The notes under the pieces: generated by a model
Database searches by the model: none
The model's input: only the letters and a program-made list of their open reading frames with translations
Told to the model about the DNA's origin: nothing
Position numbers and translations under genes: made by a program
In this document: positions 1 through 64,000 of the stretch, one piece after another
Layout of the letters: each line of letters opens with the position of its first letter
How positions within the stretch are numbered: the first letter of the stretch is position 1
NCBI RefSeq assembly: GCF_032854445.1
Contig: NC_088304.1
Coordinates: 32,168,810-32,232,809 of the forward strand
Direction: 5' to 3'
Length of the DNA stretch: 64,000 bases
Source of the DNA: Liolophura sinensis
Taxonomy: Eukaryota > Mollusca > Polyplacophora > Chitonida > Chitonidae

Positions 1-84
1 CACGTTGAGAAGCCAGATTTTGCATTACTGGAAGAGTATATAGATTGGCTGACTCATGACACATCCCCAGACGTACGGACGTAC

Positions 85-655
85 ATCAGATAAATGCAAG
101 GATCTTCAAGGGAAGGGTGTAAACACCTACAGAAGATGGACTTAAAAACTTTCGGGAGATGGAGGTAAAGACCTATAAGGGTTGGGTGTAAAGAGCTACA
201 GGAGATGGAGGTAAAGACTTACAGAAAATGGAGGAGAACCTACAGATGGATGTAAAGACCTACACAAGATGGACGAGAACCTACATGAGATGGACGTAAA
301 GACCTACAGAAGATGGAGGAAAACCAACAGCAGATGGACGTAAAGACCTACAGGAGATGGCAGTAAAGACCTACAGGATATGGACGAGAACCCACAGAAA
401 TTGGACGAAAACTAGCAGGCGATGGACGTAAAGACCTACAGAAGATGGACGTAAAGACCTACATGAGATGAACGTAAAGGCCTACAGGAGATGGACGAGA
501 ACATACAGGAGATGGACGTAAAGACCTACAGGAGATGGACGTAAAGACCTACAGAAGATGGACAAGAACCTACAGGAGATGGACGAAAATCTACAGCACA
601 TGAACGAGAACCTACAGGAAATGGACGTAAGGACCTACAGAACATGGACGTGAGA
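85..655. repeat. 23-bp minisatellite
   Basis: Imperfect tandem units of GATGGACGTAAAGACCTACA plus three bases; spacing of 23 is measurable around 421-444. Lies downstream of the SERT stop and is part of the gene-free stretch 1-1421. Nothing else is recognised there. Confidence 0.9.
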
Positions 656-1421
656 AGCGTGTCTGGTCTTCAATTTACCGACATCAGCCTATCCAGCCAC
701 CCTATTTTCTTTACAAAAAGATACTTGGGTAACAATGTAGCTAGTTCATATCTATCATATAGATTTATCGCGTGACAATCGGCTTTTGCACCAGAGTATC
801 ATTATTGCCATCAACATATTTACAAAATCTTGCATGACAATAATTTGATACATTTGACCCTGTGGTCGCTTTGGCTAGGATGAACATTTTCTTTTTATTA
901 TAAGACGTCATGTCTTGTAACAAATCAGTACGCAAAAAATCACATCGTTTCAACTGTGACCTGTATTTCTCCTTTTTCACGTTTTTGTCCAGTTTTCCAT
1001 CTTCTACCTTTGTTAGCAGAAAATAACACATGAGAAGAACGGGGAGACAGAAAAGCTCATTCTCAAACAATCAACCAATAACAACGTTTTCTGTCAATCG
1101 AGCAGCTTAACATGACGTCATAGTTGTCCTTTTCGTCTTATTTTCCAGAGCTGAAGTTCCAAGCCTCCTCTCGTTTATAACGCTGTCAACAAATCTGATG
1201 GCTACAAACCGGTTTACTTGGGTAGAGCTCATTTCGCGGTTTCTCTATATTGTGACCTTAATAACAACTGAGCGTGTCCCCAACGCACGAAAACGCACCC
1301 ATCCTGACAAGAAATAGAAGAAGTTCCTTTAGCATGAGGTCTCGTGGAAAATGGCCATCCGATAAGAAAATCTCATTCGCACTTCAAGGGAATAACCGGA
1401 AGTCCTGAGTCGTGCGCAGGC

Positions 1422-1490
1422 TTACAAGTACACCGGAAGTTCGGGCTCTATTTTCGGGACCTCTTCGGGTACAATGGACTGTGTTATTCT
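1422..1490 (-). CDS. SLC6A4-like: SERT exon 13: cytoplasmic C-terminus and stop
   Basis: Acceptor TTTTGTACAG followed by 22 codons and TAA at 1424-1422. It encodes [20 protein letters not shown] plus YL. It joins in phase to KGSLKE of exon 12, giving the KERI...S..PE pattern that human SERT also has. Short, so supported mainly by position, phase and this motif. Confidence 0.85.
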   Translation of the reverse strand, partial: RITQSIVPEEVPKIEPELPVYL

Positions 1491-4400
1491 CTGTACAAAA
1501 CATAAGACCACACACATATGTAATTTAGTTCTTAAAATACAAGTCGTCTGAGATATTGACATATGTTGGATTGACTTAATATATCTTTGGCTGAAAGTTA
1601 GTCTGTTGTACGGTTTAACTAGTGAATGAATGAATGCTTAAGGCTCCATATCACATAGAAACTAAAGTAGTTAATAGAGTTAACAGAAGATGATTACAGT
1701 GTAACATGCTCCGTTACTTTCTATTGAATTTCAGCAGAGAAAGTACTGCAGACGACAACCGGAGCAGATTTCATTTTGTAAAACACGAACACAATAGCTC
1801 AGGACGAGCTGAGAGTAGCTAAAACCAGTGGAAAACCAGAACACATAGAAGAGCCACTAGATCTGAACTTACCAATACTGTATTTACTTATGTACTGGTG
1901 TTTTGTGTTGTACTCAAGAATATCTCACTTTTACAATGGTGAACAGCATTGTGGAGCAGAGTCTGCAGGAAACCCACCCCGTCCGCAGCCACAGGCAGAC
2001 CTTCCCTTGAACGTTTAGATATTGGGTTGGGGAGGGTATACTCATGGTGTTTAACAAAAATGGCGGCGTTCGATATATGAGGAGTTCCGATCAAAAAGAA
2101 ACTGAGATATATATTTGCTTAACGACAATTTATGAACTGATTTCATTCATTCCGTGAAAACTGTTAACTGCTTCTCTTTGCATGAATCCATCCTAATTTC
2201 TTACTCTAATACTTAATTCTTACTTAATTCTTTGGCGGTCAGCATAGTTATTCAACACCTAGAACATTGCTTTCGTCTTTTTGTCATCACTGAAAGCACT
2301 GGTCTTCTTATCCATACGCCTTACAGCGCATGCGTCGCTCTCTACTTACGCTTTACATCAATGCCACCTATAGTAATTTTTGTACAAAAATCTTGAACAA
2401 CGCCAAGGTCAATGGGGTCACATGAGGCAGGAAGTTAAGAAAGAAGATAAGCAATCCATTTCACCCTTTGTTTCTAATAGTACTTTATAGATGTACACAT
2501 GCATTCTCTTTATCCAAAGTATGTAAAACATCGTTCTAACCAAAACCTGAAACAATTTTATTGATGAATCGTGATTAAATTGTTCCGCGCGAGTACACAA
2601 GGTCAAGTTTGTCCATTGGTGGCGGTGATGCAAAGCGAGCGCAGCGGCACATGTGTAAAAAGGAGTATGAATCCATCTTAATTTGTTATTTATCTTCGTT
2701 GTTAATTCTTTGTTAGTTTAGGCTGAACTTTGTTTTGGAAGTTGGTATAGTGATCATTGACCCGGAACGTGAGTTTTAGCTGTCAGACGATTTACAAATG
2801 CCTGTTTTGACGCGTAGATTATTTGTTGAATAAAATGTGAAAGAAAAAGTGCTTTGGTTCTGGACTCACCTCTTTTAACGAGCCTTTTTGTACAAAGACC
2901 AGGCGGTAGAACATGTAAGATGGGATACAGACGAGAGAGGACGCAGAAATCATCCAACCGAGCCCTACGGCCCAATCTGGGAACGGGTCGTCCTTCCCGT
3001 ACAGTGGTGGGTTGTAAGATATGAAGGATAGGACGAAAAGCAACTGGAAGAGAAATTAAGTATGTTGCAGTGTGGTGAGAACAGTTGATACCGTGTTGAT
3101 AACAGCTGATTCTGTGTTCAGGTATGTTGATACTGTGTTCAAAACAGTTGATACTGGGGTGAGAACAGTTGATATCGTGTTGAGGATAGCTAATACTGTG
3201 TTGATAACAGTTGATACCGTGTTGATGACAGTTGATACTGTGTTGATAACAGTTGATACTGGGGTGAGAACAGTTGATACTGGGATGAGAACAGTTGATA
3301 CCGTTGAGGACATTTGATACTGGGGTGAGAACAGCTGGTACTAGGATGAGGGTAGTTAATACTGTGCTCAGAACAGTTGATACTGTGCTGATAACAGTTG
3401 ATACTGGGGTGAGAATAGTTGATAATGGGATGAAAACAGTTGATACTGGGGTGAGAACAGTTTATACTGGGATGGAAACAGTTGATATTTGGGTCAGAAT
3501 AGTTTATATTCGGGTGATGACAGTGAATGCTGTGTACACAAATTGTACACATAAAAACGATGCCAAAATCACACGAAAGATAGGACGAAAAGCAACTGGA
3601 AGAGAAGTTGAGCATGCTGCATGTTTCATGCTGAACGTCAAGCGAGGTCTCAGGTGTGATTCGACCCAAGATTGACCCTGGATTGACCCTGGATGTACCG
3701 CTCCCAAGCGGACATGTGAATGGTTAAAAATGTTAGGCAATCTTTGTTAAACCTGATTCACTATTCACCTGTCTTGTCAGACGCACAAATGACACCCATT
3801 TCCTTTAGGAACGCCTAAAGTTCACCAACATTCAGATTGTCAGTCTTCTTTCATCCCTCCTCCCTAAATTGCTGCTTTTGACACTTTTTAAGACGCTCGT
3901 ATTATACCGAAAATGATTAAAAAATAGTAGCCTAACATTTTTGACAGGTCACATAATACAGCTGGACTTTTTCCCCCTTCAACAATAAAAGAGTTAGCAC
4001 TTCAAATTGCCCTATTATAACAGAAAATCTGTCGCCTGAGTAACGCTAGAATATAGCAGACAGAGAGTATTATTTTGATAATAAAATAATACTCGTTGTC
4101 ATGTTGAATATAATATCTTGCTGGCCTGATAAAATTTTATGTCGAATTAACAGAGCAGGGGGAGACCGAAGAGAGACCAGAGTACATGGCATCACATTTC
4201 GCTAAAACCTCCATACACAAGCCACGAAAGAAGTCATCTGGCCCATACTCTGGTGTCTGGTGTGCAGCTAATTATAAACGCCCAAAAAGTGATTGTGTAT
4301 GCAGCCATCTCTATCGATGGAGCCATCTCCGTGGAAAGGGATTGTAGATGCGCCCATCTCTATAGACTGAGCCATCTCTCTGGAAACTGATAGTGGATGC

Positions 4401-7400
4401 AGTCATTTCTGTCGGAAGGTATTGTGGATGCAGTCATTTCTGTCGGAAGGGATTGTGGATGCAGTCATTTCTGTCGGAAGGGATTGTGGATGTAGTCATT
4501 TCTGTCGGAAGGGATTGTGGATGCAGTCATTTCTGTCGGAAGGGATTGTGGATGCAGTCATTTCTGTCGGAAGGGATTGTGGATGTAGTCATTTCTGTCG
4601 GAAGGGATTGTGGATGCAGTCATTTCTGTCGGAAGGTATTGTGGATGCAATCATTTCTATTAAAAGGGATTGTGGATGCAGTTATTTCTATGAAATTTTT
4701 CTCTCGGTACACTCTGAGAAAATATTTCAACCTGCTTTAAACTAAATATATTTAATAGAAATGCAAATAATTTTACAGCAATACATTTGTTTTATTGAGG
4801 AACTTTAATTATTTGAAAATTCATGGCAAATTCGAAAAGTCTTAATTTTTAATGTGCTGTGGTTTACAGAATAATCTGTTGCTAGAACAGAAATATTCTA
4901 GCATTACTCAGACAAAGGACTTGACAAAATTTGAGGAAAGAAAGATACCACGGAGGCGCAAAAGGGACATGGCGGCTTTCTTTTCGTTTTTAACTGTGCG
5001 TTTTGGTTTATTTTTTCCACTTTTGCAGTCGGAGTTTTTCTTTTTTTAAGCAGCACTCCCCCCCCCCCCTCCCCGCTCCAAAAAAGAGACAAACTCCCAC
5101 AAAAAGAGATCGGGTGGGAGTTTTTCTTTTTTAAGCAGACGAAAGCAAAGGAAAAACTCCCACAAAAAGATCTTGGTCCCGGATATAAATAAGCCAATCG
5201 GATTACGTTTTGCTTTGCGCTTTTGTTGAAACACTTATGTATGTGATACTGTCATTGGACGATTATCTCGGGCCCCATCATAACTAAGTACCTAAGGTCT
5301 GTAATAAATACTGTATTCATGTACTTACTAAAATGAGAACTGGGCTGACGACAGTCCAGCAAACTTGCCAGAATATACCTGGTCGAAACCCCAACATGGC
5401 CTCCACGTCACCAGAAAAGCGTCTCACACCTTAAAAAAAAGAATTAAATACCAACCTAAGCGAAGAACTGTCGTAAGCTTCCTAGCGACGAAGTCTGCGC
5501 ATTTTGTCTTTCAAAATATGATTTTGTTCATAATTTACTTTTTCCCAGTAAAACTATTGTTGACACTATTGTCACTGCCATGCTTAATTCATCAAGCAAA
5601 TTTTTGATTGTCATGCCAATGATTTTTTGAACTGAATAGTTTTTTTCCAAAAAGGCTCCTAATATAGCACACCTCGAAATTAACCACAATTATAAAGATC
5701 ACAAAAGACAAAGCCCTGACAACACTTGAAAGACAAAGTAACAACAGCTGAAAGACAAAGTAACAACAGTTGACAGAAAAAGTAACTACTCGGCGAAGCC
5801 ATTTTATTAGTTAAATTCATAACAGTTAAATTCATAACAGCATGCCCAGGGCCCAGTTTATAATATGCTTACCGTAAATCCAAGAGACTGCTATTATCTC
5901 AAGAAAGACAACAAGTAGAATTGAGAAAGGAGCTGCATGGCTATCCAGTAACTCAACAACATACCGTCCTCCCTACAACAATACATAAATATGGCCAGTT
6001 GGATTATCCAGTAACACAAACACATACCGTCCTGCCTGCAATAAACAGGGTGCGATATGAATCATTTGGCTATTTGGCAACACAATGACATATCGCACTC
6101 CCAACAGTAGCACGCAAACTGTTATGAACTCACTGCCTCTCCGGTAACATACGAGGTGACATATCGCCCCAACTACAATAGCACGGATACGTTTATGAGT
6201 TATCGGGCTATCCCGCAACACAACAACATATCGCACTTACTGCAGCAGTACGGATACTGCTATGAGCTGTTTGGCTATCCGGCAACACAACATATCGCCC
6301 TAACAAAAACAGTACGGATACTGCTATGATCTGTTTGTCTATCCGGCAATAAAATGGCATGTCGCCCTAACTACTGTAGTGCGGATACTGTTACAAGCTG
6401 TTTGGCTATCCACAAACACAACAAGATATTGCCCTCACTGCTGTAGTGCGGATACTTTTATGAGCTAATTGGTTACCCAACAACACAATGACATATCGCT
6501 TTAACTACAATAATACGGATACTGTTATGAACTATTCGGCTATCCGACAACACAACAACATATCACCCTAACAAAAACAGTACGGATACTGTTATGAGCC
6601 ATTTGGCTGTCGGCCAACACAACAAAATATCGTCCTAACTGCAGTAGTACCGTTACGAGCTATTTGGTTTTTCGGCAACACAACAACATATCGCCCTAAC
6701 TGCAGTAGTACCGTTACGAGCTTTTTGGTTTTTCGGCAACACAGCAACATATCGCCCTAACAAAATCAGTACGGTTACTGTTATGAGCTATGTGGCTATT
6801 CGGCAACACAACAACATGTCCTAACAATAACAGTACGGATACTGTTATGGGCTGTTTGGCTATTCGGCAACATAACGACATATAGCCGTAACTGCAGTGG
6901 TACGGATATCGTTATGAGCTTTGCGACTATACATTAACAGTATACTATATCGCCCTCCCTATAGTAAAACATAGACATGAGACATTTGACTATTTCAGTA
7001 ACAGAATAAAGAATCACCCTCCATACAATTCATCAGAGAAGGAAGCAACACGGCTATCCAGTGACAAAATCCTACATTATTTTATTTTATTCAGTGGAAG
7101 AAAAAATGGTGTATTCTGAGTTAGTCACACATATGACAGAAACCGTTAATAACGGATTGCTTTTCTAGAAAAACTACACCAAAGTTGAAAAAAAAGTATA
7201 AATATTTTTAAAAACATTATGTATAAAAATGTATCAAAACAAAATAATTTTAAAGAAGTATTGACAAATAAACATTTTAAGACTGTATCTTGAACTCGCT
7301 CGTTCTTCATTTTTGTCTAAAATGTTAGTCACAACTAGGTGTTTACCTTGTGATGACTGTTTTACTTGCGAATTATTGTGACTTGGAGTATTACTTTTAT

Positions 7401-8661
7401 CTTATACATGATAGTGTTCAAGTACTTAGAATAATCATTTATACTTAACGCCAAGCGTGGAAGTGGGCCCACAGGTTACGTAATCAATCGGAATTCCAGC
7501 AACCGGGTCTTAGAACTGAAGAGTGAAGGAGCAGTGATTGGATAATACTGCCACACAGACATTTAAGGTTGTTGATACACTATACATTTCTGCACTGATG
7601 TTTTGCACCTAGTCAAAATATATCAGAATTTTGTCTGTTATGCGTAGAACTGTAAACTTGTGACCAGTGTTACTACCGACCACCCTGGAGGTTACCAAGG
7701 CAACAAAATGCTATTTCGCTTCCAGCAACCACAGCTAAAGAAATGGTAGTCATGCTAGGTTGCTTTTTTTTTTTTTTTGATGTTGTAGGAAAAAATGCAA
7801 GCTGCAGGTGGTTGTATGACATGCACCACGGGAAAGATAGAGGATATATGCTTTTGAAATTTGAAGTTGACAAATTTACTACATAAATAGTAACGATTAC
7901 TGATACGCTCGTGAAGCCTGCAGGGATGATCTCATTCTCCGCTAAGTGGTACTTACGTATGTGGTGGTGGAGAGTCCTCCCAGGAAGCAGTAGATGATCA
8001 GGACAAGCACAAAGAGTTCTCTCCTCTTTCTGAGCGCCGGCCACTCGTCAAGGACTCCCGTGATCACAGACTCGAGACCGCCAAACTGCCAAGCAAGCAA
8101 GACATTCTCATAAACAGTCATGCATGATTTATTTATTTATTTATTTATTTATTTGACTTTTGATTAACGCCATACTTAAAAATTTGTCACTTATACGACG
8201 GCAGTTTTATGAGCGGAGGAAGCCGGGCTGCTCTGCCTTTATCAAGATAGTGACGAAAAATAATGACCTAGGAATATGCATGTGACGTGAATGGATACCT
8301 GACAACTGACAATGACTCTTCATACCAAAATAATGACCTAGGAATAAACCATTAACAAAATACACCTGATCTGACAAATAAAACCTTTTAATATTATGTA
8401 CTCTATACAGATCTCATGTCCCAGATATACATTGTAATGAATGTGGTGAAGTGGGGGGATTTGGCCAAAGTGAGAACTGCGTTTTTGGAAAATATACCAA
8501 CGTGGGCCCGCGTTTTTCCTTAAATGTGACAAAGAAAACTGCTGGCAAAGAAACACACTTTTATGTATGTATGTATGTATGTATGTATGTATGTATGTAT
8601 GTATGAGTGTGTGTATGTATGTATGTATGTATGTATGTATGTATGTATGTATGTATGTATG

Positions 8662-8692
<31 letters not shown>

Positions 8693-11600
8693 TGAATCCA
8701 GACTTATCGTGGTATCTTCCTTGTCACAAAGTGAGATAATCAATCCAGACTTACCGTGGTATCTTCCTTGTCACAAAGTGAGATAATGAATTCAGACTTA
8801 CCGTGGTATCTTCCTTGTCACGAAGTGAGATGATGAATTCAGACTTACCGTGGTATCTTCCTTGTCACGAAGTGAGATGATGAATCCAGACTTACCGTGG
8901 TATCTTCCTTGTCACAAAGTGAGATAATGAATCCAGACTTACCGTGGTATCTTCCTTGTCACGAAGTGAGATGATAAATCCAGACTTACCGTGGTATCTT
9001 CCTTGTCACAAAGTGAGATGATGAACCCAGACTTACCGTGGTATCTTCCTTGTCACAAAGTGAGATAATGAATCCAGACTTACCGTGGTATCTTCCTTGT
9101 CACAAAGTGAGATAATGAATCCAGACTTACTGTATTATCTTCCTTGTCACAAAGTGAGATAATGAATCCAGACTTACTGTGGTATCTTCCTTGTCACAAA
9201 GTGAGATAATGAATCCAGACTTACTGTGGTATCTTCCTTGTCACAAAGTGAGATAATGAATCCAGACTTACCGTGGTATCTTCCTTGTCACAAAGTGAGA
9301 TAATGAATCCAGACTTACTGTATTATCTTCCTTGTCACAAAGTGAGATAATGAATCCAGACTTACTGTGGTATCCAGTCCTAGCGTTATTAACATGATGA
9401 AGAATATGATCGCCCAAAACACAGAACCGTCCAGCGTGGAAATGGCTTCTGGGTAGGCGACGAAAATCAGTCCGGGGCCTTCAAGTATACAAAGGTACTA
9501 TTAAACAAAAAGTTTCGTTCTAAGGAAAATAAATAAAGATGTGCTCAAAAAATGAGAATTTTTTTCATTATGTTTCTTCACAACCATCCCGTCTTCGTCT
9601 GTGGTCAGAAATATTCGGAAATGGTGTCATGGATGAAGTAATCGTCACGCCCTCAACNNNNNNNNNNNNNNNNNNNNNNNNNNNNNNNNNNNNNNNNNNN
9701 NNNNNNNNNNNNNNNNNNNNNNNNNNNNNNNNNNNNNNNNNNNNNNNNNNNNNNNNNNNNNNNNNNNNNNNNNNNNNNNNNNNNNNNNNNNNNNNNNNNN
9801 NNNNNNNNNNNNNNNNNNNNNNNNNNNNNNNNNNNNNNNNNNNNNNNNNNNNNNNNNGCAATAAACAGAGTGTGATATGAACCATTTGGCTATTTGGCAA
9901 CACAATGACATATCGCACTCCCAACAGTAGCACGAAAACTGTTATGAACTCACTGTCTATCCGGTAACATATGGGTGACATATCGCCCCAACTACAATAG
10001 TACGGATACGTTTATGAGCTATCTGGCTATCCCGCAAACACAACAACATATCGCACTTACTGCAGCAGTACGGATAGTGCTATGAGCTGTTTGGCTATCC
10101 GGCAAAACAACATATCGCCCTAACAAAAACAGTACGGATACTGCTATGATCTGTTTGTCTATCCGGCAACAAAATGGCATATCGCCCTAACTACTGTAGT
10201 GCGGATACTGTTACAAGCTATTTGGCTATCCACAAACACAACAAGATATTGCCCTCACTGCTGTAGTGCGGATACTTTTATGAGCTAATCGCTATCCAAC
10301 AACACAATGACATATCGCTTTAACTACAATAATACGGATACTGTTATGAACTATTCGGCTATCCGACAACACAACAACATATCACCCTAACAAAAACAGT
10401 ACGGATACTGTTATGAGCCATTTGGCTGTCGGGCAACACAACAAAATATCGTCCTAACTGCAGTAGTACCGTTACGAGCTATTTGGTTTTTCGGCAACAC
10501 AACAACATATCGCCCTAACAAAATCAGTACGGTTACTGTTATGAGCTATGTGGCTATTCGGTAACACAACAACATGTCCTAACAATAACAGTACGGATAC
10601 TGTTATGGGCTGTTTGGCTATTCGGCAACATAACGACATATAGCCGTAACTGCAGTGGTACGGATATGGTTATGAGCTTTGCGGCTATACATTAACAGTA
10701 TACTATATCGCCCTCCCTATAGTAAAACATAGACATGAGACATTTGGACTATTTCAGTAACAGAATAAAGAATCACCCTCCATACAATTCATCACAGAAG
10801 GAAGCAACACGGCTATCCAGTGACAAAATCCTACATTATTTTATTTTATTCAGTGGAAGAAAAAATGGTGTATTCTGAGTTAGTCACACATATGACAGAA
10901 ACCGTTAATAACGGATTGCTTTTCTAGAAAAACTACACCAAAGTTGAAAAAAAGTATAAATATTTTTAAAACATTTATGTATAAAAATGTATCAAAACAA
11001 AATAATTTTAAAGAAGTAGTGACAAATAACATTTTAAGACTGTGTCTTGAACTCGCTCGTTCTTCATTTTTGTCTAAAATGTTAGTCACAACTAGGTGTT
11101 TACCTTGTGATGACTGTTTTACTTGCGAATTAATTGTGACTTGGAGTATTACTTTTATCTTATACATGACAGTGTACAAAGTACTTAGAACAATTTATAC
11201 TTAACACCAAGCGTGGAAGTGGGCCCACAGGTTACATAATCAATCGGAATTCCAGCAACTGGGTCTTAGAACTGAAGAGTGAAGGAGCAGTGATTGGATA
11301 ATACTGCCGCACAGACATTTAAGGTTGTTGATACACTATACATTTCTGCGCTGATGTTTTGCACTTAGTTAAAATATATCAGAATTTTGTCTGCTATGCA
11401 TGGACTGTAAACTTGTGACCAGTGTTACTACCGACCACCCTGGAGGTTACCAAGGCAACAAAATGCTATTCGCTTCCAGCAACCACAGCTAAAGAAATGG
11501 TAGTCATGCTAGGTTGCTTTTTTTTTTTTGATGTTGTAGGAAAAAATGCAAGCTGCAGGTGGTTGTATGACATGCACCACGGGAAAGATAGAGGATATAT

Positions 11601-12672
11601 ACTTTTGAAATTTGAAGTTGACAAATTTACTACATAAATAGTAACGATTACTGATACGCTCGTGAAGCCTGCAGCGATGAGCTCATTCTCCGCTAAGTGG
11701 TACTTACGTATGTGGTGGTGGAGAGTCCCCCAGGAAGCAGTAGATGATCAGGACAAGCACAAAGAGTTCTCTCCTCTTTCTGAGCGCCGGCCACTCGTCA
11801 AGGACTCCCGTGATCACAGACTCGAGACCGCCAAACTGCCAAGCAAGCAAGACATTCTCATAAACAGTCATGCATGATTTATTTATTTATTTATTTATTC
11901 ATTTATTTATTTATTTATTTATTTATTTATTTGACGTTTGTTTAACGCCATACTTAAAAATTTGTCACTTATACGACGGCAGTTTTATGAGCGGACGAAG
12001 CCGGGCTGCTCTGCCTTTATCAAGATAGTGACGAAAAATAATGACCTAGGAATATGCATGTGACGTGAATGATACCTTTGGTGGAAAACTGACAACGACT
12101 CTTCATACCAAAATAATGACCTAGGAATAAACCATTAACAAAATACACCTGATCTGACAAATAAAACCTTTTAATATTATGTACTCTATACAGATCTCAT
12201 GTCCCAGATATACATTGTAATGAATGTGGTGAAGTGGGGGGATTTGGGCCAAAGTGAGAACTGCGTTTTTGGAAAATATACCAACGTGGGCCCGCGTTTT
12301 TCCTTAAATGTGACAAAGAAAACTGCTGGCAAAGAAACACACTTTTATGTATGTATGTATGTATGTATGTATGTATGTATGTATGTGAGTGAGTGAGGGA
12401 AAGTTTTAACGTCGCTTTCAACAATATTTCAGTTTTATTGCGACAATAAAACGTCAAGTAGTCGATCTACTACGGATAATTCATTTACTATTCAGTCAAA
12501 AAAGGACACCAGAAGTCACGTAACAAACACAGACGGTAGTTTAAAATCACAGCTTTCCTGCCATACCAATGGTAGAGAGAAAAACAAAAATAGTATCACT
12601 TTCTACAGAATTGAAAAGTTCTGAAAGAGAGCTCACGTGATAAAAGGAATATCGTAAAGGAGCAAAGGTATG

Positions 12673-12703
<31 letters not shown>

Positions 12704-15700
12704 TGAATCCAGACTTACCGTGGTATCTTCCTTGTCACAAAGTGAGATAATGAATCCAGACTTACCGCGGTATCTTCCTTGTCACAAAGTGAGATAATGA
12801 ATCCAGACTTACCGTGGTATCTTCCTTGTCACAAAGTGAGATAATGAATCCAGACTTACCGTGGTATCTTCCTTGTCACAAAGTGAGATAATGAATCCAG
12901 ACTTACCGTGGTATCTTCCTTGTCACAAAGTGAGATAATGAATCCAGACTTACTGTGGTATCTTCCTTGTCACGAAGTGAGATGATGAATCCAGACTTAC
13001 TGTGGTATCTTCCTTGTCACAAAGTGAGATAATCAATCCAGACTTACCGTGGTATCTTCCTTGTCACAAAGTGAGATAATGAATCCAGACTTACCGTGGT
13101 ATCTTCCTTGTCACAAAGTGAGATAATCAATCCAGACTTACTGTGGTATCTTCCTTGTCACAAAGTGAGATAATCAATCCAGACTTACCGTGGTATCTTC
13201 CTTGTCACAAAGTGAGATAATGAATCCAGACTTACCGTGGTATCTTCCTTGTCACAAAGTGAGATAATCAATCCAGACTTACCGTGGTATCTTCCTTGTC
13301 ACAAAGTGAGATAATGAATCCAGACTTACCGTGGTATCTTCCTTGTCACAAAGTGAGATAATGAATCCAGACTTACCGTGGTATCTTCCTTGTCACAAAG
13401 TGAGATAATCAATCCAGACTTACTGTGGTATCTTCCTTGTCACGAAGTGAGATAATGAATCCAGACTTACCGTGGTATCTTCCTTGTCACAAAGTGAAAT
13501 AATCAATCCAGACTTACTGTGGTATCCAGTCCTAGCGTTATTAACATGATGAAGAATATGATCGCCCAAAACACAGAACCGTCCAGGGTGGAAATGGCTT
13601 CTGGGTAAGCGACGAAAATCAGTCCGGGGCCTTCAAGTATACAAAGGTACTATTAAACAAAAAGTTTCGTTCTAAGGAAAATAAATAAAGATGTGCTCAA
13701 AAAATGAGAATTTTTTTCATTATGTTTCTTCACAACCATCCCGTCTTCGTCTGTGGTCAGAAATATTCGGAAATGGTGTCATTGATGAAAATAATCGTCA
13801 CGCCCTCAACTGATCTATTTTAAGAGTATTTCTAAATAATTTTTTTATAATCGAGAAATGATACACTAAACACACTTTAAACACAAATACTTCAACACAG
13901 CCATGCTCGGTTCATTGCACCCTGAGCTCTTCAATCTGTGGAGGTAATGTTGTGTCGTCTTCAAAAGATTTCCGTATTCACCTCTCTTTCCGTGCCTGTC
14001 GACAGATGTTATCTACAGGAGGGCGCTGTGTAAGTTTTGTGCATATCCAAATCAGTGACGTAACAGGAGTCTGCTATCGCCTTGGCCAAAGGACCACAGA
14101 CCACGGTTCATCATATGGTTACCTCCAGAGAGGTACAGCTTTTGTTTATTTTGCTAATAATAAGAATTAATAAAGATTAATAATAAAGATTGCAAAACAA
14201 AAATAAATAAAACTTGGTTTTATTATGAACTATAGGTAATTGGAATACAGTCCAATGTTACTGATCTGAGAACCCTTGTTTTCATGAATTGCTATTCATG
14301 CAACTTCATTAAACTAACAACTGCAACAAATAGTTGTCACGGTGAGTGGTCTACGCTAATGGCCAGCATTATCCAAAAAGAGCCGTGTGATCGTATAAAG
14401 CCGTACACTCTAACTGTTGTTCTTTTCTGTAATATGTCACTGTGTCCAGATAGTTGTGCTCTTAAAGCAAAAATGTAGTTCACAAGCACTGTGGTGTAAC
14501 ACTGTGTCTTTTTTGGGAACTGGCCTTGCCTTTATTGACGTGGAACGTCCTTATTTGTTGACGGGTGGTATACGAATGCCTGTTTTTATTTAGAGAGATC
14601 ACTTATATTGTTTCACATCGTTCTAATAAATAATTTTCACCCACTTACCTTGTCCAGCTACCTCGTCTATGGGAGTGTGATGAACATTTGACATAAACCC
14701 GAGCACACTGAACACCGCGAATCCCGCGAAAAAACTCGTGAAGCAGTTGATGCCAGATGTAATGATGGCGTCTCTGAAAACAGAGTTCATATTAGCCTTT
14801 CACAGCTTTATGCGACCTAATGCCTGTCACGTCTGTTACAAGACTATGACATTTTTAACGAAAGACATTTTCACAGCGTCCATGTTTTTTCACATTTCTT
14901 GTGTACCGGTACATGTAAAATTGCTGCCGAAAGATAATATACACCTGCGTAGGTTGTTCATTTGTTTCTATTTAGATCTTTATATATAATCTTTACTGTC
15001 TGTGGCTGTACGTGGGAAAATCTGGCACGCCTTTCTCCGGGCTGTACCCGGTTTCCTCACATCATATAATGCTGGCCGTCGTCGTATCAGTGAAATATTT
15101 TTGAGTACGGCGTAAAACACCAATGAAATAAATAAATAAATAAATACTGTCGGTAGCAGATTTTATTTGTTGCTCAAAGCGTTCCAGCCTTTGTACTTAA
15201 AACTATTTCATGTATACAACGAAGGTGAAGGTCAAATATATACGCCCTGCATATCATAGTGGAATTTACTGAGTGAGTGTGTGCGTGCTTGTGTGCGTGC
15301 GCGCTTGCGTGCGTACGTGCGTGAGTTAGTGTGTCAGTCGGTCAGTTAGTCATTGATTAATTGATTGGTTAGTTGTTTGATTGTATACTTAACGCCATAC
15401 AGAAGAATTTTTCACTTATTTGATTGGGTGGAGAAAACCGGAGTATCAAGGATAAACCACAGAACTTTGGCATGCCCCTGACGAACTTTCTCACGTGTGA
15501 AACCTAGTGACTTTCAACGAAAAGAAGAATGCCCGTCGAGCGCCTATGCTGGAGTTTTATAGGGGAAAGAAACTAGGTAGACTTACCTGTAACAGTTGTT
15601 GTTAAATTTGTTGTAGCTGGACAGAGCCAGCAACACTCCAAACCCGGGACCCAGCGAGAAGAACACCTGGGCTGCAGCGTCCACCCATACCTGCAGATTG

Positions 15701-18700
15701 ATTTATTCAGTCAGGTATATTCTTCTAGCAATATATTAATGGTTGGCTAGATAAAAGTTTGATCGACTGACTGACTGATTGATCGATTGATTGATTTCTG
15801 TTTCACGCCATACTCACGTATTTTTCACTTCTGCGGTGAGAGTCAATTTTAAGGTTGGAGGAAACGGGAGTAACCGAGGTACACCAACATTTGACATGTT
15901 TCTCACGAAATGTCTCACATGTGAGGCGTTCAGTCTTCCACACCATATCGGTGGACGAAACATTGTTTTCAGGGAAAGTAAAAAAAGTCACAGTGAGAGC
16001 GGTGAAATCTATATACAAATTCCTTCTCCCTATTCGCCCGGTTAAACCCGCGCATCGTATCATCCACCAGACAAAAATGTAATCTACATTTGGTGAGTGA
16101 GTGAGTGCTTAGGGTTTAACATCGTACTTAACAATTTTTCAGTCATATAACGTTGAAGGAGTCCGTAGAGTGCATATATGTGTAATGTGTCTCCTCGTTG
16201 CAGAACGGATATCTAACACTTTTTTACGTAGTACTACTTCATTGAGACGACTTGCTGGAGATAAGTAAGCCGACCCACTCGAGCTGTTATGCCCATACGG
16301 GTCAACCAGTATTACGCTATACCCTTAATACTGAACGGTAAAGTTTTATCCGACCCAGGATTGACCCTGGATGTACAGCCCTCGAAGAGGATGCTCTACC
16401 AACTGAGCGGGGCGCTACATTTTACATCACTACATTTGGTGGTTTAACTGTTAAAGGTCAATGTTGTACGAAATATCATCCATGAGTCAACTACACGGAC
16501 GTAAATTCTCTCTGTAATATCAGGGAAGCAGAATCAGCATCAAAAAAACACGAACTGGCTGGACTGGCTTAGCGGAAAAGACAGGCGTTTTTGCTTATAT
16601 TACGACAGCGAAGGAGGAGGAAACCTGAGTGCCATCATGCATCTGACAAAACCTCCTGATTTAAAGTCTCACCCGCAAAAAAACAAAATGGGAGAGCTGG
16701 ATTTGTACACAAGACCTTTATGACCTAGGGCATGATGGCTGGGACGCTAGCGCTTCAAACATCTGAGCTAAGCAGACCGACATGTTGCCGATGAATAAAA
16801 GTGAATGCGCATATTTGTGGAAGTCTGTACATTCACAGGAGACACACTGTAGCAGCCTCAGGGGTGAGTTGGAACAATTCACTACGAAAAGGCACTACTC
16901 TAGGAAAGGTAAATATAAGGCTGCAAGAAGGTACTTTAGTGACTTCAAAACAATACAGACGTGAAGGTTCCGTCATGTAGAACCATAGTGAACCCTTCAA
17001 CTTACTGAAGTCATTTCTGAACTTACAGTTGGCTTTAGCTATATGTGATCCCAACCAAAATGATTATTATCATTATCCGACCAATCAGTACGTGAAAAAT
17101 TAAAAGCATTTTGTTGATGAACCAGATCTGAATCAAGTCACTGATTAGGCCTGAGTATTGTGTATACAGTGTGGCTGAATGTGACTGTGTATGATCTGCC
17201 GGATCCAGGCTTTGTGTCAGGGTAAATGTTTTACCGCTACTTCGGCACCACGTGACTTCTTTCTGAGCAAACAATTAACACGTGTTGTATGCATGTACAA
17301 GGCATCAGTAGCAAATTTTTCGTAATATTAGTGGCGTTATTCAGATATTTAATTTTATTTATTTATTTATTTGATTGTTGTTTTACGCCGTACTCAAGAA
17401 TATTTCACTTATGCAACGGCGGCCAGCATTATGATGGGAGGAAACCCGGCACAGCCCAGAGCAAACCCACGGCCATCCGCAGGTTGGTGCCAGACCTTCC
17501 CACTTACGGCCGTTAATTTTTAAAATGCTATTTGAATTATTCAGACTTCAAACGTAACACAGAACTTCAGTCTCAAGAATGGAAAATACAATCGACTGCA
17601 GATAGAAACATAAATTTTAACTCGGTATGTCAGATTTTTGGAGTGAAAATTATTTTTTCATCCTTTAAGATGAAATAAATTGCATAATTACTAAATTAAT
17701 CCGATGTTTACCGTGTTCCCACGTAAGCCTACATATATGTACATGAAAGAATGTCAGTGTAGCTTTCACTGTTTTATTTTTAAAAATATTTTCCTGAGAA
17801 AAAAACGGTTAATATTGGTCAACATGACAAGTATATTAAAAACTTAAAGTTTAATATTGAATACACATATATAAATTATATTTAGGATATCTCCCTGTAT
17901 GAATTATTAAGAAAACAGCAGTGATTGATTGGAAATTTACCATTTTACGCTGTTTTTGTTAAAGACATTTACATCCCCATGGTAATAACATGAAAGAAAC
18001 ACTGTATTATTTAGTTGTCATACTTTTATTTGGGACAATTTAAATAGTTTTTAAAGCATGGTGTTCGACGGGAAGACTGATAATACGGAATGAGGTTCAA
18101 ATTTTTCCCCATGAAATCTGCTTTATTGAATGGATATAAAATATCTCGTTCCCTTCAAATTCATTATCTGTTATCTTAATGAAGTTTTAAATTTTCTCGT
18201 AAAATTCACAATTGGCCTGCCATGTTGGATATAAATAGTCCCCATATGTAAAAGTGATTGTTACTGGGTTACACCTTATGACGGCGACCAATTAGCATTG
18301 ATGATAATGGCATTGACGATGAGAATGGCATTGACGATGAAAATGGCATTGACGATGAAAATGGCATTGACGATGAGAATGGCATTGACGATGAGAATGG
18401 CATTGACGATGAGAAAGGCACTTTTCAAAGCTAATCGTATAATCATAAGGTTTTACTTTACTCTGTCATTCCCTATGTTATAATTTTATGTACAGATGCG
18501 TAATGTAATGCACTGCAATAGGAAAATATTGCTTGGGTAAATTAATCTACTTGTACCTAAATCTTTACAAGTTAACAGTTTATCCAACCGTAAATTGATC
18601 TACATTTTCTCAATCCTTGCCAGTTAACACCTCCCCTTTCACGCAAAGTACATTGACCTGGCGTTCTGATACCATCTCTTATTAACGCTAATAAGATGGG

Positions 18701-21700
18701 AAACTATTCACGGAATGGTGCCAATTAGCCCCACTGCACGATCTCAGGAGAAAGAAATGCAATATTAAAAGCGATGACGGGGAAAGACTAGGTTTCATAA
18801 GAACAAATAAGCTGATAACTGTTAATTAACTCATTCATCGCTGTTAGTGAGATTAAGTTTTGAATGAATGATTTAACGCCATTTCCGAAATATCTCGGCC
18901 ACATCGTGGCTAATCTAGTTTAGAAAAATTGTTTAAGTCCTGTTAAATCAAGAGTTAACATCGGTATGAACGCTGCTTGAGTATGACACTAAACAAGTAC
19001 CAAATAAATAAATGTTGGTAGTGGTATAGTTTTTTTTGTCTCAGCATGTATTGACTGAAGCAGAAGCCGATTTCATGAAGCGCACTTAGCTAAGTAAGCC
19101 CGTATGTTGTAGAGATATAAAGTGCACTTAGCTAAGGGCAACTTAACACCAAGTAAGCTTCATGAAACCGGTCCCAGTTTTTGATATATTAATGTATATT
19201 ACATAACACACTTCACAGGAACTTAAAGTAAAGTAAAAATGTTCTCTGTAACATCATCGACGGGCAAGAACATAAATATGGCGCAAAATCCCGCCTCAGA
19301 CTCGAATACATACATGCCTTTAAAATACATTCTGAATATATTTTCAGAACTAGTTTTCAATGTTAAGCTTGATAATGACAACTTGTTTCTGCTGTCTTTT
19401 CTTTTAAGGGATCCGATCAGTTCATTCTTACGAAATCCTTTACAAGAAAGCATTTCGTACAATGAAGTGAAGATCAGAAAAAAGACCGTTGAATGTTCTT
19501 GTAGGTAAACTGTGTTTCTCTCTATTTTATATATGAAGTGCAATATGTATGCTCAATCTTGGCTACCGTTAAAACTGCATCTGAAAATGCTACTTAATAT
19601 ATCTTTACATGTTTTCACCGACTCAGATGCAGAGTTAGGATTGTACGGTGGGCTTTATGGACCATAACCATTTTGATAATGGATGTCGTGAATGACGTCA
19701 CAAATCTTTTAGGACATTTTTATCTTCGAGTCTGAAAAACATTCTGACGTCACACAGCTTTCTGGAAACCCATATCTTTGGATCTGAAGAGCATTCTGTC
19801 GTCACACGGATTTTGGACGTCCTTAACTTCGGGTGTGAAAAACATTCTGACGTCACACAGCTTTTTGGACACCTTTATCTTCGGCCCTGAAAACATTCTG
19901 ACGTCACACAGCTGTTTGGACACATCTATCTTCGGGTCTGAAAACATTCAGTCACACAACTTTTTGAACGCTCTTATCTTCCGGTTTAAAAAACATTCTG
20001 GCGCTCTTTAAAGATACTATGTGTGCTTGTGCATGAAAAAGCAAATGGGACATTAAATACTTATTTCATGAACGGCGAGAAGTTGGAGCGATGTCACTGG
20101 TGACATACAATACAAATTTGATTCATAAATTTCGCCTTACAAAAAAAAAACATTATTTTATGTAATGGCCTGTCTAATGTATTTTTCCTATCACCATAAT
20201 GCTGGTCGCCGTCGTATAAGTGAAATATTCTTGAGTACCACGAAAACACTTATCAAATACATGTAAATAAACAAATAAATCTCTAAAGTTTCTTGTTTTC
20301 TTTTTAAGTCTTTTTTCACTGTTTTACACGTATTTTCAGGGCTATAACTGCATTATTTTTCTTTAGAATCTAAGAGAATCTTTACATAACATACTGTTTA
20401 AAGGTATCACAAAGTATACTGACGCTGTTTTATAGTCAAGCGATAGAAAATATAGTACCTCCAACTTTTATGCGTGTAAAAGAATATGCTACCATGAATA
20501 TTGTATGCGCACAGCTGCAGCAATCATTACTAAGTATTAGCAGTACATTCAATACTACCAAAGCAATGCTTACTTCAATACCAGGTCCATTCTTACAGTA
20601 TCAACAGAGTGACGTCCCTGGGCCCTTGGCCTTCTTGTTCTTGTCGTGGCACAAGTTGACTGCAACTACCATGGCAACATATTCCTTAACATATTTGTTT
20701 GGCCACGGTAGCTACGATCGACAGCCCACGATCGTTTTCTGCGTTACAGTAGTTGCAGTTTACATTATTATAGATGTACTGTAAGTATTGCTTTGCAGAA
20801 CATGTATATTTACAACAACATGAGTCCTTATGGCAATATCAGAGTATAAAACCGAGCAATGAAGTCACGTGATTCGAGACTTGACGTCCCTGGGCTCTTG
20901 ACGTCAAAGCTGATGTTTGGCTAGATTTGTATTAAATTTGGATTATGTCTGAGATTTTTTGAGATCACAAAAGCACTTGATATTATTATAACAGTACTTG
21001 ATAGTATTATCGCAGCAGTACTTGATAGTATTATCACAGCAGTACTTGATAGTATTATAACAGTACTTGACAGTATAATCGCAGCAATATTGATAGTATT
21101 ATCACAGCAGTACCTGACTATTATCACAGCAGTACTAAATAGTATTATTGCAGCAATACTTGATAGTATTATCTCAGCAGTACTGGATTGAATTATGATG
21201 GTATCATTTGATAGCATTATCACAGAAGTACTTGACAGTATTACCACAGCAGTACTTGATTGTATTATCATAACAGTACTTAATAGTATTATCGCAGCAG
21301 TACTTGACTGAATTATGACAGCATCATCTGATGGTATTATCACAGAAGTTCTGGATAGTATTAAAACAAAAGTACATGATAGTATTATCGCAGCAGTACT
21401 TGATCGCCGCATTATAAGTACTATACTTAATAAACTAAGCATAACAGCAATACATATTATCGTAGTGGAAATCTTGAAAATACCACCACCTCTAATGTCA
21501 CTAAAAACTTTTTGTATTGTCATAGCTATGTATTACTACAGGAGAGCTTTCATCGTTACTTCTAGGCACTACTACCTAAGCTTACTACCTTGGCTGTAGT
21601 GTTGTCATAGCTGTATTACTACAGGAGAACTTTAAGCGTTAGGGCCTTAGCTATAGTGTTGTCATAGCTGTATTACTACAGGAGAACTTTCAGCGTTACT

Positions 21701-24700
21701 GCCTTAGCTATAGTGTTGCCATAGCTGTATTACTACAGAAGAACTTTCAGCGTTACTGCCTTAGCTATAGTGTTGTCATAGCTGTATTACTACAGAACTT
21801 TCAGCGTTACTGCCTTAGCTATAGTGTTGCCATAGCTGTATTACTACAGTAGAACTTTCAGTGTTACTACTAGGCACTACTACCTAAGCTTACTACCTTG
21901 GCTGTAGTGTTGTCATAGCTGTACAGGGGAACTTTCAGAGATACTACCTTGGCTGTAGTGTTGTCATAGCTGTATTACTACAGGGGAACTTTCAGAGTTA
22001 CTAACTTGGCTGTTGTGTTGTCATAGCTGTATTACTACAGGTGGTTTTTCAGAGTTACTACCTTGGCTGTGGTGTTGCCATAGCTGTATTACTACAGGGG
22101 AACTTTCAGCGTTGCCGCAGTCTATGGTGTTGTAATAGCTATGTATTACCACAGGAGAACTTTCAGCGTTACCGCATTAGCTGTAGTGTTGTCATAGTTA
22201 CAAGTATGTATTTTCAGCGTTACCACATTAGCTACAGTGTTGTCTTAGCTATGTATTACCACAACAGAACTTTCAGCGTTGCCGCATAGGCTGTAGTGTG
22301 GTCATAGCTATGTATTACCAGGAGAACTTTCAGCGTTACCACATTAGCTGCAGTGTTGTCCTAGCTATGTATTACCACAACAGAACTTTCAGCGTTGCAG
22401 CATAGGCTGTAGTGTGGTCATAGCTATGTATCACTACAGGAGAACTTTCAGTGTTACTGCATGTTCTTTCAACCCTTTGTTCTCCATATGTGCACTTGTT
22501 CTTCACGAGCTGGAAACTTTCCTGCCAAAAAATTTACCCCAGGCATCCGTCCACTCACAAAATTGCCATCGTGTAGGTGAAGCAATCTCAAGTACGACAT
22601 TGAACAACAATGAAACCAATCAGTCCATATTATTCCAACGCAAAACCAAAGTATTATTATAGAAATACTCAACATATTATATTAGCACTTGCAGTATTAC
22701 CGTAGAAGTGTTTATAGTATCACAGCAGAAATTACAGTAGCTGTACTTACGCGAGGATTTTTAAGTTGCTCCCACTGAGGCGTGAGGTAGTACACTATCC
22801 CATCATGTGACCCCGGTAAGGTGCAGCCTCTTATCATGAGAACGGTCAACACCAAATATGGCAATGTTGCAGTGACCCAGACGGCCTGAAACAGACAGTG
22901 TCATCACGTGATCGTATCCAAGACGAGGCTTATACCCCCCAAATTGATTGGGTGAATGTCCAACCTAGCTTGTGTAACGGGCAAACTGAAACGTAACTCT
23001 GTGTTATTTCACGAAACAGACTTTCGAAATTTGTATTTTTATTCCTTTATTTCGAATGTGGACGAATTTTACTGCACGTCTTTGAGACTCCAACTCCGAC
23101 TCCTGTTTCTTATCTTTGCTTGACCGCTTCCTGAACAATTGGGCTTGAAACATCTTTAAAGATCCTTAGTTGAAGTTGATTAATTTTTCCAGAAGTGTTG
23201 GCCTACTGCAACTCTCACACTCTGGACCAATGTGGCAGCCTGTTCGGATCCAGCTCCTGCTGCTACAACTACGCCTTAAAGTTTTGAGGTTTGTGAGGTA
23301 CCTGGCGAAAGTAGCCGGTTAACTCCACCGATAATCCTGATCGCCATCGCATAAGTGAAACATTTTGAGAACAGCGTTAAATGCCAAATAAATCAATAGA
23401 ATTTCAGAATATACTTTTAAAGTAAAAGAAGGCTAAAATACTAAGTAAGGTCCATCAAACAGACAACTGAAAAGTATGTGTCAAAATACTTTCATTTATT
23501 TTTTTTAGATTTTTTTGAAGAGTGTTGAAAGGCATTGAAATATTTGAATACTATGATAGGCTTTATGAGACTTTTATCCTAATTATCAGCAGAAGGAAGG
23601 AATTTTTGAAAACATTATTTTAATACTATTTTACCCATGGGTAAAAAAAGTTATTCCAACATTCAATGTCGGGACTGGAGTTGGAAAAGATTCGTGTGAC
23701 GTCAGAAGTCCTAAACTCTGATAATATGGTTCATAAAACCCACCTTAGAATTCAGATGTTTGGACGCCTTTAACTCTTTTCACTAACAGTCTGCTCTGAC
23801 GGATGGAATGTCCCTTACCTTTCCTGAGCTTTTGACGCCCTTCCAGAGAGCGAAGTAGACGAGCACGAAGACTCCTGCCAGACACAGAGCTATTGACCAT
23901 TTTATTCCTCCCACATCAGACAAACCATCTGCTCTAAACGACTCCAACACCTGACGACTGAAAAGAAAACAATGACACTAAACAATGAAGGCATTTGTCA
24001 TGTTTGATTGATATGAAATGTAGAACCGGCGGTGACTGGATTCCGATGTTCAGTGTAGAATGATAGTAGTGCTTGCTTCCAGTACATTTTCTACTGAAGA
24101 TCATTGACCTAACCCCTAGGTTTAAATAAAACCAAAGAAAAGGAACTTAATTTCGAAAGGACATCTCACTGAGTGACCTAAACACGCTGTGCAATACGAA
24201 ATTACTCTTCTCCGCTTGTACTTGATGTGGCAGATTCGTGAACAGCAGTCTGCAAATCTCGCTCTGAACAGTGATTTCACCTTCAAACAAGGGGTTTACC
24301 CGACTGTCTACATTGATACCATTAGTCTAACATACCAGCCTTCAGAAGGCTGTATGGGAAGTGAGTTCAAAACCCTATAGGTGCACGATCATCCCAAAAT
24401 GGTCTAGTAGCTGAAAACATGCTCAGTTCCTGTGTGCAGACCTGGGATCCGTTTCACGAAGCGCACGCAGCGCACCAAGAGAATGTAATATTTATTTATT
24501 GATTTATTGATTTATTGATTTATTTATTTATTTATTTATTTATTTATTTGGTGTTTTACGCCGTGGTAAAGAATATCTCACCTATGCGAAGGCGTCCAGC
24601 ATTATGGTGGGAGAAAACCGGCGGGCAGATCCCGGGAGAAACCCAGGGCAATCCGCAGGTTGCTGCAAGGTCTTCCTACGTACGGCCTGAACTGAACTTG

Positions 24701-27700
24701 AACTGACAGCGACTGGCGACGTAATGCCTACAGTGCTGGTTGCCATGGAAGTTGCGTGCTCGCAAAACTGCGCGCGTTTTGTGAAACAAGACACTGAATC
24801 AATCTTACTTTTCTACTTAAAGTACACGATACACACCTGTAGAATTCCTCGGATGAGGCCACAGAGTAGTTAGTGTGAAGTGAGGTGTTTTTCCGGTCTT
24901 CAAACGACGTGCAGTTGTCTGTGTTCCAATCATTGTCACAGCTTATCCATGGCACTTTTAAGCGCATGGAGGAGAAAAAATAGTAGAGTGCCCAGGCAAT
25001 GATGGTGTTGTAATAGAAGGCCACGTACGACGCCATAACGACGATTGCGTAGCCCGCGCCTGCAAAGAAAGAAAGAATACTGTAATATGAATACTGTATT
25101 ATTTATGTGACCGATATTTCACGCAGTAATTAATAAGTTTTTAGTTGTACGATGGCTGTCAGGTTTCTAGTTGGAGAAAACCAAAGTACCAAAGTCAGGT
25201 TTTCTAGTTGAAAACCAAAGTACCGACAAAAAACCACAACACGTCGACAGGTAGCTTACAAACTTAAAACTCAATTGCAATGCTTTTTAAATTTTCTTTG
25301 CAAAGGTATTTCATTAAGTATTTGTTATATGGTTGTTAATACGTTATTGGTTTTCTTAGAGTGTTCTATTATTGTGTGCACCTGTATGCAATGTGTAACT
25401 TAGTTTTGACCAGAAATAAACCGTACAAGTCTCTGCACAGTTTACCTTTGTTTCAATGTTACTGTAATAATACCATTAATTGCTCTAATAAATTGCAATT
25501 AACACTGCATTTTTTTTACCTAATTCTGCTTAAGCCATGGTGCTGGGGTGTAATTTGGTACAATTTAAGCATTTACATGAACAGGTAGAATAAAGCCCTG
25601 ACTGAGGTAAAAGAGGTTTCACCGGTTACGTGTAACCATTTAATTTCCTACGCTGCGCGTCTTTAATTATACGTGTACTGTATTCCTGTATTAACCAGGA
25701 ACCTGCTGGTGGACTGAGCACCCCCGAGGCCTGGTTCCTTTGCATTGATTTTAAAGTTACTGTATGTTAAATGTCATGGCAACACAGCATTTTTAGTAAT
25801 TTAGATCAGTTACGTCTAATGAATTGTAATTAACATCACTATTTTTTTTTCGGGTTTACCTAATTCTGCTTAAGTCATGGTGCTTAGGAACGTGTAATTT
25901 ACTTCTGTTTAAGCATTTACACCAGCAGTACATGAACAGCTGGAATAAATCCCTCTCTTTTGTGCTCTGGTTTAACCTTCTATGCTGCACGTCTTTAATT
26001 ACTTTGTAGTCTGTTAAAAAATCCATGACTTGTTCTCCTTGGATTTTGGAACGTCGCTACATCAAAGACGATCTGATTCATTGATGTTGCTCCAGTTGTA
26101 TTAAGCTAATAAAGCGTATTAGCTAATACCGGTATTAAGTTTATACTGGTATTAAGTCATACTTTATATTTAAATTTTTAGCCAAACGCTGCAGCCAATG
26201 CAGATCCCCAAAGGCAAACCATAACGGCAGCAGTATTTGTTCATAATTAATATAATGTTAGACAATTTTTCTAAGACTAAGTGCAAAATTGAAGACTTGG
26301 TGAAACGTTACACTCTTAAAACTGAAGTGGTTCATGTAAAGATCACGAGGAGTGATTGCACTTGTAAGAGCTATATGACTATATTTATTATTACTTTTCC
26401 TAACTGTTAATATTTCAATACGCTTGATCTCTAATAACAGTGTTTGAGAACTGGTTAATCAACATCTGAAACCAACACTTTAAGCAGAGTTGGGGCCTCC
26501 GTGCCTCAGTTGCTGAGCGCGCTACCGCAGCGTAATGACCCAGGGGCCTTTCACCAATGCGGTCGCTGTGAGTTCAAGTCCGGCTCATGCTGGCTTCTCC
26601 GGCCATACGTGGGAAGGTCTGCCAGCAGGCTGCGGATGGTCGTGGGTTTCCCCAGGGCTATGCCCGGTTTCCACCCACCATAATGCTGGCCGCCGTCGTA
26701 TAAGTGAAATATCCTTGTGTGCGGCGTATAACACCAATCAAATAAATAAATAAATAAACCAAACAGAGTTAAATATTTAACACTGTTAGAGGAACCGGAA
26801 TATTTGAACACCTTTAAAGAGTATTTAAAAATCAACACTTCATAAAAGTGGTCATATAGCTCTTATAAGTGCAATCTTTGTGATTTTCATGATCTATACA
26901 GTGTTAAAGATGACAATGTAGTTTTAACAGTGTACATGTAAGTAAGATTTTTGTCACTCATACGATCGTAGCCAGTTTTAAGAGTGTATGAGGAACCTTT
27001 CCCGCCTATAGTGGTTCGGCCCCAAGCAGTGTTGTCTATTGGTCATCGTTTTCTAGACAAACTGGTAACGTAATACTCGTTTATTGAAACTGACCACTAA
27101 AGTAGTCAATTTAGCTTGAGCCCAAGCCGTCATTGCGCGGGAAATTGTACATCATTGCGTTAAACACTACTCAAATACGGCCCGATTCTGAGTTGAACCG
27201 GAGCCTTGCCGCCAGCAAAAGTGACGCCCTGTACCCCTGGCCACCACAATCTGTCAACAACGTTAGAGCGTTCTGTGATTTACAACGTTTTCTTCACTGA
27301 TCATTTCATCAATAGTGCTAAAGGATTTTTCAGTACAATCCCGTTTTTCTTGCGATTTGTCGGATCGTTAAGTCTGGCGGTGTCACGACGCGTCCACACG
27401 GAAGCTGGCTGTAATGAGCTGAGAACAATCTGTAACGCAATGGATTGGTAGACTAGTTATTCCAAGACAGGCCATTTGTAATTACTAAGTTAACCAAACG
27501 CCGTCTGTGTCACAAGTCGAAAATCACAAGAGAATTCGCTTTAATCGAGACACGGTACATTCCCCACGTTGAAGTACCGGCGGCTTTTGGTGCGTCGAAA
27601 TGTGTGGTAAGAAAGATATCGACCCTCAACATGCTCGTGATGAAAATATCAGGCTTCCCATGACAAAAACCATTAATTAATTGAAGTTTGAATTGAGATC

Positions 27701-30700
27701 TGTCCTTATAAGTCTTTTTTGTACCTTCTTTATAATCACATATGCATGAAATGATTTCAGAATTTGTATTTACTCATTTTGGCCTTGAAAAGAGAACTAT
27801 TCATCGAATTTGTGCTGTATACCACAAAAAAATAAGTAATTTCGTAATTCTCAAAAGTTTCTAAAATAAAGAACGTGAGTTGAAGTACTAGTTTGAGAAT
27901 GATCTCTCCATGCAAGATGTGAAATAAGAATAAAGAATGTGAGAAAACCCTACTCTTAATAATAAGTAAATATGTGAAATACATTAAAATTCTGACATGG
28001 TCTGAAGCTGGTTACGGTCATGCAAAGTATAATGTATGTGACATCACATTAGAAGCATGACACATAAATGTGTAGGGTGTCTTATGTTCAAATGTAAGAC
28101 ATAAAGAATATAAAATAAAAATATGAGTGAGTGAGTGATTGATTGGGGTTTAACGAAAATAAAATATAAAGCGAATTAATAAAATTAGCCATTAAATTGT
28201 GCACCATTCCAGGATATAAGCTGTAGATAATTTCAGTCTATATCTCGCCGTTTGATTGCAGCTGTTCTCTTAGCCAGCGTGGTGGTCTAATTCAATAAAA
28301 ATACAGCCCATAGTTATGAAGCAGAGTGCCAGAGATCCTGGACACTCTTTCCATATTTACCGAAAAGATAATTGTACTCATTGTACTCATTCAAGTCCGG
28401 CTCATGCTGGCTTCTCTGGCCATACGTGGGAAGGTCTGCCAGCAGGCTGCGGATGGTCGTGGGTTTCCCCAGGGCTATACCCGGTTTCCACCCACCATAA
28501 TGCTGGCCGCCGTCGTATAAGTGAAATATCCTTGAGTGCGGCGTATAACACCAATCAAATAAATAAACCAAACAGAGTTAAATATTTAACACTGTTAGAG
28601 GAACCGGAATATTTGAACACCTTTAAAGAGTATTAAAAAATCAACACTTCATAAAAGTGGTCATATAGCTCTTATAAGTGCAATCTTTGTGATTTTCATG
28701 ATCTATACAGTGCTAAAGATGACAATATAGTTTTAACAGTGTACATGTAAGTAAGATTTTTGTCCAAGCTCATTGTAAAATTTTTGTCCAAGCTCATTGT
28801 AAACCTTAAGAAAACTTAGGAATAACATTGACACGTCAGTTTTTGCAGGAATAACGTGTGACGTTGGTTGAAATCGTCACATAACACAGAACATATAAGA
28901 AACCCTACAAGGCGAGATAAGTAAACGTGGGCAAACGAGTAAGGATGATGAAGACAAGGTGAGGGCATATCAAAATGGACAAACGAGTAAAGATGAAGAG
29001 GACACTGTGAGGACATACCAAAATGGGCAAACAAGTAAAAATGAAGAGGACAAGGCAAAGACATACCAATATGGACAAATGAGTAAAAATGAAGAGGTCC
29101 AGGCGAAGACATATCAAAATGGACAAACGGGTAAGAGTGAAGAAGACAAGCTGAGGATATATCAAAATGGACAAACGAGTAAAAATGAAGAGGTCCAGGC
29201 GAACACACATCAAAATAGACGAAGAGTAAGAATGAAGAGGACCATGCACAGACATATCAAAATGGACAAACGAGTAAAACTGAAGAGGTCCAGGCGAAGA
29301 CATAACAAAATGGACAAACGAGTAAGAATGAAGAAGACCAGGTGAGGACATATCAAAATGGACAAACGAGTAAGAGTGAAGAGGACAAGTTGAGGACATA
29401 TCCAAATAGACAAACGAGTAAGGATAAAGAGGACAAGGCGAGGACATATCAAAATGGACAAACGAGTAAAGATGAAGAGGACCAGGTGAGGACATATCCA
29501 AATAGACAAACGAGTAAGGATGAAGAGAACAAGGTGAGGATATATCAAAATGGAGAAACGAGTAAGAATGAAGAAGACCAGGTGAGGACATATCAAAATG
29601 GACAAACGAGTAAGAGTGAAGAGGACAAGTTGAGGATATATCCAAATGGACGAACGAGTAAAGATGAAGAGGACCAGGCGAGAACATATCCAAATGGACA
29701 AACGAGTAAGGATAAAGAGGACAAGGTGAGGATATATCAAAATGGAGAAACGAGTAAGAATGAAGAGGACCAGGTGAGGACATATCAAAATGGACAAACG
29801 AGTAAGGATAAAGAGGACAAGGTGAGAATATATCAAAATGGAGAAACGAGTAAGAATGAAGAGGACCAGGCGATGACATAACAAAATGGACAAACGGGTA
29901 AAGATGAAGAGGACCAGACGATGACATAACAAAATGGACAAACGAGTAAAGATGAAGAGGACCAGGCGATGACATAACAAAATGGAAAAACGAGTAAAGA
30001 TGAAGAAGACAAGGTGAGGATATATTAAAATGGGCAAACGAGTAAGAATGAAGAGGACCAGGTGAAGACATAACAAAATGGACAAAGGCGTAAAAATGAA
30101 GAGGGGCAGGTGAAAGCATATCAAAATCAGTGGACAAGCGAGTAAGAATGCAGAGGACAGGAGGGAGACATATAAAAACGGGCAATCGAGAAAATTCCAA
30201 AATTGGCAGATGAGGATCGCCAAGGGAGGAAATATCAAGATGCCTGGTGACGTCGTCTCAAAACTCCCCAGGACTGGGTGGAGGAGTTTTGTGAATAGAT
30301 ATGACTATTTAAAAAAGCACAATACATGGAGAGAGCGGGGTGTTAAGAAAATGTTTTCCGTTTTAGAAAGGAACAATCTGTACAATGTGGGGTGTTAAAC
30401 GACATTGTATTATTTTCAAAAGAACGAGATTTTTATTCTGTTAATGTGTAATGTGTACTGAATTGGGGACTCATTCTGTGATGTGCTAAAGACAACACAC
30501 AAGGCTAAAAATCTGAAAGTCAAAAATGCCGAACGATCTCTCAGTGTCAGCTGTCAATCAGCTGAGACAGGGAAATGTTGCCTGGCTTTGTTTGAACTAT
30601 TTATAGTCCTAGCCCAACGTCGACAGGAAAAAAGCTTACAAGTGTCAAGGGGAAAAACTCAGAAAAGGCGAATAGTAATCTGGTGTAAATAAGATGATAG

Positions 30701-33700
30701 ATCAAACAGTTGACGGTTTGTTTCCCGGGAAAAAGTGGGGAAGAAAAACTGTCGTGTAAGACCGCAATATTCCAGTGATGTGGCAGATCGCGGATCGATA
30801 TCCGGGAGGAGTAGTAAGGCCAGCGGATTTGGGAGGGCCGTGCGTCCGACGCCAGCCTTTCCAGCAGTTAAAACCTCTCAGATCTCAACGGCTTTGTGGC
30901 GGTCGTCAGACGATCACTTAAAGAGACATGCAGAGATTGGCGATAAAAATTCAAATCATCTCATGTACTCCACAACACTGCTGTATGCAAAGGGGGCATC
31001 GTCCAGGAAAACAGTATGCAAAAATTGCGCCAGGCGATGTAGGGGCAATTCAGTCATCCCAACAGATGGGTAGTGGGGCTAGGGGAGGGAGTAAAAATGG
31101 AAGGGCATACTAAGATTGTTGTATTAGGGTACACCATAAAAGGGTGCTCACTTACTCATCATCAGATTAGGTCGATAATCGGACAAGATATAGAAGGGAT
31201 TATTTTATCGTCGCTTCCGATCAGGGGGTTTGTGGGGTCATGCGTGCAACTGTTGAAGGGCATTCGATCTGAAATGTACTGAATGACCTCGTGATTAAAG
31301 CAGTTTCCCTCAGCATCCCAAGGTATGACTGTGACTCAAATCTTTCAGTTTGAAAATAAATAGCAAATTTTTTCACGCTGACTTTTAAAATCATCTACTA
31401 GGTTCATAAATGTAATCAAAATTTTCTATATTCCCGTTTTAATCTGAGCGTTGAATCTTTGTGGAGACATTTAAACAGGGTTAATCCAGTTCGTTTGTAT
31501 TAAATAAAATATTGTATACAAAGAAAAGAATCTTTCGGCGATTTTCAATAGAAGACAATGATAAATGATTTCTCCCTAAACTGTCGCAAAATATACCGCT
31601 ATTTTATGCTATGGGCGAGTTATAATCGTCTTAGCCTGGTGTCTTTGCATTGTCGTCATGTTATTGTTCACTAAATATGTAGCCTGGTCTCTTTGCATTG
31701 TCGTCATGTTATTGTTCACTAAATATGTAGCCTGGTCTCTTTGCATTGTCGTCATGTTATTGTTCACTAAATATGTAGCCTGGTCTCTTTGCATTGTCGT
31801 CATGTTATTGTTCACTAAATATGATGACGACACAGCATTTTGCATTCTATAACAGTGACATCTAATAAATTGCGTTTTTTTAACTAATTCCGCTTAAGCC
31901 ATGGTGCATGGACACATGGGCATTTAGAATAACATCCTAACTGAGGTCAACGGAGAAGAGGCCGAGTTTCAATGATAACGTGTGGACATTTTGCCAGTAT
32001 TACACTGCAACGTTCCTTCTCAAGTTTTACTATCTAATTTAGCACAAGTGCATTGAAGGGATTTAACCATCTTGCAATAAGAAAGGATGGACCTAAAAAC
32101 ATTTAGCAAATATCTTCTTTACAGAAAAATCTTTATGTTACCTGATACACATTGCTATCGTTGAATAGGATGTTAAAGTAAAATGCTCTGTTACCTATAT
32201 TGACTGATCGATCTATGGAATGAGTGATTGATTGATCGATTCATCGGAATTGAGCGGGGAATATGTGGGAAGGTAACCGAAGGGAAACTCAGATTTCGAG
32301 TTCTATGTTCACGCGATATTGGTGGGATGCTAGTATTTCTGTAATGAACTTCATGTTAGCCCACATAAAAGCTGGAGATTGTTTAGCATACGCAAAAACA
32401 CATAAATCATTTAAAGGACTGCTTTCCAAAAGAAATATAACTATGTTAATTTGTTTTACAAAATTACATTCTCTAGCAATGTTTTGACTTTGTTATGTAA
32501 GAATTTTAAAGTGATTTTGATCTAAATCTAAGATCACTTCGTGATTCCGCGGGACCAAACCCTTGAAATAAAGAATACGCATCGTCCGAAAGGTTATTTC
32601 CACGTTTAAAAACTTCACTGAGTTTGAGCCTGCTCGGCATGACACAGAAGTCTCCCACAGAACTTCTTTTTTTTACAATTTATCACTGTAAAAATTCATG
32701 AAAATAATATTTGAATGAATGAATGGTTACGGCCTTTCTCTCGACGGTAAATTTATTTAAAGGTGCCCACCCCACTCCATTAAACAGGGTGAAACTATAT
32801 GTGCGGGAATTTTAACTGTAAATCGTTTAAGCTTAATTTTCCGTTTATCTCTCTGTAGTCACGTTCATTACCTTATACCTAAGTAATTCGTGGAAAAGTT
32901 TCCCTCTGAAGAGTGTTCGTGCACTGATTGGGTAATACTGCAATAGAGACAGTATTGTTGATACACTATACACTTCTACACTGTACACCTCTACAATGGA
33001 AAATCAATGCGTTTATGTAGCTCATAAAGAGTGGGAAGTTTACCTTTGAACAGTGGACAGAGCCTCTTCCAGACCGTGAGACAACCGACCCTCTGAAACT
33101 GCCCAAGAGCCAGCTCCATATAGAACACGGGCACACCGCCGAACACGAGCATCACAAAATACGGAATCAGAAAGGCGCCTGAAAACGCAAGAGACAGAAA
33201 AACAGGATATTAAATCGAAAATATCAAGTCCCGATAAGTATATAGATACGGAGATACAGTCCACGGCTACCTATTTAACGTCTAAGACTTGAACAGGCTT
33301 GTTATCCGGTTTATGAGGCAGACATACTACAGGCAGTCTTGGTGTAGCTTGAACTACTTCAGAACAACATCCGAACATTCAATGTTGCTCCGCGGACCCA
33401 AGGTGAGCTGCATCCCTACAAGCTGTCTCAGTGTGGCTCAGTGAACACAAGATGAGCTGCATCCCTACAAGCTGTCTCAGTGTGGCTCAGCCGACCCAAG
33501 GTGAGCTGCATCCCTACAAACTGTCTCAGTGTGGCTCAGTGAACCAAACGTGAGCTGCATCCCTACAAGCTGTCTCAGTGTGGCTCAGTGAACCCAAGGT
33601 CAGCTGCATCCCTACAAGCCGTCTCAGTGTGGCTCACTGAACCCAAGGTGAGCTGCATCCCTACAAGCTGTCTCAGTGTGGCTCAGGGGATCCAAGGTGA

Positions 33701-36700
33701 GCTGCATCCCTACAAGCTGTCTCAGTGTGGCTCAGTGGACCCAAGGTGAGCTGCATCCCTACAAGCTGCCTCAGTGTGGCTCAGTGAACCCAAGGTGAGC
33801 TGCATCCCTACAAGCTGTCTCAGTGTGGCTCAGTGAACCCAAGGTGAGCTGCATCCCTGCAACCCGTCTCAGTGGATTTACGGTGAGCTTCATCCGAACA
33901 AGGCCTCAGCGTCGTTCATGGGATCCAACGTGAGCTGCATCTGTAGAAGCTATCTCAGCGTCGATTAGCTTTTTAATTGTGTTCACATTTTGATAGTATA
34001 CATGGAAAAATGGAAAAATTCATTCTGAGAGGTTACAACTTGAGCTATGCGAGAAAATTTGATTTGATAGGCGCTTAATGTTTTTTTCCTCACGATACAC
34101 GATAAAGCCAATTTAATATCTACTTTCTTGTATGGGGAAGACACTTTTGCTGAACGTTGCGGTTATTGCAAATTTGCGCATGTTTGTTCACATGATTCTC
34201 AGATTTTACAACCAGAACAGCAAGTATGGAGAGGTCATCATCTTTAGTGATGTGTTTCACACACGCACCTATGTTTTATACCGCATAACGTAAAAGAAAG
34301 CTAAAATATGAAGCAAGGTTCATCATACAGACAACTGAAAACTATGCGTAAAAAATATTTTCATTTATTTTTCCAGATTTTGTGGAAGAGTGTTGAAAGG
34401 CATTCAAATGTTTAAATACTATGGTGGGCTTTAAGAGCCATATTGACGGTATCTAGGAACTCTGATATCACATGGCGTTATTCTGATAGTATGGTCCATA
34501 ACTCTTTGCATAAAAGTCAAAAAAATATAAATGAAAGTATATTTATAGATAGTTTTAAGTGGTCTATTTAGTGATGCCTGACTAGATTTTTAGAGGTCTT
34601 TGGGACGGGTCGTACCGTTGAATACGAAGTCTGTCATTTTTATTTTCATTTAGATGATAATCAATGAAAGGATTACAATGAAGTATTTGAAATGACTGGA
34701 ATATCAACAACGTATTCCTGATATGAACAAAAAGCTGACAGCGGTTATTAGTTTTATATGTAAGTTTCTTTGTGATGGCTTGATGACTGTGTCATTTTAT
34801 GAGACTACTGGTTGTGTGTGAGTGTATCCGTCAGATCAGATTGTCGTATACTAACCATCAACCACACTGGACGTCCCACGTCAATAATCGCAAGGCCAAT
34901 TCCCCAAACGACGTTTAACACAAGCCACCAAAGAACTAAGAAAGTATATAAAGTATGTAATTAAGACGGATTCATCCAGAGAAGCAGTCAAAATTTTTCA
35001 GTGAGTTTGGAAAGACACAAGGAATGTTCTAGACGAATGAATGAGTGTGTACCACGTTAGTTTAAAACTTGTTGATAATTAAAATATGTATCTCAGTTGG
35101 GCTTTGATTACAGCTGCTCATAAGGCCATAAACAATTTTTGATTTTCGGACGATGTATTTGTTTTAATCCACACTAAAGAATATATCACTTCTTTATATA
35201 TAGGCGGACAGGTCTATATACATGTCGAAAACCACCGACCCTGTGTAGGTATCCAACAAAACTCCTGACGAAAGGCCACGGCCGAACCCGCGGAGGCCTC
35301 ATTGGCGGAAAACTAGTCCTCTCTCTATTCGGAAAATGTGGTAATTAGCATTTCCGGGTTGCACAGAAATGACGTTCCGGCTCATACTCCTTTTTTACAT
35401 CAATTTTACTGATGAATGCTGATCATAGGTCTCAGGAAGGCATTAGTGATGAGGTTAAGCCTGAACAAGCTTACATGCTTCGCACAGGCTCCGAAGGTCA
35501 AACTTGTCAACGTGTGGCAATGATATAAAACGAGCTTAGAGAGTGGCAAATGCTATTTAAGGAATATCGTTCCAGCTATTTTTAGCACTTATTCAGTGGG
35601 ATCTTTTTAGGCCTATTTGCATATTTTTATCTTGCGTTTGGATTCATATTGAAAAGTAGGCTTTATAGTTTCGTGCCAGGCATATTTTTATGGGTAATAG
35701 TTTCAACTTGGGTGGATGTACATCTCCTTTGACCCAGCGTTCAGGCTAACGCCTGTAACCAATATACCACCAGACCTGCAACCAGACGCTTCTTACATCA
35801 GGATCCCTCAGAGCTAAATCCAGCACTGGCTCACATGACAATCATCAAAGAAAGCATTCAGGTATTCCTAATTTACACGCCATTTAAGCACAATGGAAAA
35901 TTAATTCTAATCTGACCGTACACATTGAGTTAATAAACACCGTGGACAACTTTTCTTCAGATATAAAGTAAAATGTTGCAAAATGTGTACTAAGCTATGT
36001 GTTAATTTTATAAACACTACAAGCCAGTGCGATAACGTACGGTAGCGCTCGCACCTAATTATGATAATGGCCATGTAACCCGTGGTAGCTGGATGTTAAC
36101 CAATGATATTAATTAAAAACCCGTAAATTGCTATTAGCGTACCACCAGTGTTGGAGACATGCTAATCGACACATTCCGGTCACTCGGCAACTCCAATGAC
36201 AATGTTCCGACTTGATCCAAACTGCGGGGATACTTGCTACGTAATGAATAATTACCTGAAACTTTTGACTAGTTAGAATTAGGTGTGCGACTTGTAATTT
36301 TGCATAAGCCGTCCTCGCTTACCCTGGCTTGTCTTTGTCAGTAACTTAACAAAGGTCGGGAGTTTTATTTATTTATTTGATTGGTGCATTATGGTGGGAG
36401 GAAACCGGGCACAGCCCTGGGGGAAACCCACGACCATCCGCAGGTTGCTGCAGACCTTCCCACTTACGACCGGAGAGGAAGCCAGCATGAGTTGGACTTG
36501 AACTCACAGCGACCGCATTGGTGAGAGACTCCTGGGTCATTACGTTGTGCTAGCGCGCTAACCGACTGAGCCACGGAGGCCCCTCGGGGGTTTTGAATTG
36601 ACACATCTGCATTCAGTTTGCTGTAGAGGTGCAGTGGTTTTCCTTCATGCCTAGTGATGTATCAGTGTTCTGTGATGATGTAGAGAAGCAAGTTTTCTGT

Positions 36701-39700
36701 GATGATTTAGTGATGCATCAGTTTTCTGTTATGATGTAGAGATGCATCAGTGTTCTGTGATGATGTAGTGATGCATCACTGTTCTGCTATGATGTAGGCT
36801 AATCATGCATCAGTGTTCTGTGATTATGTAGCAGTTTTCTGTAATGATGTAGCAGTTTTCCGTGATGATGCATCAGTGTTCTGTGATGATGTAGTGATGC
36901 ATCAGTTTTCTGTGATGATGTAGTCATGCATCAGTGTTCTGTGATTATGTAACAGTTTCTGTGATGATTTAGTGATGCATCAGTGTTCTGTGATTATGTA
37001 ACAGTTTTCTTTGATGATGTACTGATGTAATAGTTTTAAGTGATGATGTAGTGATGCATCCGTTTTCCGTAATGATGGAGTGATGCATCCGTTTTCCGTG
37101 ATGATGTAGTGATGCATCCGTTTTCCGTGATGATGTAGTGATGCAACAGTTTTCTGTGATGATGTGATGGGGGCGTTTTCCTTGATGATGTAGTGATGTG
37201 GCAGTTTTCTGTGTTGAAGTAGTGACGTAGCAGTTTTCTGTGTTGAAGTAGTGACGTAGCAGTTTTCTTTGATGATGTAGTGATGTGGCAGTTTTTTCTG
37301 TGTTGAAGTAGTGACGTAGCAGTTTTCTGTGTTGAAGTAGTGACATAGCAGTTTTCTGTGATACAGTAGTTTTCCAAGATGAGCGGGGATTCTGTAATAG
37401 TTGATCAGCTCAGAGATGGTGTAATCACTTCGAAGATTTCAATCTTTGGCAAGGCTCTGTCTATCTTATCTTATATCTTATATTTTTAATGTTTCTCATT
37501 TGCTGTAGCAGAAGATTGGTGAATCTTTAGTAAATTGTCTTGTACTATTTCCTGGACATTATGTCACAGGTCAAATGCCATATATGTTTGTATCTTAGTA
37601 CGTGCCCTTTTTGCAATCCCATGATTCCCTGCTTATTTGGACTTCAGTATGCTGTAGGCTTATTTGCGCTTAGATTGTCGAACATATAAGCTGATGAGGA
37701 ACAGAGAGAAAAGAGAAAGTTTACACCCAATTTTATTTTCAAACTTGCACGTTTCTGAAATCTACATTCTGTTTACAAATGTCATATTTTAGTAAGTGCC
37801 ATCTGTACATCACCATCACAAAACAAAACCCTGAATGAAACATTACTACCAATAGACAGTGGACGTTTAAACAACTAGCTATGAGCATACCGCTTTTTTT
37901 TTATTTTTCATTTTTTTCTATTTTATGTCGCTTTGTCGTGGATTGGTTGGAACTGACTGGGGTCTGAGAGCCTGGTGTACACTAGCTACCTTTGGCAAGT
38001 TACTTACAAACTTAATCACATGTACAGATTTGCATATTACATAGGAGGGAGACATGTGGACTTCAAAAGGCTTTTAACTTCAAAAAGCTACACAATCGTC
38101 GTCGACGGCTTACTATCACTGAGATCCCACGGAGAGGTGTGTTGTCTGAGAGCGATATGCAGGGCACAACTGAGTAAATTTCACCCTAATGTTGCAACCG
38201 TAAAACAGAGAAGGTGTTTTCTCTCATGCACTAAAATGACAAACAGTGAGATCATTTGCCAAACAAAGTAGTTCCACATCCCTCCCTCTCTTCCCCTTGC
38301 ACATCCGTTGCCCAAAACACGTGCTTAACAATTTCCTCGCTGTTCGTTTTGATTTTCAGCCCCGGTTTCCATAAACCGGAAATGGCTGCAAACCGAAAGG
38401 AGGCAAATCGTGCGTGATTATCCTTCATCTTGATTTTAACTTAGCGTTTCTCATCCGTCTCTGACCCATTTTGTGAATGTTACAGCTGTCAGCTAAACTC
38501 CATCACCATGCTTAACTCGAAGGCTCTCACGTGATTGATCCAAGTTTCCAACGCACAGTGGAATCGTTCACGTACTCTGATCATTGTCCATTTCTACCCC
38601 ACGGCTATCAAGTTTTATTTTCTTGGTAAAATATTTGCTTAAGTATGCGGAATAAAAGTGAAATTGTAAAGTCAGTTGTTCGATCAAAAACATTCCAATC
38701 TGTGTTAAACATTTGCATGTTTAACGCATTTTAGTTAAAGGACTTTTAATCACGAAATAAGTCTACGTTGAGATTACGTTCTTATAAAATTTTTATTTAT
38801 TTTTTTGTTCAGTTTGATTTATTTTTATGCCATACTAACGTAAACTTTACTTATATGACAGCCAGGTTATCATTAGTGGCAGAAAGAAACCCTTAGAAAC
38901 CACCGGTTTACCACGCGTCGAAGAATTAAGCTGTGAGGATTACTGACCGAGGAACCCCGAGGAAACCATGACTCCTGAATTCATGTCTATCTGTTGAACA
39001 CATGTCAACATTTTCCTCTGTTATGTATCATCTAATTCGACGAAACCTAATGTACAAGAACAACAGTGTTAAATGATTCAAACAACGAATGTCAGCAAAT
39101 TCGTAATGTCTTCTGCACATATTACACAACCAGTACCATAGCTAATATTTCAATGGCATCTACGTTCGCCATCTTACTAGATATATGTATGTTTCGTTGA
39201 AATAACTTTGACGGTAATTCATTTCTCGTGCAAACAATGCATTGTTTCCTCAAAAGATTGTTAACTAATTACAAATCAGATCATGACACATCATCCCCCC
39301 TCATACCAACCACCCTCACTACACCCCCCACCCCCCACACCGCTTCCCCAGATTCCAGCTACCCGTACCTTTAAAAATGATTGTCTATCGTAAGATTGAC
39401 CGCGCAGCGTGTGTCGCAGAGTTATTCCCATATTGTATCTGGTTATTAGAGGAATGCGGAATCCAGCAGAATTGATGGATGTGACAAATGGGAAAGGAGC
39501 CATCTCCCCTCACTTAATTTTTTCTCTTTACATGTGTGTCGGGGGTTCCAGCCAACAGGAGGGCAGGGAGGTGTCGGTAATGGGCCGTCTTCCACTACCC
39601 TGATTCTCCTGCTGGTTGGGACAGTTTCCGGGACAGCACTGTTGGTTGTGCTGTTGCTTTTTGAATGTAGGAATGTATGCACCTTCGCTTTTCAAACCGC

Positions 39701-41366
39701 ACGATGCTTTATCTTGTTTTACCTATATTGATGTATTTTTTGATTGGACTCTGAAGTACATCTGAAGTTCCTATATACTTTTTTCTCTGTGAAGGCCTTG
39801 GGGAAGAACGGTTTCATTGTAAATTGACCAAGCTACCTTCAATAAATAAAGATATTAAATATTATTATATATAGCCCCCAAACCAACTGCTGGTTTGTTT
39901 CCTCTGAGACCTAAACCAACACTATGTATATTTAGGATAAATAGATGGTTCTTTTCAAGCCATTAAATAATGACACGGACATGGATTGGTGATTTTGGGG
40001 ATTCACTACTATAAGTCACGTTGATGGGCCGATTCCAGAGAATGCATTATACATTTAAATATGTGCCACATTTGTTGGCATACTCAATTCTTTTGCATCA
40101 TTTATTGTGCATACTTTGATGAGTTATTAGTGATGTTTAACTTTGTGCTGACTTTATCACCCAAATAGGGTGGTGGTCGCCTTTATGGGTGCGAACACCG
40201 GAGTTTTCAGAGAAAACCACCGCCCATTGACACGTAACTGACCAACTTTCCCGTATGTGACACACAGATTTTCCTCTGCAGAACCAGCTCAGTGTGAATG
40301 TCATATTAGTGGGAGGCTAGAGATTTCTAATCGACTTCATGTAAGAGGATCATGAATACGCTGTCTAAGGCTGATTGTTATCAAGACACCAAACAGTGAA
40401 AAAGAAATGTCACAATACCAAAAATATGCTAACTTGTGAAATTTACCCTTTCCAAAAAGCCGATTGTAATTTTCTGGCGTATACTATCGAGGAACTTTAA
40501 CATGTCATTGGGAACTGGTACCATTGCAGTTAAGGTATATCGTGCATGGCAATGAGATAGCGGATTACATCAGCATTAGCATTAGCACTGAGTTTCTTCG
40601 GCACGGACGTCCACATTTTATTGTTTGAAATATATGTCTAATGCATATCTTGTTTTTTTTTTTTTTTGGTTTTTTTCCCGCGAATTGAAGCTAAAAGGTC
40701 AGTAAGAACTATCATCACTCCAACTTTCCGGTGAAGATAACCGTCAAAGGCTTGCTATGGTCAGATTTACTGACTAATGATTTGAGGCCTCTGAATAAGA
40801 CAGGAGTACTGGATTAATGGACATCATACACGTCGGTCAAGTCTATGAATGAAGTAATAGAAATAGCCAGATTCGATGTCATGATTTGAAACATATAATG
40901 TGTTAACTCTGAAGAGACCCGAAATAATCAGAACTAAAACTGGGCATTGTTGACAATTATTTGTCTGAAGAAAATACATTAAATCATATATATGCAAATT
41001 TCCAGGTAGCGTCCTTCTTAAACATGCGTTATCTCAAGTAAGTTGAATTTCTATGTCAAAAACTGTACCTATGCGCATGCGTTACTTCGTCTATTTCATA
41101 AGTTAGGTTATATCGGTAGTGATCAAACAATGGCATATTTTGAGAATGAAGAGCAAAACGAAAATCTCTGGTACATACCTCCTCCATTTTTGTAACAAAT
41201 ATAAGGAAATCTCCACACATTTCCTAGATCGACGGCAAATCCAATCACGGACAAGAGGAAGTCTATCTTTTTGCCCCAAGTCTCCCTCTCGGGCTCTACC
41301 CTGGGTTTGTCTATGATCTTAGTCCCCCCCGTCCGGCACGGTGCTGTTCTGAGTGGGCATTGTCAT
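1422..41366 (-). CDS. SLC6A4-like: Serotonin transporter (SERT), SLC6 family, 13-exon gene locus
   Basis: Plasma-membrane Na+/Cl- coupled transporter predicted to recover serotonin from the extracellular space. I joined 13 exons by GT-AG junctions with matching phases, giving about 577 residues (human SERT has 630, mostly because its N-terminus is longer). Seen in the translation: ETWGKK before TM1, [13 protein letters not shown] in TM1 with the amine-binding Asp (residue 46, human Asp98), Cys148/Cys157 (human 200/209), N-glycosylation sequons in EL2, FFSLGPGFG in TM6, Asn317/Ser321 (human 368/372), MLITLGLD in TM8, and a C-terminus beginning KGSLKERITQSI. Asp98 is typical of monoamine carriers, unlike the glycine found in amino-acid carriers. 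[16 protein letters not shown] and [10 protein letters not shown] favour SERT over DAT/NET. Exons 8 and 9 appear twice around an N gap, and exon 1 has a homopolymer frameshift. Family assignment is firm; the subtype call rests on remembered family sequences. Confidence 0.93.
1888..2010 (-). repeat. Degenerate SINE family A fragment in SERT intron 12
   Basis: Resembles the 3' part of the tRNA-derived SINE found intact at 45111-45375 (tactcaagaatatctcactt, then aacccac...ccgcag). Intron 12 (1491-2869) holds nothing else that I recognise. Confidence 0.6.
2870..3043 (-). CDS. SLC6A4-like: SERT exon 12: TM11-TM12
   Basis: 174 bp in phase 0; acceptor TTCTCTTCCAG, donor GAG/GTGAGT. It encodes [30 protein letters not shown] and TM12 with [14 protein letters not shown], ending KGSLKE. 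YPxWAxxLGW and the CIPxY motif are typical of the family's last two helices. Confidence 0.96.
3066..3535. repeat. 21-bp minisatellite in SERT intron 11
   Basis: Tandem units near ACAGTTGATACTGTGTTGATA. Because 21 is divisible by three, both strands show stop-poor repetitive frames; these are not genes. The array starts about 20 bp upstream of the exon 12 acceptor. Confidence 0.9.
3570..3612 (-). repeat. Partial copy of SERT exon 12 acceptor
   Basis: About 40 bp closely match 3028-3069: CTTCCAGTTGCTTTTCGTCC is repeated, then the copy diverges and meets TGA after eight codons. It lies at the far end of the 21-bp array, so exon-edge sequence borders the array on both sides. Confidence 0.85.
3613..3718 (-). 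repeat. SINE family B fragment
   Basis: Reverse-orientation piece of a tRNA-derived SINE seen at 50958-51298: the segment 'catgctgaacg...gattcgacccaag' matches that element's inner part, with a duplicated 'gattgaccctgg'. Confidence 0.65.
4323..4700. repeat. 31-bp minisatellite in SERT intron 11
   Basis: About ten units of GGAAGGGATTGTGGATGCAG followed by TCATTTCTGTC. Spacing of 31 is exact between 4401, 4432 and 4463. The two stop-free plus-strand frames of about 110 codons are by-products. Confidence 0.92.
4862..4920 (+). repeat. Relic arm of a foldback (MITE-like) element
   Basis: ATATTCTAGCATTACTCAGACAAA resembles the right terminal arm of the element at 51737-51957. Only one arm is recognisable. 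Confidence 0.45.
5020..5175. repeat. Low-complexity block with perfect 12-bp hairpin
   Basis: Repeats of a (g)ggagtttttctttttttaagcag motif around a C-run (5058-5075). TGGGAGTTTTTC and GAAAAACTCCCA lie about 26 bases apart in 5115-5163 and could pair perfectly. Confidence 0.7.
5329..5429 (-). CDS. SLC6A4-like: SERT exon 11: IL5 and TM11 start
   Basis: 101 bp; acceptor is a T-run followed by TAAG, donor TTTTA/GTAAGT. It encodes [20 protein letters not shown] and [13 protein letters not shown], matching the FxxDVxxMLGxxPGxFWxxCW signature of TM10-TM11. Confidence 0.94.
5873..5972 (-). CDS. SLC6A4-like: SERT exon 10: end of TM9 and TM10
   Basis: 100 bp; acceptor TTGTTGTAG, donor TACG/GTAAGC. 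It encodes [20 protein letters not shown] and [13 protein letters not shown], with the split Gly completed in exon 11. The usual WFYG is WIYG here. Its 5' edge is the evident source of the minisatellite lying directly upstream (5973-6950). Confidence 0.92.
5973..6950 (-). repeat. About 68-bp minisatellite derived from SERT exon 10 5' edge
   Basis: Units contain GGCTATCCGGCAACACAACA, ACATATCGCCCTAAC and CAGTACGGATACTGTTATGA. Read on the minus strand, the unit nearest the exon gives [15 protein letters not shown], and others give [11 protein letters not shown] and [11 protein letters not shown], against [11 protein letters not shown] of exon 10. Each unit therefore carries a decayed acceptor and the first codons of the exon. 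Confidence 0.88.
7957..8085 (-). CDS. SLC6A4-like: SERT exon 9: TM8-TM9 (first, intact copy)
   Basis: 129 bp in phase 0 at both ends; acceptor CTTGGCAG, donor TAC/GTAAGT. It encodes [29 protein letters not shown] (start of TM9) and ends LSTTTY. FGGLE and the xRRELF motif after the DE pair are SLC6 hallmarks. Confidence 0.95.
8129..8245 (-). repeat. SINE family D fragment and (TTTA)n
   Basis: (TTTA)n followed by 'taacgccatacttaaaaatttgtcacttatacgacgg', the reversed 3' end of a SINE family also seen at 15361, 15775, 38800, 40130 and 42520. The corresponding part of copy 2 is 11879-12025. Confidence 0.65.
8563..8691. repeat. (TATG)n microsatellite
   Basis: More than 25 tetranucleotide units with one GAGTGTG interruption. 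In copy 2 the corresponding runs lie at 12345-12384 and 12668-12702, split by an insert. Confidence 0.97.
8692..9365 (-). repeat. 47-bp minisatellite repeating the SERT exon 8 donor (copy 1)
   Basis: About 14 units that on the minus strand read GATACCACGGTAAGTCTGGA, TTCATTATCTCACTTTGTGA, CAAGGAA. The last unit runs straight into exon 8, whose end is GATACCACA/GTAAGTCTGGATT. Most units keep an intact GTAAGT consensus donor; the most distal one has GATAAG instead. Confidence 0.96.
9366..9478 (-). CDS. SLC6A4-like: SERT exon 8: EL4 and TM8 (first copy)
   Basis: 113 bp; acceptor ACTTGAAG (weak polypyrimidine tract), donor ACA/GTAAGT. It encodes [15 protein letters not shown] and TM8 ending [10 protein letters not shown]. 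Asp385-Thr386 align with human Asp437-Ser438 of the Na2/inhibitor site, so the usual Ser is Thr here. The donor is immediately followed by a 47-bp array whose every unit repeats it. Confidence 0.94.
9658..9857. other. Assembly gap, exactly 200 N
   Basis: Run of 200 unknown bases. The sequence ending at the gap and the sequence starting after it belong to two copies of the same 3.6-4.0 kb segment, so the gap joins the overlapping ends of two contigs. Confidence 0.99.
9858..10700 (-). repeat. Exon 10-edge minisatellite, second copy
   Basis: Same array as 5973-6950, entered from the N gap. No exon 10 is present beside it, as expected if contig 2 simply begins inside the array. Confidence 0.9.
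11708..11835 (-). pseudogene. SLC6A4-like: SERT exon 9, second copy, 1-nt deletion
   Basis: Copy of the exon at 7957-8085 but 128 bp instead of 129: one base is missing at about 11728-11731, where the other copy reads ctccc and this one cccc. The deletion shifts the frame about 23 bases before the donor and makes the splice-site TAA the next stop. Splice sites are intact. An error near a contig end or a damaged allele are both possible. Confidence 0.8.
12384..12668 (-). mobile_element. SINE-like insert present only in copy 2
   Basis: About 285 bp interrupting the (TATG)n run. Its left end (gtgagtgagtgaggg...taacgtcgctttcaacaatatttcag) looks like the reversed tail of SINE family B (...ctgaaaaattgttgagtacgatgttaaac, cactcactcac). 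TATG units flank both sides, so a target duplication cannot be separated from the microsatellite. Confidence 0.65.
12700..13517 (-). repeat. 47-bp minisatellite repeating the SERT exon 8 donor (copy 2)
   Basis: Same unit as 8692-9365 but about 17 copies instead of 14, showing length variation between the two assembled copies. Confidence 0.96.
13518..13630 (-). CDS. SLC6A4-like: SERT exon 8, second assembled copy
   Basis: Same 113-bp exon as at 9366-9478. The two substitutions I see, in a Thr and an Ala codon, are both synonymous. It encodes [25 protein letters not shown] and [10 protein letters not shown]. This copy is on the contig that carries exons 7 to 1, so it is the one physically continuous with the upstream gene. 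It is probably the same locus seen in another haplotype. Confidence 0.85.
14649..14773 (-). CDS. SLC6A4-like: SERT exon 7: TM7
   Basis: 125 bp; acceptor TTTTCAG, donor CAAG/GTAAGT. It encodes [20 protein letters not shown] and the rest of TM7, ending DEVAGQ. Asn317 and Ser321 match human Asn368 and Ser372 of the chloride/Na1 site. The first base completes the Arg of NNNCYR and the last base starts the Gly of GPGL in exon 8. Confidence 0.96.
15001..15145 (+). mobile_element. SINE family A, 5'-truncated
   Basis: 3' two thirds of family A: tacgtgggaaaatctgg, cccggtttcctc, ataatgctggccgtcgtcgt, and the tail acggcgtaaaacaccaatga followed by (AAAT)n. Lies in SERT intron 6, just upstream of exon 7. 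Confidence 0.85.
15250..15360. repeat. GT/GC-rich simple repeat
   Basis: Alternating gtgcgtgc, gtgtgcgtgc and gcgcttgc units followed by a gtcagt-rich run. Alternating purine-pyrimidine of this kind can adopt left-handed DNA, but nothing here shows that it does. Confidence 0.8.
15361..16060 (-). repeat. SINE family D fragments flanking SERT exon 6
   Basis: Two reversed fragments with 'taacgccatac...ttttcacttat...ggtggagaaaacc' and 'cacgccatactcacg...cacttctgcggtg...ggaggaaacgggagtaacc', one on each side of exon 6 (15587-15690, not part of the repeat). Two overlapping frames at 15791-16082 are inside the second fragment and are not genes. Confidence 0.6.
15587..15690 (-). CDS. SLC6A4-like: SERT exon 6: TM6 unwound region
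   Basis: 104 bp; acceptor TCTGCAG, donor ACAG/GTAAGT. It encodes [20 protein letters not shown] and then [11 protein letters not shown]. It carries Gln281 and Ser285 (human Gln332 and Ser336, chloride site) and Phe284 and Phe290 (human Phe335 and Phe341, substrate site and gate). Confidence 0.96.
16094..16425 (-). mobile_element. SINE family B, near full length
   Basis: On the minus strand it starts with a tRNA-like head GCGCCCCGCTCAGTTGGTAG (A box), has GGGTCAATCCTGG (B-box-like), and ends ATATGACTGAAAAATTGTTAAG, a GATGTTAAACCC motif and (CACT)n. In SERT intron 5. Confidence 0.8.
17345..17515 (-). mobile_element. SINE family A, truncated
   Basis: Reversed 3' part: (TTTA)n, tgttttacgccgtactcaag, aatatttcacttatgcaacg, then ggaggaaacccggcacagcc and ccatccgcaggttgg. 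The tRNA head is missing. Confidence 0.85.
18298..18416. repeat. 18-bp minisatellite
   Basis: Seven near-perfect units of GATGAGAATGGCATTGAC in SERT intron 5. Confidence 0.95.
19066..19172. mobile_element. Short foldback element
   Basis: Inverted arms GATTTCATGAAGCGCACTTA and its imperfect complement (taagcttcatgaaaccggtc), with an inner inverted CTTAGCTAAG pair. MITE-like size; no transposase. Confidence 0.55.
19690..20000. repeat. About 51-bp minisatellite with CRE octamers
   Basis: About six units of the form ATTCTGACGTCACACAGCTT, TTTGGACACCTTTATCTTCG, GGTCTGAAAAAC. Perfect TGACGTCA occurs at 19693, 19745, 19848 and 19899. In SERT intron 5. Confidence 0.9.
20195..20278 (+). mobile_element. 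SINE family A, 3' end only
   Basis: ataatgctggtcgccgtcgt, aagtgaaatattcttgagta and an A/T-rich tail; the rest is missing. Confidence 0.75.
20970..21445. repeat. About 24-bp minisatellite in SERT intron 5
   Basis: Units near CAGTACTTGATAGTATTATC plus ACAG, about 18 copies with variation. A stop-free minus frame of 200 codons (20921-21523) is Ile/Ser-rich repeat translation, not a gene. Decayed units continue at 22683-22745 beside the exon 5 donor. Confidence 0.9.
21590..22465. repeat. About 60-bp minisatellite in SERT intron 5
   Basis: Units combine GTAGTGTTGTCATAGCTGTA, TTACTACAGGAGAACTTTCA and GCGTTACTGCCTTAGCT; about 14 copies, ending about 290 bp from exon 5. Confidence 0.92.
22751..22885 (-). 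CDS. SLC6A4-like: SERT exon 5: TM5 and EL3
   Basis: 135 bp in phase 0 on both sides; acceptor TTTCAG, donor CGC/GTAAGT. It encodes [20 protein letters not shown] (TM5), then [10 protein letters not shown] and [14 protein letters not shown] of EL3. The VWVTATxPY and RGxTLPG motifs are typical of the family. Confidence 0.95.
23190..23400 (+). repeat. SINE family C fragment
   Basis: Has ggtacctggcgaaagtagcc, aactccaccgataatcctga and a taagtgaaacattttgagaa tail; related to 42135-42305. Lies in SERT intron 4. Confidence 0.5.
23415..23570 (+). repeat. Dispersed repeat, copy 1
   Basis: Matches 34288-34440 over about 150 bp (shared: cagacaactgaaaa, tttcatttatttttt, gaagagtgttgaaaggcatt). No coding content or terminal repeats seen. 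Confidence 0.75.
23819..23957 (-). CDS. SLC6A4-like: SERT exon 4: end of EL2 and TM4
   Basis: 139 bp; acceptor TTTTCAG, donor GTAAGG. It encodes [20 protein letters not shown] and then TM4, ending in WKGVKSSGK, the short IL2 signature of SLC6 carriers. The first base completes a Ser codon from exon 3; the end is phase 0. Confidence 0.95.
24490..24715 (-). mobile_element. SINE family A in SERT intron 3
   Basis: (TTTA)n, ggtgttttacgccgtggtaa, tccagcattatggtgggaga, ccgcaggttgctg, and a decayed head (tgaacttgaactgacagcga). About 120 bp from the exon 3 donor. Confidence 0.85.
24837..25059 (-). CDS. SLC6A4-like: SERT exon 3: TM3 and EL2 with disulphide pair
   Basis: 223 bp, acceptor TTTGCAG, donor GTGTGT. 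It encodes [20 protein letters not shown] (TM3), then [12 protein letters not shown], whose two Cys match the conserved EL2 disulphide. Three N-glycosylation sequons are visible (NCT, NTS, NYS). Tyr124 matches human Tyr176, part of the extracellular gate. Position 120 is Val where human SERT has Ile172. The final codon is split, giving Ser in EEFYS. Confidence 0.95.
26305..26935. mobile_element. Foldback element interrupted by a SINE
   Basis: Left arm (from 26305, ACGTTACACTCTTAAAACTG; inner GATTGCACTTGTAAGAGCTA) is an imperfect inverted copy of the right arm (to 26935, TAGTTTTAACAGTGTACA; inner TAGCTCTTATAAGTGCAATC). A family A SINE sits between the arms. MITE-like; no transposase seen. Confidence 0.7.
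26487..26763 (+). mobile_element. SINE family A, full length, with target duplication
   Basis: tRNA-like head GGCCTCCGTGCCTCAGTTGC (A box), GTGAGTTCAAGTCC (B box), body, and an AAATAAATAAATAAA tail. CAGAGTT occurs at 26485-26491 and again at 26764-26770, consistent with a target-site duplication. Confidence 0.88.
28392..28765 (+). repeat. Duplicate of SINE 3' part plus foldback right arm
   Basis: Matches 26567-26960 almost base for base, starting at tcaagtccggctcatgctgg and including the shared ggctgcggatgg variant and the whole right arm. It is therefore a local segment copy, not a separate SINE insertion. Confidence 0.88.
28930..30180. repeat. 48-bp minisatellite, open in several frames
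   Basis: About 25 units such as GAAGAGGACAAGGTGAGGAC, ATATCAAAATGGACAAACGA, GTAAGGAT. With a unit length of 16 codons, few stops arise: the minus strand is open for 431 codons (28905-30200, [16 protein letters not shown] repeats) and 342 codons in another frame, and the plus strand for 179. No splice or initiation context supports a gene. In SERT intron 2. Confidence 0.9.
31628..31822. repeat. 48-bp minisatellite, four units
   Basis: Four nearly identical units (TAGCCTGGTCTCTTTGCATT, GTCGTCATGTTATTGTTCAC, TAAATATG). High similarity suggests recent expansion. In SERT intron 2. Confidence 0.96.
33044..33178 (-). CDS. SLC6A4-like: SERT exon 2: TM2 and first intracellular loop
   Basis: Acceptor TTTTCAG at its upper edge and donor GTAAAC at its lower edge; 135 bp, phase 1 at both ends. 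It encodes [14 protein letters not shown], then the highly conserved ELALGQF motif of SLC6 IL1, then CPLFK. The first codon completes the NGGG run begun in exon 1. Confidence 0.95.
33385..33900. repeat. 49-bp minisatellite in SERT intron 1
   Basis: About ten units of GTGAGCTGCATCCCTACAAG, CTGTCTCAGTGTGGCTCAGT, GAACCCAAG; spacing of 49 measured between 33453 and 33502. Ends about 200 bp from exon 2. Confidence 0.95.
34288..34440 (+). repeat. Dispersed repeat, copy 2
   Basis: Partner of 23415-23570, in SERT intron 1. Identity unknown. Confidence 0.75.
36361..36583 (-). mobile_element. SINE family A with target duplication
   Basis: Reversed element from (TTTA)n to the head complement (ctaaccgactgagccacgga). 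TCGGGAGTTTT at 36356-36366 and TCGGGGGTTTT at 36584-36594 look like the target duplication. A short internal deletion lies after gattggtg. Confidence 0.88.
36655..37375. repeat. About 28-bp minisatellite in SERT intron 1
   Basis: Irregular units built from GATGATGTAGTGATGCATCA and GTTTTCTGT, with a GTTGAAGTAGTGACGTAGCA sub-family at the right end. Confidence 0.88.
38800..38965 (-). repeat. SINE family D fragment
   Basis: Reversed fragment with 'ttatgccatactaacgtaaac', 'cttatatgacagcc' and 'aaccaccggtttaccacgcg'. A similar decayed piece lies at 35150-35320. Confidence 0.5.
40130..40345 (-). repeat. SINE family D fragment
   Basis: Contains 'gtggtcgcctttatgggtgcg', 'gaaaaccaccgcccattgac' and 'actgaccaactttcccgtat', matching the body of family D seen at 42520-42830. 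Confidence 0.45.
41179..41366 (-). CDS. SLC6A4-like: SERT exon 1: N-terminus and TM1
   Basis: Ends with ...YKNGG plus one base at a GTATGT donor (phase 1). It encodes TM1 with Asp46, Asn49 and the WRFPY motif. A plausible start is the ATG at 41366-41364, with a second in-frame ATG at 41360-41358. That frame runs [12 protein letters not shown] and hits TAA at 41321-41319, just after a run of seven C on the plus strand (41324-41330). Removing one C would join it to [16 protein letters not shown]. Alternatively the real N-terminus lies in an upstream exon and the acceptor falls inside this interval, for example after CTCAG. The TM1 part is certain; the start is not. Confidence 0.8.
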
Positions 41367-41715
41367 CTTGGGAATGGGTCGGGCAGTGGCAGTAATCCAC
41401 AGAATCTCCACGATTTTCTCAACAAACTTTTTAGGACAGAATGATTTTCTGACGTATGCGGTCAGTCGCCAAGAGAACGAAAGAAGCACGTGCGAGGTTG
41501 GCCTTAGCAAAAAACATTTACACAACTAAAAGGTTGGACAACAGTTATAAAAAGTAGCTAATTTCCACGACAGGTGCTGGCAAGACTGAAGGACACTGGG
41601 AGTTGTATGTGTACCGAGAACAGTTGCAGTTGTATCCGGTGTCTTCAGTTTGGTCCGCGCTCTGACTTTCACAGGTCGAGGACTGAAGGATTCCACCAGC
41701 AGACGATCTGGACTG

Positions 41716-41812
41716 ACCAATGCCCAGGTCAGCTAACAAGACGTCAACCAATCAGAGCTTGGCAGCGACTAGCGGGCTGAGCTAATCAAAGCCACACCAG
41801 CAGCGATTGGTT
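41716..41812 (-). promoter_or_regulatory. Cluster of CCAAT boxes upstream of SERT exon 1
   Basis: Three CCAAT/ATTGG motifs occur within about 100 bp (near 41718, 41749 and 41804), 350-450 bp upstream of the putative start. This is compatible with a promoter; no transcription start can be fixed from sequence. Confidence 0.3.
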
Positions 41813-42134
41813 TATACATGCGGCACAGCTGAAGCAGTTTGATTATCGATCTTCAAATCGATAAGTTATGGATGATGCGCAGAGGCGATACCTGCAGCCC
41901 CGATTTTACGGTGTTCCACAAACATTGTCCAGTTCCTATGGGAGACTCTCCCACCGTTATGTCATTTATCCAGGGTTCTCTTCTTCCTTCTGATTTAAAT
42001 CACAAATGTTCTAAAACTTGAACTGATGCAGTCTGCCCCGTTATTGTCAACACCAGCTGTTGGCGTGTTGTAAACCCTTATATTTAAGATATCTTAGATA
42101 TAAGCAAACATGTCAGCTTTTTAGATGTGACAGT

Positions 42135-42310
42135 GTCCTCAATGGCTCTGTTGATTAACGCGCTGGCTAGCTACAACTACCAAGTCCCTTGCCAAAGAGA
42201 ACGTGAGTTCGAATCCAGTTCTTGTTAAATTAGGGATTTGTCAGGTACTTTGCGAAAGTCATTCTGGTTTCATCCCCATATATCTCACCGCAGTCATATA
42301 AGTGTTTTTA
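42135..42310 (+). mobile_element. SINE family C with tRNA-like head
   Basis: TGGCTCTGTTGATTAACGCG (A-box-like) and GTGAGTTCGAATCC (B box), then ttgccaaag, aggtactttgcgaaagtcat and a taagtg tail followed by (TTTA)n belonging to the next element. Confidence 0.7.
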
Positions 42311-42830
42311 TTTATTTATTTATTCATTTATTTATTTCATTAGTGTTTTACGCCGTACATAAGTGAAAACTTACACCAAAATAAACAAATAAGTATACGT
42401 CCAACAGACATTGCATACTACGTGACATTCTGATTTCTGCTGCCAGTATCTATTTAAGCTCCGGTGGCGACTACCTAACCATAATAAAGACCATATTAAG
42501 TCCACTAGTTTAACTAGATTTTTATTTCACTCAAGAATTTTTCACTTATTCCATGGCGGCAAGTTGTACGGGTGGCGGGTGCCAGGGGTAAACCACCGAC
42601 AAACATTTCCTCATGTAACGTACGGACATGCGAACTATGTTGGTGGAAGACAAGCGGTCTCCAGTGAATGGCACCATGCGTAAACGGTCACAGAAGCGAT
42701 TTCGTACGTTTTCTGAGAGCAAAACCCCAACAAACAAGGACATCGGGTTGTCTACTATATATGAAAACAAAATATGCGTAACATTTAGGCTCGAACCGAG
42801 ACATTTTTTAGCTGACATGTAAAAAATGAT
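42311..42830 (-). repeat. SINE family A tail and family D element
   Basis: 42311-42365 is the reversed 3' end of family A; 42520-42830 is a reversed family D element (tcactcaagaatttttcact, ggtaaaccaccgac, acatttcctcatgtaacgta). Confidence 0.55.
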
Positions 42831-44159
42831 TTAAAAGTTTATTTAAATTTTCAATGAATTCTATACAGGGGTAGTCTCGGTGACATACAAGGGGTGTCTC
42901 AGTTGCTGTTATTTAAGCATTTATCTGATCGGTTAGAATAAAACCCTAACTCATTTAAACTGGCATGAGACTGGCTATACGTGTGAATTCATGCTGTTAT
43001 TCTCCATGCTGTAGTCTATCATTATTGTCGGATTTCGAATTGTAAATTACGCCAAATATGATATTTTACAACATAGCCCATGCATTTTGTTCTAAAATTA
43101 TATCATATACATTAGTCTGAATAAATATGCTTTTGAAATGGCAAGTTTTTTTATTTTCAGTTCTAGGTTTCAGTAAAATAATAATTCTTGGTTTTTGCTG
43201 TTCAATTTAATCTTCCTTTTTTGACCAACTTTATTGTGTTGACGTGTTCTTTTTCATTCCTTTTTTCGGGGGGGGGTGGAGATAGGGGGAGAAGGGGTCA
43301 TGCGTTACAGTTGCTGCTAATGATTGTGTCAGAAATGAGCCTTGCGTTTATCAAATATGAGTTTCCTGTATTCGGGCAATTGTGGTATCGGTATATGAAT
43401 GTCAGGTCTGATGCAGCTGTTTTTATTGCGTAGTTACAAAGAGTATTATATACTGTTGACAGAACCAAACGTATGATGTTTTGACCGACTAAGTCTGTCG
43501 AGGTTCAGTGACACATCCATTGTATTGACAATGGTAAAAGCAACATTGTGTTTAGCGTATTTAAACTTCGATAGCGACTAGTCGAATGTAACTAGAACAG
43601 AATCTGCTTCATGCAAATTAACTGATTGATCAGGTGATGTTTAGCGGACTTTCTGGTTCGTCAGTGAAAGAAATCGGACGTCCCTGATTAAGCCAACAGT
43701 TATTTGACAAACATCATGTCTTATAGTCGACGTGATAGCTGGATTCGAACATTCGACCTCATTTGTCAGAAGCCTGACAATGGCAACGAGCCATGACTTT
43801 AAGCGCCTGACCCAGCTTGGTTTCAATTTGTACTTTTCAACTAAATTCGAAAGTAGTTTATCCGTTTCGAGTTCTTTGAATGTAGCAAGTCGAACTGCGT
43901 TGTGTTAACAGTGAAATATACAACAAAATTTTGCAGCTGATATGATATTTTTTTTAAATTTCAACAAATATTTATTTCATATCCAATGTTATGCGTATTA
44001 CTACAAATTATTTCACATGTTCATCTTCTTGATGGTCAAGGATGCGCTATTTTCTTGTAATGCATGAGAAATAGGTTAACAGTTTGCCCAGAAAATTACA
44101 TTGCTAAGGCAGGACTAAAGACTGGCATTTTGAAACTTGGCAAACATATGTATGTATGT

Positions 44160-44312
44160 AGGCCGTAGACGTACGTGGGAATGTCTGTCAGGAGCCTGCG
44201 GATGGTTGTGGGTTCCCCCCAGGTTCTGTCCGGTTTCCTTCCACCATAATGCTTATCCGCCATTGTACAAGTGAAATATTCTTGAGTAAACACCAATCAA
44301 ATAAATAATAAA
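44160..44312 (+). mobile_element. SINE family A, 5'-truncated
   Basis: tacgtgggaatgtctgtcag, cctgcggatggttgtgggtt, ccggtttccttccaccataa and an ataaataataaata tail; immediately preceded by a short GTAT repeat. Confidence 0.85.
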
Positions 44313-45110
44313 TAAATGTAGGCGGTAGATTTCACCATCTTTCATGTGAAAAGAAACTACATGTACTCTCATACGAGGTATTCACTGAAGACATCCTATG
44401 CTCTTGGGTGTAACTCATATTCAGTACAATCAAAACCATACAAGTTAATGTTATCGCTATACCATATATGTACGATATCTTTCGTATGGGTAAACGTCAT
44501 ATAAATTTGATAACGCCATACACAAACACCCTCCACAAGACTTTTTCTCATGGTCAGTTTGATGACTGAATGAAATTAGGGTACCTGGTTAAAACACCGA
44601 TCTTTGGCAAGTCACTGACGACATCTCTCACATGTAGCGTACAGCTGTGAACACAATGTAAGTGGAAAACAATTGATCTTCAAAGAACGTTCGCCATATA
44701 CATAACATCTAAAGTTCTGGGCTGTTCAGTGAATGGCATTCGTGTGATGTAGTTTTGGCTCATATAGGCTTACGTAAAAGTCGTAAAGTACATTATCTGA
44801 AGTATACTGAAATTAAGCATACAAGGATATGATATATCTATCATACGCATTGGGCCCTCGCTTGAGGCGCCGTCTTATGAGTATGGCTGGAGAATGACTA
44901 GCCCTCGACCAGTGATATCGTGCGTGCAAAACCAGGATTTTTGGCCAAAATTTAAGCACAAATTATTATGCATGGCTCTATAACGAACTGAAATGAAGCA
45001 TTTTCTTATACAAACATCGTACAATAGTTTTATATAATTTTTAACTTCGGATAGTACTAAACCAAAGAGTATCAGATAATATCAAAGAAATGTTGATTTA
45101 TCATGATGAG

Positions 45111-45375
45111 TTTATTTATTTATTTATTTGATTGGTGTTTTACGCCGTACTCAAGAATATTTCACTTATACGACGGCGGTCAGCATTATGGTGGGAGGAA
45201 ACCGGGCAGAAACCCACGACCATCCGCAGGTTGCTGACAAACCTTCCCACGTAGGGCCGGAGAGGAAGTCAGCATGAGCTGGACTTGAACTCACAGGGAC
45301 CGCATTGGTGAGAGACTCCTCGGTCATTACGCTGCGCTAGCGCGCTAATCAACTGAGCCACGGAGGCCCCACATG
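45111..45375 (-). mobile_element. SINE family A, full length, with target duplication
   Basis: Best reference copy here: (TTTA)n, full body, B-box complement ggacttgaactcac, and head complement aactgagccacggaggcccc. TCATGATGAG at 45101-45110 is repeated exactly at 45376-45385. Confidence 0.95.
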
Positions 45376-46550
45376 TCATGATGAGACTCTGCATATACGG
45401 AATGTGGGAACCAATGCATTATAAATTCCCACAATGCAATGGAGTTCACCATGTATTCTAGCAGATGATCGCTAATGCTGAACAAGGTGACTTTATGTTG
45501 TGCGGGTAGAAGGCCTTGAGCGACAATCCACAGCTCTGCGATAGAGCCATTATCATATGGGTTAACACGTTAACTACGAAAAGCCTCAAAGGTCGAACCT
45601 ATTGACAGCTGATTACAGTAATACTCTATTCGCGCACTGCCCCGCTATTGTAACCGCTTATTTGTATGTTAATTACACTGATTTGCAAATTCCACGATTC
45701 CTTACAGCCGTAAATATTTGGGCTCCTGATTTTGCCCTGATCAATAATCCGTTGACATGTCATATCAGCCATACGCTCACAAGCTTCAGAATTAGGGAGC
45801 AAATGACAGCAGTAATGAGATAACACAGAGGTTACATGCATGATAAATGCTTTTGCTGTGATCGTCATGTAGAGGACATATCGTATTTACCTTGTCTATT
45901 TAGCAACACTTTTGCGCTTGTTTATTTCCTTAGATTTTAAAGTAGTTTTAAGGAAAAGAAATACACAAATATGCAGTATATGTCAGAGGAAACGCGCATA
46001 AACATGCAATGTCCAGGAAAATAGTTCGATCTGATTTGTTTTTAGGGCCTGGAAGGGAAACAGGGTCCCATGAGGGCATTTCGGAGGTGGTGAAAATTGT
46101 CACCGATTTACCCAAGTAGTTCCAGTTTTACAGTGTATACTGCCGCAGTATATTTTATCATCCCCGCTGGTGTTTCTTCTGTATCAGTATGAAAACCCGC
46201 CTAGAGCATCGTTGTTGTGAAACACAATACTTCATAAAACCTTCAGTTGCATACTACTACATATGTACTACTTCAGTTCATAAAATACTGGTCAAATAAT
46301 ATTCTTTTACAATAAAATTTTAGTGTATTCTGTTCGCACTCTTTAGCTGCATAAAACAAAGATCACGTTTAAAGTGGTTGGGCCAGACCATGATTAAAAC
46401 AAATGTTTGCTGCGGGTAATCGTTAAATTCCAGCCGACTCGGGAAATGTGAAAATTTTCGAGAAATGTGAAAATTTCTTTCTTCGAGAGATATGCATTGC
46501 CGAACACGAATCAATGCGCTGCTCTGATTTACCGAAATTGGGTTCAGTAT

Positions 46551-46665
46551 TATATTTATTTATTTATTTATTTGATCGGCGTTTTACGCCGTACTCAAGA
46601 ATATTTCACTTATACGACGGCGGTCAACGACCATCCGCAGGTTGCTGAGAGACGATCCCACTTGC
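46551..46665 (-). mobile_element. SINE family A, internally deleted
   Basis: Reversed tail and 3' region (gttttacgccgtactcaaga, cgacggcggtcaa) jump directly to acgaccatccgcaggttgct. Confidence 0.85.
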
Positions 46666-46833
46666 ATTTTTGATAGTCCCCGAAACAATAATTGAGGCAT
46701 GAAAGAAAAACAGTAACAAGTCTCGGATGCAATGCACATGCGTTTTAACTAGCTCTCCCTTCAACTTAGTAAAAGATAGTTCTGCTTGCTATTCTCCAAA
46801 AATGTAATTCTCTGTACTTAATGATGCTTTCAG

Positions 46834-47066
46834 AACCTCCGTGGCTCAGTCGGTTAGCGCGCTAGCGCAGCGTAATGACCCAGGAGCCTCTCACCAATGC
46901 GGTCGCTGTGAGTTCAAGTCCAGCTCATGCTGGCTTCCTCTCCGGCCTTAAATGGGAAGGTCTGCCAGCAACCTGCGGATGGTCGTGGGTTTCCCCCGGG
47001 CTCTGCCCGGTTTCCATCCACCATAATGCTGGCCGCCGTCGTATAAGTGAAATATTCTTGAGTGGG
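46834..47066 (+). mobile_element. SINE family A, head complete, tail lost
   Basis: ACCTCCGTGGCTCAGTCGGT head with A box, GTGAGTTCAAGTCC B box, body to taagtgaaatattcttgagt, then unrelated sequence. The AAAT tail is missing. Confidence 0.9.
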
Positions 47067-47204
47067 ACTGGATTTCATATACGTGTGACCCTTTGCCAAC
47101 TATTCAACTGTTGTCACTGCTTTTGTTTTAGTCTCCATGCTGTAGTCTGTTATAATCTATAAGAATGTAAAATTCACGATTGTTACTAAGTCTACTATAC
47201 ATGT

Positions 47205-47700
47205 ACCTGTGTTGCAGTATTTCACTATTCACCTTTACTTTATAATGTTGTCACATCTGATTATTCGTCTTTATTTTATTATATTGTCATGTTTGATTAT
47301 TCCTCTTTGCTTTATTGTGTTGCCATATCTGAGTATTCGTATACTCAAGCACTTTAAAATCTTGCCATATCTGAGTATTCTTCTACACATGTAACATATT
47401 GTTGCTATACATATTGTCCCTATATTTACATTATTCATCTACACATATACGTTACAATGTTGCCTTATGTAATTATTCCTCTATACATGTACGTTATAAT
47501 GTTGCTATACCTGATTGTTTGTCTACACATGCACGTTATAATGTTGCCATATCTGATTATTCCTCTCCACATGTGTGTTATAATGTTGCCATATATCTGA
47601 TTGTTCCTATCCACATGTGTGTTATAATGTTGCCATATATCTGATTGTTCGTCTACACATGTACCTTATAATGTTGCCATATCTGATTGCTCATCTACAT
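47205..47700. repeat. About 42-bp minisatellite
   Basis: Units near GTTATAATGTTGCCATATCT, GATTATTCCTCTCCACATGT. Degenerate toward the left end. Confidence 0.85.
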
Positions 47701-47828
47701 TTCCATCTGTCTAGTTTTCTGTCCATAAGAATGTGGCTAAAATAAATCAGACAGCTATGCCTAATAAGGCTGCAAATTCGGCTTAGTCGTCTGTACGCCT
47801 GAATGTTCCCATGCGTATCCAATAGTGG

Positions 47829-48050
47829 CCCAGGATCACAAAGCAATCTCAGACTTAAGTCAAAATTTCAATCAATAAAATTTGGGATGTTCCATTCCGT
47901 TTTTTTAGCTGAAATTTGTTTTACAATAACTTACCCAGAATTTACATTCTCAAGCAATATTTTGACCTTGTTACGTAAGAAATAGCAATTTTAAAATGAT
48001 TTGAAATTTTGGCATAAGTCTAAAATCGCTTCGTGATACTGGAACCTGGT
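47829..48050. mobile_element. Foldback (MITE-like) element with about 45-bp arms
   Basis: Left arm begins CCAGGATCACAAAGCAATCT with AGTCAAAATTTCAA; the right arm complement reads TCACGAAGCGATTTTAGACT with GCCAAAATTTCAA. About 220 bp and no coding sequence. A single similar arm occurs at about 32450-32556. Confidence 0.75.
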
Positions 48051-48849
48051 GTAAGGTAAGTGATTTTTTAACGAACTTAAAAAGCGAATATCTATGGCAG
48101 ATGTAACATTATTGATTGACGAACCAGTGGAGGTAACAAAGTCTCGGGTGACCCCATAGTAACGCAATTGCGCGATCGCTAAATACAGACTCCATTTGTC
48201 GTTACACACTTCAACAGCCGAATGATGCTTAGCGCCGTGTTGGCCTCCACTCACCTTATCTATGTACATCATCAAGCGCTGCCATGGTCATGCATACCCA
48301 GCCTCATCAAAATCATACGACTTTCGGACCGAATTTCTAATGAGTGAGTAATTAGACAAACCATCTAAATTATTGCATATTTTTAATCGTCCGGCATAAA
48401 TCTCGCGCTGTCTTCGTCATTATAGCTGATTTGCCTACTAAAGGCATCATTGGTATTGCTGCCAGTTTTTACCTCCCAGTCACACGACTAATGTGTTCTG
48501 TAGAAAGACAAGATTGGTCAGCTTATGAGGCGCTCTCCATCCACCAGTCTTATTGCCATTTTCCATTTACCAGTAATCTCTCTATTTAGATGGTAACGTT
48601 GATATTCCCGCCAGGCCACTCCGTCCCATGTTGTCCAGGTTAGCCCCGCTGTAAACCCAGGCGCCGTCTCTATATATGCATTTAATACTTCCCCGAGACA
48701 GCAGACTTTTTTAGCCGGAAACTGGCCACTAGGTTAATAGATGGGGTCAAAGGTCACATCAACGTTTCAGCTGGACTTCTGAAGTCCTAATGAACAATTC
48801 CGTGCATAGCACTGAGTTCGTGTAAGGTTATTTACTGTAGAATATACAT

Positions 48850-50957
48850 TTTGCTGACCTGCTATATGGCCTTACACTATGTTTGTGGTTTCCTATAATT
48901 TACACAGTGTGTTGCTGGCCTGCTATATGGTCTCCTATAAGATCTTACACAATGTGTTGCTGGCCTGCTATATGGTCTTACACTATGTTTGTGGTTTCCT
49001 ATAAAATCCTACACTGTGTGTTGCTGGCCTGCTGAATAGTTTCTTATAAGATGTCACACTGTGTTGCTGACCTGCTATATGGTCTCTCATTATGTTTGTG
49101 GTTTATTATAAGATCTTACACTGTGTGTTGCTGGCCTGCTATATGGTCTCCTATAAGATCTTACACTGTGTGTTACTCACCTGCTATATGGTCTCGCATT
49201 ATGTTTGTGGTTTATTATACGATCTCACACTGTGTGTTGCAGACCTGCTATATAGTGTCACATTATGTTTGTGGCTTCTATAAGATCTTATACTGTGTGT
49301 TGCTGGCCTGCTATATGGTCTCACATTATGTTTGTGACTTCTATAAGAGCTCACACTGTGTGTTGCTGACCTGGTATATGGTCTCACATTATGTTTGTGG
49401 TTTATTATAAGATCTCACACTGTTTGTTGATGACCTGCTATATGGTCTCCTATAAGATCCTACACTGTGTGTTGCTGGCCTGCTATATGGCATCACATTA
49501 TGTTTGTGGTTTATTATAAGATCTTACACTGTGCGTTGCTGGCCCGATATATGGTCTCCTGTAAGATCTTACACTGTGTGTTGGTGACGTGCTATATGGT
49601 CTCCTTTAAGATTTTACACTGTGTGTTGGTGACCTGCTATATGGTCTCCTATAAGATCTTACACTGTTTGTTCCTGGCCTGCTATATGGTCTCACATTAT
49701 GTTTGTGGCTTCTATAAGGTCTAGCGCAGCTAGAGGAGTCTCTCAGCAATGCGGTCGCTGTGAGTTCCAGCTCATGCTGGCTTCCTCTCCGGTAATACGT
49801 GGGCAGGTCTCTCAGCAACCGGCGGATGGTCGTGGGTTTCCCCCGGGCTGTGCCCGGTTTTCACCCACCATAATGCTCTCCGCCGTTGTATAAGTGAAAT
49901 ATTCTTGAGTACGGCGTAAAACACCAATCAAATTAAAGTCAAATCAAATCTATAAGATCTCACACTGTGTGTTGCTGACCTGCTATATGGCCTCACATTA
50001 TGTTTGTGGTTTATTATAAGATCTTACACTGTGTGTTGCTGACCTGCTATATGGTCCCACATTATATTTGTGGCTTCTATAAGATCTCACACTGTGTCTT
50101 GGTGACCTGCTATATGGTCTCACATTATCTTTGTGGTTTATTATAAGATCTAACACTGTGTGTTGCTGGCCTGCTATATGGTCTCCTATAAGATCCTACA
50201 CTGTGTGTTGCTGACCTGTTATATAGCCTCACATTATGTTTGTGGTTTATTATAAGATCTTACACGGTGTGTTGCTGGCCTGCTATATGATCTCACATTA
50301 TGTTTGTGGTTTCTATAAGATCTCACACTGTGTGTTGCTGACCTGGTATATGGTCTCACATTATGTTTGTGGTTTATTATAAGATCTTACACTGTGTGTT
50401 AGTGGCCTGATACATGGTCTCCTATAAGAACTTGCACCGTGTGTTGCTGACCAGCTATATGGTCTCCAAAAAGATCTTACATTGTGTGTTGCTGGCCTGC
50501 TATATGGTTTCCTATAAGATCTCATACTGTGTGTTGCTGACGTGCTATATGGCCTCACATTATGTTTGTGGTTTATTATAAGATCTTACACTGTGTGTTA
50601 GTGACCTGATATATGGTCTCCTATAAGATCTTGCACTGTGTGTTGCTGACCTGCTATATGGTCTCCTATAAGATCCTACACTGTGTGTTGCTGGCCTGCT
50701 ATATGGTCTTACATTATGTTTGTGGCTTCTATAAGATTTTACACTGTGTGTTAGTGACCTGATATATGGTCTCCTATAAGAGCTTGCACTGTGTGTTGCT
50801 GACCTGCTATATGGCCTCACATTATGTTGGTGGTTTATTACAAGATCTTACACTGTGTGTTTGTGACGTGCTATATGGTCTCCTATAAGATTTTACACTG
50901 TGTGTTGCTGGCCTACTATATGGTCTCACATTATGTTTGTGGCTTTCTATAAGATCT
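48850..50957. repeat. Large compound minisatellite, intergenic
   Basis: Modules TTATAAGATCTTACACTGTG, TGTTGCTGGCCTGCTATATG, GTCTCACATTATGTTTGTGG alternate in two lengths, depending on whether the ATTATGTTTGTGG module is present. More than 30 copies, interrupted by a SINE at 49722-49950. Confidence 0.93.
49722..49950 (+). mobile_element. SINE family A inside the minisatellite
   Basis: Head shortened (agcgcagctagaggagtctc), B region gtcgctgtgagttccagctc, body and tail acggcgtaaaacaccaatca. It splits a TCTATAAGATCT module of the array. Confidence 0.88.
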
Positions 50958-51298
50958 ACCGGTCCGGATAGCACAGTTGATAGGGTTAGATCCAGAATCA
51001 ATCCTGGGTCGAGTCACATCTAAGACTTTAAAAGAAGAAGTTGTGACTCCCTAGCTTGGCGTTCAGCATGAAGATGGTGCAACGACTGGTTGACCCTTAT
51101 TCAGTATAATGGCTCGGGCGGGGCGACTAACTTGCCTTCGGCAATTCGTCTCAGTGAAGCAGCACTAGAGAAAAGAGCGGTGGAAATCCGTCTTGCGACA
51201 AGGAGACACATTACATACACCCTAAGGATTCCTTCGTCGTCATATGACTGAAAAATTGTTGAGTACGATGTTAAACCCCACTCACTCACTCACTCACT
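50958..51298 (+). mobile_element. SINE family B, full length, inside the minisatellite
   Basis: Head GGTCCGGATAGCACAGTTGA, B-box-like GGGTCGAGTC, inner gaagcagcactagagaaaag and ggtggaaatccgtc, tail ATATGACTGAAAAATTGTTG and (CACT)n. Array modules resume at 51299-51378. Confidence 0.88.
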
Positions 51299-51589
51299 CC
51301 TATAAGATCTTACACTGTGTGTTGCTGGCTTGCTATATGGTCTCCTATAAGATCTTACACTGTGTGTTGCTGGCCATCTAAATGTTAAGTAGTCCCTACT
51401 AGTGCATATGGATACAGGTCTCTGTAGCTATAGGCCCGCAGTGCACATGCAACCACGTACGCTTAAAGACCTTTTAACCTCGTGCTCCAGTTTTCTTTAC
51501 TACGATCGAATAACATATAATCCCGTTCCACTATTAGTCATTTCTTGATAGTTATTTAAAAGTTCAACTACAAAGCTGATCTCGCTGCA

Positions 51590-52070
51590 TGGCTAGTCCT
51601 TTGGTGCCTTATCAGTGACTCGAAGGGGAAAGGTTCAAATCCAGCTCTTGCTGGTTTGGTTGTGTTGTTTTCAGGGACAGGTTTGACATGGTTAGGCGTT
51701 TGTTATCTTGACGTGCATACTCTAAAAAAAAACAATCTGTAAATTTTAAGAGAAAGTCTGTTGTGTTGAGTGATGCTAGAATGCAGTCTGTTACACGTTA
51801 TTTTGTTAACAATATCACACATACTCTATTAATTCAACCTAAAGATTCTATTAGACTAACAGGATATACTGTTGAATATGACAAAGCATATTATGTTGTA
51901 ATAACAGAATACATTCTAGTATCACTCAGACAACAGACTTTCTGTTAAAATTAACAGGGTGTATATAGACTTTCTTTGCCTTACTCCCAATTAACTCTAC
52001 CGACATCGCCGCAATATAAGTGAAAAATTCTTGAGAAATATAGGCTGGAAACTCAAATCAAATAACTGTA
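51590..52070 (+). repeat. SINE family C split by a foldback element
   Basis: 51590-51720 has ggttcaaatccagctcttgc (B-box region); 51975-52070 has taccgacatcgccgcaatat and taagtgaaaaattcttgaga. The foldback at 51737-51957 lies between the halves. Confidence 0.5.
51737..51957. mobile_element. Foldback (MITE-like) element with about 55-bp arms
   Basis: Left arm AAATTTTAAGAGAAAGTCTG, TTG, GAGTGATGCTAGAATG; right-arm complement AATTTTAACAGAAAGTCTGT, TGAGTGATACTAGAATG. About 220 bp with no coding sequence. Confidence 0.82.
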
Positions 52071-53140
52071 AATAAAATTGGTTGCTAAAATTATGCCTTT
52101 TCCGCCTTCAGGCAGCGAAAGTAGGCTACTATTCTAACCAGATATAGGGTCAAGAAAAAAAAATAACATATTCAGGCATGTTTTTGTGACTTTTAACTGT
52201 TGTTAATCAGTTGTAAACCCTTCAAATGTCAGATATTTGTCGTAACAGTTCACTGTGCAAAGTGTTCAAAACTACATGTATATATTTTATATGCCATCCA
52301 TACATGTATATGTATATGGTTACTATACACACCCATGTAGGTCTCTTAGGCTTATATGGAGTAGCTGCTGTTACAAATAAAGGCCTAGTTCAGCAGTCGT
52401 ATACGTATATACAGTGACTAAATAGCCGTTGATGTCGCAATTATATTTTACTGACGTCACAGAAACTTCAAACACGTGCGGTACGTGACATGAATACCTT
52501 TCGTCATTTTTACTAGTCTGATATTTCAATACACCCTGACGACAGAAGTGAAAGAAGAAAAAGAAATGGGCTAACCCGACCAACGGATTATTTTCCGGTT
52601 ATTTTCTTATATATCGGGTAAGAATAGTTGTGCGAGTGATTATCTCAATTTCTACTGTAGATTTCATGGCATTAATAACGTCAACGATCGTTTAAGCCGT
52701 AGCTCTTTTCCGGGTTGTTGGTGTCACAACAACAACAACAACATGAGTGTTACGGGAGTTGACGTGTGTTATTGAGCACCACGACGACAAGCCACATCAG
52801 GTGATTAAACATTTCAAAATGACATATGAAGGGCTTACTATTTAGTAAATGAGTAAATCATCTCTAGCCATGTATAAGGAAATATATAAAACTGTGTTGA
52901 AGGCGGTGGCTATGATCGTATAAATTAGGCCTCTGAGAAAACAAAACAAAAAAAAAGGAAGACAGTTCTGTCATTGGAATGAGGGTGTGAATCATGAGAT
53001 AGTGGATCACATGATAGCCTTTCCAAAACATGAAATATGATATGATCCAGCAAGCAGTCTTATAATTCGACAAGAAGTGACCAAATTTACTTGGTTTTGA
53101 TTGTAACAGATTACACTGCGTACAATGGGATCATGTCAAA

Positions 53141-53625
53141 ATGCCCTCTAGCAAGAACACTCTCTACTTAGACACCCTCTACCTAAATGCCAGGTGCCCA
53201 ACGTGTGGGCAGTTGACAGTCTACAATAACAACATTGGTCAGTCACAGAGTGCCATGTACGTGTCCCTGTATTGCCCTGTAAGCCTAGGTATTTTTGGAA
53301 GTGTGTGACAAATATCAGTAGTCCTGTCTGTGTAACCTTTGTCAGAAATATCATGTCCACAACAGATCACCATGTTCATTTCTCTATACGACAACAGTCA
53401 TATTCACAGGCAGTCAGTTTACCAACTTTAAAGTCCAGAAATTATTTATATTTTACAATAGTAAAATTAGCAACATTTATATGCCATGTATACATAGAAC
53501 ACATATTAAATCCATGCAATATGATCAAAGGCATACATCGAATCCCATGTGGCTAGCTTGAACATGCATTATCTGTAGAGGGCATTTAGGTAGAGGTGTT
53601 CTGACTAGAGGGTGCTCTAACTGTA
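53141..53625. mobile_element. Foldback element with about 50-bp arms
   Basis: Left arm ATGCCCTCTAGCAAGAACAC, ACCCTCTACCTAAATGCC; right-arm complement CACCCTCTAGTCAGAACACC, TCTACCTAAATGCCCTC. Interior of about 370 bp shows no protein that I recognise. Confidence 0.7.
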
Positions 53626-54451
53626 ATTCCATACAATCGTGCAGTGCCCAGCGCTGGTTATATATACTTCCGCGAGGATAATTTCACTGAAATAACGGCT
53701 CAAACCCTACCCTACATTTGGTATTTACTGATTCCCGAAGTGTACACGTATCACAGACAGTATCAGTAAACCATCTGTTAACAACAATCCAGCCATTTGA
53801 ACTTTCGAATCAAGTTACACCAGCATTCACCATGTTTTGAATTCAAACTTCCACCTATCCCGGGGCATGACATCAGTTGGCCGTTCAAGAATTCTTTCCA
53901 ACATGACTTTTCATTATGAATTTATTTGTTTTTATTATTATTATTATTATTATTTTGATTGCCTTCAGATGTAAGGGTACTGTAGACATTGGCATGGCGG
54001 AATATTTCCATTCAAAACATGGTGGAAGAACACGTCCAAAAAGAAAGATTGCCTTCATGAATGAATACATGTATGAATAATTTTATGAAACTGCTGTTTT
54101 TGATTCATTATGAAGGGCCTAAGTTCGGCCTCTTGACAAGCCCTACATACAGATGAAATCCTAAGGTATATGCTTAAGTACCACACTGGGAATGTCCATG
54201 GATGAGGAACCCACTTGAAGCCCTATCTATACAAAATTTATTTGTATCAAAGTTATCACACTGTAATATATTAAAAACTATAGCACTGAGTTTGGTACCA
54301 GGTACAATAACAGTCTATGTGTACGTGCATGTGTTAATGGATAGAAGGTTAAACAAAAACTTTTTGGTGTCCTTAAAATAAATAGTAAATACAGAAATGA
54401 ATGATAAACTGTACATATATTTTCTCACTGCTCTGTTATTGTTTTTTCCAG

Positions 54452-54564
54452 GTCATCTTGTACATGATTGTCCAAAGGGCTTGATATACGTTAATGTAGA
54501 GCAAAAGACAAGAAACAAAGACAAGAAGACAGAGTGTACTGCCTGAGTGCATGTTAAGACTGTT
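54452..54564 (+). other. VPS37 5' untranslated part of first coding exon
   Basis: A strong acceptor (TGTTATTGTTTTTTCCAG) ends at 54451. From there to the ATG at 54565 there is an in-frame TGA at 54544-54546, so translation cannot begin upstream in this exon. At least one non-coding exon must lie further 5'; I could not place it. Confidence 0.6.
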
Positions 54565-54795
54565 ATGTACCATCCACCTGGTAGCTACTATGGGTATGGG
54601 GCAGGCCCACCCCGACCATTGCCCTATGAGCCAGCACCCCCAAGCGAAACTCCAGCTAGTTCAGCTAGACAGTCGCTGCCCCCAACGGACGAGGTAGCAG
54701 CGACAGCTTTACTCAAGCATCTGGATAAGCAGGAGCTGCAGGGACTGCTAGATGATGAGTCCAAACTACAGGACCTTGTTGATGATCTCTCTCAG
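54565..54795 (+). CDS. VPS37B/C-like: VPS37 coding exon 1
   Basis: Starts MYHPPGSYYGYGAGPP and ends DDLSQ at a CAG/GTATGC donor, phase 0, 77 codons. Holds the Pro/Gly/Tyr-rich leader and the first helix of Mod(r). The ATG is the first in frame after the TGA at 54544. Confidence 0.9.
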
Positions 54796-57700
54796 GTATG
54801 CATGTTGTGGAGAACAGGTGAAGCTGAAGGGAGTGAGTGTTTTTTCATCATTTGAATACCAGGCTGAAATGCTCCAAATAGCCTGCATGTAACATAACAT
54901 GGTTATATGGATGACAACTCCACTTTATTCTGTGACTGATGTAAACTTGCACTACACTGGTATCAATACAAGAACATTGCTCACAGAATAAATAGTGGTT
55001 GTCATTCAATTCACATAACCTTGTTATATTATCCACTTTTCCAGGGTCCCCATTTTTGGTCAAATGGTTAGAGCATTCGCCTCGCAGTTGAGAGATCTGG
55101 GATCAACCCCTGGTGTGGTCATACCAAAGACTTTAAAAATGCTATTCGTTACTGCCTTGCTTGGCACTCAGCACTGAGAGGTTAGGCTAGGGAACAGGGC
55201 TGGTTGGCCCTGTGTCGTTATAATATGACTGGGGGGTGTCATGTATGGTGTCTTCAGCATGATACTTGAATGGTGGCAGCACTTTGGTGGCATGAACTAA
55301 GAAGCCTAATGGCTTGCCGACGTCATATGCCTGAAAATTGTTAATTAAGACGTAAACTAATACCTCAAGCTTACACACATTCATACATACTTTTTTTCCA
55401 TCTTTCTGAAACAGAGGTAAGTGGCCTGCTTTTAGGTGCAGGATGACATAGCAGATAAGCAAAAATTTATTTGAAAGAATAATTCTTGAATTCTACATTA
55501 CCAGTAAAGCCACTTACTTTGCCTGATTCTGAGGGCTTTCCTGTTCTGTGAGAGGTGTTTACTGATTCATTTTGCGCGTGCATGTATTTTCACAGCAAAA
55601 GCTGCCATAGCCATAAATATCATAGCAGGTTCCACAAGCCTGCCATGCTTTATGTAATCATGAAAAGACAACAATGTTTAAAAAGTTACAAGCTGTTCAG
55701 TTCAGCTTTCATGCTGTTGTTAGGTTTGAGAATTTTCCTTTTCAAAAGAAATTTTTAACTTTCAGTCTTTATAAGTAGTTGCGTTGGTCCGAATGTAAAC
55801 CTGATCACATACAGTGTAGGTATATGGTATATAGACTGACGAATGACACAAACGCTAAGGTTAATTCATTCTAAATGGTATTCCAATTTTAGTATGATGA
55901 ATTTTATGTTAATATAGGTAAGAAATATCCAAATGGAGAGGGAGACATTGCTGGCATTCAACAAAAGTGCAGCAGAGCACAACCTAACGTATCAGCCTCA
56001 GCTGGAGAAGCTGAAGGGAGAGGTGGCCTCGGGTCATGAGGAAGTCAGAAGGTTACAAGGGGTGTTAGAAGAGGACCGTGCCCAACTCTGTAAGTCCGCA
56101 AGATAGTTTTTAATTATGTGTTTGATTGATTGGTGTTTGGTGCCCATACTGAAGAATGTTTTACTTTTACCACAACGACCAACGTTATGGTGGGAGGAAG
56201 CCGGGCAGAACCAGGGATTAACCCACGACCATCCACGGGCTGCTGACAGACTTACGAGCCTGCTTATTAGCCAGCATGAACTGGACTTGGACTCTCAGCG
56301 ACCGCGTGGATAAGAGGCTGTTGGGTGTGTGTTAGCACTGGCATGCTAACCACCTCAGCCACAAGATACTTATATGTCATCATAAAATACAGCCTCAGGG
56401 TTTTGACCCTGGTCAAAAATGGTAAGAGAGAGAGAGAAACTCCGGAGAAATCTTATTTGGATATGATGACTAGTTTAGTGGGGTACAAGATAAGTATTAG
56501 ACTATTTCTGTTTTTTGGTTAAATCATGAACTACTTGACTCTGTAAGGGTTTCATTCTTTTTAAGGGCAATACCAATTTAAATTGTCGTTTTGTTGGCAA
56601 GCCAACACTAAAAAATCCAAAAGTGGAATAAAATAAAATGAAAAATTCATGTTTTTTTATTGTTTGATATTGATAATTTGAAATTCTTTTTTAAGTGGTT
56701 TTCTATCATGTAAAGAGGTCTTCAGTAACAAAAATTGCTGGCCCAGTCCACATTTCCCACAAATTTGGTGATTTTTAAGGTTTAGTTTTATGTTTAAACT
56801 CTCCTCCGACAGTAAAATATGATTCTGCTTGTAAAACAACAATTTAAATTAATGTGGCCTAAATTACTGAATTTATCTGTATTTCTGTTATCTTCATTTG
56901 TGAAACAAAATATTGTAGGAATATAAATTAATTGATATGTTTAAGGAGTTAAATGAAAAGTGAAATTTTCGTTAAAAAATATAAATAAACATGTATGTAG
57001 AAATACAAATACACAAACTATACTTCAGTGTTCTGAAGTTCAAATCCACCTTAATGAAACAAGTCAAACAGCATACTTTAAGTTCTTGCCGTGGATATGT
57101 TGATATATGACTGTGTCTGGGAGTGTTTTCTACATCACATAAACACTTGTGTGTAGAAACACATTCTTAGAGTGGAAATGACAGATGTCTATAAAACATT
57201 AATGCAACACTGTGTGCACAGCTAAATATTCATTCATTACTGAACTGGACTCCTAAAGGTTGCATACTAAATTGTTTTCCAAGCGCCCTTCATATCACTC
57301 CCATATTTGTGACCAGACTTTAAAGAGTGTACTACTGGTGCTTTCTGGACACAGAAAGTGGAGGATTTGTCTGGGTTTACATATGTCTGGGAAGTACAGT
57401 AGAGTGATCTTAAGCTTCTTAAAAAAGCTTATAAAAATAAATTGATTGTTGTTTACAGCATACTCAGAAATATTTGACTTATACGAACAAAACCCATGAG
57501 CGTCAGCATATTGCTGGAAATTGTTTTGATTGGTGTTTTACGGTGTAGTGAAGAATAGTTCACTTACACAACATCGGCCAGCATTATGATGGGAGGAAAC
57601 CGGGCAGAGCCCGGTGAAAAACCACGACCATATGCAGGTTGCTGGCAGACCTTTCCACGTATAGCCAGTGATGGAGCCAGCATGAACTGGAATTGAACAT

Positions 57701-60700
57701 ACAGCAATCAGTGAGAGGCTGGAGAGGTCATTGTGCCAGCAACCTGTGGATGGTCGTGCGTTTCCCCTGGGCTTTGCCCAGTTTCCTCCCCCCATAATAC
57801 TGAAACATTCTTGAGTACGGCATAAAACACCAATGAAATAATCAGTAAGTCATTGTGCTGCGCTGACACAAGGCCCCGGAGGACCCCCCCCCCCCCCCCC
57901 TTTTTTTGAAGCTTCTGTACAGTCCACATACTGCAGTTGAGCAAGCCATCTTTCAAGGACATCTAACGAAAAGTCAGCAGTAGCAACAATTACTTTGTAC
58001 TAAAGGCTTTTGGACTGAAGTTTGGATGCTTACAGTGCTTACCTAGGCATATCATGAGCGAGATGAATGTCCTGAAGTCTTTTCAGTATTCCCCCATAAA
58101 CATCAGCTGTCCTTGAGGTCTTGGTGGCAATAAGGGGTTGACAATTCTCTGTGGTGTTGCCTGGCATGAATTTCTGTGGAGGCCACTCTTGCAAAACCAC
58201 TCTCTGGGGGCCACTCTCTGGAGGTCACTCATGCAAAACCACTCTTTGGAGGCCACTCTCTGGAGACCACCCTTCAAAGCCACACTCTGGAGGCCACACT
58301 CATGAGGCCACTCTCTGGGGCCACTTGTGCAAAACCACTCATTGGAGGCCACTCTCAGGAGACCACTCTTGCAAAACCACTCTCTGGAAGCCACTATTGA
58401 GAGACCACTCTCTGAAGACGATTCTTGCAAAACCACTTGTGCAAAACCAATCTCTGGACACCACTCATGCAAAACCGCTCTCTGGAGGCCACTCTTGAGA
58501 GACCACTCTCTGGAGGTCACTCTCTGAAGACCACTCTTGCAAAACCACTCTCTGGAGGCCACTCTCTGAAGACCACTTGTGCAAAACCAATCTGTGGAGG
58601 TCATTCTCGAGAGACCGCTCTCTGGAGGCCACTGTCTGAAGACCACCCTTGCAAAACCACTCTCTGAAGACTACTCGTGCAAAACCACTCTCTGGAGGCC
58701 ACTCTCTGAAGACCACTCGTGCAAACCACTTGTGCAAACCACTCTCTGGAGGCCACTCTCTGAAAACTGCTCTAGCAAAACCACTCAGTGAAGACCACTC
58801 GTGCAAAACCACTGTCTGGAGGCCACTCTCTAAAGGCCACTCTTATGATGCCACTCTCTGAAGACCACTCGTGCTAAACCACTCTCTGGAGGCCATTCTC
58901 TAAAGACCACTTGTGCAAAACCACTGTGAGGCCACTCTGGAGAGACCACTCTCTGGAGGCCACTCTCTGAAGACCACTCTCTGGAGGCCATTCTCTGCAA
59001 AACCACTCTCTGGAGGCCACTCTCTAAAGACCACTCTTGTAAAACCACTCTCTGGAGGCCACTCTCTGAAGACCACTCGTGCGAAACCACTCTCTGGAGG
59101 CCACTGTCTGAAGGCTACTCTCTGGAGGCCACTCCTGCAAAACCACTCTCTGAAGACCACTCTCTGAAAACCACTCTCTGAAAACCACTTGTACAAAACA
59201 ACTCTCTGGACGCTGCTCTCTGAAGGCTACTCTCTGGAGACCGCTCTCTGGAGGCCACTGTCTGAAGACCACCCTTGCAAAACCACTCTCTGAAGACCAC
59301 TCCTGCAAAACCACTCTCTGGAGGCCACTCACTGGAGGCCGCTCTATGAAAACTACTCATACAAAACAACTCTCTGGAGGCCGCTCTCTGAAGGCTGCTC
59401 TCTGAGGGCCACTCTCTGGAGGCCACCAGATTCTGCTGCAATCAACATTGAACCTAGACGGGTCTAAAATCAGAGACGAACACTTCCGAACATACTTGCG
59501 TCACACCATTCAACTTTGGACGACTTCATTTCAAAGTAGGGGGATCCTCTTAGGTGTTCATCCTACCTCTCAATCAAATTCATTAGCATGTAACGATAAA
59601 GCTATAAAGTTACCCAAATAAATAAACAGGACAACATGGCCACATATACAGAGAGGTCTATGGGAAAACTAATAAGAAATCCGTGAACAAGTAAACAAAA
59701 TTGATTTGCTGTAAACATGCTTCAACCCCCTGCAGGCAGACAAGCAAATGTAATGACAAAGGGGAAAGAGGTTGTTTAATTAATGCTTCACTTGTTCAGT
59801 TTTCCTGCTTGATAAATATGTAAAAGTTTAAAGTAGGCCTATAAGAGTAGAAATAACAATTCTTGATCTAGTCCTACTTGTAAAATTTCAACTCTTACAC
59901 ATTTACTGGTCTAAAATGAACAGAAATGAGTAGATAAAGAGTCAGTATTTCTTTACCAACTACTACTTGTGAGGAAGGTGAAAATTGATTGTGTTTTTTG
60001 TTGCAGTGTTACGCAGCAATGATCAGAGCCTGGACATGCTGTTAGCTTTACTACAGACAGAGTGTGCCAAGACAGAAGAAGAGTCCGAGGTAAGCATTTC
60101 CCTTATAAAAGTCCAGTCGTACTAATGTCAGACCTATCCAAGGCATTCCTATCTACCATAGATTTTAAAGTGGAGTCTGCTCCTTTGCAAGTGGTGCCCT
60201 GTGAGAAACGATGGTGGGTGGGACTTTGGAATAATGGAGATTTGTCCGTGATGCAGTTGTTGTGTCTTCTTGTGAAGATCCTTGTAGCTTACAAGTTTTG
60301 CAGGACACATATCTAACATGAGCATAGTATGTGGGTATTGCACACAGAAGCCAGTGTATCTGTTTATTTCCATATATTTAACTTTGACCAATGTTACTCT
60401 TTGTATAAGATGCATTTCTGTGTAATAAATGAAGTGTGACTCAACGAGAGGTTCTGAAACAGTGGGTAACCTGTGGGGTAACCTGTGTTCTATGGTTTGT
60501 GTAATGGCTGCTCACCGTTTGGTTTTGGAATGAATGAATGAGTGAGTGAATGATGATGGCTTAACACCACATCTGCATTGTTTCACCCATATCGTAGCCT
60601 TATCGTTCAACAATAAAGTAAAAACCTGAGGTGATGAATGGCTTTCAATATGGTAATGATCAAAAATGAAACAAAAATATTCCCATGAAACAAATGTTTC

Positions 60701-61051
60701 GTTTTGTTGTGATGTTTGCTTGATAATTGCCATCTCACCTGTTCATACCATTTGCTCTGTGTACAGCAACTGGCAGAGAATTTCTGTGATAAGAAGCTGG
60801 AGGTGGACAGGTTTGTGGAAGAGTTCATGCAGTCTCGGACGCTGGCCCACTTACGGCGGATCAAGTGTGACAAAATGGCCGAGCTCATGGTCAGCCAACC
60901 GCCCGTGCCTCCGCCACGGACTCAGCCAAGTAAAGGATGGTTTAACAACAACAGCAGCAGCAGTAGTAGCAACGTGCCGACATCATTGGGGGCTCCCTAC
61001 CCTGCTAACAACCTGTACATGATGATGCCAGAGCCATTTACGCGTCCATAA
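54565..61051 (+). CDS. VPS37B/C-like: ESCRT-I subunit VPS37 (B/C type), 4-exon gene
   Basis: Subunit of ESCRT-I, which sorts ubiquitinated cargo at endosomes and binds TSG101 and VPS28 through its Mod(r) domain. Four exons join to 256 residues: 54565-54795, 55918-56089, 60007-60089 and 60767-61051. Residues 1-40 are rich in Gly, Pro and Tyr. Residues about 45-203 form the helical Mod(r) domain (ELQGLLDDESKLQDLV, TYQPQLEKLK, LLALLQTECAKTEEESE, HLRRIKCDKM). Residues 207-256 are a Pro-rich tail (QPPVPPPRTQP) with NNN and six Ser. The N-terminal UEV-like domain of VPS37A is absent, and the Pro-rich tail after Mod(r) resembles vertebrate VPS37B and C. Lophotrochozoans may have a single B/C/D-type gene, so I do not choose a letter. 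Confidence 0.92.
54893..55028. mobile_element. Short foldback element in VPS37 intron 1
   Basis: Inverted arms ATAACATGGTTATATGGATG, ACAACTCCACTTTATTCTGT and their imperfect complement at 54980-55028. 136 bp, MITE-like. Confidence 0.72.
55050..55385 (+). mobile_element. tRNA-derived SINE related to family B
   Basis: Head TGGTCAAATGGTTAGAGCAT (A box), GGGATCAACCCC (B-box-like), then catgaactaagaagcc and a tail with gcctgaaaattgttaattaa resembling family B. In VPS37 intron 1. Confidence 0.7.
55918..56089 (+). CDS. VPS37B/C-like: VPS37 coding exon 2
   Basis: Acceptor TTAATATAG, donor CTCT/GTAAGT; 172 bp. Encodes VRNIQMERETLLAFNKSAAE, HNLTYQPQLEKLKG and a Glu-rich coiled-coil stretch ending EEDRAQL. 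The xLAxNxxxAExNLxxQPxL pattern is the core Mod(r) signature. Confidence 0.93.
56110..56375 (-). mobile_element. SINE family A in VPS37 intron 2
   Basis: Reversed, somewhat diverged copy from gattgattggtgtttggtgc to the head complement (tgctaaccacctcagccac). Confidence 0.82.
57520..57880. mobile_element. SINE inserted into a SINE (family A in family A)
   Basis: A reversed family A copy (57520-57736, resuming 57859-57880) is split by a forward truncated copy (57737-57848). GTCATTGTGC at 57727-57736 recurs exactly at 57849-57858 as the target duplication. Confidence 0.9.
58180..59425. repeat. Short-unit minisatellite in VPS37 intron 2
   Basis: Alternating modules of 15-16 bp: CTCTCTGGAGGCCACT, CTCTGAAGACCACT and CTTGCAAAACCACT, for about 1.25 kb. 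Several stop-free frames on both strands (up to 187 codons) are by-products. Confidence 0.92.
60007..60089 (+). CDS. VPS37B/C-like: VPS37 coding exon 3
   Basis: Acceptor TTTTGTTGCAG, donor GAG/GTAAGC; 83 bp. Encodes LRSNDQSLDMLLALLQTECA then KTEEESE. The first two bases complete a Leu codon from exon 2. Confidence 0.93.
60767..61051 (+). CDS. VPS37B/C-like: VPS37 coding exon 4 and stop
   Basis: Acceptor TGTGTACAG; runs to TAA at 61049-61051. Encodes QLAENFCDKKLEVDRFVEEF, the HLRRIKCDKM end of Mod(r), then the Pro-rich and Asn/Ser-rich tail ending MMMPEPFTRP. A CAGCAGCAGCAG run codes the Ser tract and could vary in length. Confidence 0.94.
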   Translation, partial: QLAENFCDKKLEVDRFVEEFMQSRTLAHLRRIKCDKMAELMVSQPPVPPPRTQPSKGWFNNNSSSSSSNVPTSLGAPYPANNLYMMMPEPFTRP

Positions 61052-62700
61052 CTCAGCTCAGCCTAACACACCTGTACATATATGTACCTGAGAAGAAAAC
61101 TCTCTTCTGTGTCACTGTGAGGTGGTGTGATTGTAGACACACCCTGTTTGTCTTTATCCCTTTCGTTTGTGCATTTGTGTTTATCCTGACAGAGTCTGAG
61201 AGCCGTGCTGAAGTTAGGGTTTTCAGGAGATCTGAAGTTGATCAGGTCAACGTAGTGATAGGTGGCATCAAAATACATCATGTGTGTGTACGTGTATTAC
61301 TCTGAAGGGGCTACTTCCACCCCTTTTTGCAGGGAATGTGGGTGAAATTTATACAATGTCCAAGGCTAAACCAGGTTTTGCACAAAACCTCTGTTTTTTC
61401 TCACACCTTTTCTTGTCAATATTTTATGTTCTGTACATCCAAACATCATTGATGGATAAAGCTAACACAGAATTTAATGAACTGGGCTGTATTAAACATG
61501 ATCCAAGATCATCAGATGCTAAGCGTAGTGGTCATAAATGTGTCATTATTAACATCAGTGGAATAGAAATAATTTTTGGTTATATTACAACTTCTTTGAT
61601 GCAGCTGGCAAAATTTTGACAAATTCATGTAAGTCTGATTGTAGGTTGGATCAAAGAATGGTACAGTCAACTGCACCCTCTAGCATGGCCAATGTTGAGT
61701 TTATGTGAAGGAGGATATTGGGACATCCATATTTGCTCATTCATTCGGCATTGTCATGTCTTTAATTTGCCTGTTTTAATTGTTGGTCTGTGAATTAGAA
61801 GAAATCTACCTATATAGTTTTATGTTATAGACTTGACAAACTTTCTACTGAAAAAAAAAAATTGTAAATGGATGTGTATATGTGTTACTGGCTGGTTAAT
61901 AAGGCTAGAGTTGTCTAACACCCCCCCCTCCCCCTCTCTCTTGTCTCAGTATACATATTTGGTACCCTTACAACAAGGCTGGTGATTCAGTCTGTCACCC
62001 TGACGTAGTCTGCATACATTGACAGCGACGACAGGTACATTACAAAGCTAATACATTCGCAGTGTGAGAAGCCGGGCAACAAAAATATGGCAACAAAGGG
62101 TTGTGGTCAACACTGACATCTGTGGCATTACAAGTTACATACTGGTAAAAATTGAACTGTAGAACTGAACCCCTGGGTTAGTTTGGTCCTGTGCGGTGGA
62201 TTTATCCTGCGCTGGCCTCTTTGGCTGAAGTTTATTAACTGGGGTTGGTGGGGAACAAACCAGCCAGCATGCTACATGACACTAAGTGTATGGCATCCAT
62301 GGCTAATCATGAACTGGCTACATTTGTTCCCTCGAAAATCACATCTTTTCAAGGGTAAAATTCAACGTCTGCACAATTACCTTTGCACAGAATGTCAGGG
62401 ATGAAATTAGGCAGTAGAGAATAATACCCTGTTCAAAAGGCCACCATTTAATCTGAATTAAATCTAAAGCGGTTTAAATCATAGCCATTTATGCTACTAC
62501 GGTCAAACCAGTTTTAAGCCAGTTCTGGGATTTATCCATTCACGCGGTCGTATATAAGCCAGTTCAGAAATAACCACAGCATGGATAAAGTTAAAGCCAC
62601 ATTGCTTGGTGGCATCAAGCTGGCTCAAAGCCACCTCTGCACTTAAACCTGCTTGGCTCAAAGCCACCTCTGCACTTAAACCTGCTTAACCTGTGTGAAT
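61052..62700 (+). other. VPS37 3' UTR and downstream flank
   Basis: No further coding exon is evident after the stop. An ATTAAA at 61491-61496 is a possible poly(A) signal; I see no AATAAA close by. The region also holds a C-rich stretch (61920-61937) and two tandem copies of a 33-bp unit (62627-62692, GGCTCAAAGCCACCTCTG...). Confidence 0.4.
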
Positions 62701-62715
62701 AGTGTACAAGATATA

Positions 62716-63008
62716 TTGGAGAGGGGCATAGTACTGTTGGTAGAGTGTCCGCTTTAGGGGCGGTAGATCCTGGGTCGAGTCACACCTAAAACCTTGACAT
62801 AGAGAAAGGAATAGTGCAAGGACTGCTTGACCCGTATCTGTATAAATGCCTTCAAGTCTTCTCAGTGAAGCAACACTAGATAAAAGAGCGGTGGAAATCC
62901 TCCCTGCAACAAGGCGGCACAATAAAAACACTCTAAGGGCTCCTTTGTCGTCATATGACTGATAAATTGTTAATTACGACATAAAACCCCAAGCACTCAC
63001 TCACTCAC
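62716..63008 (+). mobile_element. SINE family B, full length
   Basis: Head GAGGGGCATAGTACTGTTGG, GGGTCGAGTC B-box-like, gcaacactagataaaagagc, ggtggaaatcc, tail ATATGACTGATAAATTGTTA and (CACT)n. Confidence 0.85.
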
Positions 63009-63180
63009 CTATACTAAATGTAAGAGCCTGTGCCAAAATTTAAGACTGAAGTGAACTGAAGTAAATGAGAGCTAGAAAATAACATTCTGTATGTATGAAT
63101 TATATTTTAGGGTTAAGCGCTGTGTACTGATTTCATTACTTACATGTTTTATTAATAGTGAATTTCATGATCTTTAGTCA

Positions 63181-63315
63181 GCTCATACTAGTTTCCTCTT
63201 CGGTTGTACATGTACGTGGGAAGGTCTGTCACCAACCTGCAGATGGTTGTGGGTTTCCCATGGGCCCTGCCCGGTTTCCTACCACCATAATACTGATCTT
63301 GAGTGTAAATAAATA
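63181..63315 (+). mobile_element. SINE family A, truncated, internally deleted
   Basis: tacgtgggaaggtctgtcac, tggttgtgggtttcccatgg, ggtttcctaccaccataata and then directly cttgagtgtaaataaata. The last 685 bases of the window show nothing else that I recognise. Confidence 0.82.
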
Positions 63316-64000
63316 TTAGTTTCTTATCTGTCTGGTTAATTTGATTATTGTTCTTGGTTGTCAGTTAATGAATGTTCTTCTATACAGTATTTTGGGATAC
63401 AGGCTGTTAAATAACAGCTGTTAATTTGTCAATGATCAATGCAAAGAATGAATTTAGATAATGGTAAACACTGAATTTGATGTTTTCTAAACTAAATTTT
63501 TCCACGTGGAACTGTACTGAATTCTACCAAAAAATATGACTTCGCACAATTATCACAGTTATCTTCTTCATTAATTTTCTGTCATAGGTTGTGTATTTTA
63601 CCCTCTCTCAAAGGGACATAACTTTGTAATAGTTCTGCGGTAAAGATGGTAAATGGCCTAACATTTCACCTGTGACACAGTTTTACTTTTTGCAGGATTC
63701 TGAGTTTAAAAATTTCTTTTGAGGTTTGTTTGCAGGCAGAATAATATCCTACTAGGAGAATGTCAATTCCAGTACCAAAAGGAATGTTTTAAGACATTTT
63801 TTACCTGATAAATTCTTTTTTTTACTGGTGAAAGTTAAGTCATTTACTATGTATAGTCCTAGAGAAAACCATTTCCTGGATATAATTTAACCAGGTTACA
63901 TATCCATGTAGATACAGTTGTAACTTGATAAGTACTGTGCCCCAGAAAATGAAAAATGAATGTGCAGTAATGATAATACTTCGCTTGTTTATGTCTTATC

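Follow-up and report, generated by a model that had tools for sequence, protein, structure and literature searches.

The end of one coding exon in a chiton transporter gene is copied, together with its splice donor, into a minisatellite of 15 near-identical units, which raises the question of what kind of repeat this is and what it would mean for the splicing of the gene that carries it. The stretch of DNA analysed as a whole (the window) comprises 64,000 nt, and many minisatellites with units of 20-70 bp are found in it (79 TRF rows in positions 1-64000, including overlapping rows).

The host gene and its boundary arrays

The exons of the host gene were located by tblastn with a human serotonin transporter (SERT) query. 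The 12 coding exons found can be splice-joined to a stop-free model of 539 residues, which supports the position of the exon-8 end; the model comes without start codon and last coding exon (neither was found), the 5' edge of its first exon (E1) is a guess, and exon 8 is counted from the first exon found, so human exon numbering may differ. Compared with PDB entries, the whole model matches human SERT chains best (721 bits), followed by the noradrenaline transporter (670) and the dopamine transporter (669). On these whole-model scores the gene is a serotonin-transporter-like member of SLC6, nearer to SERT than to the other SLC6 transporters, which agrees with the identity proposed in an earlier note on this DNA. 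With exons 7-9 by themselves, the noradrenaline transporter comes out on top (146 vs 134 bits for SERT), so that it is the complete model on which the assignment to SERT depends.

The authentic exon-8 donor of the first assembled copy (allele A) reads GAT ACC ACA/GTAAGT at 9366/9365, the slash between letters marking the exon-intron boundary. The repeated 47-bp unit consists, in register, of the final 9 exon-8 nucleotides (GATACCACA, Asp-Thr-Thr) and 38 nt of intron, the common unit on the minus strand being GATACCAC[A/G]/GTAAGTCTGGATTCATTATCTCACTTTGTGACAAGGAA. With TRF, a period of 47 was obtained for both assembled arrays, with 14.6 copies, 95% matches and a score of 1216 in allele A, and 17.6 copies, 96% matches and a score of 1540 in the second copy, which is most likely the other allele (B). 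The earlier note had already described a unit made of exon end and donor, an authentic donor that comes first in the row and a second assembled copy, all of which hold, as does its count of about 15 donors; for the second copy, about 17 had been given and 18 were counted. Its array limits (8692..9365) have to be moved outwards to 8690-9374, and the array, described as abutting the exon end, in fact reaches 9 nt into the exon.

Unit by unit, GTAAGT is kept in 32 of the 33 donors over both arrays, the GT being lost in donor 15 of allele A, which reads GATAAGT. When 1632 exon-edge/array pairs were scanned, the exon-8 donor scored 98, whereas 400 shuffles gave at most 23. Every one of the 26 matches of a 20-base donor pattern in the 609-Mb assembly falls within the window. 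The repeated codons, i.e., the last three of exon 8, align with residues 437-439 of human SERT, with variant units reading Asp-Asn-Thr (units 2 and 6 of allele A) or Asp-Thr-Ala (unit 17 of allele B). In addition, potential 12-nt in-frame mini-exons lie between AAG and GTAAGT in 13 of the 14 downstream units of allele A and in all 17 of allele B.

A further boundary minisatellite is located in the same gene, so that one lies at the start of intron 8 and one at the end of intron 9. The 5' end of exon 10 clearly matches the 67-bp array of intron 9, scoring 43 and 37 with the two copies in a comparison of 24 exon ends, for which the shuffle maximum was 25 and the next best end reached 24; when all edges were compared with all arrays, a score of 54 was obtained for the exon-10 acceptor (shuffle maximum 23). 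As the exon-8 donor array is uniform and the exon-10 acceptor array decayed, the former is probably young and the latter old. Local copies were found at 3 of the 24 gene edges, namely the exon-8 donor (14), the exon-10 acceptor (5) and the exon-12 acceptor (1). The last of these was rejected as a boundary repeat: the 21-bp array at 3071-3487, which ends 28 nt away without including the acceptor, is itself the source of the scores of 37 and 36. This 21-bp minisatellite is situated upstream of the acceptor, where the branch point would lie. Likewise, the exon-5 and exon-11 donors were discarded, their scores against other arrays (25 and 24) lying near the highest shuffle score of 23.

Table 1. 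Positions of the gene, its exons and arrays in the window, and boundary arrays found elsewhere in the assembly
Feature	Position	Strand	Description
SERT-like SLC6 gene	2870..41317	-	12 coding exons found, E1 41317-41179 to E12 3043-2870
Exon 8, allele A	9366..9478	-	113 nt; last 9 nt (9366-9374) inside array
Exon 8, allele B	13518..13630	-	two synonymous differences from allele A
Exon 9, allele A	7957..8085	-	129 nt; acceptor TTGGCAG/TTTGGC
Exon 9, allele B	11708..11835	-	one base shorter near end, frameshift
Exon 10	5873..5972	-	source of acceptor array
Exon-8 donor minisatellite, allele A	8690..9374	-	47-bp unit, 15 units (last partial), 14 intact GT donors
Exon-8 donor minisatellite, allele B	12701..13526	-	47-bp unit, 18 units (last partial), all donors intact
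Exon-10 acceptor array, allele A	5991..6930	-	acceptor with at most about 43 exon-10 nucleotides; degenerate ~67-bp units
Exon-10 acceptor array, allele B	9858..10700	-	degenerate ~67-bp units
Scaffold gap of 200 N	9658..9857	.	meeting point of two overlapping contig ends
L019, L030			SLC6 donor boundary arrays, by reading
L017			SLC6 acceptor boundary array, by reading
L052, L058			ABC donor boundary arrays, by reading
L057	G000:C11:2417423-2420617		ABC donor array; last coding stretch and donor, 91-bp units x 16-17 (TRF 94% matches)
L073	C10:16.0 Mb		monoamine-transporter-like paralogue; exon-5 acceptor array, two clear copies and weaker third

Repeats of this kind have precedents. In the human gene SLC6A4, the intron-2 VNTR (STin2) likewise lies in an intron of the SERT gene; it differs from the chiton array in its 17-bp unit and its location away from the splice site, and is discussed as a transcriptional enhancer. 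Closer to the present case are the mirages, repeats spanning exon-intron boundaries that were named in amphioxus Adh3 and are further represented by the globins BflGb6 and BflGb9 and by boundary repeats of TnC and PGBD5 (PMC3087553, PMC3902484). The chiton array, too, spans an exon-intron boundary with units that carry copies of the splice signal. In the published lancelet accounts, splice signals occur in many units and copy number differs between haplotypes, BflGb6 having 6 and 3 units on two haplotypes (PMC3087553, PMC3902484); somatic length instability is reported for Adh3. Differences are the host (a mollusc, a SERT gene), the 15 and 18 units and the intact donors (32 of 33). Splicing of the lancelet mirages is reported as normal, without aberrant mRNA (PMC3087553, PMC3902484).

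In human ABCA7, an intron-18 VNTR has a 25-bp unit, the first GT of which is the exon-18 donor (PMC5954066). There, as in the chiton, the array directly flanks the exon, the unit includes the exon's donor, and retention of one unit leads to a frameshift and an early stop. The ABCA7 case concerns another gene in another species, and its unit is described as starting at the GT, without mention of exon bases; splicing effects were measured (PMC5954066). Tandem repeats at exon-intron boundaries are also known from human segmental duplications, in which such boundary internal tandem repeats can create alternative splicing or new introns; these were described for human paralogues, with half of the repeats within coding exons (PMC2812944). 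The chiton array thus joins a class of repeats with earlier members in lancelets and in one human gene; what is new is the recurrence in a mollusc. In a literature search limited to open-licence papers, no description of a molluscan mirage was found, none of a chiton minisatellite (the matches concern Theileria by title), and no match to a SINE-like tail in the text search.

Donor strength, premature stops and the choice of donor

Donor strengths were computed as model scores, i.e., as U1 duplex energies and by a simple frequency matrix. By duplex energy, the authentic exon-8 donor, ACA/GTAAGT, comes last among the 12 donors in the gene (-5.6 kcal/mol, compared with -6.8 to -12.1 kcal/mol for the other 11), while it ranks only fourth lowest of the 12 by the frequency matrix. 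A G at -1 is present in 22 of the 30 intact decoys, which pair better than donor 1 (-9.3 kcal/mol). For both of these reasons, the use of donor 1 is not assured.

According to the frame computation, all intact decoys, 13 in allele A and 17 in allele B, lead to premature stops. Donor 2 of allele A shifts the frame and gives a stop after model residue 393, in exon 9, which bears out the earlier expectation that one extra unit would break the frame. With donors 3-15 of allele A the stop follows residue 387 and with donors 2-18 of allele B residue 375, in both cases inside the extension. The in-frame extensions (3, 6, 9 or 12 units; 141, 282 nt etc.) contain the same stop as the others. An exon lengthened by multiples of 47 nt, as the earlier note had envisaged, is hence ruled out as a productive isoform: a stop is read in every extension, no lengthened transporter is possible, and productive splicing is limited to the donor next to the exon. 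Skipping would preserve the frame in the case of exon 9 (129 nt) but not in that of exon 8.

In the most likely view, the array arose as a side effect of repeat growth and is tolerated. Replication slippage or unequal exchange would have turned a segment across the end of exon 8 into a minisatellite, and the resulting arrays of 15 and 18 units, if they are indeed allelic, would change faster than their flanks. The exon-proximal donor would mostly be used, exon definition favouring the normal 113-nt exon, and leakage into later donors would give early-stop transcripts that are presumably degraded. Selection would then act mainly on keeping donor 1 working, with the array itself being tolerated. 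As a whole, this account of a mirage with two fast-changing alleles, a predominantly used donor 1 and a tolerated array is regarded as quite probable.

Because most decoys outscore donor 1 and the ABCA7 case shows that such an array can strongly alter splicing, two functional readings retain a share of the probability. The larger share, which still makes for an unlikely explanation, belongs to a length-dependent brake: strong decoys would draw U1 and divert a substantial, length-dependent part of the transcripts to unproductive splicing, either into an extended exon with a stop or into in-frame skipping of exon 9, and array length would tune SERT output. This would suit the better U1 pairing of 22 of the 30 intact decoys as well as the early stop of every decoy product and the skippable exon 9; however, decoy use would give exons of up to 912 nt, and exon definition disfavours very long exons. 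Human ABCA7 points in both directions. Exon 19 skipping rises there with array length, which also tracks lower expression, and in 90% of BA10 cortex samples the altered transcripts taken together exceed the normal transcript, but the retention of one unit stays at 2 ± 1% independent of length (PMC5954066). The absence of aberrant mRNA from the published lancelet accounts argues against such a brake as well (PMC3087553, PMC3902484).

Boundary arrays elsewhere in the genome

The survey covered 30 of 109 SLC6 matches (27 of these 30 outside the window, some overlapping) and 30 of 49 matches to ABC-membrane exons, with 3-4 kb per locus. Seven further boundary arrays were identified by reading at SLC6 and ABC exon edges (Table 1), one of them (L073) outside the survey sample, at a locus fetched as a paralogue. 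At L017 and L019, the automatically flagged sites are decoys inside the array, and the real boundary was found by reading. Other candidates were not counted as mirages: the acceptor flagged at L030 resembles, by reading, an intron array beside the exon, the array at L070 is close to a donor and not across it, and only one copy is present at L046.

In the automatic count, for which two gene families were chosen and a crude site caller was used, 4 of 117 unique SLC6 edges were flagged vs 31 of 439 random noncoding positions (p=0.20; 3 of the 4 flagged edges were accepted by reading), and 3 of 52 ABC edges vs 77 of 300 random noncoding positions (p=0.001). An earlier, looser SLC6 test yielded 4/149 edges, 24/324 noncoding and 1/135 exon-interior positions. 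No enrichment of arrays at splice sites was therefore found in the sampled SLC6 and ABC loci, the edges being at or below the noncoding background. This fits arrays that arise anywhere and are less tolerated at exon edges, and passive seeding is favoured, since such repeats were no commoner at exon edges than at noncoding positions chosen at random.

A bolder reading, to which only a minor probability is assigned, would see the chiton genome as a running nursery of exon-edge minisatellites that copy splice sites in bulk. The hypervariable SERT array would set the decoy loss of each allele and expose the last three codons of exon 8 to the exchange of unit variants, and such arrays, some with potential 12-nt in-frame mini-exons, could seed new introns and exons.

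Very little probability is given to an array that helps its own exon. In that case, the extra downstream U1 sites would recruit U1 and help to define exon 8, and a loss of units would lower inclusion. The donor that ranks last of the 12 in computed U1 pairing is here followed by stronger U1 sites at 47-bp steps downstream, and, according to work on exon-specific U1, an exon with a weak donor can regain inclusion when U1 binds further downstream. Nevertheless, no array was found at the corresponding exon-8 donor of the paralogue at C10:16.0 Mb, and arrays are not enriched at exon edges. Two apparent frame breaks (positions 1032-1140 and 2789-2900 of L073) are seen in this paralogue, which may reflect a pseudogene or sequence error.

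Exon-edge minisatellites owe their name to a small number of lancelet genes and are now found repeatedly in a mollusc, probably with two ages in one gene. A mollusc genome with such arrays at many exon edges is of wider interest, as public data for the same species, with HiFi reads under SRX20411988 and RNA-seq of five samples under BioProject PRJNA973839, make it a system for studying how the spliceosome picks one donor of 15 near-identical ones. The same system could show at what rate genes are harmed by these arrays and if introns are born from them. Besides, the same assembly contains eight haemocyanin beta-sandwich domains (PF14830) in tandem, a domain which we take to be typical of molluscs.

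Two assembled copies of exons 8 and 9

The block at 6038-9657 matches 9858-13810, and the 200-N gap sits exactly between them, matching both limits of self-similarity (6038 with 9858, 9657 with 13810). Exons 7 and 10, which flank both copies, each occur once in the window. Three flanking stretches outside the arrays show 98.6, 98.9 and 97.8% identity outside gaps. The intron-9 array stretch reaches only about 91% between the copies, which counts against simple allelism, as do about 280 bp that only the second copy contains. For Liolophura japonica, a heterozygosity of 1.24% has been published, together with an assembly from HiFi reads (mean 8,347 bp at 14x) that was processed with purge_dups and YaHS (PMC11068029). 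On account of the gap position and of a flank divergence near this heterozygosity, the arrays, with their 15 and 18 units, most likely represent a pair of alleles placed side by side across the gap. Such a layout is expected if overlapping contig ends of different haplotypes are scaffolded next to each other, and we infer from the same two observations that the arrays differ in length between haplotypes. With a mean read of 8,347 bp, single HiFi reads should span arrays of 0.7-0.8 kb.

A true tandem duplication of exons 8-9 on one chromosome would explain why the copies were kept in tandem despite the purging of haplotypic duplications (PMC11068029) and why about 280 bp of the second copy (12387-12667, between two TATG tracts) are missing from the first, but is highly improbable given that the homology stops exactly at both sides of the gap, that the flanking divergence is close to the published heterozygosity and that the second exon 9 is frameshifted. 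The one-base loss behind this frameshift represents either a null allele or an error.

Between the two presumed alleles, the unit composition has partly diverged. The 31 full units fall into 14 types, 3 of which are common to both alleles and cover 18 of the 31 units.
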